64,000 nt of DNA, taken from positions 33,053,501 through 33,117,500 of the forward strand of contig NC_091971.1 in assembly GCF_036711975.1 (NCBI RefSeq). Reading direction: 5' to 3'. The DNA comes from Onthophagus taurus. Its lineage: Eukaryota; Arthropoda; Insecta; Coleoptera; Scarabaeidae. Both the position numbers and the translations under genes were made by a program. The notes under the pieces were generated by a model. It was given only the letters and a program-made list of their open reading frames with translations. It was not told the DNA's origin and did no database searches. Of this stretch, positions 1 to 64,000 are shown piece by piece. Numbering within the stretch: the stretch's first letter is position 1; each line of letters begins with the position of its first letter.

Positions 1-4
1 CAAA

Positions 5-714
5 TTGAAGAACTTGCAGCTTTTAAATGAAGATAACCGTAATAAACGCATAGATTTTTTAGCGGATATGGCCATATTGGAAGACTACAATAGAAGGATA
101 TATAACAACATTTTATGGACTGATGAGAGTCGATTTGTAAGTAATGGGCTTCCAAATAGGCAGAATGAAAGATACTGGGCCACTGAAAATCCTAATGTGA
201 TTAATGAAGTCGAAAATCAAGGCCACTTTGGAATTAATGTATGGTGCGGCATAATCGATCGATATTTAGTGGGTCCATATTTTTTCGATTACAATTTTAA
301 TGGACCAATGTTTCTCCATTTCTTAGAAAATGAATTGCCCGATTTATTGCAAGATATACCTCTCATGCAGGAAAATGTATGGTTTCAAATGGATGGAGCA
401 CCCTATCACAATTCTGCAATTGTTACGCAATATATGAACCGCGTATATCCTGAGAGATGGATAGATCTGGTCCAGTGCGTTGGCCAGCTAAGTCACCAGA
501 CTTAAGCTGCCTGGACTTCTTTTTATGGGGCACAATCAAGAACATTGTATACAGTACTCTCACAAACAACATTGAACATCTTAAACAAAAAATTCGTGAT
601 GCTTGTAATACGATAAGTCGTGATACTCTTAGAAAAGTTACTCATAATGAAGTGAGAAGCCGGTTTCAGCACTGTTTGGCGGTGAATGGCGGTCAGCTTG
701 AGCACACTTTGTAG
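5..714 (+). pseudogene. Mariner-like (IS630/Tc1 superfamily) transposase, partial, frameshifted
   Basis: This is the catalytic half of a cut-and-paste DDE transposase; the N-terminal DNA-binding part would lie left of the window. All three acidic motifs are visible: TDESRF near 120, QMDGAPYHN near 390 and SPDLSCLDFFLWG near 500-530. Reading frame 2 is lost between about 457 and 480 and resumes in frame 1, so a short indel breaks the protein. About 40-41 residues separate the second and third catalytic acids, the spacing of DD41D-type mariner relatives. There is no ATG start at the left edge because the ORF enters from outside. The frame ends at 714, followed by AT-rich sequence in which I could not fix a terminal inverted repeat. 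Family assignment comes from the motifs; the clade is an inference. Confidence 0.85.
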
Positions 715-1277
715 GTGCAACATATTATGTTTCTGTTGTTTTAATTTATTAAAATCAAAATTTATTGTTTTAAGTTTTAAAAAATTTAATGATTGTCTCA
801 ACAAATTGTTCTATACTTTTATTTCGTTGTTATTTTGTTACTATTCAGTTTATTAAAATGTTTTGTAAACCAACTTCCTGATCTATTATATTATTATTTT
901 ATATTAGTAAATTTTTAGTCCATGGCTACCTATGATGGAAGAATTACTATAATGATGCTCGTCAATATTAATTTACATATCTCGCTATATATTAAAAACT
1001 ATTAGAGATATAAAAAAACATTCTTATCCAACATTGCATAGAATTATATAGGCATCCTATTCCTAAACCGAAAAAAATGTGTTCGTTGAAAAAATAAATT
1101 TGGGTACGTCGCGACGCCTAGCGTCGTCATCCAAAATTTGTAACGCCTGATGTTTCTTAAAGCTGAGAAGATACTATTTAAAATGGTATACATTTTTTTT
1201 TCGAAAATTTTACCTGCTTTCCATAGAAAAATTGGGGCGTCGAGTTTGGCTGACCCTGTACTCTCAGCACTTTTCTC
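715..1277. other. AT-rich non-coding stretch
   Basis: I see no supportable gene. The sequence is AT-rich and probably includes the 3' flank of the transposase at 5-714. The short ORFs here have no recognisable motifs. Confidence 0.5.
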
Positions 1278-1690
1278 AGCGATGTTCATCCTCTTTCTGG
1301 GCGTACTCGTGGCTATTTCGGCCAAGTTTTATATAAAACGTGTATAAAATCAGCAGAGCCGAGATACCTTCTTTGAAAGTATAAGCGACAACTAAGGCAG
1401 GAATTTCTACTATTTTAGAACCACCAGGAAGCATTTTTGGTGTGATTTTCCAAACTAACTGGTTCAAACTCTTGTTCTCATTTTGCGTAAAGCCACCAAC
1501 ACACCGCTTTAGAAGCACATTCTTGTTAAGCTCCTCATAAATAAGCTTGATAACTGACAAAACAAAACTTGGCAACAGAGCATAATCGTGTTTGAATGAA
1601 TAATAAGAATGAATGATTATAATAAGGGTCCCTTGGGCATTTTTCGTGCTGCGGGTTTTGGTCTGTAGAGCTAAAATGGAAGTAAGTTGC
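1278..1690 (-). pseudogene. Transposon-derived protein fragment (KCxxGxTQNxN motif)
   Basis: On the minus strand an open stretch carries a block reading KRCVGGFTQNENKSLNQLVW, then KITPKMLPGG and a tail ending in KLGRN. I recognise the pattern KCLHGKTQNxNESxNxxIW from uncharacterised transposon-encoded proteins that are repeated in insect genomes. Upstream on the same strand, near 1640-1680, a CPRDP-like cysteine/proline stretch fits the same family. No ATG and no complete domain is present. It is most likely a decayed copy. The family name is not known to me, so I give no function beyond transposon-derived. Confidence 0.45.
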
Positions 1691-2997
1691 CCATATAGCG
1701 TTCTTCATATTTTGTATTGAATCATAATTTCTTCTTACAGCTAGTCCGTAATAAATTGTTAATTTGTCAATAAATTTCCTTGTAAGTTTTCCTTCACCAG
1801 ATAAAGTTTTTTTTTATCGTTTTACGTTTTCAATAAGTCGCGTAAGTAGATGTCCATCCTCTTTTTTTGAAACATTTAGAATAAATTTTAAATATTTAAA
1901 ATAGCTTTAGACCCTTAGAAAGGAAGAGATACCTACGTCGCTCGGTCTGGTTAACAACGTGAAATTCCAAAGGCTCTATCTCATAGAGCATTACTCCGAT
2001 CGACTTGAAATTTTCGGAAAATATTTTAAAGCAATTAAGCAATCGGATTACAGCAACGTTCCTTCTTTTTTTATAAATACAAAAAGAGCTTCATTAGATA
2101 TGAAAAATAAACTAATTCTTACAGACACTGCAAAAATTCCTTACAAGGTTAACAAGTTATTGATCGACATTTGTGCAATAGTAAAATATCATATTACAAC
2201 CGTTTACACCGGGTTTGTTTGTTTTTTCTAGAATAATTGATAAGCAAGGAAAACTCATCGTACCCGAATTTAGTAGTTGTAGAGGTCGCGAATAAAAAAA
2301 CGAGAGCAGAAGCATTTTTTAGAGAAAATTAACATCTTTAGAACTCGAACAAATAATTAGATAATTAATCTAATATAAAATTATTATTTTGATTATAACA
2401 AGAGAACCACTCAACCGATTTCGATAAACAATGTCTCATTCGAAAGTTTAATCATTGGCTAATACGAATGTGAAAATGTCCGATTCGAAATCTCATTCCA
2501 ATTTCTCGAAACCACCAAAATATTGCGATGGTACACGAAAATAACGCAAAAATTACCTTTTTTAAGTGATCAGAGTACTCAATAATCAAGATCTATACGT
2601 CATTCGATTCGTCATAGTTTCTTCTATCGAAATGACAAAATGTCCGATCTCAATTCTCTCCCGTTAATCTTGTACAGCCCTCGGAATGACGCTGCGTTCG
2701 GCTCGTTGTTTATGCATATGGACGCCCGAAAGTCTAGCCCCCCATTAAAACAAAATTTGATTATAATTTTTAAATTCTCGAAATGACCGATTCGAAATAT
2801 TTAAGGATTTTGATTAAAACACAATAATCTCATTAATCAAACACATAATTAAATTATCTCCTTAATTAATTGACCAATTGTAATCATCAACATCTCGATC
2901 AAAAGTATGATCTATGGTGAATACAAAGATGGAAATTCCCGATTTAAATGTGTACGGTTGTTGAGATATAAAACATTAAAATCCCTCAAACCATCAA
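1691..2997. other. Non-coding, AT-rich, dispersed-repeat-like
   Basis: No gene can be supported. Between about 2400 and 2830 short phrases such as CCGATTCGAAAT recur, which suggests repeat-derived sequence. Open frames here lack ATG starts or motifs. Confidence 0.4.
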
Positions 2998-3039
2998 ACG
3001 TCATCACAGCGATCACGTCACGTTTAGCGTGCACATACG

Positions 3040-3155
3040 GAATATTTTTCGGTGCACGTTAGAACTTTATAATTTTGAGGTTGGTATTGTCGATCTGAAT
3101 ATTTTTCGGTGCACGTTAGAACTTTATAATTTTGATGTTGGTATTGTTGAATTTT
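3040..3155. repeat. Tandem duplication of a 58-bp unit
   Basis: A unit starting AATATTTTTCGGTGCACG is present twice head to tail (3041 and 3099) with few differences. It lies just inside the left inverted terminus of the MULE-like element, so terminal sequence has been duplicated. Confidence 0.8.
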
Positions 3156-3235
3156 CTCGGGAAAGCACAAGATAATGTCACTTCAATTAATAAAGTGATG
3201 TGTTACCCTGTTTCGAACAACGATACATATTTATT

Positions 3236-3518
3236 TGAACTAAAATTAGAACTAACACTAGAAACTTTCGGGTTTTGCCGTGCGTCTTTTAAGAAAAGGT
3301 TTGACATTTCTTTGAAGGTTTGATGCCATGTTGCAACCTTCTTCAGAAACTTCAAAGAGAACTTCGAATAAGATTCTGAAGAAGGTTGCAACATGGCATC
3401 CGAAACGTCAAACCTTTTCTTAAAAGACGCACTGCAAAACGCGGAAGTTTCTAGTGTTAGTACTAGTTTTAGTTCTAATTTTAGTTCAATTAACACCGGC
3501 CGTGAAAACCTTCGTACT
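3236..3518. repeat. Palindromic foldback repeat, copy 1
   Basis: The arm 3238-3345 is the near reverse complement of 3380-3488. The arms include GAACTAAAATTAGAACTAA, a KTGCGTCTTTTAAGAAAAGG-like block and GCAACCTTCTTCAG. The outer right edge reads CACCGGCCGTGAAAACCTTCG. A second, shorter copy is at 11513-11703. It has no coding capacity and looks like a small non-autonomous hairpin element. Confidence 0.8.
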
Positions 3519-3553
3519 TATGATACATATTTAGTTGTTAAAAATTATTAAAA

Positions 3554-5060
3554 ATGAAGTGTGGCCAACTATTTCATTCTTTTAATGACTTCATTAAAAG
3601 TTTGAGACAATATGAAATAAAAAAAATACAAAAATATGTTATTAAATATTAAAGTAAATTAAACCAAAACCTTAAATATTATGAGGTTCAATACGTTTGC
3701 GTTCATGGTGGTATGGTAAGGGTCGTGGAAAAGGTTTACGTAAAACAAGGTATGTATAATAATTAAATTAAAATATGTATTTATCATATCGTCAACGGCG
3801 TTTGATATAACACAAATATTCAATATCCATTATTTATATGAATGTTTTAGTACTTTGATGAAGTGTCCTGCTATCATTAAAATTCGAGTTACTAAAGAAG
3901 GTGATTGCCTACAAATTAAACAATTATTAGAGAAACATGAAAATCATGATATGTCATCAGTAAGTAGGCATGATTATGTATATTTTATAGTGTATTCAAT
4001 AATTCCATATTATCTAACCATGTTGCTTATACACCCATCACTTTTAGGTGGTGTTTAATCATTTACCATCTAATCGTAAATTAACTTCTGATAAAAAATG
4101 TATGGTCGAGGGTTTGTTGGATGTTTGTGGAAATAAAAAGCTGATTCAGCAAGAAATATTGAATTTAACTGGAAAATTAAGTACATTAAAAGATTTATCA
4201 AATATTTCATATAGTATGAAAAACGTTAGCAACGATTTGATATATGCTGTGAAGGAATTGAAAGACGTTCACAGTGAGTATATAGATAACTATTAGAAGT
4301 ATAACATAGAATAGTAACAATGCAATAAAATTGTTACATCCATTGTATTTTTGTAGACCATTACGGGTTGGTTGCCCGCACTCTACGTCACACTATTTGC
4401 TACGCCTGGTCTGTGTTTTTACAGGTTATATGATAGACATTAATACGTCTAAAAACATAAAACTTCAAAAATAATATGAAGACGTCTAGGATATAACCTT
4501 TAAAAATACAGTAAACGCATAGACCATAACAATAGCTGAGCGTGGAAAATGGTGTGACGTAGTTTGCGGGCAGGTTGTCACAACAATGGATGTAGCAGTC
4601 CTTTGGTTATAACCACTTTTTTTGCATAATGTAACATATACATCTTACATGATTCTGAAAATCATATTAAAGTCCTCTATTTTTCAACTGAGTCCATGAG
4701 AAGGGCAATCAAATTATGGCCAGAATTTGTGTCAATAGATGGTACTTACAAGTTATTAAATATAGGATTTACAGTATTTATTATGATTGCAGAGGATTCA
4801 AATGGTCAAAGTGAAATAGTAGCAGTTGTTATAACAGCGCACAAGGACAAAGAAACATTTTCTTGGTTGTTGAACACCTTTAAAGAAGAGAATTCTGATT
4901 GTGAAAATCAAATAAAATGTTTCATGGGTAATAAGGATCTACTACAAAGAAATGTGATAAAACACAGTTTTCCTCAAGCCCAAGTATTCATTTCTCATTA
5001 CTAAATTCGTGGCATTTCTTGAGAACAAATCACTACAAAAAGTAACCTAGTCATCACACC
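3554..5060 (+). pseudogene. ZSWIM1/3-like Mutator-type (MULE) transposase, decayed
   Basis: The reading starts at ATG 3554 (MKCGQLFHSFNDF...). It continues with an in-frame stop near 3648 and LKYYEVQYVCVHGG at 3674-3712, then shifts frame. A GT-AG intron at about 3750-3851 precedes KCPAIIKIRVTKEGD. Next come FNHLPSNRKLTSDKK, the KKLIQ...TGKLSTLKDLSNI block (about 4050-4215) and the RNase-H-like catalytic start EFVSIDGTYKLLN (about 4718-4757). The order matches the N-terminal domain plus MULE DDE domain of ZSWIM1/ZSWIM3-type proteins. A MITE (4336-4594) separates the two halves. Past 5000, stops interrupt a recognisable continuation (EQITTKSN), and no SWIM zinc finger is seen. At least two stops and one frameshift make it non-functional. 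The family call is from motif order; whether it is a transposon copy or a dead host gene is inferred from the flanking inverted repeats. Confidence 0.65.
4336..4594. mobile_element. MITE inserted in the MULE pseudogene
   Basis: The two ends are inverted copies: TGTTACATCCATTGT on the left and the reverse complement of ACAATGGATGTAGCA on the right. Internal matches include TGCCCGCA...CTACGTCACAC in both arms. It has no ORF. It separates the N-terminal and catalytic halves of the ZSWIM-like sequence. Confidence 0.7.
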
Positions 5061-5879
5061 AACAGAAATAAACCATAGCTTTAGCAAATGTCAAACTGTT
5101 TATTTTTTCCTTACTGATCCTCCGATAATACATAAACACCACAACAATTTTTCTAGAAAAATGCAATCAGATCAAATTGCAAAAAGTAAAGTATTCATAA
5201 ACCTTGAAAACAGACAAATCCAAATATATAAAAATATACAGGATATTCCATTTAAAAAAATAAAGTAGGTGGCAACTTCCGGTATAACCGAAAGTGCTAG
5301 AAATCTGAAAATATTTTAGTCGAAGAGAACGCAATTGATAATACTTAAATCTATATTTTCAAATTTTTATTTTGGCCAGAATCCTGTATAGTTCTAATGG
5401 TTGGTCGTCGTGGATGACCCTGTCTTATTTACATCATTTATAACTTATTACGACAAAATTATACCTATTTATTATTGCTGATACAGAAATATGACAGACA
5501 TTTTATTATTACATATGGGAAAAACGGTGAACAACTCAAAAGTATTCATTTTGTTATGCGTAAAAACTATAAATTAATAAAGAATAAATTTTTATAATTT
5601 TGATAGTGCGACTATTCTCGCCGGTGTGCGATGTAATATGCTCTTTTGTTGAAAGTGAATGATTAAATTATTAACTTAAGATAGTAAGAACAAAACCGAC
5701 AATACTTATACAAGCTTAAAACTTCCAAGTTATTAACGTGTACCGAATAATATTCAATATACGCACGCTAAACGTGACATCATAGCTGTGATGACGTTTC
5801 GCGTGTATATAACTTTTTAATTTGCGTACAAGTTAGCGTGTACCTAGACACAGGGTAGTTAATAATACAGTTTAATATA

Positions 5880-7637
5880 CAGTGTGTCCCCGGATTGTGT
5901 CCCCGTAAGGTATAATTGACGATAAATTTTTGAATTCAAATTCCATCTTTTGTAATTAAAGTCTGGATGTCAAAAAACGAACTATAACCAAGTTTTACGT
6001 CAAATATCCTCAAAGTACCAAAGTTAACGCGAGAAGTTTGTTAACCGTTGCAGGTAAAGTGGTCTTTCTGAGCAATGTACAACAAAAGTTGATTAAGATA
6101 AAATGTTTGTTATGTTAAATTATAGCGATATGCCGAATTTTATTAATTTAGCATATAAAAGAAAAAATGAGTTTTTTCTTGAAAATTTTTTTCTAATATT
6201 CCGTTTTACAATAAAAACAAATGATCTGAGTGAACTAACAATTACCATTTGATAGCTTAGCTTTAGCCTATTGTCAAATATTAATTGATCATGTTTACAT
6301 TACAACATAAAATATTTATAGTGCAGTGCTATGGATTGGGGAACATTACTTACAATGCAGTTTTAAGCCAATTTGAGGAAAAATTTTCATTTTTAGCAGA
6401 TAAAAAACAGCTAAGAGAGTTGTTACAAATTTTCGGAAACAGGCAATATGGAAAATAAAAGGAAGCTTCTAGATAAACATGATTCGAGTCGATTGTTGCA
6501 GTAACGAACGCAATGGATTACGGTAAGGTGTCGTTAAAAAAAAGGGCAGTTCAAGTCGGTATAAGTAAATCCCATTTACAAGGAATTTATCGAGAAAATA
6601 AAAAATTGCCGTATAAACCAAAATTTAACCACACTATCGAATTAGGTGATGAAGCAAAACGTTTAGATTATTGTTTGTGGCTTGGGTACATAATTTTGAA
6701 AGACAGAACTTTTTTAAAACATAATATTTTCGGACGAAGCATTGTTCACCACTGGTCAAAGACTAATCCACATTATCGCATAGCTTGTAAACGCCAGTAT
6801 TACCAGAAAGTGAATGTGTGGTGTGCTGTTTCGTGGGACGGTGTTATTGGACCTGACTTCATAAGCGGCAATTTGAATCAACACCGATATATGGAACTAC
6901 TATAAAATTGTTTATTTAATCATCTTCACGGCGTGGATTTAGAAAAATGCAATAAATTATATTTTCAGCAAGATAGTTGCGGCCCACATTCCACCATTTT
7001 AATTAGAAATTATTTAAATACGTTATTGGGAAAAAATGGATTGGTAGATATGGTCCGCAACCATGGCCGCCAAGAAGACCGAATTTATCTATTATGGAAT
7101 TTTATTTTTGGGGTTATGTCAAACAAAAAGTGTACACTGAAAATTTTAATAACAATTTCGACCGTTTAACAAAAAATTGAAACTGTTATTAGAGAAATTC
7201 CGTTGGACTGTATTAGAAAAAGTTATAAACAATGTCGGAAAAGGGCTGAATTATGTGTCAGTGTTGGTGGTGGTATCATTGAATAAGCTTTTATGTTAAT
7301 TTAGTTTAGATCGAAAATATTTTGTTAATCTTATGATTTAAAAATCTGCATTTTGCTTTTATATCCCAAATTAATAAAATTCGGCATATCGCTATAATTT
7401 AACATAACAAACATTTTATCTTAATCAACTTTTGTTGTACACTGCTCAGAAAGACCACTTTACCTGCAACGGTTAACAAACTTCTTGCGTTAACTTTGGT
7501 ACTTTAAGGACATTTGACGTAAAACTTGGTTATATTTCGTTTTATGACATCCAGACTTTAATTGCAAAAGATGGAATTTGAATTCAAAAATTTATCGTCA
7601 ATTATACCTTACGGGGACACAATCCGGGGACACACTG
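5880..7637 (+). mobile_element. Tc1/mariner-type element with long (about 280 bp) inverted repeats
   Basis: Both ends start CAGTGTGTCCCCGG and are flanked by TA (5878-5879 and 7638-7639). The terminal repeats match for about 280 bp: 5880-6165 against 7355-7637 inverted, including GCGATATGCCGAATTTTATT. Total length is 1758 bp. It carries one decayed transposase. Long inverted repeats of this size are unusual among typical mariners, which have about 30 bp. Confidence 0.9.
6291..7260 (+). pseudogene. Tc1/mariner transposase, broken
   Basis: ATG 6291 opens MFTLQHKIFIVQCYGLG, a typical helix-turn-helix N-terminus, and the frame stops near 6457. The protein resumes at 6513 with the linker and IFGRSIVHHW, then VNVWCAVSWDGVIGP. 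It continues after an in-frame stop at 6903 with LYFQQDSCGPHS (second catalytic Asp). A frameshift near 7060 leads to WPPRRPNLSIMEFYFWGY, where Glu occupies the third acidic position. The first catalytic Asp region (LFTDE in relatives) is degraded. Several stops and shifts show the copy is dead. It sits centrally between the two long inverted repeats, as expected for an autonomous ancestor. Confidence 0.8.
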
Positions 7638-7737
7638 TATATGTATATGTATTTAATATTAGATAGAGTTAAAATCGATAACAATAACGAAAATACATAT
7701 TTACACAAATCAAGAAATTCTTAATTTATTTTTTATA

Positions 7738-8960
7738 CACGGAAAGCGCGACAAGGTCCGTACTAGAACTTGCGGAATATTTAACAAAAGCTAGCAACAT
7801 TTACTTCAGGTGACAAAAAAATTGTATAAAAAGCTAGAAACAAGTTACAATAAATGTTCGAAATGGTAGCCGTTGGCATTCAAGCACTGTGTTATACGTG
7901 AAGAAACAGGCTTACATGACACTGTTTCGTTATCATGCATGGTGTTCTTATGTATCTTAACTCTTAACCCTACTGTACGAATAAATAAAATAGATAAAGC
8001 TTTCTACAGTTCTTTATTTAAAAATAATAGCCCGGTTGATAATGGGTTGCCTTGTTGAGAATCGACAGTCTGAAAATTGTAGAATGGCTGTTATTTGATA
8101 TTTGCTGAAAAACTTCCACTAACAGCTGGTAACCCTCATCCTTTTTATTTCTATCCATATATTAACTACTTTTTACTTTCCAACAAGTACTTCTTTGACA
8201 TACATATACGCTTGCGAAGATCAATTTAAAACTGATAAAAATGGCATGAGCTGTCTCCACACGTACAAGCTTGCACGCGATGGGCAGTGCAAAATCAAGC
8301 TCAGACAGATCTTATCGTGCCATACCTAGACCTGACAGCGTCATCAGGTTTGCGGCATAGACGATCACTTTTGCTCGTATGCATTAACTCTGCGTGCAAA
8401 TGTGACAGTTTTACATCACAGTGTATGGGCCGGTTATAGGTAGAAGTCAAATCTGAAGACCTTTCCGGGCAGTTCCACGGTTCTTTGAGGAACATTGAGG
8501 TGAGTTCTTGGTATACTTCCTTGCAATGAACTGGAGCTCCATCCAGTTGATACCAACAGCTTCTTCTCAAGTTCAAAGACAGGTTGTCAAGAAAATCTTC
8601 TACCACAGTATGTAACAAATTCAGGTAACGTTCTGCCGTTAAAACGCCGTCATAAATGACGTAAGAGAACCTAGCATCCATCATAAAGTGAAAAACGTTG
8701 AAACTAAACCTAACCTGATAGTTTCTTTCTCGGATTGCATGCAGGTTGACGGAAGTCCAGATATGGTTGTTATGCTTGTTAAAGATACGCGCGAAAACTT
8801 AAATTCGTCCGTATATACATATAACTTTCTTCGGAAAGTTTGAACACCTATATACTGATTCCCAGATTTTCTTTGGTAGCTCTAATTAAAGCGTTGGGAT
8901 TGGCTTCGAAATAAGCGTAGAATAAGGTATTGTAGTAAGAACTTTGTCGCACTTTCCGTG
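7738..8960 (-). mobile_element. Tc1/mariner-type element, degenerate
   Basis: The ends match in inverted orientation (CACGGAAAGCGCGACAA on the left; on the right CACGGAAAGTGCGACAA read from the other strand) and are flanked by TA at 7736-7737 and 8961-8962. Length is about 1.2 kb. A minus-strand transposase fragment lies at 8301-8690. Confidence 0.75.
8301..8690 (-). pseudogene. Mariner-like transposase fragment
   Basis: The minus-strand frame reads YDGVLTAERYLNLL followed by WYQLDGAPVHC (second catalytic Asp) and NCPERSSDLTSTYN. That last stretch corresponds to the usual SPDLTPLDFFLWG, but the third acidic residue and its context are lost. There is no helix-turn-helix domain or first acidic motif in frame. 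The fragment runs through a non-homologous tail to its stop at 8301. It belongs to the TA-flanked element around it. Confidence 0.7.
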
Positions 8961-9369
8961 TATACAAAATATTTTGCAAAACGTGTAATTTTACTTAGAT
9001 TTATGAACACGCTGTATAGTGCATCTAATATCTTTGGATACTATCATCTACCTACAATAAATAACTATAATTACAGGCTTTGACTGTTATTTGACACATT
9101 TTAAAGGCAAAATCGCTAAGAATGTCGTTTTTAGATTGTTTTTAAAAAAGTCTAATTAGTATTATTTAGTATATTAATTTATATTGAACTTGGGACGATA
9201 TCAGGTTTAACAACAACAAACAAAAGATATGTTATCAAGGTGATTTAGTCTGCTAAAATCATGTTTATTCTTAAATAATGTAAACACATTTTATTTAAAA
9301 ATAGCACGAAATTTTAAAAACAGCGTTAAACAATCTCAAAAGGTATCAGTTTCTTTCCAAACTTTGAAA
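8961..9369. other. Intergenic; upstream of the lipocalin-like gene
   Basis: AT-rich, with no coding signal seen. It probably contains the promoter of the gene starting at 9370. I cannot point to a TATA box or initiator with confidence. Confidence 0.35.
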
Positions 9370-10123
9370 ATGTTTATTAAAATCTCTTCATTCTTTTATT
9401 TTTTCTTTGTTATAATAACAGATTTTTCATTCTCTCAAGATGTTTGTCGTCATCCAAAAGCGGTTAAAAATTTCAACTAAACTGCGGTAATAATTTTTTA
9501 GTTTTATTTAATGATTTAAATATTATATATATGTTAATTTTATTTTGAAAGTGTACTGAAAAATTATGGTATATTTACGCAGGAAATGTTCTTTGCGAAG
9601 CTTGCTGTATAACCCGTAATTTGGTTCAACTAAAACCAGGAACAATGCAATCAACTGATACAACAACTGTAAAGGGGTACATTTTTAAATTCAATTAAAT
9701 AATGATAATTGCAAAATATGAATTATTTTAGTGAAACCACATCAATAACATTTACAGTTACAAAATTTACTGCTGATGCAACTTATTACGCATTAGGAGG
9801 TAATAAAAACAATTTCTCGAAAGATTGTAGTGTTAAATAATTTAAAAATTTTTAGATTCACGTACTTTAGAAGTTATTGATACAGATAACTGTGAATCAT
9901 ATGCGGTTGTTTATAATGAGATAGCAGGTAAGTTAATAAAATTAATTTTTTTAAACAATATTTTGATTCTTATTTTTTGTTTTTGATTCACTCAGGTATT
10001 GACCTTAAAGTTTTTACATTAAATCCTCAACAAGAACCCGACTTATTGCCTAAAGTGAAAGGAGTAAACATGTGCGATATGAATTTGTTTGAATACAAAC
10101 CTGCAGTATATTGTTTTGTATAA
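9370..10123 (+). pseudogene. Secreted lipocalin-like gene, five exons, one in-frame stop
   Basis: Exons by GT-AG junctions with consistent phase are 9370-9486, 9552-9676, 9732-9799, 9856-9927 and 9996-10123, about 169 codons. Exon 1 encodes a hydrophobic signal peptide (MFIKISSFFYFFFVII) and then DVCRHPKAVKNFN. The next codon is TAA (9478-9480), where lipocalins usually have a hydrophobic residue before the GxW region. Exon 2 continues with KLWYIYAGN (GxW-like), and exon 4 holds EVIDTDNCESYAVVYNE, the conserved TDY...Y-type lipocalin strand. Six further cysteines follow. The role would be carriage of small hydrophobic ligands outside the cell. All splice sites look intact, so one point change may have killed it; readthrough, a sequencing error or another exon 1 are alternatives. 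A likely poly(A) signal lies near 10191. Confidence 0.6.
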
Positions 10124-10268
10124 TTTTCAAATAATTATATGTAATTATGTATTGCAAATACTTTTGTTATTGTCTAAATATGCATAGTTAATAAATAAAT
10201 AAAAAGAGTAAATCTTATTAATAATTATATAAGACGTATTTATTACCTGAATGTTTATAAAATACATA

Positions 10269-11418
10269 CAGGGTGTATCTGAATGACGTGCCCAAAATAC
10301 AGGGGGTGATTGTTTAGGCAATTTTAAGGGTACTTTCTTATATAAACTATCAGCGATTTCGACTCCCCTGCGGAGCTACATTAACACCAAGGAAATGAAA
10401 TTTGGGAAATATGTTTAGCTTATAATAGGGCATGTTTCGAGCCTATTTGTACTTTCAATCTTCTCTTCTAAGTTACTAAACATAACCACCCCCGTTCAAT
10501 TTTTGTCTAGATCTTTTTTATGACGGTGATAAATACATTGGAAATATTTTATTTAGATAGACAAAAATGTTCTAAAACTTTTTTGCCTCTCTGATGTTCT
10601 TCGAAAAGTTAATAGTTTATGAGAAAAAAATTAATTAAGCAAACATTAACTGTTAAGCTGTAGCGTTGTTATCGAAAGTTGGAATGAATTTTTAAAGAAA
10701 ACATCTTAGCAGGCTTAACAATCTTTGTCAGAAATATTTTTGACGTTTAAATGTCAGTGGTTTTCTTACTATTATTATTGTTTTATTTAAAATTTTGACA
10801 CGTCGAGTGAACGAGCGCAAATGCGGTAGAACTTTATTCATAAATTAATTTGAAAAACAATATTAATAGTAAGAAAACCACTGACATTTAAACGTCAAAA
10901 ATGTTTCTGGCAAAGATTGCCTACTAAGATTTTTTCATTAAAAATTCATTCCAACTTTTGATCGACAACCCCGTTGTTGAACGGGCAGTGTTTACTTTAT
11001 TATTTTTTTTCTCAAAAATTAGTCGTTTTTGGAAAAATTTTAGAGAGACAAAAAAGTTTTAGGATACTTTCATCTACCTATGTAATTTTTTTTTAATGTA
11101 TTTACCCTCTGCATAAAAAAATTTTAGCAAAAATGTAAAGGGGGTGGTTACGTTTAGTAGTTTAGAAGGATAGGTTGAAAGTACTAATAGGGTGAAAACG
11201 TGCCCTACTACCAGTTAAACATATTCCCCAAATTTCGTTGTCCTAGCGTTTATGGTTTTTGAGAAAAAAAAATTAAACCAAAATTTTCCGCCATTTTTGG
11301 AGGGGTGTAGCTCCTTAGGGGAGCCCAAATCGCCCATGGTTTATATATCAAAGTACCCTTAAAATTGCCTAAAGAATCACCTCCTTGAAGTTTGGGCATG
11401 TCATTCAGATACACCCTG
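10269..11418. mobile_element. Foldback element with about 500-bp inverted arms, TA-flanked
   Basis: The left end CAGGGTGTATCTGAATGAC and the right end GTCATTCAGATACACCCTG are inverted copies, flanked by TA. The arms match across almost the whole element, including a GACGTTTAAATGTCAGTGG block on each side of a centre near 10800-10860. There is no transposase, so this is a large non-autonomous Tc1/mariner-type palindrome. A half copy is at 51417-51931. Confidence 0.85.
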
Positions 11419-11512
11419 TATACGCAATTTTGTATTAAATGTAAATAACAGGAATTTTTAAATACAACAAAGTAGCATCATTTTGTATTATCAATACGTA
11501 TAAATAATATAA

Positions 11513-11703
11513 GTACGAAGGCTTTCACGGCCGGTGTGAATTAAACTAAAATTAGAACTAAAACTAGAAGTGTTCGAAGTGTCACTTCGAACCAGTTTCT
11601 GAAGAAGGTTGCAACATGGCATCCGAAACGTCAAACCTTTTATTACAAGACGCACGGCAAAACTCGGAAGTTTCTAGTTTTAGTTCTAATTTTAGTTTAA
11701 CAT
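11513..11703. repeat. Palindromic foldback repeat, copy 2
   Basis: It shares CGAAGG..TTCACGGCCGGTG, AACTAAAATTAGAACTAAA and GGTTGCAACATGGCATCCG with the copy at 3236-3518, in opposite overall orientation, and its centre is shorter. It has no coding potential. Confidence 0.75.
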
Positions 11704-11734
11704 ATAAATAATAATCGCTATTTATAATAAGCAT

Positions 11735-11905
11735 AAAAGAAGATATATCTTCCACATCAGAGCATTATACGGTTGAAGGATGCATCATACATTATTCTGA
11801 AGCGATTTTTCTAATAAAATTTTTTCGAAATGTTTATAATAACTGCACGGGAACTGTTTAAAGTCGTCCAATAGGAGATCGTAAATCAGACCCAGGCAAT
11901 CGACT
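11735..11905. repeat. Half copy of the 421-bp palindromic MITE at 38859-39279
   Basis: Shared blocks are CATCAGAGCATTATACGGTT, ATTATTCTGAAGCGAT and GCACGGGAACTGTTTAA. Only one arm plus part of the centre is present. Confidence 0.75.
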
Positions 11906-12446
11906 CCTGCATACTATAATTAGTATATTTACACGGTACAATTTGTTTAAAAAAGAATTTTATCAAAATATTAAAAAAAATTTTACAAAACACAGTTAAT
12001 TATAATAAACTATTGATTAAACGGTTATAAACAAATAATTATTTGGTAACTTCGAGTATGTCAGCATTACTGTTCCATCATACGCTTTTACCGTAATAAC
12101 TATATACTATAATATATTAAGAGTAATGACGAATTAACATGGTATAAGAATTGTTAAAACATAAAACCATAAATTTCGTCGTTTTTAACATCTTTACAAA
12201 TTATTCGCAAACCGATGGGACACTTTGTACAGGTGTCCCAAATTCGTTATTCGCATAGGCTATCTCCGTAACTAAAAGAGATAGAAAAAAAGTAGCTTAC
12301 ATGTCACGATTTCGTTTACGAGAAACTGCTAACGCGGAAAACTCCGAACAGCTACCGTCTTTTGTTTTCGCCCTATCAGCAAAAACTGAAAAATGTGCGA
12401 AAACGACAAACGTTAATATCTCACTTATTACCAAAGATGAAGTATT

Positions 12447-12913
12447 TGATTATTTATTTTTTATCTGGTGGGCGCTGGTTAACAACAAAATCTTGGTTTT
12501 ACGTTTCCATAAACTTTATTATTAATTACACTTAAACTATACATATAAATAGCGATTAGTTGTGGCGAGAGTTATATAGGGAGCCTTGCTCCGCGTAAAT
12601 TGAAGGGGTACTGTTTCGGTGTGTGTTAAATCGAAGACTGAATAACTGATACGAGTTGAGCTCGCAGGCTCCTTCTTTATTTTAGGTCATAACTAAAAAC
12701 CCTTACCTAAACACCGAAATACCCCAACGCATTCCCACACTTAACTCCACCCAATAAATAATGCGATAAAAGACTCTAATATTGCGACTCGAGACACTTC
12801 AAATCTAGACTAAACAAATGAGGCGATACAAATAAATCCAATATAAATGAACTAATATAATATAAACCTATCAAATCTAATATAAATTAACCAATATAAT
12901 ATAAAATCTAACA
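12447..12913 (-). repeat. 3' LTR of the BEL/Pao element
   Basis: 467 bp, starting TG and ending CA in plus orientation. It appears identical to the copy at 16506-16972. Because the element is on the minus strand, this is the downstream LTR. Confidence 0.93.
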
Positions 12914-12927
12914 TACTCCCCGCCTTG
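12914..12927 (-). promoter_or_regulatory. Polypurine tract
   Basis: On the minus strand AAGGCGGGGAGTA lies directly against the LTR edge. This is the expected position for the plus-strand DNA primer of an LTR retrotransposon. Confidence 0.75.
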
Positions 12928-13013
12928 AAAGAACTACCTTTCAACAAATAAAAACACAAATTAACAATAATGACTCAACATCAAAATGTATGAAAAAAAT
13001 CGAAAAATTAAAT

Positions 13014-16000
13014 TTACACTATTGAGTGATTAATCGCGCACACACAATTCACGTAATCACAAGCAATCACATTAATGAAACCCAAGACTGCTATTCCATT
13101 GGTAGTGGACACAGTCTGACCGTGGCCCCTTTGATGATCCCATTTTGTGTGCGTGACCACTCGTGCGACTCCATCCTTATCGCAGTGCAATTCTATAATT
13201 CGGCCTGTAAGCCACTTTAAGGTAGGCAAATTGTCTTTCTTCATTGACACCAATCGGCCCAACCTTAAGTTAGCGTCACCCGTAAACCAGTCGTAGTACC
13301 TCTGCAGCTCAGACAAATATGCTTTGGACCACCTGGTCCAAAAATGTTGTTGAATCTGCTGGACGCGATGGAACTGCGATAAGCGGTCTTCATTGTTGCG
13401 ACTCAAACCTGGATCTGGTGGGAAAGTAAGTTTCCCACCAATTAGAAAATGTGCCGGGGTTGATAGAGTCGTATCGTTGGGATCGGTGGATAATGGGGTT
13501 AATGGCCGGGAATTAAGGATGGCCTCAATCTGAACAGATAATGTATAAAAATTTTCGTACGTAAACGAGGCATTGCCGGTAACCCGACGTAAATGAAATT
13601 TTACTGACTTAACACCGCCTTCCCATAATCCACCAAGGTGTGGCAAGTTAGGGGGAGTATTCAACCAACTATTAGAAGCGTTTTCAATCGGTGTTTTGAG
13701 TTCGCTAGAGTTATCAATCAAGAACAGACTTAGCTCCTGTAATTCGCGATTACCACCCACGAACTTAGTTCCGCTATCAGAGAACATTCGATTCGGTTTC
13801 CCGCGCCTAGCTGAAAGTCGCCGAAGAGCAGCAATAAAACACTCTTTACTAAGTTCGGTTGGATTGATTAAACAGGCACGGTACATTTTTTGCATATCCG
13901 CGGTAGCTACGTGCTCGTATTCCCGAAACCGTTTCAAGGCACTGAACAAGTCAGGCTGTAATATAGGTCCCACAATCTGACAATTATTAAGTGAATATCC
14001 CATTGACGTGGGACATGATGCATCGAAAACGACCCTTGTGATGGCACTATTTTCATTTAACACGCCGTGTGAAATGTAATAACCCTCGCGTGTATCAACA
14101 ATCTTTCTTAATTGACCCAACTCCAAATACTCTCGCATAAATGTATGATATTGCTCACCGAATTCACGATTTCGTTTGCATTTCCGCTCGATACCCATCA
14201 AACTATTTTCCGCGGTTTTATGCGATTCGCCCAACCAATCTAAACCTTTCTTTAGCGGTGTCGAAACAATGAATCGTCCGTCTTCTGCACGTTTAGTGGT
14301 TTTATAAAAATGATTTTTGCAAAATGTTTCATTTTTCGATGAGTGAACTAACCCTTCAAACTCCTCGACTTCCCGAAACCGCGCCAACTGCTTACTTATT
14401 ACGGAATTGTCATCCTTATAAATTAAATTGCACCGCACCGAATGTGCTGCGCTCGCTTGTATCGGCCCCGAAACGATCCACCCCAAACGGGTGTTTTGCA
14501 TGATAGGCCCTTTTGCAAGTTTGATTTGCCCAACGCATAACAAATTCCAAAAATAATCAGCCCCGACCAGCATATCTATCTTATCGGGTTTATTGAACAA
14601 TGGATCCGCCAAGCGAATGTGTGTAGGTATTTTTAAAGTGTTTGCGTTTATTTCAAAATTGGGTAAATCATTCGCGATTGTTGCTATAACCAAGCAATTA
14701 ACCTTAAGTGAAAAATCCGTGCAGTGTGAATGTATTCGCAATGAACAAGAACTCGTTATTGTTGACTGTGTTTGATTTATTGTTGCTACATTAACGTTTG
14801 TTGCTGTTCTAGCCAACCTTAACCGCTTGCAAGCTTCTACCGAAAGAAAACTACTTTGACTGCCCGGATCCAAGAGTGCGCGTAATGAATGTTTTTTGTT
14901 ATGTCTATCGAATGCGTGAACGGTTACGGTGGAGAGTAAGATGTTTGAATGATTTGCATGCTGTGCGAAATTTAGACTGTGTGCTTGGGTGGATGTCGTT
15001 GGTTGTGGTGGTGAATCTAAGCGATCGTGCGTCAAATGAAGTAAGGTATGATGACGAGAATTGCACCGTTTACAAGAGCTCGAACGGCATTGTTTAACAA
15101 AATGTCCCGACCGTAGACAATTCATACACACCTTTAATTGTTTGACCCGGTCTATACGGCCCCGAACCGTAAGTTTAGTGAAATTTGAACATTCCTGTAT
15201 GTAATGTTCTCCATTGCAGTTTACACAACGCTTAACACCCGAATTAGCAACCAAAAACGTTTTTGATTTCGGTTTTGATTTATCGATTATCCGCTTACCC
15301 GAACCGTTTTCCAAAGTTTCCAATAAATCAGCGCGTTCTTTCAAAAACCCTAACAAATTTTCTAAATTCGCTTTGTTTAAACCGGACTTTTTCCTTTCCC
15401 ACTCCCGATTGGAATCAGCGTCCAATTTCGACACGGCTAAATAAATAAGTAGCGTGTCCCAATTATCCGTAGGTTCATTCAATGCAGCTAACGCGCGCAG
15501 ATGTTTACGAAAGTCGTCAATAAAACTTCGAATCGGCTGTGGATTATCACCCGAAACCCCTTCAATTTCGAACAATGCCTTAACGTGATTATGAATTAAT
15601 ATCCGCGGGTTATCATAACGCTCGCGAATCAACCCCCAAGCGACTTCATAGTTAGAATTTGTCAATTCTAAGCTTTCGATAACCTGACGAGCATTACCGG
15701 TCAGTGCCGACAGTAAGTAATGAAATTTTTGAATGTCGTTGATCATTGGGTTGTTATGAATTAATGATTCGAAAATGTCTCTAAACCCTAGCCATGCGTC
15801 GTAACCACCGTCAAACTTTGGTAAATCTATAACCGGTAGCTTTACATGTTGATCCGGGGAAGGTCCTACAATGAACGACGAATCGGCGCATATATTTCTA
15901 TTTGTCAAAATTCGCTTAGCTTTAGCCGTATTCGCGTAAAAACTCTCCTCGAATGTCTCCCTCTCCGCGTTTTGTGACTCGCCATCAACGCTTAACAAAT

Positions 16001-16199
16001 CTATTTCACCCTGAATTTCCTCGAACTCATCGATAAGATTAATTGCCCGATTGTATCTTTGTTCTAACTCTAACGAAAGTTCCTGATTAATACCGCTTTC
16101 TCTGATATTTGATTCAAATTTTATTACAAATTTCGCAAAATTCGTGAGTTTGCCCTTGACAATACCTCGTTTTTTAGTTAAATTTTCTGACTGACTCAT
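13014..16199 (-). CDS. BEL/Pao Gag-Pol polyprotein with in-frame deletion in Pol
   Basis: A single ORF of about 1061 residues starts at ATG 16199; the frame extends slightly upstream without a better ATG. Domains in order are a Gag/DUF1759-type region (1-320), two cysteine knuckles (CVNCNGEHYIQEC about 325 and CMNCLRSGHFVKQC about 356), an aspartic protease (ALLDPGSQSSFLS about 443), and the start of reverse transcriptase (VVFDAS, ADMQKMYR) up to about 780. It then jumps directly to mid-integrase (FIAALRRLSARRGKP, SDSGTKFVGG, HLGGLWEGGVKS) and a DUF5641-like tail (RLGRLVSMK). The YVDD RT motif, RNase H and the first integrase acid are absent. The junction keeps frame, so one long protein could still be made. 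Enzymatically, reverse transcription and integration should fail without help; Gag and protease look whole. Confidence 0.9.
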   Translation of the reverse strand: MSQSENLTKKRGIVKGKLTNFAKFVIKFESNIRESGINQELSLELEQRYNRAINLIDEFEEIQGEIDLLSVDGESQNAERETFEESFYANTAKAKRILTNRNICADSSFIVGPSPDQHVKLPVIDLPKFDGGYDAWLGFRDIFESLIHNNPMINDIQKFHYLLSALTGNARQVIESLELTNSNYEVAWGLIRERYDNPRILIHNHVKALFEIEGVSGDNPQPIRSFIDDFRKHLRALAALNEPTDNWDTLLIYLAVSKLDADSNREWERKKSGLNKANLENLLGFLKERADLLETLENGSGKRIIDKSKPKSKTFLVANSGVKRCVNCNGEHYIQECSNFTKLTVRGRIDRVKQLKVCMNCLRSGHFVKQCRSSSCKRCNSRHHTLLHLTHDRLDSPPQPTTSTQAHSLNFAQHANHSNILLSTVTVHAFDRHNKKHSLRALLDPGSQSSFLSVEACKRLRLARTATNVNVATINQTQSTITSSCSLRIHSHCTDFSLKVNCLVIATIANDLPNFEINANTLKIPTHIRLADPLFNKPDKIDMLVGADYFWNLLCVGQIKLAKGPIMQNTRLGWIVSGPIQASAAHSVRCNLIYKDDNSVISKQLARFREVEEFEGLVHSSKNETFCKNHFYKTTKRAEDGRFIVSTPLKKGLDWLGESHKTAENSLMGIERKCKRNREFGEQYHTFMREYLELGQLRKIVDTREGYYISHGVLNENSAITRVVFDASCPTSMGYSLNNCQIVGPILQPDLFSALKRFREYEHVATADMQKMYRACLINPTELSKECFIAALRRLSARRGKPNRMFSDSGTKFVGGNRELQELSLFLIDNSSELKTPIENASNSWLNTPPNLPHLGGLWEGGVKSVKFHLRRVTGNASFTYENFYTLSVQIEAILNSRPLTPLSTDPNDTTLSTPAHFLIGGKLTFPPDPGLSRNNEDRLSQFHRVQQIQQHFWTRWSKAYLSELQRYYDWFTGDANLRLGRLVSMKKDNLPTLKWLTGRIIELHCDKDGVARVVTHTKWDHQRGHGQTVSTTNGIAVLGFINVIACDYVNCVCAINHSIV

Positions 16200-16483
16200 G
16201 ATCGCGATTGACAAGTTTCAGATTGAGAACGATAAAGGAGAAAGCAAAGGGACTTACGGTACTTGTTTCTATGGCGTTGGTCGCTTCCAGTACGTGATGG
16301 ACGAATTTCTTCTATCTCGAATTTGTTGAGAGTTGCATGAAGTAGAAATTCGGTCTTCGAACACTCCTGGCGAATGTTCTCCAAAAAGCTGCGTAACTGG
16401 CGGGCCAACGTTGTCGAATTTAATTTAATTTTACACGCCGCATCAAGGAACCGAAGACACTTAAATCTTCTTATATTTTCCCT

Positions 16484-16501
16484 ATCCGGCTCGAAGGACC
16501 A
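16484..16501 (-). promoter_or_regulatory. Primer-binding site, tRNA-Tyr type
   Basis: The plus strand reads ATCCGGCTCGAAGGACCA, which is the 3' end of a eukaryotic tRNA-Tyr including CCA. The element's sense strand is therefore complementary over 18 nt. It lies 4 nt inside the 5' LTR edge. Confidence 0.8.
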
Positions 16502-16505
16502 TTTA

Positions 16506-16972
16506 TGATTATTTATTTTTTATCTGGTGGGCGCTGGTTAACAACAAAATCTTGGTTTTACGTTTCCATAAACTTTATTATTAATTACACTTAAACTATA
16601 CATATAAATAGCGATTAGTTGTGGCGAGAGTTATATAGGGAGCCTTGCTCCGCGTAAATTGAAGGGGTACTGTTTCGGTGTGTGTTAAATCGAAGACTGA
16701 ATAACTGATACGAGTTGAGCTCGCAGGCTCCTTCTTTATTTTAGGTCATAACTAAAAACCCTTACCTAAACACCGAAATACCCCAACGCATTCCCACACT
16801 TAACTCCACCCAATAAATAATGCGATAAAAGACTCTAATATTGCGACTCGAGACACTTCAAATCTAGACTAAACAAATGAGGCGATACAAATAAATCCAA
16901 TATAAATGAACTAATATAATATAAACCTATCAAATCTAATATAAATTAACCAATATAATATAAAATCTAACA
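16506..16972 (-). repeat. 5' LTR of the BEL/Pao element
   Basis: 467 bp, identical on reading to 12447-12913. It would hold the promoter for the minus-strand ORF. The target duplication GTATT follows at 16973-16977. Confidence 0.93.
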
Positions 16973-17689
16973 GTATTATACATATTAAAACATTACACTA
17001 AATAAACTTTTTACGAAGAATTCAGTGGTTTAGGTAGAATTTTTTTCCCATTTTTTATTTTCGTTGGCTATGACCTAAAATAATTTTTTATTGTTTTCTG
17101 ATAATAAATATGTATGTATAGTTTGTTGGGTATATTTATTATAGTTGTTGAATAGTTAGCAAAAATTCTTTTTGTTCTTTCTAAAACTATTGTATGTATT
17201 TAAAAGTTAATGTTGTTATGGTAATAACCATACCATGATGGAAAACAATGTTTCCAATTATTGCCAAAGATTGTATTTAAAAATTCACTAACAACTCTGG
17301 CATTACGTATCTACTGGTGCTCAGTCATGTTGAAAAAAATACATATCATTTGAAACATATTTAATGGCAAATTGTGACATAAGGCTCGATGTACTGCCTT
17401 AACATATTAAGGTGTATACTGAATTCTTCGTAAAAAGTTTCCCATATAATGTTTTATTTATAATACTTCATCTTTGGTGATAGGATCGAAAACCGAGATC
17501 ACGTAAGCTACTTTTTTTCTATATTTTTTAGTTTAGGAGATAGCCTATGCGGTCAACTGATTTGGGACACCTTGGCCTCCTAAAAACGGTTGTATGCGTC
17601 TGGCAAACATCTTTGTTAGTACTTTGCATGTTGTACTGAGTAATGAGATTGGATCGGGGTAGGTATGTCAATGTTGCTTTCTTTAAATT

Positions 17690-17896
17690 ATGATATATTG
17701 CTTCTGGCATCACTTTCAACAAGATCAATCAGTAAATTTAACCGAACCCGCTGTTCGCTACAGTTCATATGGACATGGAAATGGTGGTCTTCATCGTTTC
17801 TCATCAAGTCAATGTCGAAGCCATCCAAACCAAATCCTTGGCAATACGAACGAGATCAGAAACCTCAAAATGATCAAACCCTTTGAGCAGCTGTAA
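17690..17896 (+). CDS. Possible terminal exon of an unidentified gene
   Basis: An open frame ends at 17896 and reads ...LTEPAVRYSSYGHGNG..., then LHRFSSSQCRSH and KMIKPFEQL. Codon use is mixed and looks more protein-like than the surrounding AT-rich sequence, and the frame has no transposon motifs. There is no convincing ATG and the upstream acceptor is not certain. I do not recognise the product. It could be the last exon of a plus-strand gene interrupted by the transposons to its left, or chance. Confidence 0.25.
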   Translation: MIYCFWHHFQQDQSVNLTEPAVRYSSYGHGNGGLHRFSSSQCRSHPNQILGNTNEIRNLKMIKPFEQL

Positions 17897-18486
17897 TTTA
17901 TGTTAGTGTAAAAGCAAATTACAGTGTTCGTGTGTACATTAATGTTGGTATAATTAAAATATTAGAAACCATAGAGAGTTAAGTTCATGGATATAAGTTG
18001 CGTTGCCGTAGTAGATTAGGTTTAAAATATATTGATTTGAGTCATGATCAGACTAACATGAACAGCGCCATCTCTACTTGTTGCTTTATTGGATTACAGA
18101 TAATCGATACGTTCATTATATTTATAGCGAATAGATGGTGCTGATCACATTATAAAAGCTAATTAATTGAAATCATTTTCTTAATATTACAAGTTAATCA
18201 TTATTAAATAAATTTAGTAAAGTTATATGTACTAAAATTACTTCTTTATTTTAAAAAAATTTATTTTAAAATTCCAAAAATTGAATTTTTTTGAGGTTAC
18301 ATCTTATGTCAAAATGACTACAATTGCTCTTGGGTTGTCATTGTTGACCACAATAAAATTTTAAAGGTTAAATGTGAGCCTCCAAACGCAATATAAATCA
18401 TTTTGAGTTTATTTAAAATCTTTAAGTTATTTTTTTTTCATACATTTATTATCAATTTTCCGATAAGAATTTGATAAGATAATCTA
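17897..18486. other. Intergenic, upstream of the GFRP-like pair
   Basis: AT-rich with no gene seen. It is the likely promoter region of the compact GFRP/ANKRD39 cluster starting at 18487. No specific motif can be claimed. Confidence 0.4.
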
Positions 18487-18813
18487 ATGCCGTATATTTT
18501 AGTAAGAGGCAACTTGGCCTCTTATGGTAACCGGTATCCTTGGCGGGTTTTAGTTTCCGGATTAAAAGCAACCGATATCGAACAATTAAAACGTTTCGCA
18601 TCTGGTGGTTATTGTGACGATTCTACGATAGTTTATATGCAACATCCTTGTGTTATTTTAACAGCTTTGGAAGTGTTGGGTTATAAAGTGGTCGCATCTA
18701 GTTCAACCAGCGTGAAACAAGACTACAACGAGTATATGTGGACGATGCGTAAGGAATTTAACGAACCTGAACCAAATATAGATCACGATAAAGTTAATAA
18801 CGCGAACAAATAG
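18487..18813 (+). CDS. GTP cyclohydrolase 1 feedback regulatory protein-like, copy A
   Basis: This 108-residue intronless ORF starts at ATG 18487 (MPYILVRGNL). The start resembles GFRP (MPYLLI...). The C-terminal half, HPCVILTALEVLGYKVVAS followed by EYMWTMRKEF, matches GFRP's IVLDKLERRGFRVLS...WCLHKE pattern. GFRP is a small cytosolic protein (84 residues in human) that binds GTP cyclohydrolase I and passes on phenylalanine activation or tetrahydrobiopterin inhibition. This copy is longer because of an inserted loop (about 10-35) and a charged tail. It lies 46 bp upstream of a second GFRP-like ORF on the same strand. Family assignment is from pattern memory; the regulatory role here is inferred. 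Confidence 0.75.
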   Translation: MPYILVRGNLASYGNRYPWRVLVSGLKATDIEQLKRFASGGYCDDSTIVYMQHPCVILTALEVLGYKVVASSSTSVKQDYNEYMWTMRKEFNEPEPNIDHDKVNNANK

Positions 18814-18859
18814 ATTAATTCATTCCAGATTAAAATTTGGGCGTAACCGAAAAAGAAAA

Positions 18860-19141
18860 ATGGAAATTCCTGCGAGTTTATTAATGACAAGTGGAATCCA
18901 TGCTTATGTTGTGGTAAAAGCGTCTCTTCAATCAACCAATTCATTGGTATTTGGTTTAAGTAAAGTTGAAACGGATGCTTTGGTGAAAAAGTTCGATAAT
19001 TTTAAAGAAGAGGTTATGAACGGTTGTTTAATAAGAGGGTCACCAATTCAAGTCGTTAATGCTTTAGCGGAGCTTGGTTACAGAGTTGTTGGAACAACCG
19101 GAGACGCCGAAGTGGTTTTTACTATGCAAAGAGATATCTAA
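18860..19141 (+). CDS. GFRP-like protein, copy B
   Basis: This 93-residue intronless ORF starts at ATG 18860 in an AAAAATGG context. The C-terminal half, GSPIQVVNALAELGYRVVG then VVFTMQRDI, lines up with the same region of the preceding GFRP-like protein. The N-terminal half is diverged (MEIPASLLMTSGIHAYVVV). It looks like an old tandem duplicate. Only 46 bp separate its ATG from the stop of copy A, with no AATAAA between them. The two may therefore share a dicistronic mRNA, although an AG acceptor near 18827 would also allow splicing to an upstream exon. Its stop overlaps an AATAAA (19140-19145). Confidence 0.65.
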   Translation: MEIPASLLMTSGIHAYVVVKASLQSTNSLVFGLSKVETDALVKKFDNFKEEVMNGCLIRGSPIQVVNALAELGYRVVGTTGDAEVVFTMQRDI

Positions 19142-19176
19142 TAAACAAACAATTAATGTCATCTTAGTTTTTAAAA

Positions 19177-19766
19177 ATGTCATGTGATCATAAAAATTGT
19201 TGTAACAAATCAGACCAATTACGTCAAACATTAGATGAGTTGGATTTTGAAAGAGGGATTTGGGCATCGGCGCAATGTGGGGATTTGGAAAGATGTCAAA
19301 AACTTGTTAAAACGGGAGTTGATGTGAACGTTGAGGATAATTTTGGTTATACTGCTTTACATTATAGTGCAAGGCATGGAAAGTTAGATGTTTGTAAATG
19401 GTTATTGAGGGAAAATGCTAAAGTTGATGCAAAGACAAGGTCTGGAGGAGCAACCCCATTACACAGGGCGTGTACAACAGGTAATAATAAATCTATTAGC
19501 TTCAAATTATGTTATTAATTCGGTCTTCAGGTCACCTGGAGGTTGTTCGACTTCTCCTCACTTATAAAGCCGATCCAGAAATTAAAGACGCTGATGGAAA
19601 GACAGCTCTCCATAGAGCTGCAGAAAACCAACATGATAAAATTTGTGAATTATTAATAAATCAATCGCATAATCCAATGGCATTAAAGCGGCACATTGAT
19701 AAAAAAAACAAACTTGCAGTGGATTATGCCAAAAATGATATTTTAAAAGATTTGTTAAAAATGTAG
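19177..19766 (+). CDS. ANKRD39: Ankyrin repeat domain protein 39 (ANKRD39) orthologue
   Basis: Two exons, 19177-19480 and 19531-19766, are joined across a 50-bp GT-AG intron in phase 1 and give 179 residues (human is about 183). The signature LDFERGIWASAQCGDLERC lies near the N-terminus after a cysteine-containing start (MSCDHKNCCN). Ankyrin repeats follow: YTALHYSARHGKLDVCKWLL, ATPLHRACTTGHLEVVRLLL and KTALHRAAENQHDKICELL. The C-terminal LAVDYAKNDILKDLL matches the end of ANKRD39. The function of ANKRD39 is poorly defined; ankyrin repeats bind proteins. It begins 35 bp after the stop of GFRP-like copy B, so the three genes are unusually close. The intact frame, conserved length and exact splice phase make this a confident functional gene. 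Confidence 0.92.
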
Positions 19767-20271
19767 TAAAAAATGTATATGTAAAATTCTCTTCTTGTCA
19801 TCTCTTTTTCTTGCCTTGTGTCGACATTTCATTTGCTCTTAAGGCGATACAACTTAAACAATAACCCTTGAAGGTAAATAAATAAAATATAATTTTTATG
19901 TTCAAGTTGGATCACCTTTAAATTCAGTTTATAGTAAATGTTTAAATTAAATAAAATAATATAGTCTTAAAAATATGTATGTACTTAACTTGTTAATTGT
20001 AGCTTATTGTATTATACTTGGATGTTATAAATCAATTTGGTTTTTGATGTATTTACTATATTACAAAACTATTATTACAGACCAAAACAACCATTTCTTA
20101 TCTACAATATTAATCCATAATAAAATTGTGAAACTATATCAGTATTTTCTTTTGTCATAATGTGGCAGATTTAACATGTTCAACACCTTCAAATTTTGTT
20201 TTCTTTCTTTTTCAAAACTCAATTCAGAACTGTTAGGTTTAGTTTTCTACCTTACGCATCTTATAGATAAA
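19767..20271. other. 3' flank of ANKRD39
   Basis: AT-rich with no gene. AATAAA hexamers occur near 19880 and 19950 and could end the ANKRD39 transcript. Confidence 0.4.
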
Positions 20272-20600
20272 TTGACACAGCAAATTACAGAGAGTTTTAC
20301 GATATCTTGGAAACCTCGTTTAGTGAGCGTTTATCTGAATCTGTAAATATCTTTTGCCTTGGAGACTTTAATATTGATCTTTTGAAAGATGACGATCCAT
20401 CTACTACTTTTCACATGAGTTTCCTGAATCAGTAGAGGCGATACAGCTTATTAATAAATCTACTAGAGTTACGAGAGTTTCATCCACATTAATCGATCTG
20501 ATTATAACCACGAACCCGTCTCTTGTGATACACAATGATGTTGACTGTAGTTTTAGTAATCACGTTACATTATTACAAGTAAATCTCCTTTGAGCCTCTT
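20272..20600 (+). pseudogene. LINE endonuclease fragment
   Basis: The frame reads EFYDILETSFSE, then VNIFCLGDFNIDLL (endonuclease Asp/Asn motif), a short stop-broken part, and in another frame TRVSSTLIDLIITTN, typical of the end of the apurinic endonuclease in CR1/Jockey-type LINEs. Frameshifts and stops show it is dead. No reverse transcriptase follows. Confidence 0.7.
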
Positions 20601-22036
20601 TTAAAAATATACCGTGTGTTGGCATCTATTGATATAAATTCTTTTTATTGTCTTTCTTCTTACCATATTTTCCTTCTGCTTGCGTCGTTTGGTAGCTCGC
20701 TGGACATCGTTTAGTTAGTTCTGAAGCCGTTCTTCTGGAGTACATCTTTCAGCAGCCCGTCTTCTTTCTTCAAATTCTTTCCGTCACATATGCTTCCTGC
20801 TCGCTATAATAAGGCTTAGATGACTGACCTCATCTGTTGTGGATGGTGATACACTCCTATTGATCTTTCTAGTGATCAAAACATCCTAAAAAGGCAACTG
20901 TTTTGCAGCTTTCGTTTCCATGGTAAATTTAATCAGGATGTGTTGAGAAATTAGGTGGTCTAGGAATCCTTGAAAACGCTCTTTGCATTTACATGGATTC
21001 TTTCTTAACAGTTCTTCTTTTAACGTCGCGCATAAGAAATTCAACAAGATTGAAACAACAAGTCGCACTGTGCGTCTTACGAGAAAATCAAGAAATGAAT
21101 GTAGGGAGGTGAAGATATAAAGAAAAGTATGTCAAGGTAATTCTGGGCGAGTATCAGTCCGAATTTTGCTCTAACCGCTCAACTTCTGATATAGTTCAAA
21201 TATTCTTCTTTCGACAAATACAAGAAAAAGCAACTTTATGCGGTTATCGGTTCCTTGATGTTCTTTTCTCACTCACACGTGCCACATGACCAGCTCATTG
21301 CAGCCTGACAAATTCTGAGATAGGGGCTTCCTTGAACATATGGTTAAGTTCCACGTTGTATCGTCTTCTCTATATCCCACTCTCGTTTATTGGACCAAAG
21401 ATTTTCCTCACTATTGAAGAACCAAAGGAAGAAGAATGATTAATATAAATTATTTTTAAATTAGAAATTTAGGATGTATTAGGATTTATATTTAAAAATG
21501 ACAAAGTATCAACGAACTTGGATTTCAACTTTTCTGTGGTTTGTTATAATTTTCTTTCTTGATGTTGCTATAAAATAGCAGTGTATAACAAATAAGTTAA
21601 ATGACGTTTATATTTTAAGAGTTAGAAGAGATAAAAAAGATTATCAGGTACTATTAAGCAACAAATAAATAAGTAAAACAATTTATTTTTAAACAAGTAT
21701 TTAATAATAATAGTTTAATAAATAATTATAAATAATACAGATCTGCAAAAAAAGGAGTATTGATTGTTGTTGGATGACTAACGATCATTTCCGAAGTAAT
21801 TTTCTGGGTGGAATCTGAATCCGAGCTCAGAACTGGACCATCACATCAGGATTTTGACATAGATATTGGAGTTTGTGTACAAGAAAAATGACTTTTTTGA
21901 GTACTTTTGAAGTTAGTGTGAAACGTACAATATTATTTGGCTGTATTCTATCTATTTCATCTTATAGTATTATCCTTACCCTGTAAAATGCACTTTCGAA
22001 TGGCGCTGTGCGATTTTTCTATTATAAGTTATGGTA
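20601..22036. other. No gene seen; contains a dispersed repeat
   Basis: The stretch 21285-21420 (AAGTTCCACGTTGTATCGTC and neighbours) recurs at 44480-44585, so it is a dispersed repeat in this genome. The rest, including 21730-21900, has no coding support. Confidence 0.45.
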
Positions 22037-23120
22037 GGGGAATGTGACGTACCTTGGACCGAATGTACCATGGACCGGTAGTAGTTTCACATATAAAACA
22101 AGATTCTACAAACATAATATTTACTACACTGGAAAGTACACACGACAGATGGGGTTACATCGTAGTTATAGTAAAAATTTCGAATGGGTTTTTGATTTCC
22201 GTAATTTTTAATGTTATTAGTGTCATTTTTAAGTTTGATTAAACTAAGTATTTTCTAATAACTAAATTGTTAAGCAACACCACTTCGTCCCTTGAAAAAT
22301 TATCAATTAATACCATAAATATAACAAACAACATCTATTAGTAAAATAAGTGACGACCAAAATACAAAAATTAGTGTTTGAATTCGGTGTTGTAAATAAA
22401 AAAGGTATACCAGATTCATGGATTGAAGAAAGAAAGGATTCATGCTGGTAAGGAAAGGATTCCCGTGTTTCTCTTGCGATATCCAACAATAAGCCTTCGA
22501 ATATTTGAGCCTATTAGTCCTTCACGTGCTACAGCCTTCAACAAAAACAAAATCTTAAACATTTTTTAGTAAATTTAAAACAATGCTTAACGCGGTATAA
22601 ATTTGAGGCAAGCAAAATGTATCATGTTGACGAAACGTCAAATTCAATTGTACATTGTCTTCCAAAATCCGCTGTATTCAAGAAAACGATTATGTACTAT
22701 ATAGTACAACTAGAAAGACGAAACATTTTGTTTTCAGAATAGTGAATAAAATTAATGGTATCCCTCATCAATTTTACGAAGATTTTTCCAAAAAAATAGT
22801 TGGCACAAAAGCGGCCAGAAACTTTGTTTTTAGTGATGAAGATGTTTTCAGTTGACTTCAGTCAATATAATGTCTATGTAAGTACTTTCAAACTTTATTT
22901 CTATTCTCTTTATAATGATAGGTACTTGTCACATTTTATTATCTAATTTATTATTGTTAATAATAATGTAGAAAAATAGAATTAGGTGTAGTTACTAATT
23001 GGTCCAAGGTGCATTCAACGTTGTTCCAACTTGATACAACCCTGTATCAAGAGATTTGAATAGTAACTGATAAATTTTGAAATATTAGCTTTAGAAATAT
23101 AATGGTCCAACACCTTCCCC
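22037..23120 (+). mobile_element. Pogo-like DNA element remnant
   Basis: The ends GGGGAATGTG on the left and, inverted, GGGGAAGGTG on the right both lie next to TA, and both continue with a GGACC block. A short frame at 22655-22857 (DYVLYSTTRKTKHFVFRIVN, ending NFVFSDEDVFS) resembles the C-terminal segment of pogo/jerky-family transposon proteins in insects. The DDE domain is missing. The assignment is tentative. Confidence 0.45.
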
Positions 23121-23234
23121 TAATTTTAAAATTACCGCCTATGGATGAGTACTGCCAGATGCGAGGACACGCCAGTGCGTATTTTGTATTGTATTTAACT
23201 TTTATAGAATCTCTTTTGCTTGTGTTCCATAGAT

Positions 23235-23405
23235 CTTGTGCTAGATTCCCTCTTGCTCATCACATTGAAGTGACCAGCAATAGTCGATTAGCATAGATGT
23301 GGATCATTTTTCCTGATACCGCCTATCCATTTTTTTTATATCCTGATGGAAACGCTCTCCTTGCTCTTCAAAATCCTGACGTGATGGTACAATTCTGACC
23401 TCGGG
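23235..23405 (-). pseudogene. Transposon-derived fragment with GERFHQDI motif
   Basis: The minus strand reads RQDFEEQGERFHQDIKKMD, then MLIDYCWSLQCD after a stop. EQGERFHQDI...RYQ...ADYCW is a motif I recognise from uncharacterised, highly repeated insect transposon proteins. Two stops make it non-functional. It lies downstream (3') of the minus-strand ankyrin/SOCS gene. Confidence 0.55.
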
Positions 23406-23674
23406 TTCTGATTCTACGCAGAAAATTGATTGTCAACTAACCGACAACAAAACCTTGCAGATCTGTGTAATGACTCTACTACGATGGCTACTTTTGATAT
23501 AAAATTCTTTAATCTAAACAAAGGTATTTTAATCTCGCGCAATTGTAAGTAAAATATTCAAAGATTATTACCAGCCATATATATAGTAATTTTAGTAGCT
23601 ACTAGGGTTAATGGTTATCTACTTTGTAATACTAAAACAACTATGTATGTGGCTGCCAATATAAATGTAATTTT

Positions 23675-26600
23675 TCACAATATATCTAATGTTAAAAATC
23701 GTTGTAAATATACGGGTAACGGAAGTCTCTCTACTGTAACCATCAATCGTTTTCCCAACCACCTTCTTATCCTAATCCTGCATAAATCTCTTAAAAAAAG
23801 AGGCTTAGACATTGTATTTACAATAAATTCAAAAATGTTGTCATTTTTATCATCTTTATCATTAAACTTCTTTAGATCCTTTATTCTCTTCAAATCAAAT
23901 CCGGCCAATATTATCAATTTGACCAACTCGAAACTTCCTTTCTTCTTCGCTAAATACAAAGTGTTCAACCCGCTTTTGTCATCCAATAAATTAACGTTAA
24001 TGCCGTATTTCACTAATATACAAGCAGCACAAATATTTTGTAAATCGAGAGAGTAGAAGAAAGGATTTCCGTAATGACTGGGAGAGTTTAAATTAACATC
24101 ATAATTTACAAGAAGATCTAAAAATTGTTTAAATAAATCCGGGCTTTTTATTGCTTGGATGCAGTTGTGGAGAGCCGTCTGGCCATTTATTGGGTTTGTA
24201 GCGTTTGCAGAAACGCCTATTTAAAAATAAAAAATTGTGCATGATATTTTCAACTTGAAACTGTATAATTTAAATATGAGTTACTTACCATTCTCCAGTA
24301 AATATTTAGCAATCGAAAACTGCTGATTAGAACATGCACGCATAAGTGGGGTATTGCCCCCATCATCTCTAACTGTTAATACTGCTCCCCCTCTGTGTAA
24401 AATCTTCACCGCCTCAAAATCACCTTTCGTTATCACTAAATGTAACAGAAATTGACTTTGCATGATTTTCGCTCCATAATCCACCAAATCTCGAGCTACA
24501 TCCATCATATCATTTAAAATCACATACAACATAACTGTTTTTCGATAAACATCTTCGTGATTCAACTTCGTGCCAGCACAAATTAACATTTTGGCGACCT
24601 CGTCATGTCGGTTTATAACCGCTTTGTGTAGAGCCGATTGCTCTTCAATATCGAACACGTTCACATCCGCTCTATTCTTTAAGAGGAAACGAACTATTTC
24701 AACGGAACCCAACTTTGATGCAATGTGTAATGGAGTTTCTTTGCGTTCTGTAAAGGCGTTAACGTTTGCACCTTTGCTTAGAAGATATTTTACTAGTTGG
24801 GGTCGGTTGTATTTGGTTGCCAAGTGGAGAGGGGTGAATGTTTCTGAATCTGAATCATTCACCGATACTTCGGGACACGTTTCTAAGAGATATTGAGTTA
24901 TGTCTAAGTATCCTGAAAGAACAAAAGAAAGGATTTATGCAAAAACAACATATTTCATTTTTAAATTTAAAAACATTTATTTAGGTCAAAACGCACAAAT
25001 ATTATCTTAAATGATAATAATAATGATGATGTCATTTAAGGGGATCAAACATAGACTCTCCTACTCAATCCCGACTCTCACCTCTTTGTGGTGATAGTCC
25101 CTATCAACCTGAGTAACTCTTCGGAGACCGGCTAACCTACCCCGCTAGAAGCTACGTCAAGGGCAACGAGGTCAGAAGAAATGGTCCTCTGAAAAGGGGA
25201 TTGGACTGTCCGGGAAAAACACCAATTACGAAACATGCCTCGGAAAAGGATATAAATATTAATACACACTTAATGAAATTGATAACTTCAGACAGGATGT
25301 TACTGTCGACAATAAGTAAGATAACTAGGAGCAGGAGCCCTTATAAAAGGGCAGCACACAATACACTATAGAGACGGAAGTAATAATAAACACGTGCTTG
25401 GTTGTGGATTTGTTGTCAACAGGAAAGTACAAAAAGGAGTGACGGCTTTTAAATCTATCGGCGACAGGATATACTATATTCGAATCAAAATGACGTTGCA
25501 AAGTTTATCGGTTTTCTCGATACATGCACCTACTGAGGCAAAGACCAGGAAGAAAAAGAATAGTTCTGAGAATTACAATCGATGTATCTCATTCACACAA
25601 AGCATCCACAAAAGAACGGGGTGTCTCTAGATGGAAGAACAATGAATCAAATTGATCATGTGGTAGTGGATGGCAGATCATATTCTAGTATCACAGACGT
25701 AAGAAGCCACAGAGAAACTGCTTCGAACTCTGACCACTACCTTGTCAAAATCAAACTGCGAGAAATGATTTGACTACACACAAAGATTGCGAATAGATAT
25801 TAAGGCCCAAATTAATTATAAGACTAGAGTTAGGAAAGAATCACAAAACATGGAAGTTGAGAAGGAAAAAAGGAGGTCAGTAGATTCTTGCTGGACAACC
25901 ATTAAAACGATGCTGCTAAAGATTGCCAAAAAGGTAGTTGGAACTCAAGAAGAAGTAACGAGTAATGACTGGTATGAGGAGGAATGCAAGGGCTATTGAC
26001 AAAACAAGGCGTAATAAAGAATGATACAACGACCTACTAGAAGTCAAACAGAAGAAATCAATAGATTAAGAAGAGAAGCAAATCAAATTTGCCTAGGGCA
26101 TTCTACATAAAGTTGATCCAAAGTTTTTCATAAAATTCAAAAATTACTACATATGTTAGGGTTGCATTTTAAAAAAAATGACTTTTAGGGCTTTTCTGAA
26201 GTTCAACTTTGATATTATAATTTGAGCACCTGTATAGACCTCACTGATCCTCCGATAGTACATAACCACCACAATATTAACAACACAACATTTTTCTTTC
26301 CGGCGTCGACGAAGATACGTTGGTTTTTCTGGCGAAATTCCGCATTTTGTTTAATTTTTATGCGTTTTACTTTACGCTAGCACTGTATATGACTCGTCCC
26401 AAAAATTACAAGATAATCGGGATACTATGAACATGAACATGGGAAAGGAGCAGAGATTTGTGAGAACAATTGGCAGGCATAGCTTGTAGGAAGATACTAA
26501 CGAAAATGGTGATGATTTTTTTATTAATTTTGCAGTGAGTAAGAGAAAAATGTGGTAGTAAGCTCAATATATTTCACCCATCGGGATATACACAAGGCTG

Positions 26601-27391
26601 TATGGGGACTACCAGATGAGAATACACATAATCAACTAGAACAGCAAAAGGACCCACTAGCAAGAGAAACTTAATCTTTAAAGAAAGTTTAAAGGAACCT
26701 CTAGATTAGGACTTGAATATAATATAGCTTTAGTTAAATTTTGATTAAAATAAAAGATTGAAATAATTAACAATAATACAAATGATTCTTTTAATTACTC
26801 ACACATCTATATAGAACTCAATGCAAATTTTGCTCTTATATTTATGAGACATACCTTGCTTAACCGCATAATGCAATGCGTTCCATCCTTTCCAATCTAA
26901 CCGAGTCATGTCATACTCTCCAAAATGTAAAACCTCCGAAGTTTTTGATAATATCCTTGCATACCAACGATACAAACTCCCTTCAGATTCTGGAGAGGAA
27001 GGTGGTGAATTATTTCCTGAGTTACCAAGCTCTGAATCCCACTCTAACGCTTCCATGCCTTCAGGTGTGAGGACATCATCTAAGTCAGTATCACAATCCC
27101 CATTTACAACAAAATAACCAATATTATTATGAGGAGATGCATCCCTTTCATGTAATCTGGATGAGGAATTTTCAATTAAAAGTTTAACTATGGTTAAATC
27201 TCCGGTTTCAACTGCAGCTATTAGTGGGGTGGTACCTAAACCACATCTTTCGTTGATTTTAGCACCTGCAAATTAATAATAATAATAATCGTTTACAGTA
27301 ACATAGGACTACCTTGAGCTAATCTTAATTTTATTTCGTTTGTATCCTTAATTTTGATTGCTTTAATTAACAGATCGGTTCCGTATTCCAT
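23675..27391 (-). CDS. Ankyrin repeat and SOCS box protein
   Basis: Four exons on the minus strand (27313-27391, 26855-27265, 24289-24912, 23675-24216), all with GT-AG junctions in phase 1, give 551 residues from ATG 27391. Ankyrin repeats include TTPLIAAVETGDLTIVKLLI, NALHYAVKQG, FTPLHLATKYNRPQLVKYLL, ETPLHIASKLGSVEIVRFLL, SALHKAVINRHDEVAKMLI and NTPLMRACSNQQFSIAKYLL. An acidic serine-rich insert lies in exon 2 (NSPPSSPESEGS). The last 45 residues form a SOCS box (LFLRDLCRIRIRRWLG...LPLPVYLQRFL). Such ASB-type proteins recruit targets to Elongin B/C-Cullin 5 ubiquitin ligases; here that is inferred from the domain pair. Intron 3 is 1.9 kb and holds retrotransposon remnants. The gene is divergent from ATG3. 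The exact ASB subtype is not resolved. Confidence 0.88.
25020..26060 (+). mobile_element. RTE-type LINE fragment (5' region and endonuclease)
   Basis: It sits in intron 3 of the ankyrin/SOCS gene, antisense to it. A GC-richer leader (25020-25390) precedes the frame LGCGFVVNRKVQKGVTAFK and SLSVFSIHAPTEAK. In another frame follow SLDGRTMNQIDHVVVDGR and SDHYLVKIKLR, the typical RTE/BovB-clade endonuclease. A further piece at 25787-25999 contains NDWYEEEC. A frameshift near 25560-25600 and the missing reverse transcriptase make it a dead, 3'-truncated fragment. Confidence 0.75.
26220..26390. repeat. Solo fragment of the 39.5-41.5 kb mariner-like family
   Basis: It contains TCGACGAAGATACGTTGGTT, then GCGAAATTCCGCATTTTGTT, and ends with TTTACTTTACGCTAGCACTG next to TATA, as at 41150-41475. 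The central part is deleted. Confidence 0.65.
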
Positions 27392-27980
27392 TGCGAGAAC
27401 TTTAACGGTGCTTACAAGAACAATAATATTATAAAATCATTTTTAAAAATTAAAAATATTCAAAATTGTTTATTGAGCAGTTGAGACATAACCTAAAATA
27501 AAATGACATAGTAAGTAATACCAACCTAAAAATTGACAATATCATTTATAATTATGAATAATTAAATTCCACTTTCTCTACAATCTTATAAATATTACAA
27601 ATTATAAATAACTAATTAAATCATCCGAAATAAAACAATAAAATAAAAAAAAAATTTGATTTGGTTTAAAACCTTTTCAAGAAAATCCTCTTCAATCCAG
27701 TTTAAACTTTAAACAATAATTTATAATTTAAAAATGAAGCAATATTTATATAAGTTTTTTAAATTATTAAATTATAATGATTTTCACACTATAAATATAA
27801 TTTCTCGATAAATATCCCGCCATCTATGAGCACAAACTGAAATAAGGTAATCAAAAACTGTCATTGCTAAGTGTCAAATAAACAGATAAGAATCAAATTT
27901 TTAGTTAATCTTAAATCTGTTCTTTTTTAGCAGGTTTTGTAAAAATTAATAAGAAAAAGCGTATTTCGAATCGATAAATT
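27392..27980. promoter_or_regulatory. Divergent promoter region between the ankyrin/SOCS gene and ATG3
   Basis: 589 bp separate the two start codons, which point away from each other. The sequence is very AT-rich and contains no ORF or transposon signature. A shared bidirectional promoter is likely by position; no specific element can be named. Confidence 0.5.
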
Positions 27981-29252
27981 ATGCAAAACGTTATTAATAG
28001 TGTTAAGGGAACCGCTTTAGGTGTTGCGGAATATTTAACGCCGGTTTTAAAGGTATGTATGTATCATGTTTGTTTATCTAGTTAGTTTTTTTGACCTTAT
28101 TACTTATATCTAATGTTCTAAATTACAATCAGAAATATTCCACATCTTATCAGCATATTAAAAGATATAAAATAAATATATTTGTTCTTATTGATTCAAA
28201 TTTGAGGTTATTTATAATGATCAAAACTTTTCATTTAGGAATCGAAATTTAAGGAGACTGGTGTTTTAACTCCGGAAGAATTTATTGTGGCTGGAGACCA
28301 TTTGGTTCATCATTGTCCCACCTGGCAATGGTCTCCGGGCGACGAGTCTAAAACAAAACCTTACCTACCCAAAGACAAACAATTCTTAATTACACGCAAT
28401 GTACCTTGCCCTCGCCGTTGCGAACAAATGGAATATCAAGAAGAATTCCAAAGAGTGATTGAATCGGATGATGCTGATAATGGATGGGTGGACACTCATC
28501 ATTACGATCCGAATATTTCAAATTTAGATGAAAAGATTAATGAGATGAATTTGGAAAAAGAACCTGAGAAATCTGAGAGTATGGAAGAAGCTGCACTGAA
28601 AACTGAAAAAGACGATGGCAGCGGTGATGAAGATGAGGAAGATGAAGAGGACGCCGAGGATATGGAAGCCTTTGAGGAAAGCGGAATGTTGGAAGGTGAT
28701 GTGGGGGCGAGAGTTTTACCGGGAAAGATTGAGAATAAAGTTAAGGGTGGTGAAGAAATTGGAGAGATTGTTCATACAAGAACTTACGATTTGCATATAA
28801 CTTATGATAAATATTACCAAACTCCGAGGATTTGGTTAACCGGTTATGATGAGGTGAATCATGAAAAAATTATCTAAATTATTTAATTTCATTTATTTTC
28901 ATATTTATATAGAAACACAAACCATTAACGATTCAAGAAACTTACGAAGATGTTAGCAAAGATTATGCTATGAAAACTGTTACAATGGAGACTCACCCCC
29001 ATTTATCTGTTCCCAGAATGGCTTCAGTTCATCCATGCAGGTAATAATTATTTTAAAAAAATCAGAAAGTTTAAATCTATTTCATACATTATTTCTTTAA
29101 GGCATGCTGAAGTTATGAAGAGCATCATAGAAACTGTTACGGAAGATGGAGGTGAATTAGGAGTTCATATGTACTTAATAATTTTCTTAAAGTTTTTGCA
29201 AAGTGTTATTCCGACGATAGAATACGATTATACTCAAAGTTTTACTATGTAA
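27981..29252 (+). CDS. ATG3: Autophagy E2-like enzyme ATG3
   Basis: Four exons (27981-28052, 28239-28853, 28913-29040, 29102-29252) give 321 residues (human 314). The N-terminus [20 protein letters not shown] is the conserved membrane-sensing helix. [20 protein letters not shown] follows, then an acidic flexible region (about 130-165, [17 protein letters not shown]) and [20 protein letters not shown]. The catalytic HPC motif has its cysteine at about residue 271 (SVHPCRHAEVMK). The end is [12 protein letters not shown]3 is the cytosolic E2-like enzyme that takes Atg8/LC3 from ATG7 and conjugates it to phosphatidylethanolamine during autophagosome growth. All key parts are intact and all junctions are GT-AG. 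It is the best conserved gene in the window. Confidence 0.97.
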
Positions 29253-29449
29253 ATGTTAAAAAAAGCACATTACTTTTTGTTGTTCTTTTGGCTGTTTTTT
29301 TATGGGAGAATCTAAATACTTGTTTAAAAAGCTGCTATTATTTATATACTTTTTTTTTTAGTTTTTATTTTAGTTTTATGAGAAGTCACGTTAATATTTT
29401 TATACGTTTTTTTAAGGAAAAGTTGATCTATAGTACCCTTGATTAAAAG

Positions 29450-29704
29450 TTAAAACGTTATACGCTTCATAAATAAAAGAATAATGATTTTATATTGAAT
29501 TATTATTTTCATGACAGTAGGTATTTTAAGCCTACAATAACTCATTTCCAATTGTGCAGCCCGTCTGTTATGGGTATCTTTACCATCAAAGTGTACATTT
29601 GGATTTGGATTATTCTCTATTGTTTTACATGTTTCTGGTGTTTTATTTAACAAATTTTTAACAACTTTTATTTCATATGTTTTAGGTTTTTTGATAAGTT
29701 TCAT
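29450..29704 (-). CDS. Small hypothetical ORF, convergent with ATG3
   Basis: From ATG 29704 the minus strand encodes about 84 residues (MKLIKKPKTYEIKVVKNLL...), with TPETCKTIENNPNPNVHFDG and RRAAQLEMSYCRLKIP. The composition is less repetitive than random AT-rich frames nearby, but I recognise no family, domain or signal. It might be an exon of a minus-strand gene that overlaps the ATG3 3' end, or chance. The C-terminal end is hydrophobic (IIILLFM). Confidence 0.2.
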   Translation of the reverse strand: MKLIKKPKTYEIKVVKNLLNKTPETCKTIENNPNPNVHFDGKDTHNRRAAQLEMSYCRLKIPTVMKIIIQYKIIILLFMKRITF

Positions 29705-30101
29705 AGACAAATTAATCAAAAAAATGTCTATTATGCATATCTTTATTTCATTCTTCTAGTAAGGGTTATTACGTTTTTTTACATTTCTAATTACTGCTAC
29801 TACAGAGTGCCCATTATGTATGAAATATGTATAGTATACAGGGTGTTTCAGTGACTTGGGGAACAAATTTAACCACATATACTAGAGTGAAAATGATGAC
29901 GATTCATGTAAAAAAAATTAGTTTAAGTCCTCAAATTTCGAAGATACAGGCCATCAAAGTTATGAAATTTGAACACATTTTTCTAAATATCTTAAACACT
30001 ATTTATGGTAATGTGCTGAAATTTGGTACAGTATAAACTAATATCACGTAAAACCATTGGGTAATTTATAAGTTGGATCGGTCCGCGGGAACAATGCTAT
30101 A

Positions 30102-31517
30102 CAGGATGTTCCTAAAATTTGTTTGCTCAGAACTTTTTTATTCGATCGTAACCCTACATTTATTTTTATAGTTTCTAATAGAAAATTTATTTTAGAAACT
30201 TTTATTACTCTTAGATAATATTGATAAAAATCACCGTTTTCGTGTTAAATGCAAAAATGTTAGGTTCCGATTTCAATAACACTAAAAAAAAAAAATCTAA
30301 GTCGGCCATGACTAGTGCAAATCGAACTGAGCCGTCATAAATATTATGTATGTATGTAACATTTCCAAGTGTAGATTAGGTAAATCGCTTTTTAATTTGT
30401 TTTAGTTGATTTAATAAAAGATAATACAAAACAATAAATTTAATTTTAACGACAACGCTAACAGAAAAAATAAAACAAATACATAAAATAACAAGACAAG
30501 TAATAAAAAATACTATAGGAAATGTTCAAAAAGACCACATGTCCCTTCTGGTATTTAATGGAACGTCACTAAGAACTCGTCCAATCCTTCCAAATGTTGA
30601 TGGTATGTAGGGCCATCAAGTCTTGACGGCAAGAAAACAGCCCAAACATTGAGAGAAAATCTCCATTGAGATTTCCAAGTTTTGAAAAATTTTGAGTTTT
30701 CTTCAAAACTATGTAAATTCCTTAAATTAATTATTCCATCTTTAGAAAAAGTAGGTTCATCGGTGAAAAGTATTTTTTTTAAAAACTGATTATCAATTTG
30801 TATTTTCTATTGCATTTTCTGACAATATTCCAATCTAATTGGATAATCGGTAAGCTGTACTTCCTGAACCTTACAGCAGTGAAATGGGTAAAGCTGCTGT
30901 TCTCGAAGAATACGCCATACAGTCGTTTTTGACGTCCCAAATCGCCTAGCCATGTCCGAAGTACTAGTGGTACTATTTTCTTTTGCATGTTCTAAAATTA
31001 ACTCTTCCAATTGAGCAGATCGAACAGATCTAGGGTTGCCGTTGTTCAGAAAGATATGTTTTAGTGATCCATTTTCTCTTAATCGGGCTTCAATTCGAGA
31101 AAACGTTTTTCTGTTGGCGGTTCTACGATTCGGGAATTTTTGCCGATAACGGTTAGCGGCTGCTACGGAATTTCCAAGGCATTCACCAAATGTTAAAAGC
31201 ATATCGGTTTGTTCTCCAAACGTGTAATTTTCCATTTCGAACACTACAAGGTTTTTAGTATTTGTTTAAACGACTAAGCGTGTTTACAACTGTCAATGAA
31301 TTCGTTTGTTAATTGTCATGGCAGGCTTAGACTTTTTTTTTAGTGTTATTGAAATGGGAGCCTACCATTTTTACATTTAACACGAAAACGGTGATTTTTA
31401 TCAATATTATCTAAGAGTGATAAAAGCTTCTAAAATAAATTTTCTATTAGAAACTGCAAAAATAAATGTAGGGTTACGATCGAAAGTTCTGAGCAAACAA
31501 ATTTTAGGGACTCCCTG
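30102..31517 (-). mobile_element. Tc1/mariner-type element nested in the MITE
   Basis: The ends CAGGATGTTCCTAAAATTTG and, inverted, CAGGGAGTCCCTAAAATTTG are flanked by TA. The inverted repeats extend about 190 bp (GCTCAGAACTTT, CCCTACATTTATTTTT, CACCGTTTTCGTGTTAAATG). At 1416 bp it is the innermost and thus youngest element of the nest. Confidence 0.85.
30555..31235 (-). pseudogene. Mariner-like transposase, 3'-truncated
   Basis: ATG 31235 starts MENYTFGEQTDMLLTFGECL. A first helix-turn-helix region follows, then a linker with NNGNPRSVRSAQLEELIL and a second helix-turn-helix (TSDMARRFGTSKTTVWRIL). The frame breaks near 30790 and resumes with KKILFTDEPTFSKDG (first catalytic Asp) and SLNVWAVF, ending at 30555. 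The second and third catalytic acids are absent, so the copy cannot cut DNA. It lies within the TA-flanked element 30102-31517. Confidence 0.8.
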
Positions 31518-31833
31518 TATAGCATGGTTGCCGCCGCCCGATCAAAGTCAAAATTGGTTCAATGATTTTGCTTGATATTTGTTTACCCTGTACCAAATTT
31601 CAACGCTCTACCATAAATGGTATTGAAAAAATATTTAGAAAAATGTGTTAAAATTTTTGAACTTTGATGGCCCATATCTTGGCCATTTGAAGACTTTTAT
31701 AATAAATTTTTATCACCAATCGTCATCATTTTTGCTCTAGTATATAAGGTTAATTTTATTCCCCGAGTCACCGGAACATCCTGTATATCTTGAGTAGGTA
31801 TCAACTTTATACAACTTCTGTGACAATCGTCTA

Positions 31834-32490
31834 TTGGATTTGGTTCTTGCAAATACCGATCATCAGTTTGAGCTTGTTCATGCTGATTGTCCCCTCGTCA
31901 ACGAGGATCGGTACCATCCCGCCTTAGATATTACAATGAATTTACTGACGGAAAATGATGGTTTGCCGAACCTTCCGTCTTTGGGTGGTCGCTATAATTT
32001 TCGAAGAGCCAACTTTCCTGGCTTGTATGATGAACTACTTTACACGGATTGGTCTTTTCTAAATGTTAACCTCCACATTGCGGAAGATGCTCTGCGAGCT
32101 TTCTATACAAAGTTGTATGAGATTTTGGATTTATTTGTTCCTAAGAGATTGTGTCGTAGATCCTCTTACCCTATTTGGTATACTCCAGAAATTAAGCGGT
32201 TATTAAAGTTGAAAGAGTATTATAGGAAGAAGTGGAGGAGAAGCAATGGTGCTTTCTATTCAGCGGAATATAAAAGACAGGTGTTTGACAAAACAAAAAA
32301 TCTCTGATGCGTATACTATTAGTGCTGAACAATCGCTTAGTTCTGATCTCGGTAACTTTTGGAGTTACATTAGACAGAAAACAACGACCTCTCGACTTCC
32401 TGGCAAAATGATGTGTGATAAATCAACCTACACTGATCCTGAAAACATAGTTAATGCTTTTGCAGATCAATTCTCTAGAGGATATACTGG
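31834..32490 (+). pseudogene. LINE fragment: endonuclease end to RT start
   Basis: The frame reads NRLLDLVLANT, then HPALDI (endonuclease end), RRANFPGLYDELLYTDWS, KLYEILDLFVPK and YPIWYTPEIKRLL. These are the linker motifs between endonuclease and reverse transcriptase in Jockey/CR1-group LINEs. It shares the layout of the larger LINE at 48-50.6 kb (DRTLDLILSN, HPALTF, FIPHK). A frameshift at about 32300 leads to LGNFWSYIRQKT in another frame. The fragment ends before the RT core. Confidence 0.75.
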
Positions 32491-32512
32491 TGGTTGATGT
32501 ACACTCTACGTA

Positions 32513-33360
32513 TCCTAGATGATGATCCGTCCTCTTCTTCCATTCCGTCTAACACCCAGTTGTTTTCACTATTAAAATCCAACCAAACGGAAATAAAAAG
32601 TATGAATTCCAAATGTGAGGAATTACTTAAATCCGTGTTATTCTATGGTGGACATGATTTCTGATTTTGATAAGACACCTAATGGTGGGTTTAGGATGTC
32701 AAACTTAACGACTGTAGCCGTAGCCGTAGCAGTAAAAAAAGTTAAACCAATGTGTTTCAATAGCACCGTTTAGGGAACCGCTTAAGACTACGGTCTGCTA
32801 TGGCCGATGTAGCCGTAACACCTAAAGTTGACCAACTTTTAACTTCTTATGTTTGGGACAAAATTTGAGTATGCGCACTAATGCGAAGGGTCAATGTTAA
32901 ACTTGGCTACGTACAGCTGTTTTGTGTTTACATGTTGACATAACGGGCTGGTGTTTCAGTACTCGTTGCAAGTACTGAAACACTCGTTGCAAGTACTGAA
33001 ACATGTTGCAGTAGCGTTGCAAGTGGTGAACAGAGTTCACCACACACTTTTACTTTTAAACATTCCGTACTTTTCTCGTTATTTTATTAACTACATATTT
33101 AAATTTTAAAATCTTAAAGTTGCTTCCTAAACGGGTCAGCTGTAAACGTTAAGTTCCTTAATGTTACGGTTACAACTACGGTTACGGTTACGTTTGATAT
33201 CCTAAACCAGCCATAAGTCGTTTGGAGAGAAAGTTAAGACCATTGACAGTGTCGCTGCTGAAAATCTTAAATTGAAAGAATCAGTCACCGAAAATAACAT
33301 AATAACCAAACGAGACGTACCAAACAAAGTAGAACATAAGCAATTAGTACAATAATTATT
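32513..33360 (+). pseudogene. LINE ORF1-like coiled-coil fragment split by a MITE
   Basis: Before the MITE a frame reads QLFSLLKSNQTEIKSMNSKC and EELLKSV. After it come GEKVKTIDSVAAENLKLKE and RDVPNKVEHKQLV. Both are polar, heptad-like sequences typical of the N-terminal (ORF1) proteins of LINEs. With the MITE removed the two halves adjoin. Stops are present. The assignment rests on composition and context only. Confidence 0.4.
32676..33218. mobile_element. MITE with GGTTTAGGATRTCAAAC inverted ends
   Basis: The left end GGGTTTAGGATGTCAAAC and the right end, inverted, TGGTTTAGGATATCAAACG match. Inside them short direct repeats of GTAACC or GTAGCC type adjoin both ends. A tandem repeat of ACTCGTTGCAAGTACTGAAAC lies inside (32953-33010). 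No ORF. Confidence 0.65.
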
Positions 33361-33869
33361 ACATGAAATTACTCACAAAGGGTTACAAATCTCATCATTA
33401 CAACGGGCGTCTTTCAACGAACGACTCAACTCTCTTCTGGACCTCAAACTCTTCTTTCGAACTCCTCTGACTGCTTCCATCTTCTTCAAATCACTTCCTC
33501 TTCAAAAACCAACTCAAAACCAACTCGAACTCAACTCCCAAAACTAACTCCTCAAGCGACTCGAAACCATCAACTAACTTTCTTTTCTCCCGTCTGAGAT
33601 TTTTAAACCCTTTCTTTCCGAGCGCTCTTAATCTAAACAATCGTTTCCATTGGAATAACTCGGACAGTCGAAAACGTTCCGTACTAAACTAAACTAGGGC
33701 AGAAATCATACGGAGAACCTTTTTCAAAATAATAAAGCAAAAATTGAAAATCAAAGACAAAAATGAATCAATAAATTTTAAACGAACCTGCGGTAATTGC
33801 GGTTCGCTACAACATTTATTTTTCGATAAAACCTTTTTTTATGATTGTATAATTTGGTATTTTGCCTGA
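33361..33869. other. No gene recognised; pyrimidine-rich stretch
   Basis: 33430-33600 is C/T/A-rich with repeated AACTC/CTTC phrases, resembling leader or LTR-type sequence. No paired repeat was found in the window, so I give no call. Confidence 0.3.
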
Positions 33870-34645
33870 TAGATCTGTAGAATCTAATTTAACTACTTAT
33901 GTCAATTTCATTCAAAATTCACTTAATGATAATTGTCAAGTGGATTCCATACACACAGACTTCAGCAAAGCTTTAGATAAGATCGATCATAAATCATAAT
34001 ATATTAAATTCCAAACCATAACGCGTTTCTTATTGTATGCGGATGATTGTAAAATTTCTTTTCTATAGGTGCAGTTGCTGACTGTATTAAATTATAAAGC
34101 GATCTCTATCGTTTTAACACATATAGTTATAAAAACGAACTTTTACTAAATTACGAAAAAATGCTCTAAAAGTTCTTTTAACAGGAAAAGATATAACATT
34201 GATTTTTCAAATATACTTGGTATTGAATCTATTAAATGTCACTTTTATCAAAGATCTTGGTGTGATTCCAGATTCGAAACAGTTGGTGTTTATTCTAAGA
34301 ATTACATTAATGATATATTTGCTGTTTTGAAACTTTCTCACCGCTTAATGTACGCTGATAATCTAAAATTATTTACGCGTGTGTCCTCAACTCTGGATTG
34401 CTCGGGGTTGTAGCGTGACGTTGACGTTTTGCAACAGTACTGCGACTCGAACCTCATTACGCTCAATTTGAGCAAATGTTATATAATTTCTTTCACAAGA
34501 AAGTTGAACTTAACTAAATACGACTATGGTCTTGGGGGTACAACCATGTCGAGAGTATCTCATATTAGAGATCTTGGTGTGACATTTGACCAAAAACTTA
34601 CCTTTCAAAGCCACTACACAAAGACACGACATCAAAGCAAATAAA
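33870..34645 (+). pseudogene. LINE reverse transcriptase fragments, scrambled
   Basis: The pieces are LPDRSVESNLTTYVNFIQ with VDSIHTDFSKALDKIDH (33870-33995), RFLLYADDCKISF (34020-34065, carrying the YADD active site), a second MYADNLKLFTR (34345-34380), and VLQQYCDSNLITLNLSKC with HIRDLGVTFDQKL (34420-34605). Two versions of the active-site region show that two copies or a rearranged copy are mixed. Stops and frameshifts are frequent. The family is close to the LINE at 48-50.6 kb (same QHGFFRGRSVESNL and RDLGVLFDSKL motifs). Confidence 0.75.
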
Positions 34646-35520
34646 TTATTCTAGTTTGCATATGTTAACAACGTGTTACATTTTTGTAGCTCACTTTAGA
34701 ATCTTCAACGTCAACTTTATATGTATAAGTAGAATAGAAGAAATTAAAAAAAAAGTTGAAGTTCCTCAGCTACAGGACTAACATGGATTATGTTGATTAC
34801 GAGTCTGAAAGTAAACTGTTTAGAACATAAACTAGGGTATGGGACTATATGTAGGCTCCGCATCCGAATTTTCTGGAAGCGAACAATTTGATGCATATTT
34901 GGCAAATGTGTGAAATGTTTATATGGTGTTTGTTACGAAATTCTGGACTCAGCGACTGAAATGTTTGATTTGTAATGAAAAGACCTACAACAAACCTTAA
35001 GCCAATAAGCTTACACAAAATGCTCTTAAACTCACTACATTTATTATAACTACTATACTACATATACTATAAGTATAATAATAATGACAGTAACCAAAAA
35101 ACTATACAAAATTAGGATATGTTGCACAAACTATCTACTTTTAGACAATGCATATTAATTAGAAGGTTTGATTATAAAAATATTGCGATAAATAATAAAT
35201 AAGAAATCTGTAGTTTTGATCATTATCTTATTAATATTGTATAAAAATTATGACTTAATATTCTTTAACTGAATATCCATAAATAAAGTCACTACTATGT
35301 CATGAATTGATAACCTTGTCCTCGTACGTAGGATAAGAAAAGTATTATAATTAAAACCGATAGTAAGTTTTCACATCTTGGAATTCCCAAGTGACATCTC
35401 GTTCGTCGCCTACTTAACGCGAAAAGTCTAGTATTTTTAAATTTGGGTAACTATGTCTGTATTCATTTTTGATTTTTTTGAATTTTGTTATAGATCTCGA
35501 CAGATTTTTGCGAACCAAGC
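34646..35520. other. Upstream region of the Ig/FN3 gene
   Basis: AT-rich with no gene seen. An acceptor (TTTTGTTATAG, ending 35493) lies 27 bp before the first ATG of the adhesion gene, so at least one 5' non-coding exon probably lies further left. Confidence 0.4.
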
Positions 35521-38500
35521 ATGGGTAGTATGCCGTTCTACATGCTGATTATCACCGTAACCAGTTTCACTACAATAACAGGTGAGTAGGAATTAATCAG
35601 GCACGTTTATAAAGGAGACTATGCTTATTTGTTTCTTGGTTGTCATTGGATTAAGTTTAAAAAATATATTTTGCTATCACAAAATTACAAATTTGTTCAA
35701 CATCGGTGAAAAATTAAAAAAGTTGGTGTAAACCAATTACTTAAAAATTATATTTAGTCTATTCATTTAAAGTTAAAAATTTCAACTACAAAGTTAACGA
35801 GACAAAGTTGTTTGTACACGTATCAAAAATGATCCTGATAACCTTTATCAATTTATATACAAAATAAATTAGACATTTCAATTTCTGTTAGTTTCTGCAA
35901 AGGTTACAAAAGTATTCTTTTTAAACTTTAATAAAAGTAGTATGAAATTATAAAAAAATTTGCAAAATTGTATATGAAATTGAAATATTGATTTATGGAA
36001 AAATATACAGCTATGAACAGTGTTTTAAAATTGTTATTTTATTTCGTTTATTAATAACCTTTAAAACTTAAATATCTACATGATATTCCATACTTTCTCT
36101 AAGAAATTTGAGTTAAATGGTAATTTTGGGATTGGTCATAAAGGATGCAAATTATGCTTCAGAAGAAAATTGTAGGTTTTCTATTTATTATTTATCGCAA
36201 TCTTTTTGTAATCAAACGTATATATTGCAATTATGCAATGTTTGTAAGTAATGATTTTTTATCTGTAAATAAAGATGCTGATTTGTATGATATTTGTATC
36301 TAAATGACTTTGTATCTATAAATAAAGTCAAAGTAATTTTCTGAATTTTTTCAATTTTAAATTTACAGATTTTTATTTATTATTTATCGTAAATAGTTTC
36401 ATAATCAAAGCTATTGATATGCATTGTAGATAGTTTAGACTTTAATTTGATAACTTTGTCCTTCAATGAACATATCGACAGAACATCGGTTGGTGCCCTC
36501 AGAACGTTGGGGTTTATCACTAGAACTACGTTGGAGTTTACGAATTTAAAAACAATAATAGATCTTTATTCTACGCTGGTACGGAGTAAACTTGAATATT
36601 GCTGCATTGTGTGGACCCCATCTTATTTAACGCACATTGCCACCATCGAGAAAGTACAGAGGAAGTTCATTAGGTTTATCCACTACCTCGATTCTGGGTA
36701 TTAACCACCTCGAGGAGAACTAAACTATATAAATCTGCTACAACGATATGGCCTCCAGAGCCTTGAGGACCGTAGAAGATTGTTGTCTGCGAGGTTTGTG
36801 CGCGGTGTGATGTCGGGTGTGCTAGTTGCATCGGAAATACTAGCTCAATTGAATGTGAGGGTGCCGCGGATAAATGCGCGAGTTTATAGTGCCTATATGC
36901 CAAATCGTGCTAACACCAATGTTGGGCTAAACTCTCCAATAAACAAACTAATGCGTGCAGCAAATTCGGTCGAGTGACAGCTTGTTCTTGATTTTCTTTT
37001 TTTGTTTATCTTTTTTATTTTTTTTTTATTGTTTGTCTTATTTCATCTTTTCTTTTAGAATTGATTATTGTTGATTTATATAATATTATCTCTTTATTGG
37101 ATTGTAATCCGTTGGGATAATAAAGAATGTTATTATTATTATTATTATATAAAAATCATGGCTTGGTATCCATAAATAAAGTCACAGTGATTTTTTCTAC
37201 AATTTTTATTCGAAATTAGCGAATGATGACCAAAATTACCGCTTTCATTGTGCATTGTTTGAAAGTAGATCCTTTAGGCTTTACTTTATTTTGTTTATCA
37301 TTCTCAAGCTTATTTATTTTCGTTTAAATTCTTATAATTTCAATTATCGAATAATCTTATTAATACGGTTTTTTTGTTTCAGTTTTAGTCAGTGCAACTG
37401 ATAATCCCGCTTTAGAGATCAAACCAGATTTGCCAGTAATTATTCAGCAAGCTGAAAAGAGTTTGAGTTTAACATGTAGGCCACGTGTATCCGAACCCAA
37501 CCTGATAAGTCAACTAGAATGGAGAGATTCGGTAGGACGCTTGATAGCAAATACTGATCAGAATGCATTAATACATGTTGCGGTAAGGTTTTCTAAAAGC
37601 TGCGAAGAATGAGGAGCTACCTTTTTCTTTATGGGCCCTAGAGAGATCCTGTTCCGATCTATAATTATCAAAGAATTGTGTATGTATATAGGGTGTTCAT
37701 ATTGTTAATGCGTAATGCTTGTCGGTCCGAGATTTCATCCGTTCTTCTTGTTGGATACCCTTGGAAAGGGGCAGAGGTTTCGGCAAGATCTAACCGATGG
37801 CAACTGTCCACATTTAATACGGTCAAGACTGAGTACTTTAGTGGTACTCAAGATGAACAGACGACATCATCGCGCGCATTACAATTGCTAATTTACTAAA
37901 CTAAATTTATGCGTTCGCACGTGTTTAGTGGCAGTTGTGAGTACGCGTGAGCGCCCTCTGACCCCTCGGGGTCGGGGCGGCGGTAACTCGTCATTGGAAA
38001 CGAGTACGCTTACTCGGTATACCGTATTTTTGAAGACGATTATCTCGAAAACAAAACCCGATTGGAAGAAAAATGCTTTCATTTCTACACTGAGAAAAAT
38101 AATAAGGTCGATTTACAATCTACACATTGGTAATTTGGACCCTATGATATGTTCGTATTATTCAGTTGAGATGGTAAAATTAATCCCTATAAGGAAAATT
38201 TACAATCAAGAAAGAAATTTATAAGTAATTTTATTCTCTATATTGTAAATTTACAGTATTAAGGAAATTAATTAAGGAAATGTTACAAAAAAATCATAGT
38301 AAAAGTTATGAGTATAATAAATTTATTGTAACTCATACCATGATATAGTTGTAAATTTCATAGAATTTTTCTCAGTGTGGTGATATAGTGTATTTATGTC
38401 CTTTATTGAGCAGATCCTGTTCTTTTTGGTTAAATTTAATTTGGTAATTTTAGAATGCAGTTTGTGTGGACAAGTTATGTTTTTATAAAATTTCAAGATT

Positions 38501-41500
38501 TCTGTTTCTTAATTTATTTGGTTTTCTGTTTCTAATTTTACACATGACATGAAATCAACTCCGCCTGGGATGCTGAGATAGCACCTTGCCGGTCCCAAGC
38601 TCGGATAAAGGAGGAGGGTGTATAGCAGCACTGTTGCTATACAAATAAATCGAACAAACAAATCGGACAAACCAAACAAATCGAACAAATCAAACAAATC
38701 AAACAAATCAAACAAATCGAACAAATCAAACAAATCAACGAATAAAAAAATATAATCAAACGAATAAACAAATATCGTCGATCAAACAACTAAACAAACA
38801 TAATCAAACAAATAAAATCACTCTAAAAATACAACACGGCAAAGCTAAACAACTTATACAGCGTGTCCCGTATCTTCCGCATCAGAGCATTATACGGTTG
38901 TAGAATACATTATTCTGAAGCGATCTTTCTAATAAAATTTTTTCGAAATGTTTATAATAACCGCACGGGAACTGTTTAACGACGACCAATAACGGACAAC
39001 TTTGATTCATCGAAAAAGTTTATTTCTCTTTCCATGACGAATTTATTGGTGAGTACACGTGGGAAACGAGTTATCATCGGCGTAGCGGACCGGCCGAGGG
39101 TGGCACCGATTACCTGAGTTTGATTTGCGATCTGCTGATTGGACGAAAAACAGTTCCTTTAAACAGTTCCCGTGCGGTTATTATAAACATTTCCAAAAAA
39201 TTTTATTAGAAAGATCGCTTCAGAATAATGTATCCTACAACCGTATAATGCTCTGATGCGGAAGATACGGGACACGCTGTATACTTATCACATAAAGAAC
39301 AAGACAAATATGTATATCTTTAACTAGATAGAATATATAACTACAAATCGAGTAATACTTCCATAGCAAATACTAAGCGCAAGAACAGTCACATCCGCCA
39401 AAATAGAAACGAATCAAACAAGAGGGATTATATACTCTAAAAATACAACACAACAAGTAAAGTAAGTAACCCCCCCCCTTTTTAACTTCCGAACAGATTG
39501 AGATATCAATATGAGCAAAAAAACGTCAGGTTCTATATTTTATCAGCACAAATATTTTCTTATGGAAAATTTTGCTATCACTTTTAGTTTTTCCGGAAAA
39601 TGGATCCACTTTGTTTTTTAAATGGAACACCTAGTATATTATGGTATTTTCCGAAAGATGAAACCAATACGAATCCAACGGTACCTCACAATCAAATATA
39701 AAATGCGGAATTTCGCCGGAAAAACCAACGTATCTTCGTCGACTATCTGTCGAAATGCAATCGGCCAGTTAAATGGTGGTCGGTAGGTTAACGGTAGGTA
39801 TACGCTCGAGCTAAGACGGATTTAAAATTGATAGTTCCCTTACTTATTTTTGAAGTATATTAAATTTATGAATTAATCATATTTTATCAAAAAATATTTA
39901 TAAAGAAAAAAATCAAAGTCAATATAAGAAATGAAATTTTTTTTATTAAAGATTTTGCCGTATTGGTTGAAAAATTGGCTTAGTGTTGTTATTGAATAAT
40001 AAAAGAATTTTTTATTTATTAGGAACAAACATTTTTGTAGTGTTTCCTCTCACACGGCTTAACATGTGATGATCAATATTTTGGCAGACGTCAATAATTT
40101 CGTCAATAACACCATAAAAAGAAATCTAAAGGTGTCAGATCTGGTGATCTTGTTGGCCATTCAATCGGCCCACGTCGACCGATCCACCGTCCATTAAAAT
40201 TTGTATCAAGATAATTTCGTACCATTGCCACATAATGTGGAGGAGCCATTTCAAAATCGTCAGGATTCTGGTGTACAATTTGCAAAAGACTTGGATTAAT
40301 ATCTTCTTCTAATAATCTTAAATACAATTCCGGTCTAATTTTCGGTTAGGAATATTGGTCTCACGATGTGATTTCCCAATATGCCTGTCCAAACATTTAT
40401 TTTCTTGGGAAATTGAGTGTTAACTTCACGATATTCATGTGGACTAAAATCACTCTAGTAACGTACATTTTGCCGATGCAATTTTCCATCCAAAAAGAAA
40501 GTACATTCATCACTGAAACAAATCTAAAAATATTTCCCCGCCGTTGTTGGACCCACATCACAGGTTGATGCGATAGCAGCAGACGACATCATGCACGCAT
40601 TAACTACTTCTGTTAACATCTGCACTTGTGTGTCTTCAGAAATCGAACGACGACCAGTTCTTTTGCGGTTCTCGACGCTTCCAGTTTCCAAAAACTTATT
40701 TACAAGTTCTCTTAAATATTTTCGACTAATTGGATGTTCAGGAAATCGTTCATTAAATTGTCGCTCTGTTTCATGTACATTTCTGTCAGCACGAGGGAAT
40801 ATTAAAATTCCTCCGATTTTGTGCTCTAAACTCCTTCTAGCCATTTTGATCTCGCTTTTCTTTGGTTATACTTGGTCGGGTAGAATTCCAAGATAGAAAT
40901 GAAGGACAATATTTGCATGCTGCCTTAAATAGAAAATTTCAAGGTACCTACAAACTTTAAAATTGTTGTTATGACAATTTTTTCTTACAAGTTTTAAGAA
41001 GAACTTTCTTTTTATCCTTTTCTTGCATTGATTGTTTCATAAAAACATTCTAAAAGAATTGCCGATTTTAACCCTGCTTAACCCGAGCGTAGACCGACCT
41101 TTAACTGACCGTCCACCATTTATCTGGCCCATTGTATCTCGACAGGTAGTCAACGAAGATGCGTTGGTTTTTCCGGCGAAATTTCGCATTTTGTTTAATA
41201 TTTATGTAAAAAACTAATAAACCGATATTTGATTGTGAGGTATCGTTGGATTCGTATTGTTTTATTCTTTCGAAAGATACCATAATATACTGGGTGTTCC
41301 ATTTAAAAAAACAAAGTTGATCCATTTTCCGGAAAAACTAAAAGTGATAGCAAAATTTTCCATAAGACAATATTTGTGCTGATAAAATATAGAAACTGAC
41401 GTTTTTTTGCTCATATTGATATCTCAATCTGTTCAAAAGTTAAACAGGGGGGGGTTACTTTACGCTAGCACTGTATAGTAGAAGAATACAAATATATCTT

Positions 41501-44500
41501 TAACAAGATAGACACATAATTAAATATATACAAAAGTACACCCACAACCGAAACCTCAACTGAATATACTTTGTAAGTAACGAAGTAAACTTGAGAATAA
41601 AACACATATAAAGAATATTTGAGGAAATTCATCAGCGAAATGGACTATGAACTAGGATTTGTATGGAGGAAAAAAGAAAGTTTGGAAAATGTAATTTGTC
41701 CAAGGCATTACACAGAGTGCGGTTGGGAGGCGTACTGAACTTGCTGATACAAAGAGGTACACGATTATACACAGATTAAACACTAACGATACGACTAAAG
41801 TAAGGGCTGAAGATGAACTAACCGAAGGTACTCAGAGCGCTCAGAACAAAACTAAGGGCAAGTTACGAGTGGCAGAGATGAAGACCCTGAATCAGAGACC
41901 AATGCGGAGTTCAAGACATTGTGAGATGGAGAAGATAGCGCAAAAAAAATTTTGGCACAACGTCCTTTATGTCCAAACATAGAGCGGTAGTGGAGTGCAT
42001 TGATTTAAGGTTTCGGCTCGCGGCGTACCACGCTCTGCTTGCCACTTACGAATGATAACTAAAAACGTTCGCGAGCGGCAAACAGAGCGTGGCGTGCCGC
42101 TAGCCCAATTGTTTCGTCCTTACTTACGCCGCATGATGCTAACATAACAACGTTAAAATGCTCGGAACCAAACCGGCAGTTAACTTCTCAGAAGGTATTT
42201 CATAGGCAGGCCTTAGGAACAACAAAAGCAACAAAGCCAACGCTCTAGAGAAAGGAACGTAATTAACTTTTATTGATAAAATCTTGTTTACGATGGTAAC
42301 TCTTCTTTTATTTCCTTAATATGATTTCTGCATAGCTATGTTGGTTGTGAAACTGTTAAGTATTTTTGTAACTTGTATTTTGGAGTTAAAACTTCCGATA
42401 AACAGATTTTGTTAAGTCTGATGAGTTGAAGAATTTATTCAATTTGATGTGCTAATTTTTTGTATTTCCGGATTAATGAACAAATTATAATCAAAATTAT
42501 AACCGCATTATACCTGTGGTTATCAATTAAAGTAAATCTTAAAGACTTCTGTTCTTAAATTGATCCTTACAATAAGTTTGTATTCAAAAGGAAACTAATT
42601 TTTCAACGCTTACTATAATAAATTTTATGTTTATTATTCAATTTAGACACCTTTTTAGTTTTAACTATTCTGGTTTTGGACCGTCTAACGTCTATGTTAA
42701 ACTCGTTTGTAGTCTCTTTGATATGACTTTCAATATGAATTGGGTTTTCACTCACAGTTGCGTCTTGAATTGGATTTTGAATCGGAGTCTGGTTTTCACG
42801 CATGCACCCTCCATGTATACCATGAAGAACTGAAACTTCCATTGCAGTCCTTTCCTTATACAGCCGGATTCAGAGTAAGCGCTTTATTTTTTTTTGAGCC
42901 ACACTATGGGTACTACTTTCAAAATAGTAATATCAAGTAACAATAGACACAAAAGAAACAATTAAACTTTATTTTGTAATAAACATCTACTTATTTATTT
43001 GGACAAAAATAACATCGAGTGTAAAACATTCATGCGTTACTACATTAAAATGTTAATTTGCCTTTTGATGGGGACAGAAATGAATTTTTAAGAAAAACAA
43101 AATATTATCGTAAAAAGAATGTTTTTAGGATCTCAATAATAAAAAAAAATTTTTGGCATTCCATTTAAAAAAAAAAAGTTGACTAACGCCATTTTGAAAT
43201 AATTCGTCCAATTGAAAATGTGATATCACCATCATGTAGAGAATATCCTAAAACATATTACTGCCAAATATTTTGAAAGTAGTACCCCGAGTGTGGCTAA
43301 AAAAATAAGGCACTTACTCTGAATCAGACTGTATATACTATAAGATTTTTGTTATCATAACCAAAATGTTTTTTTTAAGTTCTTCTACATGAACTAATCT
43401 TCTTATTCCGTTTGTTAAAACAAAATGTGTCAATTCACTGTTTCTATGCAATATATTTCTTTCCAACCATTTCTCTTCCTCTCCTCTGTTGCCTTTTACA
43501 TAAACTAACTCCTCTTGTTTTATCAATTTTTCCTTTAATATAGTCTTGTTCTTGGTGAACGTTTAAGAAACAGTTCAGCCTGTTGTTGTTTGTAGAGTGT
43601 TTCGATAAGCAAACAATATGTTATCTAACTGATGTTGTACTCCCTGCTGTACCGTATTTTCTAACTTTATTTTTGAAAGTTGTTTTTGTAGTATCTGTCC
43701 GCAGCACTGTTAGAACGAGCAAGATATGGTGTTTTGATAAGTTTAATTCCATTTTGTTGACAAAAGTCTTCAAACTTCAATGAAATCAATTGTGGTCCAT
43801 TATCGGATACTAACTGTTCAGAAAGACTATATCTAGCAAATACTGAATGGAGATACTCTACCGGGTGTCCCTCAGAAGTGGCTCACCCCCATATTTTTTG
43901 TTATTATTAGTGATATAAGAAAACTATTTGGAATGCATAATTAGGCCGTTAGAACGGATTATTACGACATGAAATCATTCTCTTTGTGCTTCCAGTTATA
44001 CCGGAAGTGAGTACTAATTTTGCTAGTGTTTTAAATCTTGATTTTTTTTCTTCAGTTGGATAGACAGCATAATTTCACATAACTATTACTTAAAAAAATT
44101 TTCACGATTGCTTATAATTTTTGAAAAAAAAATTATTTTCGTTATTTTTAATAAAAAATTTATAAATTTAAAAAAATAGCGAAAGGAAGTACAAAGTAAA
44201 TGATTTCATGTCGTAATAATCCGTTTTAACGGCTTAATTATGCATTTCAAATGGTTTTCTTATATCACTAATAATGAAAAAAAATATGGGGGTGAGCCAC
44301 TTCTGAGGGACACCCGGTATAGTGGCCTCTGCAGTAGTTGTCTTCATAAAGTTTATTTTGACCCATTTTGAAAAGGAAGTGATCAAAATTAAAAGGTCAT
44401 TTTCGTTTTTTTGTCGCAAAATCAATGTGAACTGGTTGAAATATCCTAGTCGTAAATGACTATTGCAGTCCTTGCGACTTGACGAATTCTAAGATAGGTG

Positions 44501-47500
44501 GGATTAAGTTCCACGTTGTATCGCCTTCTTCATATCCCATTCTCCTTTATTACACCAAACATTTTCCTCACTGTTTTTCTTTCAAATTATTCTTTGTTCT
44601 CTCTGTCATAATCAGAGCCACGACGTTTCGGGCTGTTGATGTCACCATCTGTATAGAGCAGCGAACGGGTTATAGCGTAGTGGTAACATGCTTCTATCGA
44701 GCACATCGATGTGCCGCAACGTAACGATACTGGTTGAATGCTGGCCCATGTAAAATTTGGGAGGGTTCTCTGCGGTGCAGCATTCAATATGTGTTTGGCC
44801 GATTGTCCGACTAAAACTGAACCAGTGGCGTGGTATACTATATGTGGCGTGATGTGGTCAATGTGGCCCGAGTCTCTACTGTAAGGCGACGAGCCGCCAA
44901 TGAGTTGCCCGACAACGTCGCGGCTCTGGTCATAATCCATGTCTCGCATCCATAGTTTTTAGACAAAGTAGATTCTGTTCCTTATGTGATAATTACATTG
45001 ATATATTTGTTAACTATGGTAGTTGTCTCTGATGATGGCAGGGCCACAAGTAGCTAGACAATACACATACAGGGTGCCCATTATGTATGGAATATCGTAT
45101 ACATGTATACGATATATACATACATGTATACATGTATACATGTATGTATATCTTGGTAGGTATCAACTTTATAAAAAAACATTTTATACAAAAGTTGTTT
45201 AATATTTTATTTGTCATAATAAGACAGCATTCAATTGTTCTTACTTCAGAAAACAAATGAGCAACGAATAACACTTGAAGTTTTTTAAATGGTAATGTAC
45301 CCTTTCGTTAGGCTCATTTGAAAGAGATTTTTTTCTCTTTACGATGACGTAAAATTTTAGTGCCCTTGTATCAGAAAATTTTTGAAAAAAATGTAAAAAT
45401 TGTTAATTAAGAAAATTAACTAATAACATAAATCTAGATATCCGAGATCGTCAAGTACTTCGTAGTACCTCGAATTATTGGAAATGTACACTGATTTTTC
45501 GTTTATTTGTTTTATTTTGTATGTAAATTTAATTTGCGGTAATAATTCGAGGTACTTGACGAGCTTGGATATCTAGATTAACGCCATTGATTAATTTTTA
45601 TTAATAAACAATTTTTACATTTTCCTCAAAAATTTTCTGATGTAAGGGTACAAAAATTTTACGTGATCGTAAAGAGAAAAGTAATCTCTATTAAATGAGC
45701 CTAACGAAACGGTACATTGCCATTTAAAAAAATTCAAGTGTTATTCGTTACTCATTTGCTTTCTGAATTAAAAACAATTGAATGCAGTCTTATTATGGCA
45801 AATAAAATATTAAACAACTTTTATATAAAATGTTTTTTTATAAAGCTAACATTTACCGAGATATATACTATATTCCATACATAATGGGTACCCTGTATAA
45901 TAAAGACCAGTTTACGTACATAAAAGTCTTTAAATTTATTTTTAATGTTTTCTGGATCTGAAGTATTGTGTAGATACTGCGGGAATTTGTAGCTTTCCTC
46001 GTAAAATCTCTCTAATTTTATACATTTAATTTAAAAATTAACATTGACTTATTTTGTTTTAGAAATTAACAAATGAAACAGGAATACTTTTAGTATTTCC
46101 TAATCCGCAAAATTATTTAGATGGAATTTATAAGTGTAAAGCTTTTTATGGGAGCACACTTCTAGAAACAAGAGTAAGAGTCGTAACGATAGGTAAATTT
46201 ATCAAAAAATTTTAACCGTTTTTATTTTAACTTAATTAAATTGACAGATGGAAATCCTGTTACACCGCAAATTTTTGAATTATTTAATATAACAGCATCG
46301 ATTGAAAGTGATACGAAAATTATATGTAAAGCAAACGGAAGACCAACTCCGAAGGTTTTATTTAAAAAATTAAATAAAGCTGATCTCTTTCAAATTGGTT
46401 CTCAACCATTTGACGATAGAATTCTCATAGAAAACATTAACAACAATGCAAAAGGAGAAACTTATGGAATTTTAACGATACGTAACTTAAGCCGAGCAGA
46501 TGATGGCCTCTATGAATGTATCGCCGACAATGAAATCGGTAAAGCATTCAGAATCGGTCATATTACCGTCGAATTCCCTCCAGTATTCAACAATAACGAT
46601 AACGTTAACGAAGTATGGACGTGGCAAAACAACCCCGTTAAATTAACTTGCGTTGCAGAATCTATTCCAAACTCAACAATAAAATGGAGATATAACAGCA
46701 ATGAATTAGATAGGGATAATCCGAGTCTTAGAATTGAAGGATACGGACCAAAATCACATCTAATTGTTACACCAGGATCAGAAAATAAACTTGACGCACA
46801 TTACGAGTGTGTTGCTATGAATCGATTGGGACAAAACCATAAAATGTTTAGTTTAAAAAGCGCTGATCCCCCTTGTTCAATTTCTCAAGTTAAAGTTAAT
46901 ACAGTAACCCCCACAACAATTAAATTCGAAATTGTTAGACAGCAACTGTTTTCCGAGATGCCTTTAAAAGCATTCATTTGTAAATATCGAAGAATTGATC
47001 AAACATCGGATTTCGCGAAAAATATCACTTGGAATGTTAGTAAGTAATGAAAAAAAAATTGTACACAAAGCATGTCCACAAAACTTTAATTAATTAAGAA
47101 TATTATTTTTAGATGCTTCATATATAATTAATAACTTAGAACCTCAAAAAACGTATCATTTCACATTTGCCGCAGTTAACGATGTGGGAATTGGTAGTTG
47201 GAGTGGACCAAATCTTCACTTCACAATGCCGAGACGAGCTGTGCCAGCAGAGCCTATAATTTTAGTAACACTTGGCGGTTTTGCAAATGTTTCAATTCAC
47301 GAACAAGTCATCGTCAGTTCTTATGCGGATCGCTATGAATTAAGGTGGAATGTATCGAATGATAATGGACATCCTTTGGATTATTATATTATCAGATATT
47401 GCGAGGTAATAACAATTTTAGAAAACTTTTCTACTTTGTTGATTGTAAATACATATATCTACAATTTGACTTTAATTACAAAACGGCAATATATTTTAAA

Positions 47501-47777
47501 TTGAAGATTGGTAGTCATTTGCTAACCAATCAGATGAGGTTAGATCAGGTGATCTTTATCTTGTCATTCTAGATACTCGTAGATGTCAAAATAACGTTTA
47601 AGGCCTATTCACACTATCGATCAACGACCGGTCAAGTCACGGGCCGGTCACGGTCAAAGCAAAATTTCTTTCCTACTAAACGTATGCATTTCACGGCAAT
47701 ATATTCACACATGCGGTCTTTTTGCGGTCATGTGACCGCGGCGATCAATGCATATGTTCAGTAGGAAAGAAATTTTG

Positions 47778-47810
<33 letters not shown>

Positions 47811-50800
47811 TTGGGATGCAAACGGGACAAGCCCAGCGAAGCATCCACTAAAAATATACAATATTATAAACTAAAAACAAGAATTTAGCAATAAGTAACA
47901 AAAAAAAAAATATCAAACAGGTTAACAAAAAAAAATAGCAACAGAAATAAAATTTAACAAAAAAGTGAAACTTAAGCAAAACTAATAATCAAAAATATTG
48001 AAAACAAAAAATCAATCAAAAACAGAATTAACGTCGTAAGTCAAACGGCGCACGAGATGCACATAGGAGATCATTAACCAATTTCCTAAATGTAGACCGG
48101 GGAGTAGCAAACAAGTCTAAATCAGAACAAAAATTGTTATAAGAAAACATGAGACGAGGGACCACGGAGTTAGAAAACGCATTTGTATTGGTACAAGGCA
48201 CGTAGAATACCGATAAATCACGGGATGGTCGAACAGGAATCCTAAACTGTAACTGAGATAGAATCGCGGAGCAGTCAACAGTGCCGTTACTCACTTTATA
48301 AAGCAGCATTAAATCGTTACTAATGCGCCTGGAAGAGAGTTGAGGGACTCCAAATATTAAGCATCGCTGTGTGTAATCACAGTATGGTAAGTAGAATTTT
48401 CGCGATAGGTACCGAAGAAAACGTTTTTGAACTTGTTCTAGTCGATCAATGTATATATGGTATTGAGGGTTCCAAACAGAAGATGCATAGTTAAGGATAG
48501 AAGAAACGAAGGCGAAGTAAAGAGAACGAATACAGGATAAGTTAGTAAAAGGACGGGAGACACGACAAATAAATCCGAACATGCGAGAAGCCTTATTAAC
48601 AATAAAATCGATATGAGCTGAAAACGCAAGTTTAGAATCAAAGAGAACCCCAAGATCTCGAACACAATCAGATGGTATAAGAGTATTAGGGCCGAGGGAA
48701 TAATCGAAAACAATGGGATAGCGTTTGCGTGTAAATGTAATTTTCGTGCATTTATCGTGATTGATGAAAAGATTGTTGTTTACACAATAAGCCTGTAATC
48801 GGACCAAGTCCTCCTGCAATTTTTCGCAGTCGTCAGGTGAACAAATCGTGGTAAATATTTTGCTATCGTCAGCGTATAGCAGAAACTTGGAGTAATGAAA
48901 ACACGCATGAATGTCATTGATATATAGCAGAAACAACAACGGTCCCAAATGACTGCCTTGCGCCACACCGGAAGTTATCTCTTTGAAGGAAGAGCGATAG
49001 CCATTAATGGTAACAGCCTGTGATCTGCTAGAGATGTAAGAAGATAACCAATAAATCAAACCAACAGGGATGTCATAATTAAAGAGTTTCTTAAAAAGAA
49101 TTCCGTGATCTATTCTGTCAAATGCCTTACTGTAGTCTGTATATACAGCATCCACCTGGTAATTTTTGTCTAGAGCATTCAGTAAAAAATTAGAAAATGT
49201 GATTAGGTTAGACTCCACTGACCTGCCACGAAAAAAGCCGTGTTGCTCCGGGATTATGTAAGATTTAACCTTAAAGAAAAGCAGATCGTAAACTAGACGT
49301 TCAAAGATCTTAGAGGCAATTGACAGAATAGAAATAGGTCTGTAGTTGACGACTAAATTTCGGTCGCCAGCCTTATGGATGGGCAGTATTAGAGCTTTTT
49401 TCCATTCGGATGGGAAAATAGCCGTTCGCAGAGAAGTATTGAAAATGTAAAAAAGTGGTTCAGTAAGCACTGATGCACACTCACGAAAAAGCACGCCTGG
49501 TAGGCCGTCCGGACCCGCACCCGCTCTAGGATTCACAAGTGACAACGCCTGTAGAATATCATCACGTGAGAACCAAGGTGCGATTTCCGAAGAAGAGCAG
49601 TCGCGGATATCAACTAAAGTTCCATCAACAAAGACAGAACTAAAATAGTCAACAAACAGTTTGCAAATTTCCTCCCCACCCTCAACCACTCGATCACCAT
49701 ACGACATCTTACTGGGAATACTCATGCTGCCTTTTTTCCTCGATTTAATAAAAGACCACAGACTGTTAGGATTATCGGACAAGCTAGTCTGTGTAGCCTC
49801 TAAGTATAGCTTATAATCAGCTGCAATTAAAGTTTTAGACCGAGTACGGAGCAGACGAAAGGTTTCATAGTGAAGGCGATTACCTGTAGTCTTCCATTTT
49901 TTGTGAAATTTTAATTTTTCCTTAATGGCCTTGATCGTTGGCAGGGAATACCAGTTAGGAAATCTGCATTTAAAAGTAATTTTGTGAGGAATAAATTCAT
50001 CAACTGCTCCGCGAACAACTGAATAAAACACTTCAAGCGCCTCGTCAACTGGTAAGTGACTAATAGCCGCACCCCAGTCTACAGACGCGAGTGATGTACG
50101 GATACCTGTATAGTTAGCCTTGTGAAAAAGATATTTACGCGAGCAGTTTTCGCGGAGGGAATGCAATAAATTAAATTTAATTGAAAAAGTTAAAGCAGGA
50201 TGATGGGTGTCCGCGTGCAAAAGTGGATCAAGGCTTTGAGAAAAATCAGAGATGTTATAGGAGTTACTAAGAATAAGGTCCAAGGTTCTGTCGTTAGCAT
50301 TACGTACGCCGTTGTACTGCTCAAAATTACAATAAGAAAACGAAGTTAAAAACAATCGTGAACGAGCATCATTGGCACTCGATGGCAATAAACCAAGCGA
50401 TTGCGACGAATACCATGAAATATGAGGTAGATTAAAATCACCAAAAATCAAAATCTTATGGTCAGGGTAGTGGTCGCAAACGCGATGCAAAGTTACCAGA
50501 AATGCGTCAAGCGAGTCAAAGTCCGCGGGTGGGAGATAAACACAACAAAGCAGCAACCGAGTACCACCGCACTGCACAGAAAGCCACAGGTCTTCAGCGG
50601 ACGCACTTTCAGCAAGTCTAAAACAGTCGATCGTGAAACTTTGACCGTGATCGCTCCGTGACTTGACCGATCGTTGATCGATAGTGTGAATAGGCCTTTA
50701 CTATTCAAGAATAACTTGATATGTTGAAAGAATAAAACTAATCAAGCAACGGTATTAACTACATTGTCATTCTTAATACCTAAATTCGTAAACTTCCGGA

Positions 50801-53800
50801 CGTTATGCAATATTGCAGCATTAATATTTTGAAATGAATAGAATCTTATAGCAACTTCGTTTATTTATTATTTTGTACATAAATGACTTTGGAGCAGCAA
50901 GTAAGGCAATAGAACTTGTTGCACTTGTTCATTTGAGAAGAATCTCGCCTCAATTAATCAGCGTACTTCAATTAATTCAGAATATTTAAGATCAAAACAG
51001 TGCAGGCGTCAAAACTGATACATGCTAAGTAGGATGTGAAGTTAAATAAATAACGAATAAGGTACCCTTGTAACAACCTATTGTATTATTATTGCAGGAG
51101 CTTCCTTTGCGAACGGAGCCGCCCGACGGTATTTAGTCGTGTTTACATATGAGACGTTTTATATTCGTGTATTGTTATTGCCCCTCGAAGAGTTGTACTT
51201 GTGAGAAATGAGAATTATTATGAAACGGTAACTCCAAGTTATTTCAAAATTAAAGTGGAGAAACAAAAAATGTTAATCCTAACCTAGAATTTCACAACCG
51301 CTGACAAACTAAGCGTAGATTATTTATACTGAGATATTTACTAACCGCTGTATCGTTCAGCCGCGACTGCTAACATAGCAACTCAACAGTTGACACCGGC
51401 TGAACGTGCCCATTAATAATAGTAAGAAAATCACTGACATTTAAACGTCAAAAATATTTCTGACAAAGATTGTAAAGCCTACTAAGATTTTTTCATTAAA
51501 AATTTTTGTTTACTTAATTTTTTTTTCTCAAAAATTATTAAATTTTCGAAGAACATCAAAGAAACAAAAAAGTTTTAGAATAGTTTTATCTATCTAACTG
51601 AAATTTTTCCAATGTATTTATCATCATCATAAAAAAAATGTAGGGATAAATTGAACAGGGGTGGTTACGTTTAGTAGTTTAGAAGGGTAGGTTGAAAGTA
51701 CAAATAGGGTCAAAACGTGCCCTATTATGAATTAAACATATTCCCCAAATTTCATTTTCCTAGCGTTTATGGTTAAAAAAAAAAAATTAAACCAAAATTT
51801 TCCGCCATTTTTGGAGGGGTGTAGCTCCGTAGGGGAGCCGAAGTCGCCCATGGTTCATATATTAAAGTACCCTTAAAATTCACTGAAGAATCACCCCTTG
51901 AAGTTTGTTGCAGTCATTCAGATACAGCCTGTATACAGTGCTAGCGTAAAGTAACCCCCCCCTTTTTAACTTCCGAACAGTTTGAGATATCAATATGAGC
52001 AAAAAAACGTCAGGTTCTATATTTTATCAGCACAAATATTTTCTTATGGAAAAATTTTGCTATCACTTTTAGTTTTTCCGGAAAATGGATCCACTTTGTT
52101 TTTTTAAATGGAACACCCAGTATATTATGGTATCTTCCGAAAGAATAAAACAATACGAATCCAACGATACCTCACAATCAAATATCAGTTTATTAGTTTT
52201 TTACATAAATATTAAATAAAATGCGAAATTTCGCCGGAAAAACCAACGTATCTTCGTTGACTACCTGTCGAGATACAATGGGCCAGAGAAATGGTGGACG
52301 GTCAGTTAAAGGTCGGTCTACGCTCGGGTTTAGCAGGGTTAAAATCGGCAATTCGTTTAGAATGTTTTTATGAAACAATCAATGCAAGAAAAGGATAAAA
52401 AGAAAGTTCTTCTTAAAACTTCTAAGAAAAAATTGTCATAACAACAATTTTAAAGTTTGTAGGTACCTTGAAACTAAGGGGATGAAATTCACCACCCCTT
52501 GATTTTTTTTTATAAGAACTTTTTAACGGTATGGAATATTAACATAAAAAATATGGGTTGTAAAGCTCATTCTTTAGTGGTACTTTTTTGTCTCTTTAGT
52601 ATTTTTCTGAAAGTTAATAGTTTTAGTGTAAAAAAATAAAACGTCGTGCCATGTACTGCTATGTGCCGCCATGTTTAGCTAAAATTATTCTAAAGGTTGG
52701 CTCTGAGAACTTGTAAGTTTCATTTGCGGTGAATCCTCATAATTGTTGATGATTATTAATAATTTTTGATTATTATTAAGCAAGAGTATCATTTTTTAAT
52801 ATTGTTTAAAACAACGTAATTTGTTCAGACAAACATTCATCTTATTTATTGGTTTTCTTATGAAAATCACAATTAATTGGTGTTATTTAGTTAGTATCAG
52901 AACCTAGTAAGATAACTGCACAACTTCCATAGCCAGCCATAAAGAATAATTTTCTCATAATAATAGCAGCGTTTTACAATACAATGTAGCATATTTTATT
53001 TTTTTACGCTAAAACTATTATCTTTAATGAAAAAACTAAAGAGACAAAAAAGTACCAATAATGAATAAGCTTTACAACCCATACTTTTTTATGTTAATAT
53101 TTCATGGTATTAAAAAGTTGTTATAAAGAAATCAAAGGGGTTGTGAATTTCATCCCCATTGAGGGCGCTGGGGAAGTTTCAGGTATGGTTGAAAATAAGG
53201 TATTAACCAGTAGTACATACGTACAAAATTTCAAATTCTACGGTTTACTTATACCCGAAATAGAAGATAAAATGTAAATTGTTGGCTCAACTTTGACAGC
53301 TCATAGGTCGAAACAAAAAAGTTGCGACCCTATGTTTATACCGATTGGTAACTTTAATTTTAGGAGATACACCCAACACGGACGTACGTATAAGTATACG
53401 TGTGTGTGTAAATTCGGTGTCGTTAAGTGGGGGATAAACAAGCGTAGGGGTAATGCACAAATTGAATCGTTCATAGATTGTTGAGAGGCGAAGTTGGTCG
53501 CATCGCTTTGCAGTTAACCCTAGCAAAAAAAAACTAAGATGTTGTTTACTGTAGCGGAAAAGGTACAGATTATAAAATGGTTTTATGGTGGCAATTCTGT
53601 AGCCCAAATAATTAATTTGTTTCCTGTGGCCTATGAAAACAGATCAATTCCTAGTCGCGGAACAATTTCAAATATTATTAAAAACTTTGAGCGACATGGA
53701 TGTGTGTCTCCACAGAAACACAAATTACGAAGGTATGTGCTGATGTTGAACGCAATAAAAATCAGTCAAGCAGACAAGTTGCGGAGACGTTTGCTATCAG

Positions 53801-55669
53801 CCATGTTGCCGTCCTAAAAACATTAAAGAAACACGGGTACAGGTCGTACAAGGTACAAAAAAGTCAGGAACTCTGCGAGAACGATAATATTACAAGGGCG
53901 GAATTTTGCTTTACTATGATGGAAATGGCCAACGGAAATGTTGATTTTATAAAAAACATTTTATTTACCGATGAATCTACATTTCCTTTGCATGGTCGGC
54001 ATAATCCCAGCGTTGCTCGATATTGGTACACAATATCCCCAAAAATTAAATGTTTGGGCTGGCTTAGTAGGTGACTATATTATCGGTCCTTTTTTCATAG
54101 AAGGAAATTTAAATGGTCATAAGTATTTAAACATTTTGCAAAATGACGTAATCCCATCGCTTCAACAATTAGACAATGTTCAATCGGGAAGTATCTGGTT
54201 CCAACAAGATGGTTGCCCGGCTCACAACAGCCGGCAAGTTAAAGAGTATCTTAACGCACAATTTCCAAATCGTGTAATATCTATTTGCGGAACGTTAACT
54301 AGGCCGCCTAGATCACCAGATTTAGCCCCCAATGATTTTTTTCTATGGGGATATTTAAAATCGAAAATTTTTGTCTTATTTGAATTTCATTTATTATATT
54401 AGTTATTATTTTTATAATATTTCTTATCATTGAACGATGTCAAACGACTGACTGCTCTTCGATCCACTACTCTTGCGATTCCCCTCCCACAAACATACTC
54501 CGCGCGCATATGCACACACACAAGTATACTTATACGTACGTCCGTGTTGGGTGTATCTCCTAAAATTAAAGTTACCAATCGGTATAAAAAAATTGTATTA
54601 TTTTGGCAAGTACTACGTCCTAGTAAAGTTTCCCGATTAGAAACTGAACCACCCTGTATTTCCTTGTATCTTATTATTTGCGTACCGATTAGTCTCCTCA
54701 ACTATTTTCTTGATCAACTCATCGGTAAAGAACAACTTGAAGAACTACTACCACTATTGAACGTATCGTCTCTGGAACTTTTAGTCAACGTGTGTAGGAT
54801 GCTATAAGACATAAAATATATGAAAACTCTGCTGATTTCTCTGCTAGAGACACTGAAAGACTGACTCGACTAACTGAAATTCGTAATGACCCTACAAAGG
54901 GCTCGCATCGTAAGTTTACATTATAATTTCATTAAGATGTAACTTGTCTTCTTACATGCGTAGGCTACATGCGTATCTTATCGTTTAGGACGACAGACGT
55001 ATGCCAGCCACAGCGCCAGATGTGGACGGCTGTATGCCGACACGCGTTCGCAACGATAAAAAGGCTTTATTTACCATGTAGCTGAATATGTTGGGAAAAC
55101 ATTTGAGCAATCAATGACTCTAAGTGCATGTAACATCAATCCTGGAAACTACCATATTATTGGGACGTGTTTATTACCGACGTTTTTAGAAGTGCTGTAA
55201 CAGGTCAATCAATGAAACAAACTCAAATTAAAAGAGTAATTTTCGCGTCCTAGCACATCGTAACTATAACATTTCAACTTTGAAACTATTGAAATTACAA
55301 TTGTATCAACTGCTAACTAACAACCTTTTAAGCAAATGGGCAATATACACTAATTTTGAAATTCTAATATTATGATACACACTTTGTTTTTTGAATTCTT
55401 TCTAGACTCATTGGATTAATGGTGAATGGAAAGATTCAGAATCAAAATGCTGTTCGGAAATAATAGAACCTACGTTCCAAAGCTACGAGATGAAGGAACT
55501 ACAACCGGACACAACGTACAACATTGAGCTTAGGGCTCATAACGCGCTAGGTGCGAGTACAACAGCGCAAATGAGGGTTAAAACGATCGTGGAAGCCTTT
55601 TCAGGAAGTAATTCATCAACTAATTCGTTCAATCTTCTTATTTTGTTCGTTTACGCGGTATTTTATTAG
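35521..55669 (+). CDS. GPI-anchored Ig/FN3 cell-adhesion protein (Fas2/NCAM type)
   Basis: Six coding exons (35521-35581, 37383-37582, 46063-46192, 46248-47039, 47113-47405, 55406-55669) join in consistent phase to give 579 residues. Exon 1 is a signal peptide (MGSMPFYMLIITVTSF). Three Ig domains follow: SLSLTCRPRV...LEWRD...GIYKCKAFYG (split over two exons), KIICKANGRP...DGLYECIADN, and KLTCVAES...AHYECVAMN. Then come two FN3 domains (about 320-420 and 425-545, with SYIINNLEPQKTYHFTFAAV and MKELQPDTTYNIELRAHN). The tail is SGSNSSTNSFNLLILFVYAVFY-like: small residues, then a hydrophobic end, as in GPI-anchor signals. Drosophila Fas2 has five Ig domains, so this is a shorter relative; the Drosophila gene fipi is one candidate orthologue. 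It acts at the cell surface, probably in neural adhesion (inference). Introns 2 and 5 are about 8 kb each and full of transposons. A possible poly(A) signal is near 55727. Confidence 0.85.
36414..37148 (+). pseudogene. LINE C-terminus and 3' tail in intron 1
   Basis: The frames contain TSVGALRTLGFITR, LYSTLVRSKLEYCCIVWTP, IATIEKVQRKFIRF and, after a shift, YGLQSLEDRRRL. This is the conserved end of Jockey/CR1-group ORF2. The 3' end runs into a (TTA)n microsatellite (37128-37148), a tail type seen in this group. The copy is 5'-truncated and frameshifted. It is in the same orientation as the host gene. Confidence 0.8.
37583..38087. other. Intron 2, 5' part; no gene recognised
   Basis: The segment 37880-38080 is richer in GC (CCCCTCGGGGTCGGGGCGGC) and may be repeat-derived, but it carries no recognisable motif. 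Confidence 0.3.
38088..38377. mobile_element. MITE with CACTGAGAAAAAT inverted ends
   Basis: CACTGAGAAAAAT (38088-38100) and ATTTTTCTCAGTG (38365-38377) are perfect inverted copies enclosing about 290 bp of AT-rich sequence. No ORF. Confidence 0.7.
38641..38830. repeat. AAATCRAACA-type minisatellite
   Basis: About 19 imperfect copies of a 9-10 bp unit such as AACAAATCGA or CAAATCAAA. Read in reverse it gives an artefactual FDLFDLFDL repeat protein, which I do not call as a gene. Confidence 0.85.
38859..39279. mobile_element. 421-bp palindromic MITE, TA-flanked
   Basis: CAGCGTGTCCCGTATCTTCC and its inverse form the ends, flanked by TA. The arms match for about 150 bp (CATCAGAGCATTATACGG, GCACGGGAACTGTTTAA). 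A more GC-rich centre (39050-39120) lacks an ORF. The arms are nearly identical, so the copy is young. Confidence 0.88.
39460..41473 (-). mobile_element. Mariner-like element with inverted arms of about 300-550 bp
   Basis: The right end GGGGTTACTTTACGCTAGCACTG lies next to TA; its inner mate at 39460-39800 is the inverted GTAACCCCCCCCC...GAGATATCAATATGAGC and following sequence. The left terminus is degraded. It carries a minus-strand transposase (40103-40844). Related fragments are at 26220-26390, 51936-52476 and 60240-60310. Confidence 0.8.
40103..40844 (-). pseudogene. Mariner-like (DD41D-type) transposase, decayed
   Basis: From ATG 40844 the frame reads MARRSLEHKIGGILIFPRAD and NERFPEHPISRKYLRELV (DNA-binding domain) to about 40524. 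Shifted frames then give SDECTFFLDGKLHRQNVRY (first catalytic Asp) and INVWTGILGN. The last part (to 40103) has FNGRWIGRRGPIEWPTRSPD and LTPLDFFLWC, the third acidic motif. The second acidic motif is degraded (QNPDDFEMAPPHYVA). Stops and frameshifts make it inactive. It lies within the palindromic arms of the element 39460-41473. Confidence 0.8.
41474..42602. other. Intron 2, no gene; small GC-rich palindrome inside
   Basis: The segment 42013-42110 is an imperfect hairpin: GGCTCGCGGCGTACCACGCT against, inverted, GGCTAGCGGCACGCCACGCT, each followed by CTGYTTGCC. It resembles a tiny hAT-type MITE. The rest shows no coding signal. Confidence 0.5.
42861..43331. mobile_element. 471-bp palindromic MITE, TA-flanked
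   Basis: Ends CAGCCGGATTCAGAGTAAG and, inverted, CAGTCTGATTCAGAGTAAG are flanked by TA. GAGCCACACT...ACTACTTTCAAAAT is repeated inverted in the other arm. It is inserted in the gypsy remnant. Confidence 0.85.
43861..44317. mobile_element. 457-bp palindromic MITE, TA-flanked
   Basis: Ends CCGGGTGTCCCTCAGAAGTG and its inverse are flanked by TA. Arms of about 130 bp match (ATGAAATCATT, CGTAATAATCCGTT). It interrupts the integrase core right after the TTTAEATI-type motif. Confidence 0.88.
44471..45069. other. Intron 2, dispersed repeat and possible SINE-like part
   Basis: 44480-44585 matches 21285-21420. At 44670-44690 TTATAGCGTAGTGGTAACAT resembles a tRNA D-arm/A box, and CTGGTTGAATGCTGG near 44729 weakly resembles a B box. 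The spacing is larger than in a tRNA. I make no firm call. Confidence 0.25.
45070..45895. mobile_element. 826-bp foldback element, TA-flanked
   Basis: Ends CAGGGTGCCCATTATGTATG and, inverted, CAGGGTACCCATTATGTATG are flanked by TA. The arms match for about 350 bp, including GGTACTTGACGA-type and GTTAGGCTCATTT blocks. The left arm holds a palindromic run of ATACATGTAT units (45100-45145). No ORF. Confidence 0.85.
47779..50638 (-). mobile_element. Jockey/CR1-group LINE, 5'-truncated, young
   Basis: On the minus strand it starts inside the endonuclease (TIDCFRLAESASAEDLWLSV) and ends in a poly(A) tail (29 T on the plus strand at 47779-47807) after about 220 bp of 3' UTR. The body has one uninterrupted ORF. 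The insertion lies inside the Harbinger-like MITE at a TTTGC/CTTT site. An intact frame over about 2.6 kb indicates recent arrival. Confidence 0.9.
48028..50638 (-). CDS. LINE ORF2: endonuclease (partial) and reverse transcriptase
   Basis: About 870 residues are open to the stop at 48028. There is no true start, because the 5' end is truncated. The endonuclease part keeps ILIFGDFNLPHISW, RTLDLILSN and DTHHPALTF. The linker has FIPHKITFKCRFPNWY. The reverse transcriptase shows NYRPISILSIASKIFERLVY, YTDYSKAFDRIDH, SGVAQGSHLGPLLFLLYIND and the active site LLYADDSKIF. Then come CVRDLGVLFDSKLAFSAHID and LNYASSVWNP with VQKRFLRYL. No RNase H is seen. The RT looks catalytically complete, but endonuclease truncation and lack of a promoter should prevent self-mobilisation. 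It is antisense in intron 5 of the Ig/FN3 gene. Confidence 0.9.
50701..51416. other. Intron 5, no gene seen
   Basis: AT-rich, with no recognisable coding region, inverted repeat or transposon motif. Confidence 0.35.
51417..51931. repeat. Half copy of the foldback element at 10269-11418
   Basis: It shares AAATCACTGACATTTAAACG, TTTTTGGAGGGGTGTAGCTC and the end TCATTCAGATACAGCCTG followed by TA. Only the right arm is present. Confidence 0.8.
51936..52476. repeat. End fragment of the 39.5-41.5 kb mariner-like family
   Basis: CAGTGCTAGCGTAAAGTAAC at the left, then sequence nearly identical in inverted orientation to 40931-41473, including ATGTTTTTATGAAACAATCA. It stops at GGTACCTTGAAA. It lies directly beside the foldback half at 51417-51931, joined at a TATA. 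Confidence 0.82.
52480..53165. mobile_element. Palindromic MITE, GGGGATGAAATTCAC ends
   Basis: The left end GGGGATGAAATTCACCACCC and the right end, inverted, GGGGATGAAATTCACAACCC match. The arms share AAAGAGACAAAAAAGTACCA and TATGGGTTGTAAAGCT over roughly 170 bp. No ORF. Confidence 0.78.
53290..54658 (+). mobile_element. Mariner-like element with long inverted repeats, left end truncated
   Basis: ACCGATTGGTAACTTTAATT and GGAGATACACCCAACACGGA at 53335-53385 are inverted at 54545-54585. Inverted similarity continues inward (ACGTACGTATAAGTATAC). The right terminus ends CACCCTG next to TA at 54657-54659. The outer left part has been lost or replaced. It carries a plus-strand transposase. Confidence 0.72.
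53539..54402 (+). pseudogene. Mariner-like (DD41D-type) transposase, frameshifted
   Basis: ATG 53539 starts MLFTVAEKVQIIKWFYGGNS with the first helix-turn-helix. A shift near 53710 moves to TKVCADVERNKNQSSRQVAE and HVAVLKTLKKHGYRSYKV. The first catalytic motif is ILFTDESTFPLHG. A second shift near 54030 leads to QKLNVWAGLVGDYIIGPFF, then SIWFQQDGCPAHNSRQVKEY (second Asp) and SPDLAPNDFFLWGYLKSKIF (third Asp). Exactly 41 residues lie between the last two acids by my count. All catalytic acids are present, so only two indels separate it from a complete frame; they are real in this sequence and the C-terminus also looks short. Confidence 0.85.
54660..55405. other. Intron 5, 3' part; no gene seen
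   Basis: No motif recognised. It ends at the acceptor TTCTTTCTAG before the last exon of the Ig/FN3 gene. Confidence 0.35.
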
Positions 55670-56669
55670 ACGATAAAAAAATTTGGAAGAAAATGTTTAC
55701 TCTTTTTGATTACATAATGTTAAAAAAATAAATGTGAATTAAATATAAAACAGTTGTTGATTTTCTTTGCATTTTTTTCTTTCTCCTAGAGAAGAAGTTT
55801 TACGTAGGTATTTAATACAGATCGTATTCACCGCAGAAGAATATCAATTTTTTGTATAAAAGAATTCATTCTTACGTCAATCATTTAAGTAGTATAGCTA
55901 TGTGCGTTCTGGACCAAAATCCGTTAAGATTTAACATTGGGGCAGTGTTGCCACCTTTGCAGCAGCAATATTCCCTTTCTGTGTACTAAAAATTCCCTTT
56001 TATTTACTGCCGAAATTTTGTTGGGACTAAAAGTTTTCTTCAAAAAAAAAAAGGTTGTTAAGAGGCTACTTTACCATACAGTTCGGCAAATTACAAAAAA
56101 CATATATTATTTATAAAAATAATTGGATGAAATTTTGTACATAGCTTCTTCCAACAATTATACATAACGCAAGGTGAAAATTTTTGAAATTTTCCAAAAA
56201 AAAGGGGCATATTCTTCAATATTAAAGAATTTGGTCATTGTTTTTTAGCTTGCATGATAGTATACATGAAAATAGTAATATTTTTCAAATGAAATTTTTC
56301 TGAATTTTTAGTAATAAAGGAATAGTTTGTAATTTGCTAAAATTGTAAAAAGGTAGCGTAAAAATGAATATTTTCCGTCATGATTCCCACGAAGTATTAC
56401 TACCGCGTTAGACCCGCCTCCGGCCGACTGAGCGACGCTGCTAAGCGACGCCGTTCACCGATGCTCTTTATTTTATCTATTGCTTCTTTAATGTGGTAGA
56501 GAAAATAATCATTTGTAAAAGTGCGTTTTGAACTTTGTTTTTAGTTATTTGTTAGTTATTATTGTGTAATTTAACTACATTTTTGGGTTTATAGTTTACT
56601 GTTTATAGTTTATTGTTATTTTCTCGTTTACTTTAGTGTTAGTTAAGTTTATGTAAAGTTTTATAAACA
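55670..56669. other. Intergenic between the Ig/FN3 gene and the MULE-YqaJ gene
   Basis: A poly(A) signal AATAAA near 55727 suits the adhesion gene. A GC-richer patch at 56398-56460 (GACCCGCCTCCGGCCGAC) precedes the next gene and may be part of its element. I could not find an inverted mate for it after 59961. Confidence 0.4.
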
Positions 56670-59600
56670 ATGGGTAAGTACATACACCCAGAAAGGAAAG
56701 ATGGTTGTCGCAAAAACCTATCACTTAGTACTCGAAGACGTTCTCGAAAAAGGAGTAATAGACGATAATAATTTACGATATATATTTTTGTAAAAGCTAA
56801 ATTCCCATTTTTATAGTACGAGCCGGACGACAGAAAATTCAATTGAAAAATGTGTTCCATCTGATAGGTAAGTTAATTTTTATTAATTTAATTTAAAAAG
56901 AATAAATCAACAGTAAAAATTGTTTTGAAAATGTTTATATTAGTTGTATCAACACAGACGAAAACAATACATTATTTGAAACGATACCATGCGGTGATGA
57001 GACAAATAATATAAATGATGCAAAATTATACGGTCGTCGAATATTTGACATAAAAAGTTTATTAGACCAAATACTGACAGTTGGGAATAATCATGAACCT
57101 TTTAACTGCAACATAACTAACATGAAATTTATAAAGGAGTCAAGGGAAGGGCTTAGGAGCTCATTTCTTTTACAATGTACTATGTGCGGGATACAAAAGG
57201 AGCTTTACACAGAAGAAAGCAAAGAGTCTATTGACATAAACTCTGCTGCTGTTTTTGGAAGTATATCTGTCGGTACCGGATATACACAGACAGAACAATT
57301 ATTGTTATGTATGGATATACCATTTATGTCAATAAAAACATTCCAAAAATATCAAGAAACGGTAAGTGATAAAATCAGGGATGAAGCATGGCAGTCTATG
57401 AAGAACGCAGGTGAAGAAGAATGTAATTTAGCCAAAGCTTCAGGAGAAGTAAACAAAGACGGAATTCCAATGATAACCGTAATTGCGGATGGTGTCTGGT
57501 GTAAACGCTCATACAATGTCAATTACGACGCATCGTCCGGAGTTGTACTGCAAATAGTTGTGTGTACAGGGTGATTCAAGCCACCCGTATATTCAATTTT
57601 TTTTAAACGGATCTAACTAAATAGTTGAAACAAAAAATTATCGAGAAATAAAAATACGTTTATTATAATTTTTTAAGAACCATTTCATTATTAAACTGGT
57701 GACAGCTGTGTAGCCAAGTTTTCAAATAAACTAGTCTGTACAAGTGATCTAAATCACCCTATACATATTATATTCCACAAGAATACTATCATAATTATTA
57801 TGTTTTCAGGGTTGTATCATAGGCCAAAAACAGGAAAAGTATTATATATAGGTGTTAAAAATAAATATTGCTGTATCTGTGCCCAAGCTAAAGAACAAAG
57901 TCAAGACGCTAAACCGCATAAGTGTTTTAAAAATTATTCTGGTACATCAACATCCATGGAAGCAGACATTATTACCGAAGGATTTAAAAGTAGTTTGACT
58001 GTGCATAATTTAATTTATAATAAATTAGTAGGTGATGGCGACAGTAGCGTATATAAAAAATTATTAATATCGAAACCATACGGTAACTTGTTAGTGCAAA
58101 AGGTTGAATGCCGAAATCATCTGCTACGAAACTTCTCAACAAAGCTGCGGGATATAGCATGTAAGCAACAGCCTTTTTGTAATAATGTTTGAAACTTAGT
58201 AGTATTAAAATTTTGATTGAAGATAGTGGAAACATCAATACAATTAATTCCATAATTATTATTGTGTAAATCTGTATAATATAACTTCTTCCCAATCATA
58301 CAACGTGAAAATTGATAACTTTGTTGTATTGTTGGTAGTGAAAATGTGTCCCTTTCACCATAAATTTAATAATACTTATATTTATAATAATAATTTAATA
58401 ATTTTTCAAATTTCTTCTGCACCGATTAATTTTGGTATGACATGATAATCTATGGTTAATAAATCGGGGAAAAAAATAGATTGAATTGACACAATGAGAA
58501 CCTTTAACATATTGACAAAAATTAAGTGTGTCAATTCAATTGTTTATCAATTGAATTATATTATTGTTTTTCAATTGTTCATGTCTGTTAACTAACTGCC
58601 AATGTGCTACTTAAACAAATAATACATACCAACAGTTATGAATTTTTTCTTAACTTTGTATAAACACTAATATAAATGATTTTTTAGTACGGAAGCGAAG
58701 CAATTCAAAAAATATTCCAGTGTCACCTTTCCTGCGAAATCAACTTCGAGAGAAATCGCTTCGAATGCGAATTTGCATAACCAAAGTAGTACGCCATAGA
58801 ATAAACGAAAACATAACATTTGAAGAAAAAATGAAACTTTTAAGTGAAGACATTTCAAATTGCCCTTCGCATGTATTTGGAGAACATTCAAAATGTAGGG
58901 AAATTGGGTATTTTGAATGTAAGAACACGGAGGAAGAAAGAAATTTAGTACCGGATACGAAGAATTGCGGTTTATACGACGATATGATTTGCTTAAACCG
59001 ATTAATACAAAATGTTAGCAGTTTGTTATTGAATATGAACACTAATCGAGCAGAACATTATAATAGCATCGTATGCAAATTCATTGGAGGGAAACGAATA
59101 AATTTTTCTAGAAGAGGGTCTTATCAAACGAGATGTGAAGCTTCTGCACTATCGTTCAATTCGCAAGAATCGTATTACGATACAATGTACCGATCGCTAT
59201 CACATAGAGAAGAAAGCTCGATTCTGATTCAAAAACATCGATCAAGAATTCTTCGACAACGACAGTTACAGCAAAATCGAAAACGTCGTCATTATGGTGC
59301 TGTAGATAATGATAGCAATTTGGTTACAAGTGACATTTCAAACGAAGACTACAAAAGAAAGAAAGCAGAATTTATTGCAAACTTACAGGATGGATGTGTC
59401 AATAGAAATAAAACCGAAATTCTTAGCAGAGGCCAAAGAACCAATCACAACTGGATCCAGGAAAGGTCTTTGAGCCTAACTGCATCGAGGTTTGGTGAAG
59501 TGTGTAAGATGAGGAATAGTACATCTTGCATAAATAAAGTAAAATCCATCTTGTATTCGAAATTTGCTGGAAACAATACCACTAAATATGGCCAAGACCA

Positions 59601-59961
59601 TGAATGGCTTGCAGTAAAAGAATTCGAAAAGAAATATAACTTGTCAGTAAACTCTTGCGGGCTATTTCTCCACAAGGAGTATGGATTCTTAGCTGCAAGT
59701 CCAGATGGAGTAGTTGAAAACGAAGACGCCACTGTAGAGGTGAAGTGTCCAGCAAATTCAAAAAATTTACATCCATTCGAAGCAATAAACCAAAAAATAA
59801 TTACATTTGCTTTCATAAATGATAGCGGAAATTTTCAGTTGCATCGAAAGCATAATTATTATTATCAAGTACAGAGTCAACTTGAAATAGCAGACCGCGA
59901 AAAATGTTATTTTGTATGTTGGACATCCAAAGGCTTCGAAGTAGAAGTAAAAATTTCGTAG
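56670..59961 (+). CDS. Mutator-like transposase joined to a YqaJ-type nuclease domain
   Basis: The exons I read are 56817-56867, 56944-57544, 57810-58160 and 58688-59961. A basic start (MGKYIHPERKDGCRKNLS, ATG 56670) may be the first exon, but its donor is unclear. The transposase part has GRRIFDIKSLLDQIL, LLQCTMCGIQKELY, SISVGTGYTQTEQLL, a first catalytic Asp in MITVIADGVWCKRSYN, NKYCCICAQAKE and PHKCFKNYSGTSTSMEADII, the LVGDGDSSVYKKLL motif and VECRNHLLRNF. The last exon ends in a PD-(D/E)xK nuclease fold of YqaJ type: SLTASRFGEVC, GFLAASPDGVV, TVEVKCPAN and NYYYQVQSQL then CYFVCW. The two activities would be DDE strand transfer and DNA end processing; the fusion role is unknown. One frameshift near 57822 remains, so this copy may be inactive. 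A poly(A) signal is near 60009. Confidence 0.78.
57567..57761. mobile_element. 195-bp MITE in an intron of the MULE-YqaJ gene
   Basis: The left end CAGGGTGATTCAAGCC and the right end, inverted, TAGGGTGATTTAGATC are both flanked by TA. It fills most of the intron 57545-57809. Confidence 0.65.
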
Positions 59962-60239
59962 AAAAGACAAGTTTGGGAACTCCTCGAATTTCGTTTTTTA
60001 TTGATTAATAATAAATAAAATTGTTTATTATAATTTTTTTTACGTTTCAGATATACAGGGATCGTACTTTTTGGAAAACTATGTTTCAAATATTAAATTT
60101 TTTTTTTTCAATTGTTTATTACCTGGGTTAATTGATCCAAGGCTTCCAAGAGGTTTGCAAATACGGGACCCACAAAGAAAACTTTGTGAAAAATAAAACT
60201 CACAGGTTGTGAAAATGTTTTTTTTTGGTATTGTTTCCA

Positions 60240-60310
60240 TTTAAAAAAACAAAATAGAACCATTTTCCGAAAAAACTAAAATTGATAAATAATTTTTCAT
60301 GCAAAAATAT
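60240..60310. repeat. Short fragment of the 39.5-41.5 kb mariner-like family
   Basis: CCATTTAAAAAAACAAA, then CCATTTTCCGAAAAAACTAAA, matches 41297-41345. No terminal repeat is present. Confidence 0.6.
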
Positions 60311-60384
60311 TTAGGCTAATAAAAAATAAAAATTGATATATATGGCTCATGTTTAGAAGCGGGGATGATTGGATGAAGGGTGAG

Positions 60385-60600
60385 CCTCAACTGAAAAGAA
60401 GAGCCTGGTACATGAGAGACCCCAAAGATAGCCTTATGCTGGAAAACACTTCCAGGACACAGACAAGCGAAAAGTATGATAACTCTGTCGCAAAAGAAAG
60501 TCAAAGAAGTTTCATGCCTTAGCAAAAAGAACCTAAGGTCGCTCTCTGGTTTCCTGATCGGCCATACACCCCTAAAATACCACAACCGAGAAACCAAGAC
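60385..60600 (+). pseudogene. LINE RNase H fragment (I/R1-type)
   Basis: The plus strand reads CWKTLPGHRQAKSMITLSQK, then CLSKKNLRSLSGFLIGHTPL and KYHNRE. The pattern W..L.G.RQAK..I......L..L.R..LR.L.G.LTGH..L..H is the end of the RNase H domain of I- and R1-group LINEs. It is truncated on both sides, so dead. Confidence 0.75.
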
Positions 60601-60603
60601 ACG

Positions 60604-60984
60604 TATATAAGATTGTTTATGTACAATTAAGTTATTAAATTTTGTATTTCAACTTTGTAGCTACCTCCGCTTTCAACTAAAATTACCTACACGGTTGTTC
60701 TGAATCACTTGCATATCAAACGAGCACATAATAATAAAAGAAAAGATGTAATTGATAAATTTTGTACCAAACTTTTCACATTCCATCTATTGCGACTATG
60801 TCCCCTTCAATATAAAATGTATTTATAAATGTTATTTTATAAACAAATAAATAATATAATATTATTTCACTCCCCAAAATTGTTTATTGTATTTGCGATT
60901 GATTTTTGCCTTACACTGAATTACAAATCCACAATCTTAGATGTCCTCGTCTTTCTCTAATTTCTCTGTTAAAAAAATTAATAT
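60604..60984. other. AT-rich, no gene seen
   Basis: No coding region or repeat is recognised between the RNase H fragment and the (TTGGG)n array. Confidence 0.4.
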
Positions 60985-61101
60985 TGTATTGGGTTGGGTT
61001 GGGTTGGGTTGGGTTGGGTTGGGTTGTGTTGGGTTGTGTTGTGTTGGGTTGGGTTGGGTTGGGTTGGGTTTGGTTGGGTTGGGTTGGGTTGGGTTGGGTT
61101 T
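60985..61101 (+). repeat. (TTGGG)n array, about 23 units
   Basis: TTGGG is repeated head to tail with a few TTGTG variants and one TTTGG change. The motif differs by one base from the common insect telomere unit TTAGG. It directly adjoins the 5' end of an R1-clade LINE. Whether it is telomeric or an interstitial microsatellite cannot be told here. Confidence 0.95.
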
Positions 61102-61704
61102 TCCTCAGGGGCCCAGTGAGTTACTGGGTACGGGCTTAGCGAACCCGAGGCCGCCTGAGCTCGAGGAGCATACCTCGTTAAAAAACGGGTCCGGCTGGCC
61201 CGGCCGGTAGCACCCCACAAAGGGCTCCTTGCCTGGGACACAGGTGAAGTGGGGAGGACCAGCAAGAAGATGTTGCCTATTCCGGTACGGCTCCGGACTG
61301 TTGTGACGTGTTATGTAATGTTTTATGTTACGTGTTATGTGCATGTCCGATCGGCGTGCATGTAGGCGAACCTGGGAGTGCTTTGGAACTGGATGGCTTG
61401 CAACCGGACAGGAAAGAGGCTGATGTGAGTTTACTCTGCCGAAGGAACGTCTCGTGAGCGTCAGGGACCGGCCCCTTCGGGACCCCGATCGGGTAGTCCT
61501 ATATGGATGGATGGATCGGAGCCACCATTGCACCAGGCGAGTATGTATCCGTCCGTGTATTCCGGGATACATTAAGCGGTGGTCAGGCCCCACGGAACTG
61601 GGGTAGAGGATTTCGGCCAGATGGTCGTATCCTTGAGGGTATACCCGTTCTTGACCTTTACCGGCCCGCCTCTTATAGGACGATGCGCCGGCTAAAACAA
61701 GACC

Positions 61705-63387
61705 ATGGTGAATAAAGATGCAACAAAACCGGAAGGGTGTGGAAAGGAGAGAGAAGCAAGTGGAGCTAAAAGTATAGAAAATACCAGCAAGCTTAGGAAG
61801 ATGTTTACGCATGCTAGGAGTAACTCTCTAGGGGGTGAATATAAGAAAAGAAAGATAACAGATAGTCTTGTGGAAGTTACCGATGTAGAAGATCCATACA
61901 ATCAACAGTTAAGCTCAGAGGTGTTCGTTATAAAAGAAGCATTAGACGCAATTACAAAATTAACGAAGGATTTGAGTGGGTGGATGGAAAACAACACAAG
62001 AAGAGAAGTTAAGGATTTGACACAGAGACTCGAAAGACAGGTGGAAGTAATTAACAGACAGTCTATAAAGGATTGGTTAGATAGACACAAATATGAAAAA
62101 ATACAGAAAATGACGTTTGATGTGGATGTACAGACACAATCTGATACCAGAGAGATTGCTACACAGACAAAGGACTGGACGAAGTTGCAAACGCTGAAGC
62201 AAATGGACAGCTATGAAGAATGGCTTGCAGTTAAAGATGAGGATTGGGAAGACGAATTGTACACAAACACGGAAATTAAGAGTGGAAATCCCATAAAAGC
62301 AGAGGACAATGTAATAAAGATAATCGTAGTGGAGCCCGAAGATGTTGAAATGGAAAAAGGGATACAGAGGGTATTCAGAGATAGATACCCGGAAATATCC
62401 ATGATCAAGGATGATTTTGGATTTGTAGAACAAAACTACAAAATAGGAACAAAGAAGGGAATGGAGGAGGGAAGGAGAAAAGTTGTTAAATTTAAATATG
62501 ATGGAACGGAGAAGGACATGTATGGAAAGGTGGTAGAGTTAAAAAGAGAAACACAAACAGAAAGGGAATTGGGAATACATATGATAAACAAATTGCCAAT
62601 CGAAGTGTTTAGAAAAATGATTGAGGCTATCTTTCATGGGTTGGAGACTAGAGTTTATATTTACGGGACGCCCGCGTCTAATAAGGCTAATACAGATGGT
62701 AAAGGAAGAACTAGCTACGCCTTGGTTGTGGGGAAAGGAGATAAGACGTTTAAGGAGGCAGTCAAAGATATCAGAGGAGTGCTTGGTGCCCCAGAAATAA
62801 GGGACTCAATCAGAGGTATAAGCAGCACAAAGGATGGGAAAGTGCTAGTAACAACAGATAAGGACAATGAAGTTCTAAAGAAAGCGCAGGAGGCGATACA
62901 AAAAATGTCTGACGATCAAATAGAGGTAAGGAGATTAGGTGAGCAAAATGAAGTGCTGTTTATTAATGGGATGGATGCGTCGATAGAAAAGGAAGATGTT
63001 CGAGGTGTACTAAATGAGACACTGGGGCGAGACAACTCTGGCTTGCAGCTGAGCGATCTGAGACCCCGTAGAAATGGTACTCAAGCTATTACAGTCACAA
63101 TGGGTAGCAAGGAGGCGCAAAAACTGATAAAGATGGGGGTCATAAAAATAGGCCTTACCAGATGTAGCATAGAGAAAAGAATCAAAATGAACAGATGCTT
63201 TCGATGCTGGGAGTATAATCATACAGCCAAGGAATGTAAGGCTACGGATAGATCGAAGCTGTGTAAAAAGGAAGAGGCGTGTCCGCTTTGTAACATGACA
63301 GGCCATAAATCAGGTACTGGGAAGTGTAAAATATTTAATGAGGCACTCACCGCTGCAAGAAGATCCATACGCAAACGCAATGGATAA
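61705..63387 (+). CDS. R1-clade LINE ORF1 (Gag-like nucleic-acid-binding protein)
   Basis: 560 residues from ATG 61705, uninterrupted. The N-terminal half is charged and helical (about 60-140, with KEALDAITKLTKDLSGWMEN). The middle has GRTSYALVVGKGDKTFKEA and EVLFINGMDASIEKEDV, an RRM-like stretch seen in ORF1 proteins of this clade. Near the end are cysteine knuckles (CFRCWEYNHTAKEC and CPLCNMTGHKSGTGKC, with an extra cysteine between). It would coat LINE RNA and help carry it to the nucleus. The last codons (CGC AAT GGA TAA) overlap the ORF2 ATG by 8 nt. No internal stop or shift was found. Confidence 0.9.
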   Translation: MVNKDATKPEGCGKEREASGAKSIENTSKLRKMFTHARSNSLGGEYKKRKITDSLVEVTDVEDPYNQQLSSEVFVIKEALDAITKLTKDLSGWMENNTRREVKDLTQRLERQVEVINRQSIKDWLDRHKYEKIQKMTFDVDVQTQSDTREIATQTKDWTKLQTLKQMDSYEEWLAVKDEDWEDELYTNTEIKSGNPIKAEDNVIKIIVVEPEDVEMEKGIQRVFRDRYPEISMIKDDFGFVEQNYKIGTKKGMEEGRRKVVKFKYDGTEKDMYGKVVELKRETQTERELGIHMINKLPIEVFRKMIEAIFHGLETRVYIYGTPASNKANTDGKGRTSYALVVGKGDKTFKEAVKDIRGVLGAPEIRDSIRGISSTKDGKVLVTTDKDNEVLKKAQEAIQKMSDDQIEVRRLGEQNEVLFINGMDASIEKEDVRGVLNETLGRDNSGLQLSDLRPRRNGTQAITVTMGSKEAQKLIKMGVIKIGLTRCSIEKRIKMNRCFRCWEYNHTAKECKATDRSKLCKKEEACPLCNMTGHKSGTGKCKIFNEALTAARRSIRKRNG

Positions 63388-64000
63388 GTACGATGGAGGG
63401 AGGAACGTTAGAATATTACAACTGAATTTTAACAGATCATATGTTGCGCAGGAGTTAATTATGCGAACAGTATCGAAGGAGAATATTTCGATAATTATTG
63501 GCTGTGAACCGAATGTACGGTATCCAAATGATTTCTGTGATATAAACTGTGATACTTTTATTAATGTGTATGGAGACTGTGTTGTGACTGACCGGGTCGT
63601 CGGAGTTGGGTATGTCTGTGTTGTGCTGGAGTCCTTTGCTGTCGTGTCTTGTTATTTCTCACCGAATGGAAACATTCTGGATTTCGAAACGCTGCTATAT
63701 AATATGGAGCTTATAATAAAAAATATAGGAAAGCCGGTAATTGTTGGTGGTGACTTGAACGCCAAAACTACGGTGATTGGATCGAACACAATAAACCATA
63801 GGGGGAAATTGCTTGAAGACTGGCTCTCCTCTGTCAACCTGGTAGTATTAAATGAGGGAGGAACCCCGACCTTCGTGGGAGCGAGAGGTACGTCCGTAGT
63901 GGACTTTACCGCCGTGTCTGAGAGTTTACGGGATAAAGCCTCAGGATGGAGAGTGGAGGAGGAAGAAGAAAATCTGAGCGACCACCGGACGATAAGATTT
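63380..64000 (+). CDS. R1-clade LINE ORF2, endonuclease start (partial)
   Basis: 207 codons from ATG 63380 to the window edge, open. The start VRILQLNFNRSYVAQELIM is typical of R1-clade ORF2. Endonuclease motifs are present: GCEPNV (catalytic Glu), VIVGGDLNAKTTVIGS (Asp/Asn), GTSVVDFTAVSE, and NLSDHRTIRF (SDH). Reverse transcriptase would follow outside the window. The ATG overlaps the ORF1 stop (AATGGATAA), suggesting coupled translation. In this clade the endonuclease decides target-site specificity. Confidence 0.9.
   Translation, partial: MDKYDGGRNVRILQLNFNRSYVAQELIMRTVSKENISIIIGCEPNVRYPNDFCDINCDTFINVYGDCVVTDRVVGVGYVCVVLESFAVVSCYFSPNGNILDFETLLYNMELIIKNIGKPVIVGGDLNAKTTVIGSNTINHRGKLLEDWLSSVNLVVLNEGGTPTFVGARGTSVVDFTAVSESLRDKASGWRVEEEEENLSDHRTIRF

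Follow-up and report, generated by a model that had tools for sequence, protein, structure and literature searches.

A probable inactive KolobokE copy in Onthophagus taurus: a DDE transposase joined to a lambda-exonuclease-type nuclease

Results

The transposase-nuclease gene and its surroundings

The window analyzed here is a stretch of 64,000 nt from Onthophagus taurus (NC_091971.1:33,053,501-33,117,500), and its coordinates are counted from window position 1. Pfam searches revealed two matches to PF20700 'Mutator-like transposase', one at 56942-57571 (E 1.4e-45, profile 1-182 of 357) and one at 57812-58174 (E 1.2e-39, profile 181-290), followed on the same plus strand by a match to PF09588 (YqaJ) on the frame 58684-59961 (E 1e-18, profile 2-149 of 150; domain at about 59452-59898). 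A weaker match to Viral_alk_exo (E 1.5e-4) lies in the same exon as YqaJ. A sequence-only reading of this DNA had described a transposase and a YqaJ nuclease in one reading order within an intron-containing gene, and had proposed a profile search for the two domains; both were found, in that order and on one strand.

The gene structure was resolved from 56944 downstream (Table 1), with the 435-aa frame of the third exon counted from stop to stop. Splice phases are consistent between the exons 57810-58160 and 58688-59961, and there is a break near 57822 after the exon 56944-57544. An alignment of three copies, the window copy, L035 and L036, showed that the reading register of the window copy is shifted at this point, which rules out an artefact of intron phase and confirms the single frameshift noted before, a lesion that belongs to the window copy. 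L035 and L036 bear other lesions of their own. Two homologous frames cross the same protein stretch without introns and therefore support the introns of the window copy: a 584-aa frame in L044 (2129-3880, minus strand), which starts ahead of the first catalytic D, includes the putative E and reaches the first nuclease motif, and a 426-aa open frame in L043 (2670-3947, plus strand), which spans the stretch that contains the window intron 58161-58687.

Table 1. Coordinates of the element in the window, of its coding parts and of one related locus.
Feature	Position	Strand	Basis
TTAA at left border, target site duplication	56058..56061		Exact TTAAGAGGCTACTTTACC match at 56058-56075; 16/16 copies of the BLAST set alike
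Left terminal inverted repeat GAGGCTACTTTACCATACAG	56062..56081	+	Agreement with right end: 13/16 letters in L019, 11/16 in L035
Kolobok-type element body, about 210 right-hand bases missing	56058..60990	+	Collinear with 5245-bp L035 (C3:8052726-8057970)
Transposase exon with first catalytic D (IADGVW)	56944..57544	+	PF20700 profile 1-182; splice sites read from sequence; intron-free frame L044
Intron, found also in L035 and L036	57545..57809	+	Sequence reading; copy alignment
Transposase exon with CCHC finger, second D (GDGDSS), CxxH (CRNH) and frameshift at about 57822	57810..58160	+	PF20700 profile 181-290; motifs by eye
Exon with transposase end (zinc finger, putative catalytic E in NTNRAEHYNS) and nuclease, open until stop	58688..59961	+	435-aa frame; intron-free homologue L043
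YqaJ / lambda-exonuclease-like PD-(D/E)xK nuclease domain	59452..59898	+	PF09588 E 1e-18; profile matches to 3syy and 1avq
L045, related locus	G000:C3:8341800-8347300		PF20700, 592-aa open frame

The intron 57545-57809 (+) contains a stretch with inverted ends, CAGGGTGATTCA... and ...TAAATCACCCTA, adjoining TA. This stretch is perhaps an old miniature transposon; it is not recent, because L035 and L036 have it in common with the window copy.

Other genes and elements lie elsewhere in the window. Immunoglobulin-domain exons at 46193-47044 (+; Ig_3 E 2.3e-18) and a last exon at 55406-55669 (+), which has a weak FN3 match below the curated cut-off, resemble a cell-adhesion gene, and the Kolobok copy begins about 390 bases after that last exon. 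A polyprotein with DUF1759, DUF1758 and DUF5641 at 13017-16217 (-) is presumably BEL/Pao-like. There is a non-LTR reverse transcriptase at 48031-50697 (-), and further exons carry ankyrin repeats (24284-24934, -) and an autophagy active-site domain (28239-28874, +; PF03987). Outside the transposase-nuclease gene, a MULE-type piece is present at 4630-5001 (+), a transposase-like stretch with matches to the ZSWIM1-3 RNaseH-like domain PF21056 (E 7.9e-29) and to the MULE domain PF10551 (E 8.6e-12).

Borders and copies of the element

The element proved larger than the interval first drawn around the gene, reaching from a left TTAA at 56058-56061 to about 60990. Twenty loci were compared by BLAST, and borders were set without presupposing any motif. 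Sixteen of them start with TTAAGAGGCTACTTTACC and finish with GGTAAAGTGGGCTCTTAA, to within a few flanking letters that they share, and their flanks are unrelated; relatives are thus delimited by TTAA-GAGGCTACTTTACC...GGTAAAGTGGGCTC-TTAA. The list of 16 leaves out L028 (complex, more than one copy), L037 (without a right end), the truncated L036, and L035, which possesses both ends and is shown apart from the list. The window element is 95-97% identical to L035 in the three longest shared blocks and 93-94% identical to L036 in long blocks.

Elsewhere, a head-to-tail pair of copies has one TTAA in common (a distance of 4 bp), the outcome predicted for a TTAA that is a duplicated target rather than a part of the element. 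The joined flanks of 17 insertions, compared with the fetched loci, gave no match spanning an element-free site, and one joined-flank query against the genome matched just the two flanks of the same insertion. Because no empty site was found by these comparisons, the target duplication is argued from the borders and the shared TTAA. The sequence-only reading had suggested aligning genomic copies to find terminal inverted repeats and target duplications; what the copies show is inverted ends with TTAA borders.

The right terminal repeat is absent from the window; from about 60990 its place is taken by a (TTGGG)n tract and a retrotransposon-like stretch. A search for the missing right tail, covering the remainder of the window and a further 6 kb, gave only matches of chance length besides the known start of the tail. 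A search for terminal inverted repeats limited to the window found none, as the element has lost its right end there. The (TTGGG)n tract (60989-61100) leads the retrotransposon-like stretch (60989-63387, +), which truncates the right end of the Kolobok copy. A 563-aa frame in this stretch shows zinc-knuckle-like cysteines by eye and has no Pfam match at E 0.01.

A search of the beetle's own genome (290.8 Mb, 33 contigs) with window positions 56360-60990 gave at least 117 DNA matches, a lower bound since 40 of 1235 candidates were scored. The left terminus occurs 78 times with at most 2 mismatches, compared with 0 for the reversed pattern. Right ends, 71 in number, were taken from genome matches of the pattern GCAAAGTGGGCTCTTAA, and 68 of the 78 left ends pair with one of them within 20 kb. 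The distance is between 2.5 and 3.3 kb in 62 of the 68 pairs, which are too short for the 5.2-kb full form, and 5245 bp in one (L035); five are odd (4 bp, 953 bp, 8.3 kb, 9.1 kb and 16.9 kb). The short copies examined are internal-deletion derivatives in which the transposase exon survives in its left part and the nuclease as a fragment. Lacking a full transposase, such copies must be moved in trans. When compared with L019, 15 loci were 96.4-99.97% identical over most of their length, so the family has moved recently; L028 and L029 were about 90% identical.

The pattern GCAAAGTGGGCTCTTAA itself was found, with at most 2 mismatches, at 506 places in the genome (351 forward and 155 reverse), compared with 26 for the reversed pattern. 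Many of the matches listed read TCAAAGTTGGCTCTTAA, perhaps the terminus of a different and larger family of TTAA type. In L002 and in L005 a second nuclease-like frame follows the first at about 0.7-1.3 kb (1366-2103 and 2760-3035 in L002; 1366-2004 and 2720-2995 in L005); these second frames are perhaps partial duplications.

Ends of related families

We paired TTAA sites around transposase frames of other families in the genome. In L044, TTAA-GAGGAATGG stands at both ends around the transposase and the nuclease, with the first 9 terminal letters identical; this was the best of 300 TTAA pairs, and 4 of 500 shuffles equaled it. L045 has TTAA and 17 identical terminal letters around its PF20700 frame, an agreement that 0 of 500 shuffles reached, and no nuclease was detected in it. 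L045 is possibly an intact Kolobok family without an accessory nuclease. A second locus, G000:C7:10027346-10028407, equals L045 in PF20700 score and in its frame length of 592 aa, the two features by which it was compared. For L042 and L043, pairing gave no ends above shuffles (289/500 and 200/500 reached the best pair). This miss means little, because the same method also misses the known ends of L035, whose leading match is 3 letters (473/500 shuffles reached the best).

Superfamily assignment

Kolobok elements are marked by a TTAA target duplication, 5'-RR...YY-3' ends, a C/DxxH motif and a zinc finger located between that motif and the final E; KolobokE, KolobokP, KolobokD and Kolobok5 are described as having, in addition, a CCHC finger that follows the first catalytic D (Kojima & Bao 2022, PMC9587614). 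In the window family, TTAA stands at both ends in 16 of 16 aligned copies with unrelated flanks, and the letters adjoining it are GA...TC; they are GA...TC in L044 and GG...CC in L045. The translated exons, read by eye, contain apparent DDE, C/DxxH and zinc-finger motifs (ADGVW, GDGDSS, CRNH, HVFGEHSKC...C and NRAE). A CCHC finger was likewise recognized by eye as CCIC...HKC in the window, CCIC...HIC in L042 and CCLC...HVC in L044. The arrangement of transposase and nuclease seen in the window has already been named KolobokE (PMC9587614). We assign the locus to KolobokE by these described features and the domain arrangement rather than by a tree with reference KolobokE transposases, and we put at roughly 0.93 the probability that it is a KolobokE DNA transposon copy that has become inactive, from an element that inserts at TTAA and in which a single element protein comprises a DDE transposase and, downstream, a nuclease of the lambda-exonuclease/YqaJ type.

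Another TTAA-targeting superfamily, piggyBac, does not fit: the ends are GA...TC, and Pfam at E up to 1 showed none of its transposase domain on the exons. The termini of piggyBac are other than 5'-RR, a contrast drawn in PMC9587614.

The sequence-only reading had placed the transposase in the Mutator superfamily, and Pfam indeed calls PF20700 'Mutator-like transposase'. The target duplication of MULEs and MuDR is about 8-11 bp. By eye, no direct repeat longer than TTAA was seen in the flanks of the 16 copies or of a further set of 17 copies picked by their TTAA-containing ends. At E up to 1, the MULE domain PF10551 gave no match on the transposase exons, where PF20700 is the sole match, although PF10551 is present in the unrelated stretch at 4630-5001. 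The C/DxxH motif fits a Mutator-like element, being common to MuDR, hAT, P and Kolobok (PMC9587614, PMC3706591), but the TTAA borders, the 5'-GA...TC-3' ends and the zinc fingers, as described for Kolobok lineages, speak against Mutator membership, which we reject as highly improbable. Since three PF20700 families (the window family, L044 and L045) have inverted, Kolobok-type TTAA ends with 5'-RR termini, the Pfam name is no proof of Mutator membership, and the earlier assignment, a misreading driven by a label, is corrected here.

A single-copy host gene, which the earlier reading had named as one outcome that would count against it, might be suspected from the multiple exons and the position just downstream of the Ig/FN3-like exons, but has next to no chance given the many copies (the genome matches and left ends counted above), the terminal repeats and the lesions of the window copy.

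Fusion and constraint of the nuclease

Throughout the genome PF20700 gave 122 matches (114 of 565 candidates scored), which merged to 104 loci, and PF09588 gave 107 matches. At 29 of the 104 PF20700 loci a PF09588 match lies within 6 kb downstream on the same strand, compared with a chance expectation of about 0.1 in all; within the range examined, the nearest PF09588 is in some other arrangement at 0 of 104, and 75 of 104 have none. The spacing between the two domains is exactly 562 bp in five pairs and 565 bp in one. PF20700 is missing upstream of 78 of the 107 PF09588 matches, and those of the 78 that also appeared in the element DNA search are deleted derivatives. In L042 (2958-4772) both domains lie in a single 605-aa open frame. 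This frame, together with the same-strand order in 29 of 29 pairs, rules out a separate downstream gene or transcript for the nuclease, the other outcome that the sequence-only reading had set against itself.

Ten of the nuclease sequences in this genome were combined into a profile, which was compared with solved structures. It matched LHK-Exo (3syy, E 2.1e-15), protein R354 (5yet, E 2.1e-12) and lambda exonuclease (1avq, E 7.4e-11); the remaining matches were RNA polymerase subunits at E 0.16 and worse, which look like chance. Phage records were 24-30% identical to the window nuclease among the 20 listed of 29 matches, and no relatives in viral contigs were confirmed. Across the ten sequences, with a mean column identity of 31%, E317 never varies, and near-invariance is seen for D351, E362 and K364. 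Between the two families L042 and L044, pN is 0.256 over 361 codons of the transposase part and 0.240 over 180 codons of the nuclease, with synonymous sites saturated (pS 0.77 and 0.78). The two pN values are nearly equal: constraint on the nuclease is no looser than on the transposase. For close pairs the ratios, on few changes, were 0.90 and 0.46 (window copy and L035) and 0.88 (L002 and L005), near-neutral values such as decaying copies should give.

Discussion

The nuclease of this family is fused to the transposase, inherited with it as a unit and held under constraint with it. Thus, within one genome, a lambda-type nuclease is co-inherited with its transposase and equally constrained, and a related TTAA element does without it. 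What the nuclease does thereby becomes a testable question. The sequence-only reading had called the pairing of the two domains unexplained; the arrangement itself is in print as KolobokE, and for the role of the nuclease that judgment holds, as the part of PMC9587614 available to us gives none.

Lambda exonuclease degrades 5' strands from duplex ends that carry a 5' phosphate, and an excision break would present ends of this kind. A tentative proposal is that the nuclease resects the 5' strands of the excision break, so that repair restores the element. The transposase would excise the element and leave a chromosomal break, at which the tethered nuclease would resect the 5' strands to give 3' single strands. 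These might favor repair off the sister or the homologue, by which the element would be copied back and its copy number would rise. If such repair were interrupted, internally deleted copies could arise, by far the commonest form of the window family. On a bolder and rather doubtful extension of this proposal, KolobokE would be a 'cut and copy back' transposon that gains copies without replicative transposition, with the deleted copies as a by-product. DNA transposons that lack a nuclease of this sort also commonly have internally deleted copies, and for this reason such copies do not strongly favor the resection model.

Alternatively, transposition may require the nuclease to trim either the element's own ends or the cut intermediate while the element is being excised or inserted. 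Its fusion to the transposase in L042 and its equal constraint would suit such a task, and processing of the cleaved 3' end by a DEDDy exonuclease has been proposed by the authors of PMC3706591 for some Dada transposases. This explanation is weakened by L045, which has the same transposase domain and TTAA ends and no detected nuclease, by the second locus of equal score and frame length, and by the 75 of 104 PF20700 loci without YqaJ in range, though many of these are fragments. We consider end-trimming possible and somewhat unlikely. Because L045 is bounded by TTAA without a detected nuclease, an accessory step is more likely than required chemistry, that is, the nuclease more likely aids after or beside the basic reaction.

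It is improbable that the nuclease has a task away from the break, such as attacking viruses, competing elements or intermediates of host repair. The nearest solved relatives are phage enzymes, and the identity to phage exonucleases among the matches listed points the same way, but the fusion suggests that the nuclease acts where the transposase acts. Very unlikely, too, is the view that the element acquired the nuclease as a passenger without a task. Near-neutral change in the close pairs, which differ by few substitutions, and the spread of deleted copies without a full nuclease would agree with a passenger; however, the cross-family pN is as low in the nuclease as in the transposase, D351, E362 and K364 hardly vary at 31% mean identity, and the deleted copies also lack a full transposase and so were moved in trans. 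Resection of the excision break, as an aid to a reaction carried out by the transposase, is the role that we propose, tentatively, for the KolobokE nuclease.

The literature searched contained no paper combining 'Mutator-like transposase' with YqaJ, and the name KolobokE was found there in no paper besides PMC9587614. Expanded YqaJ domains are listed as viral in a clam genome paper, which adds, in the part available, that fusion of elements of this sort with transposases can occur (PMC7826175). The main text of a 2026 survey of arthropod MULEs contains no word starting with 'nuclease' (PMC13359780). The window element resembles the MULEs and MuDR treated there in its DDE transposase and C/DxxH motif and differs from them in its TTAA borders. 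The Xenopus XKol/T2-MITE Kolobok elements share the TTAA target and the RR termini; the passages describing them mention no nuclease, and no word in the main text starts with 'nuclease' (PMC6004289). KolobokP and KolobokD, like the window element, join a Kolobok transposase with an accessory nuclease, but according to the text available the nuclease of KolobokP is a His-Me finger enzyme on the other strand, in an element with long direct terminal repeats, and that of KolobokD is a DEDDh exonuclease (PMC9587614). From KolobokE as described in the available part of the same paper we found no difference, except that the window copy is broken and without its right end. The two-domain arrangement is already published, and what deserves note here is the corrected classification and the clear within-genome evidence that the nuclease is maintained. 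Compared with lambda exonuclease (1avq) and LHK-Exo (3syy), which match its nuclease domain by profile, including the SPDG...EVK motif, the window nuclease differs by its fusion to a transposase.
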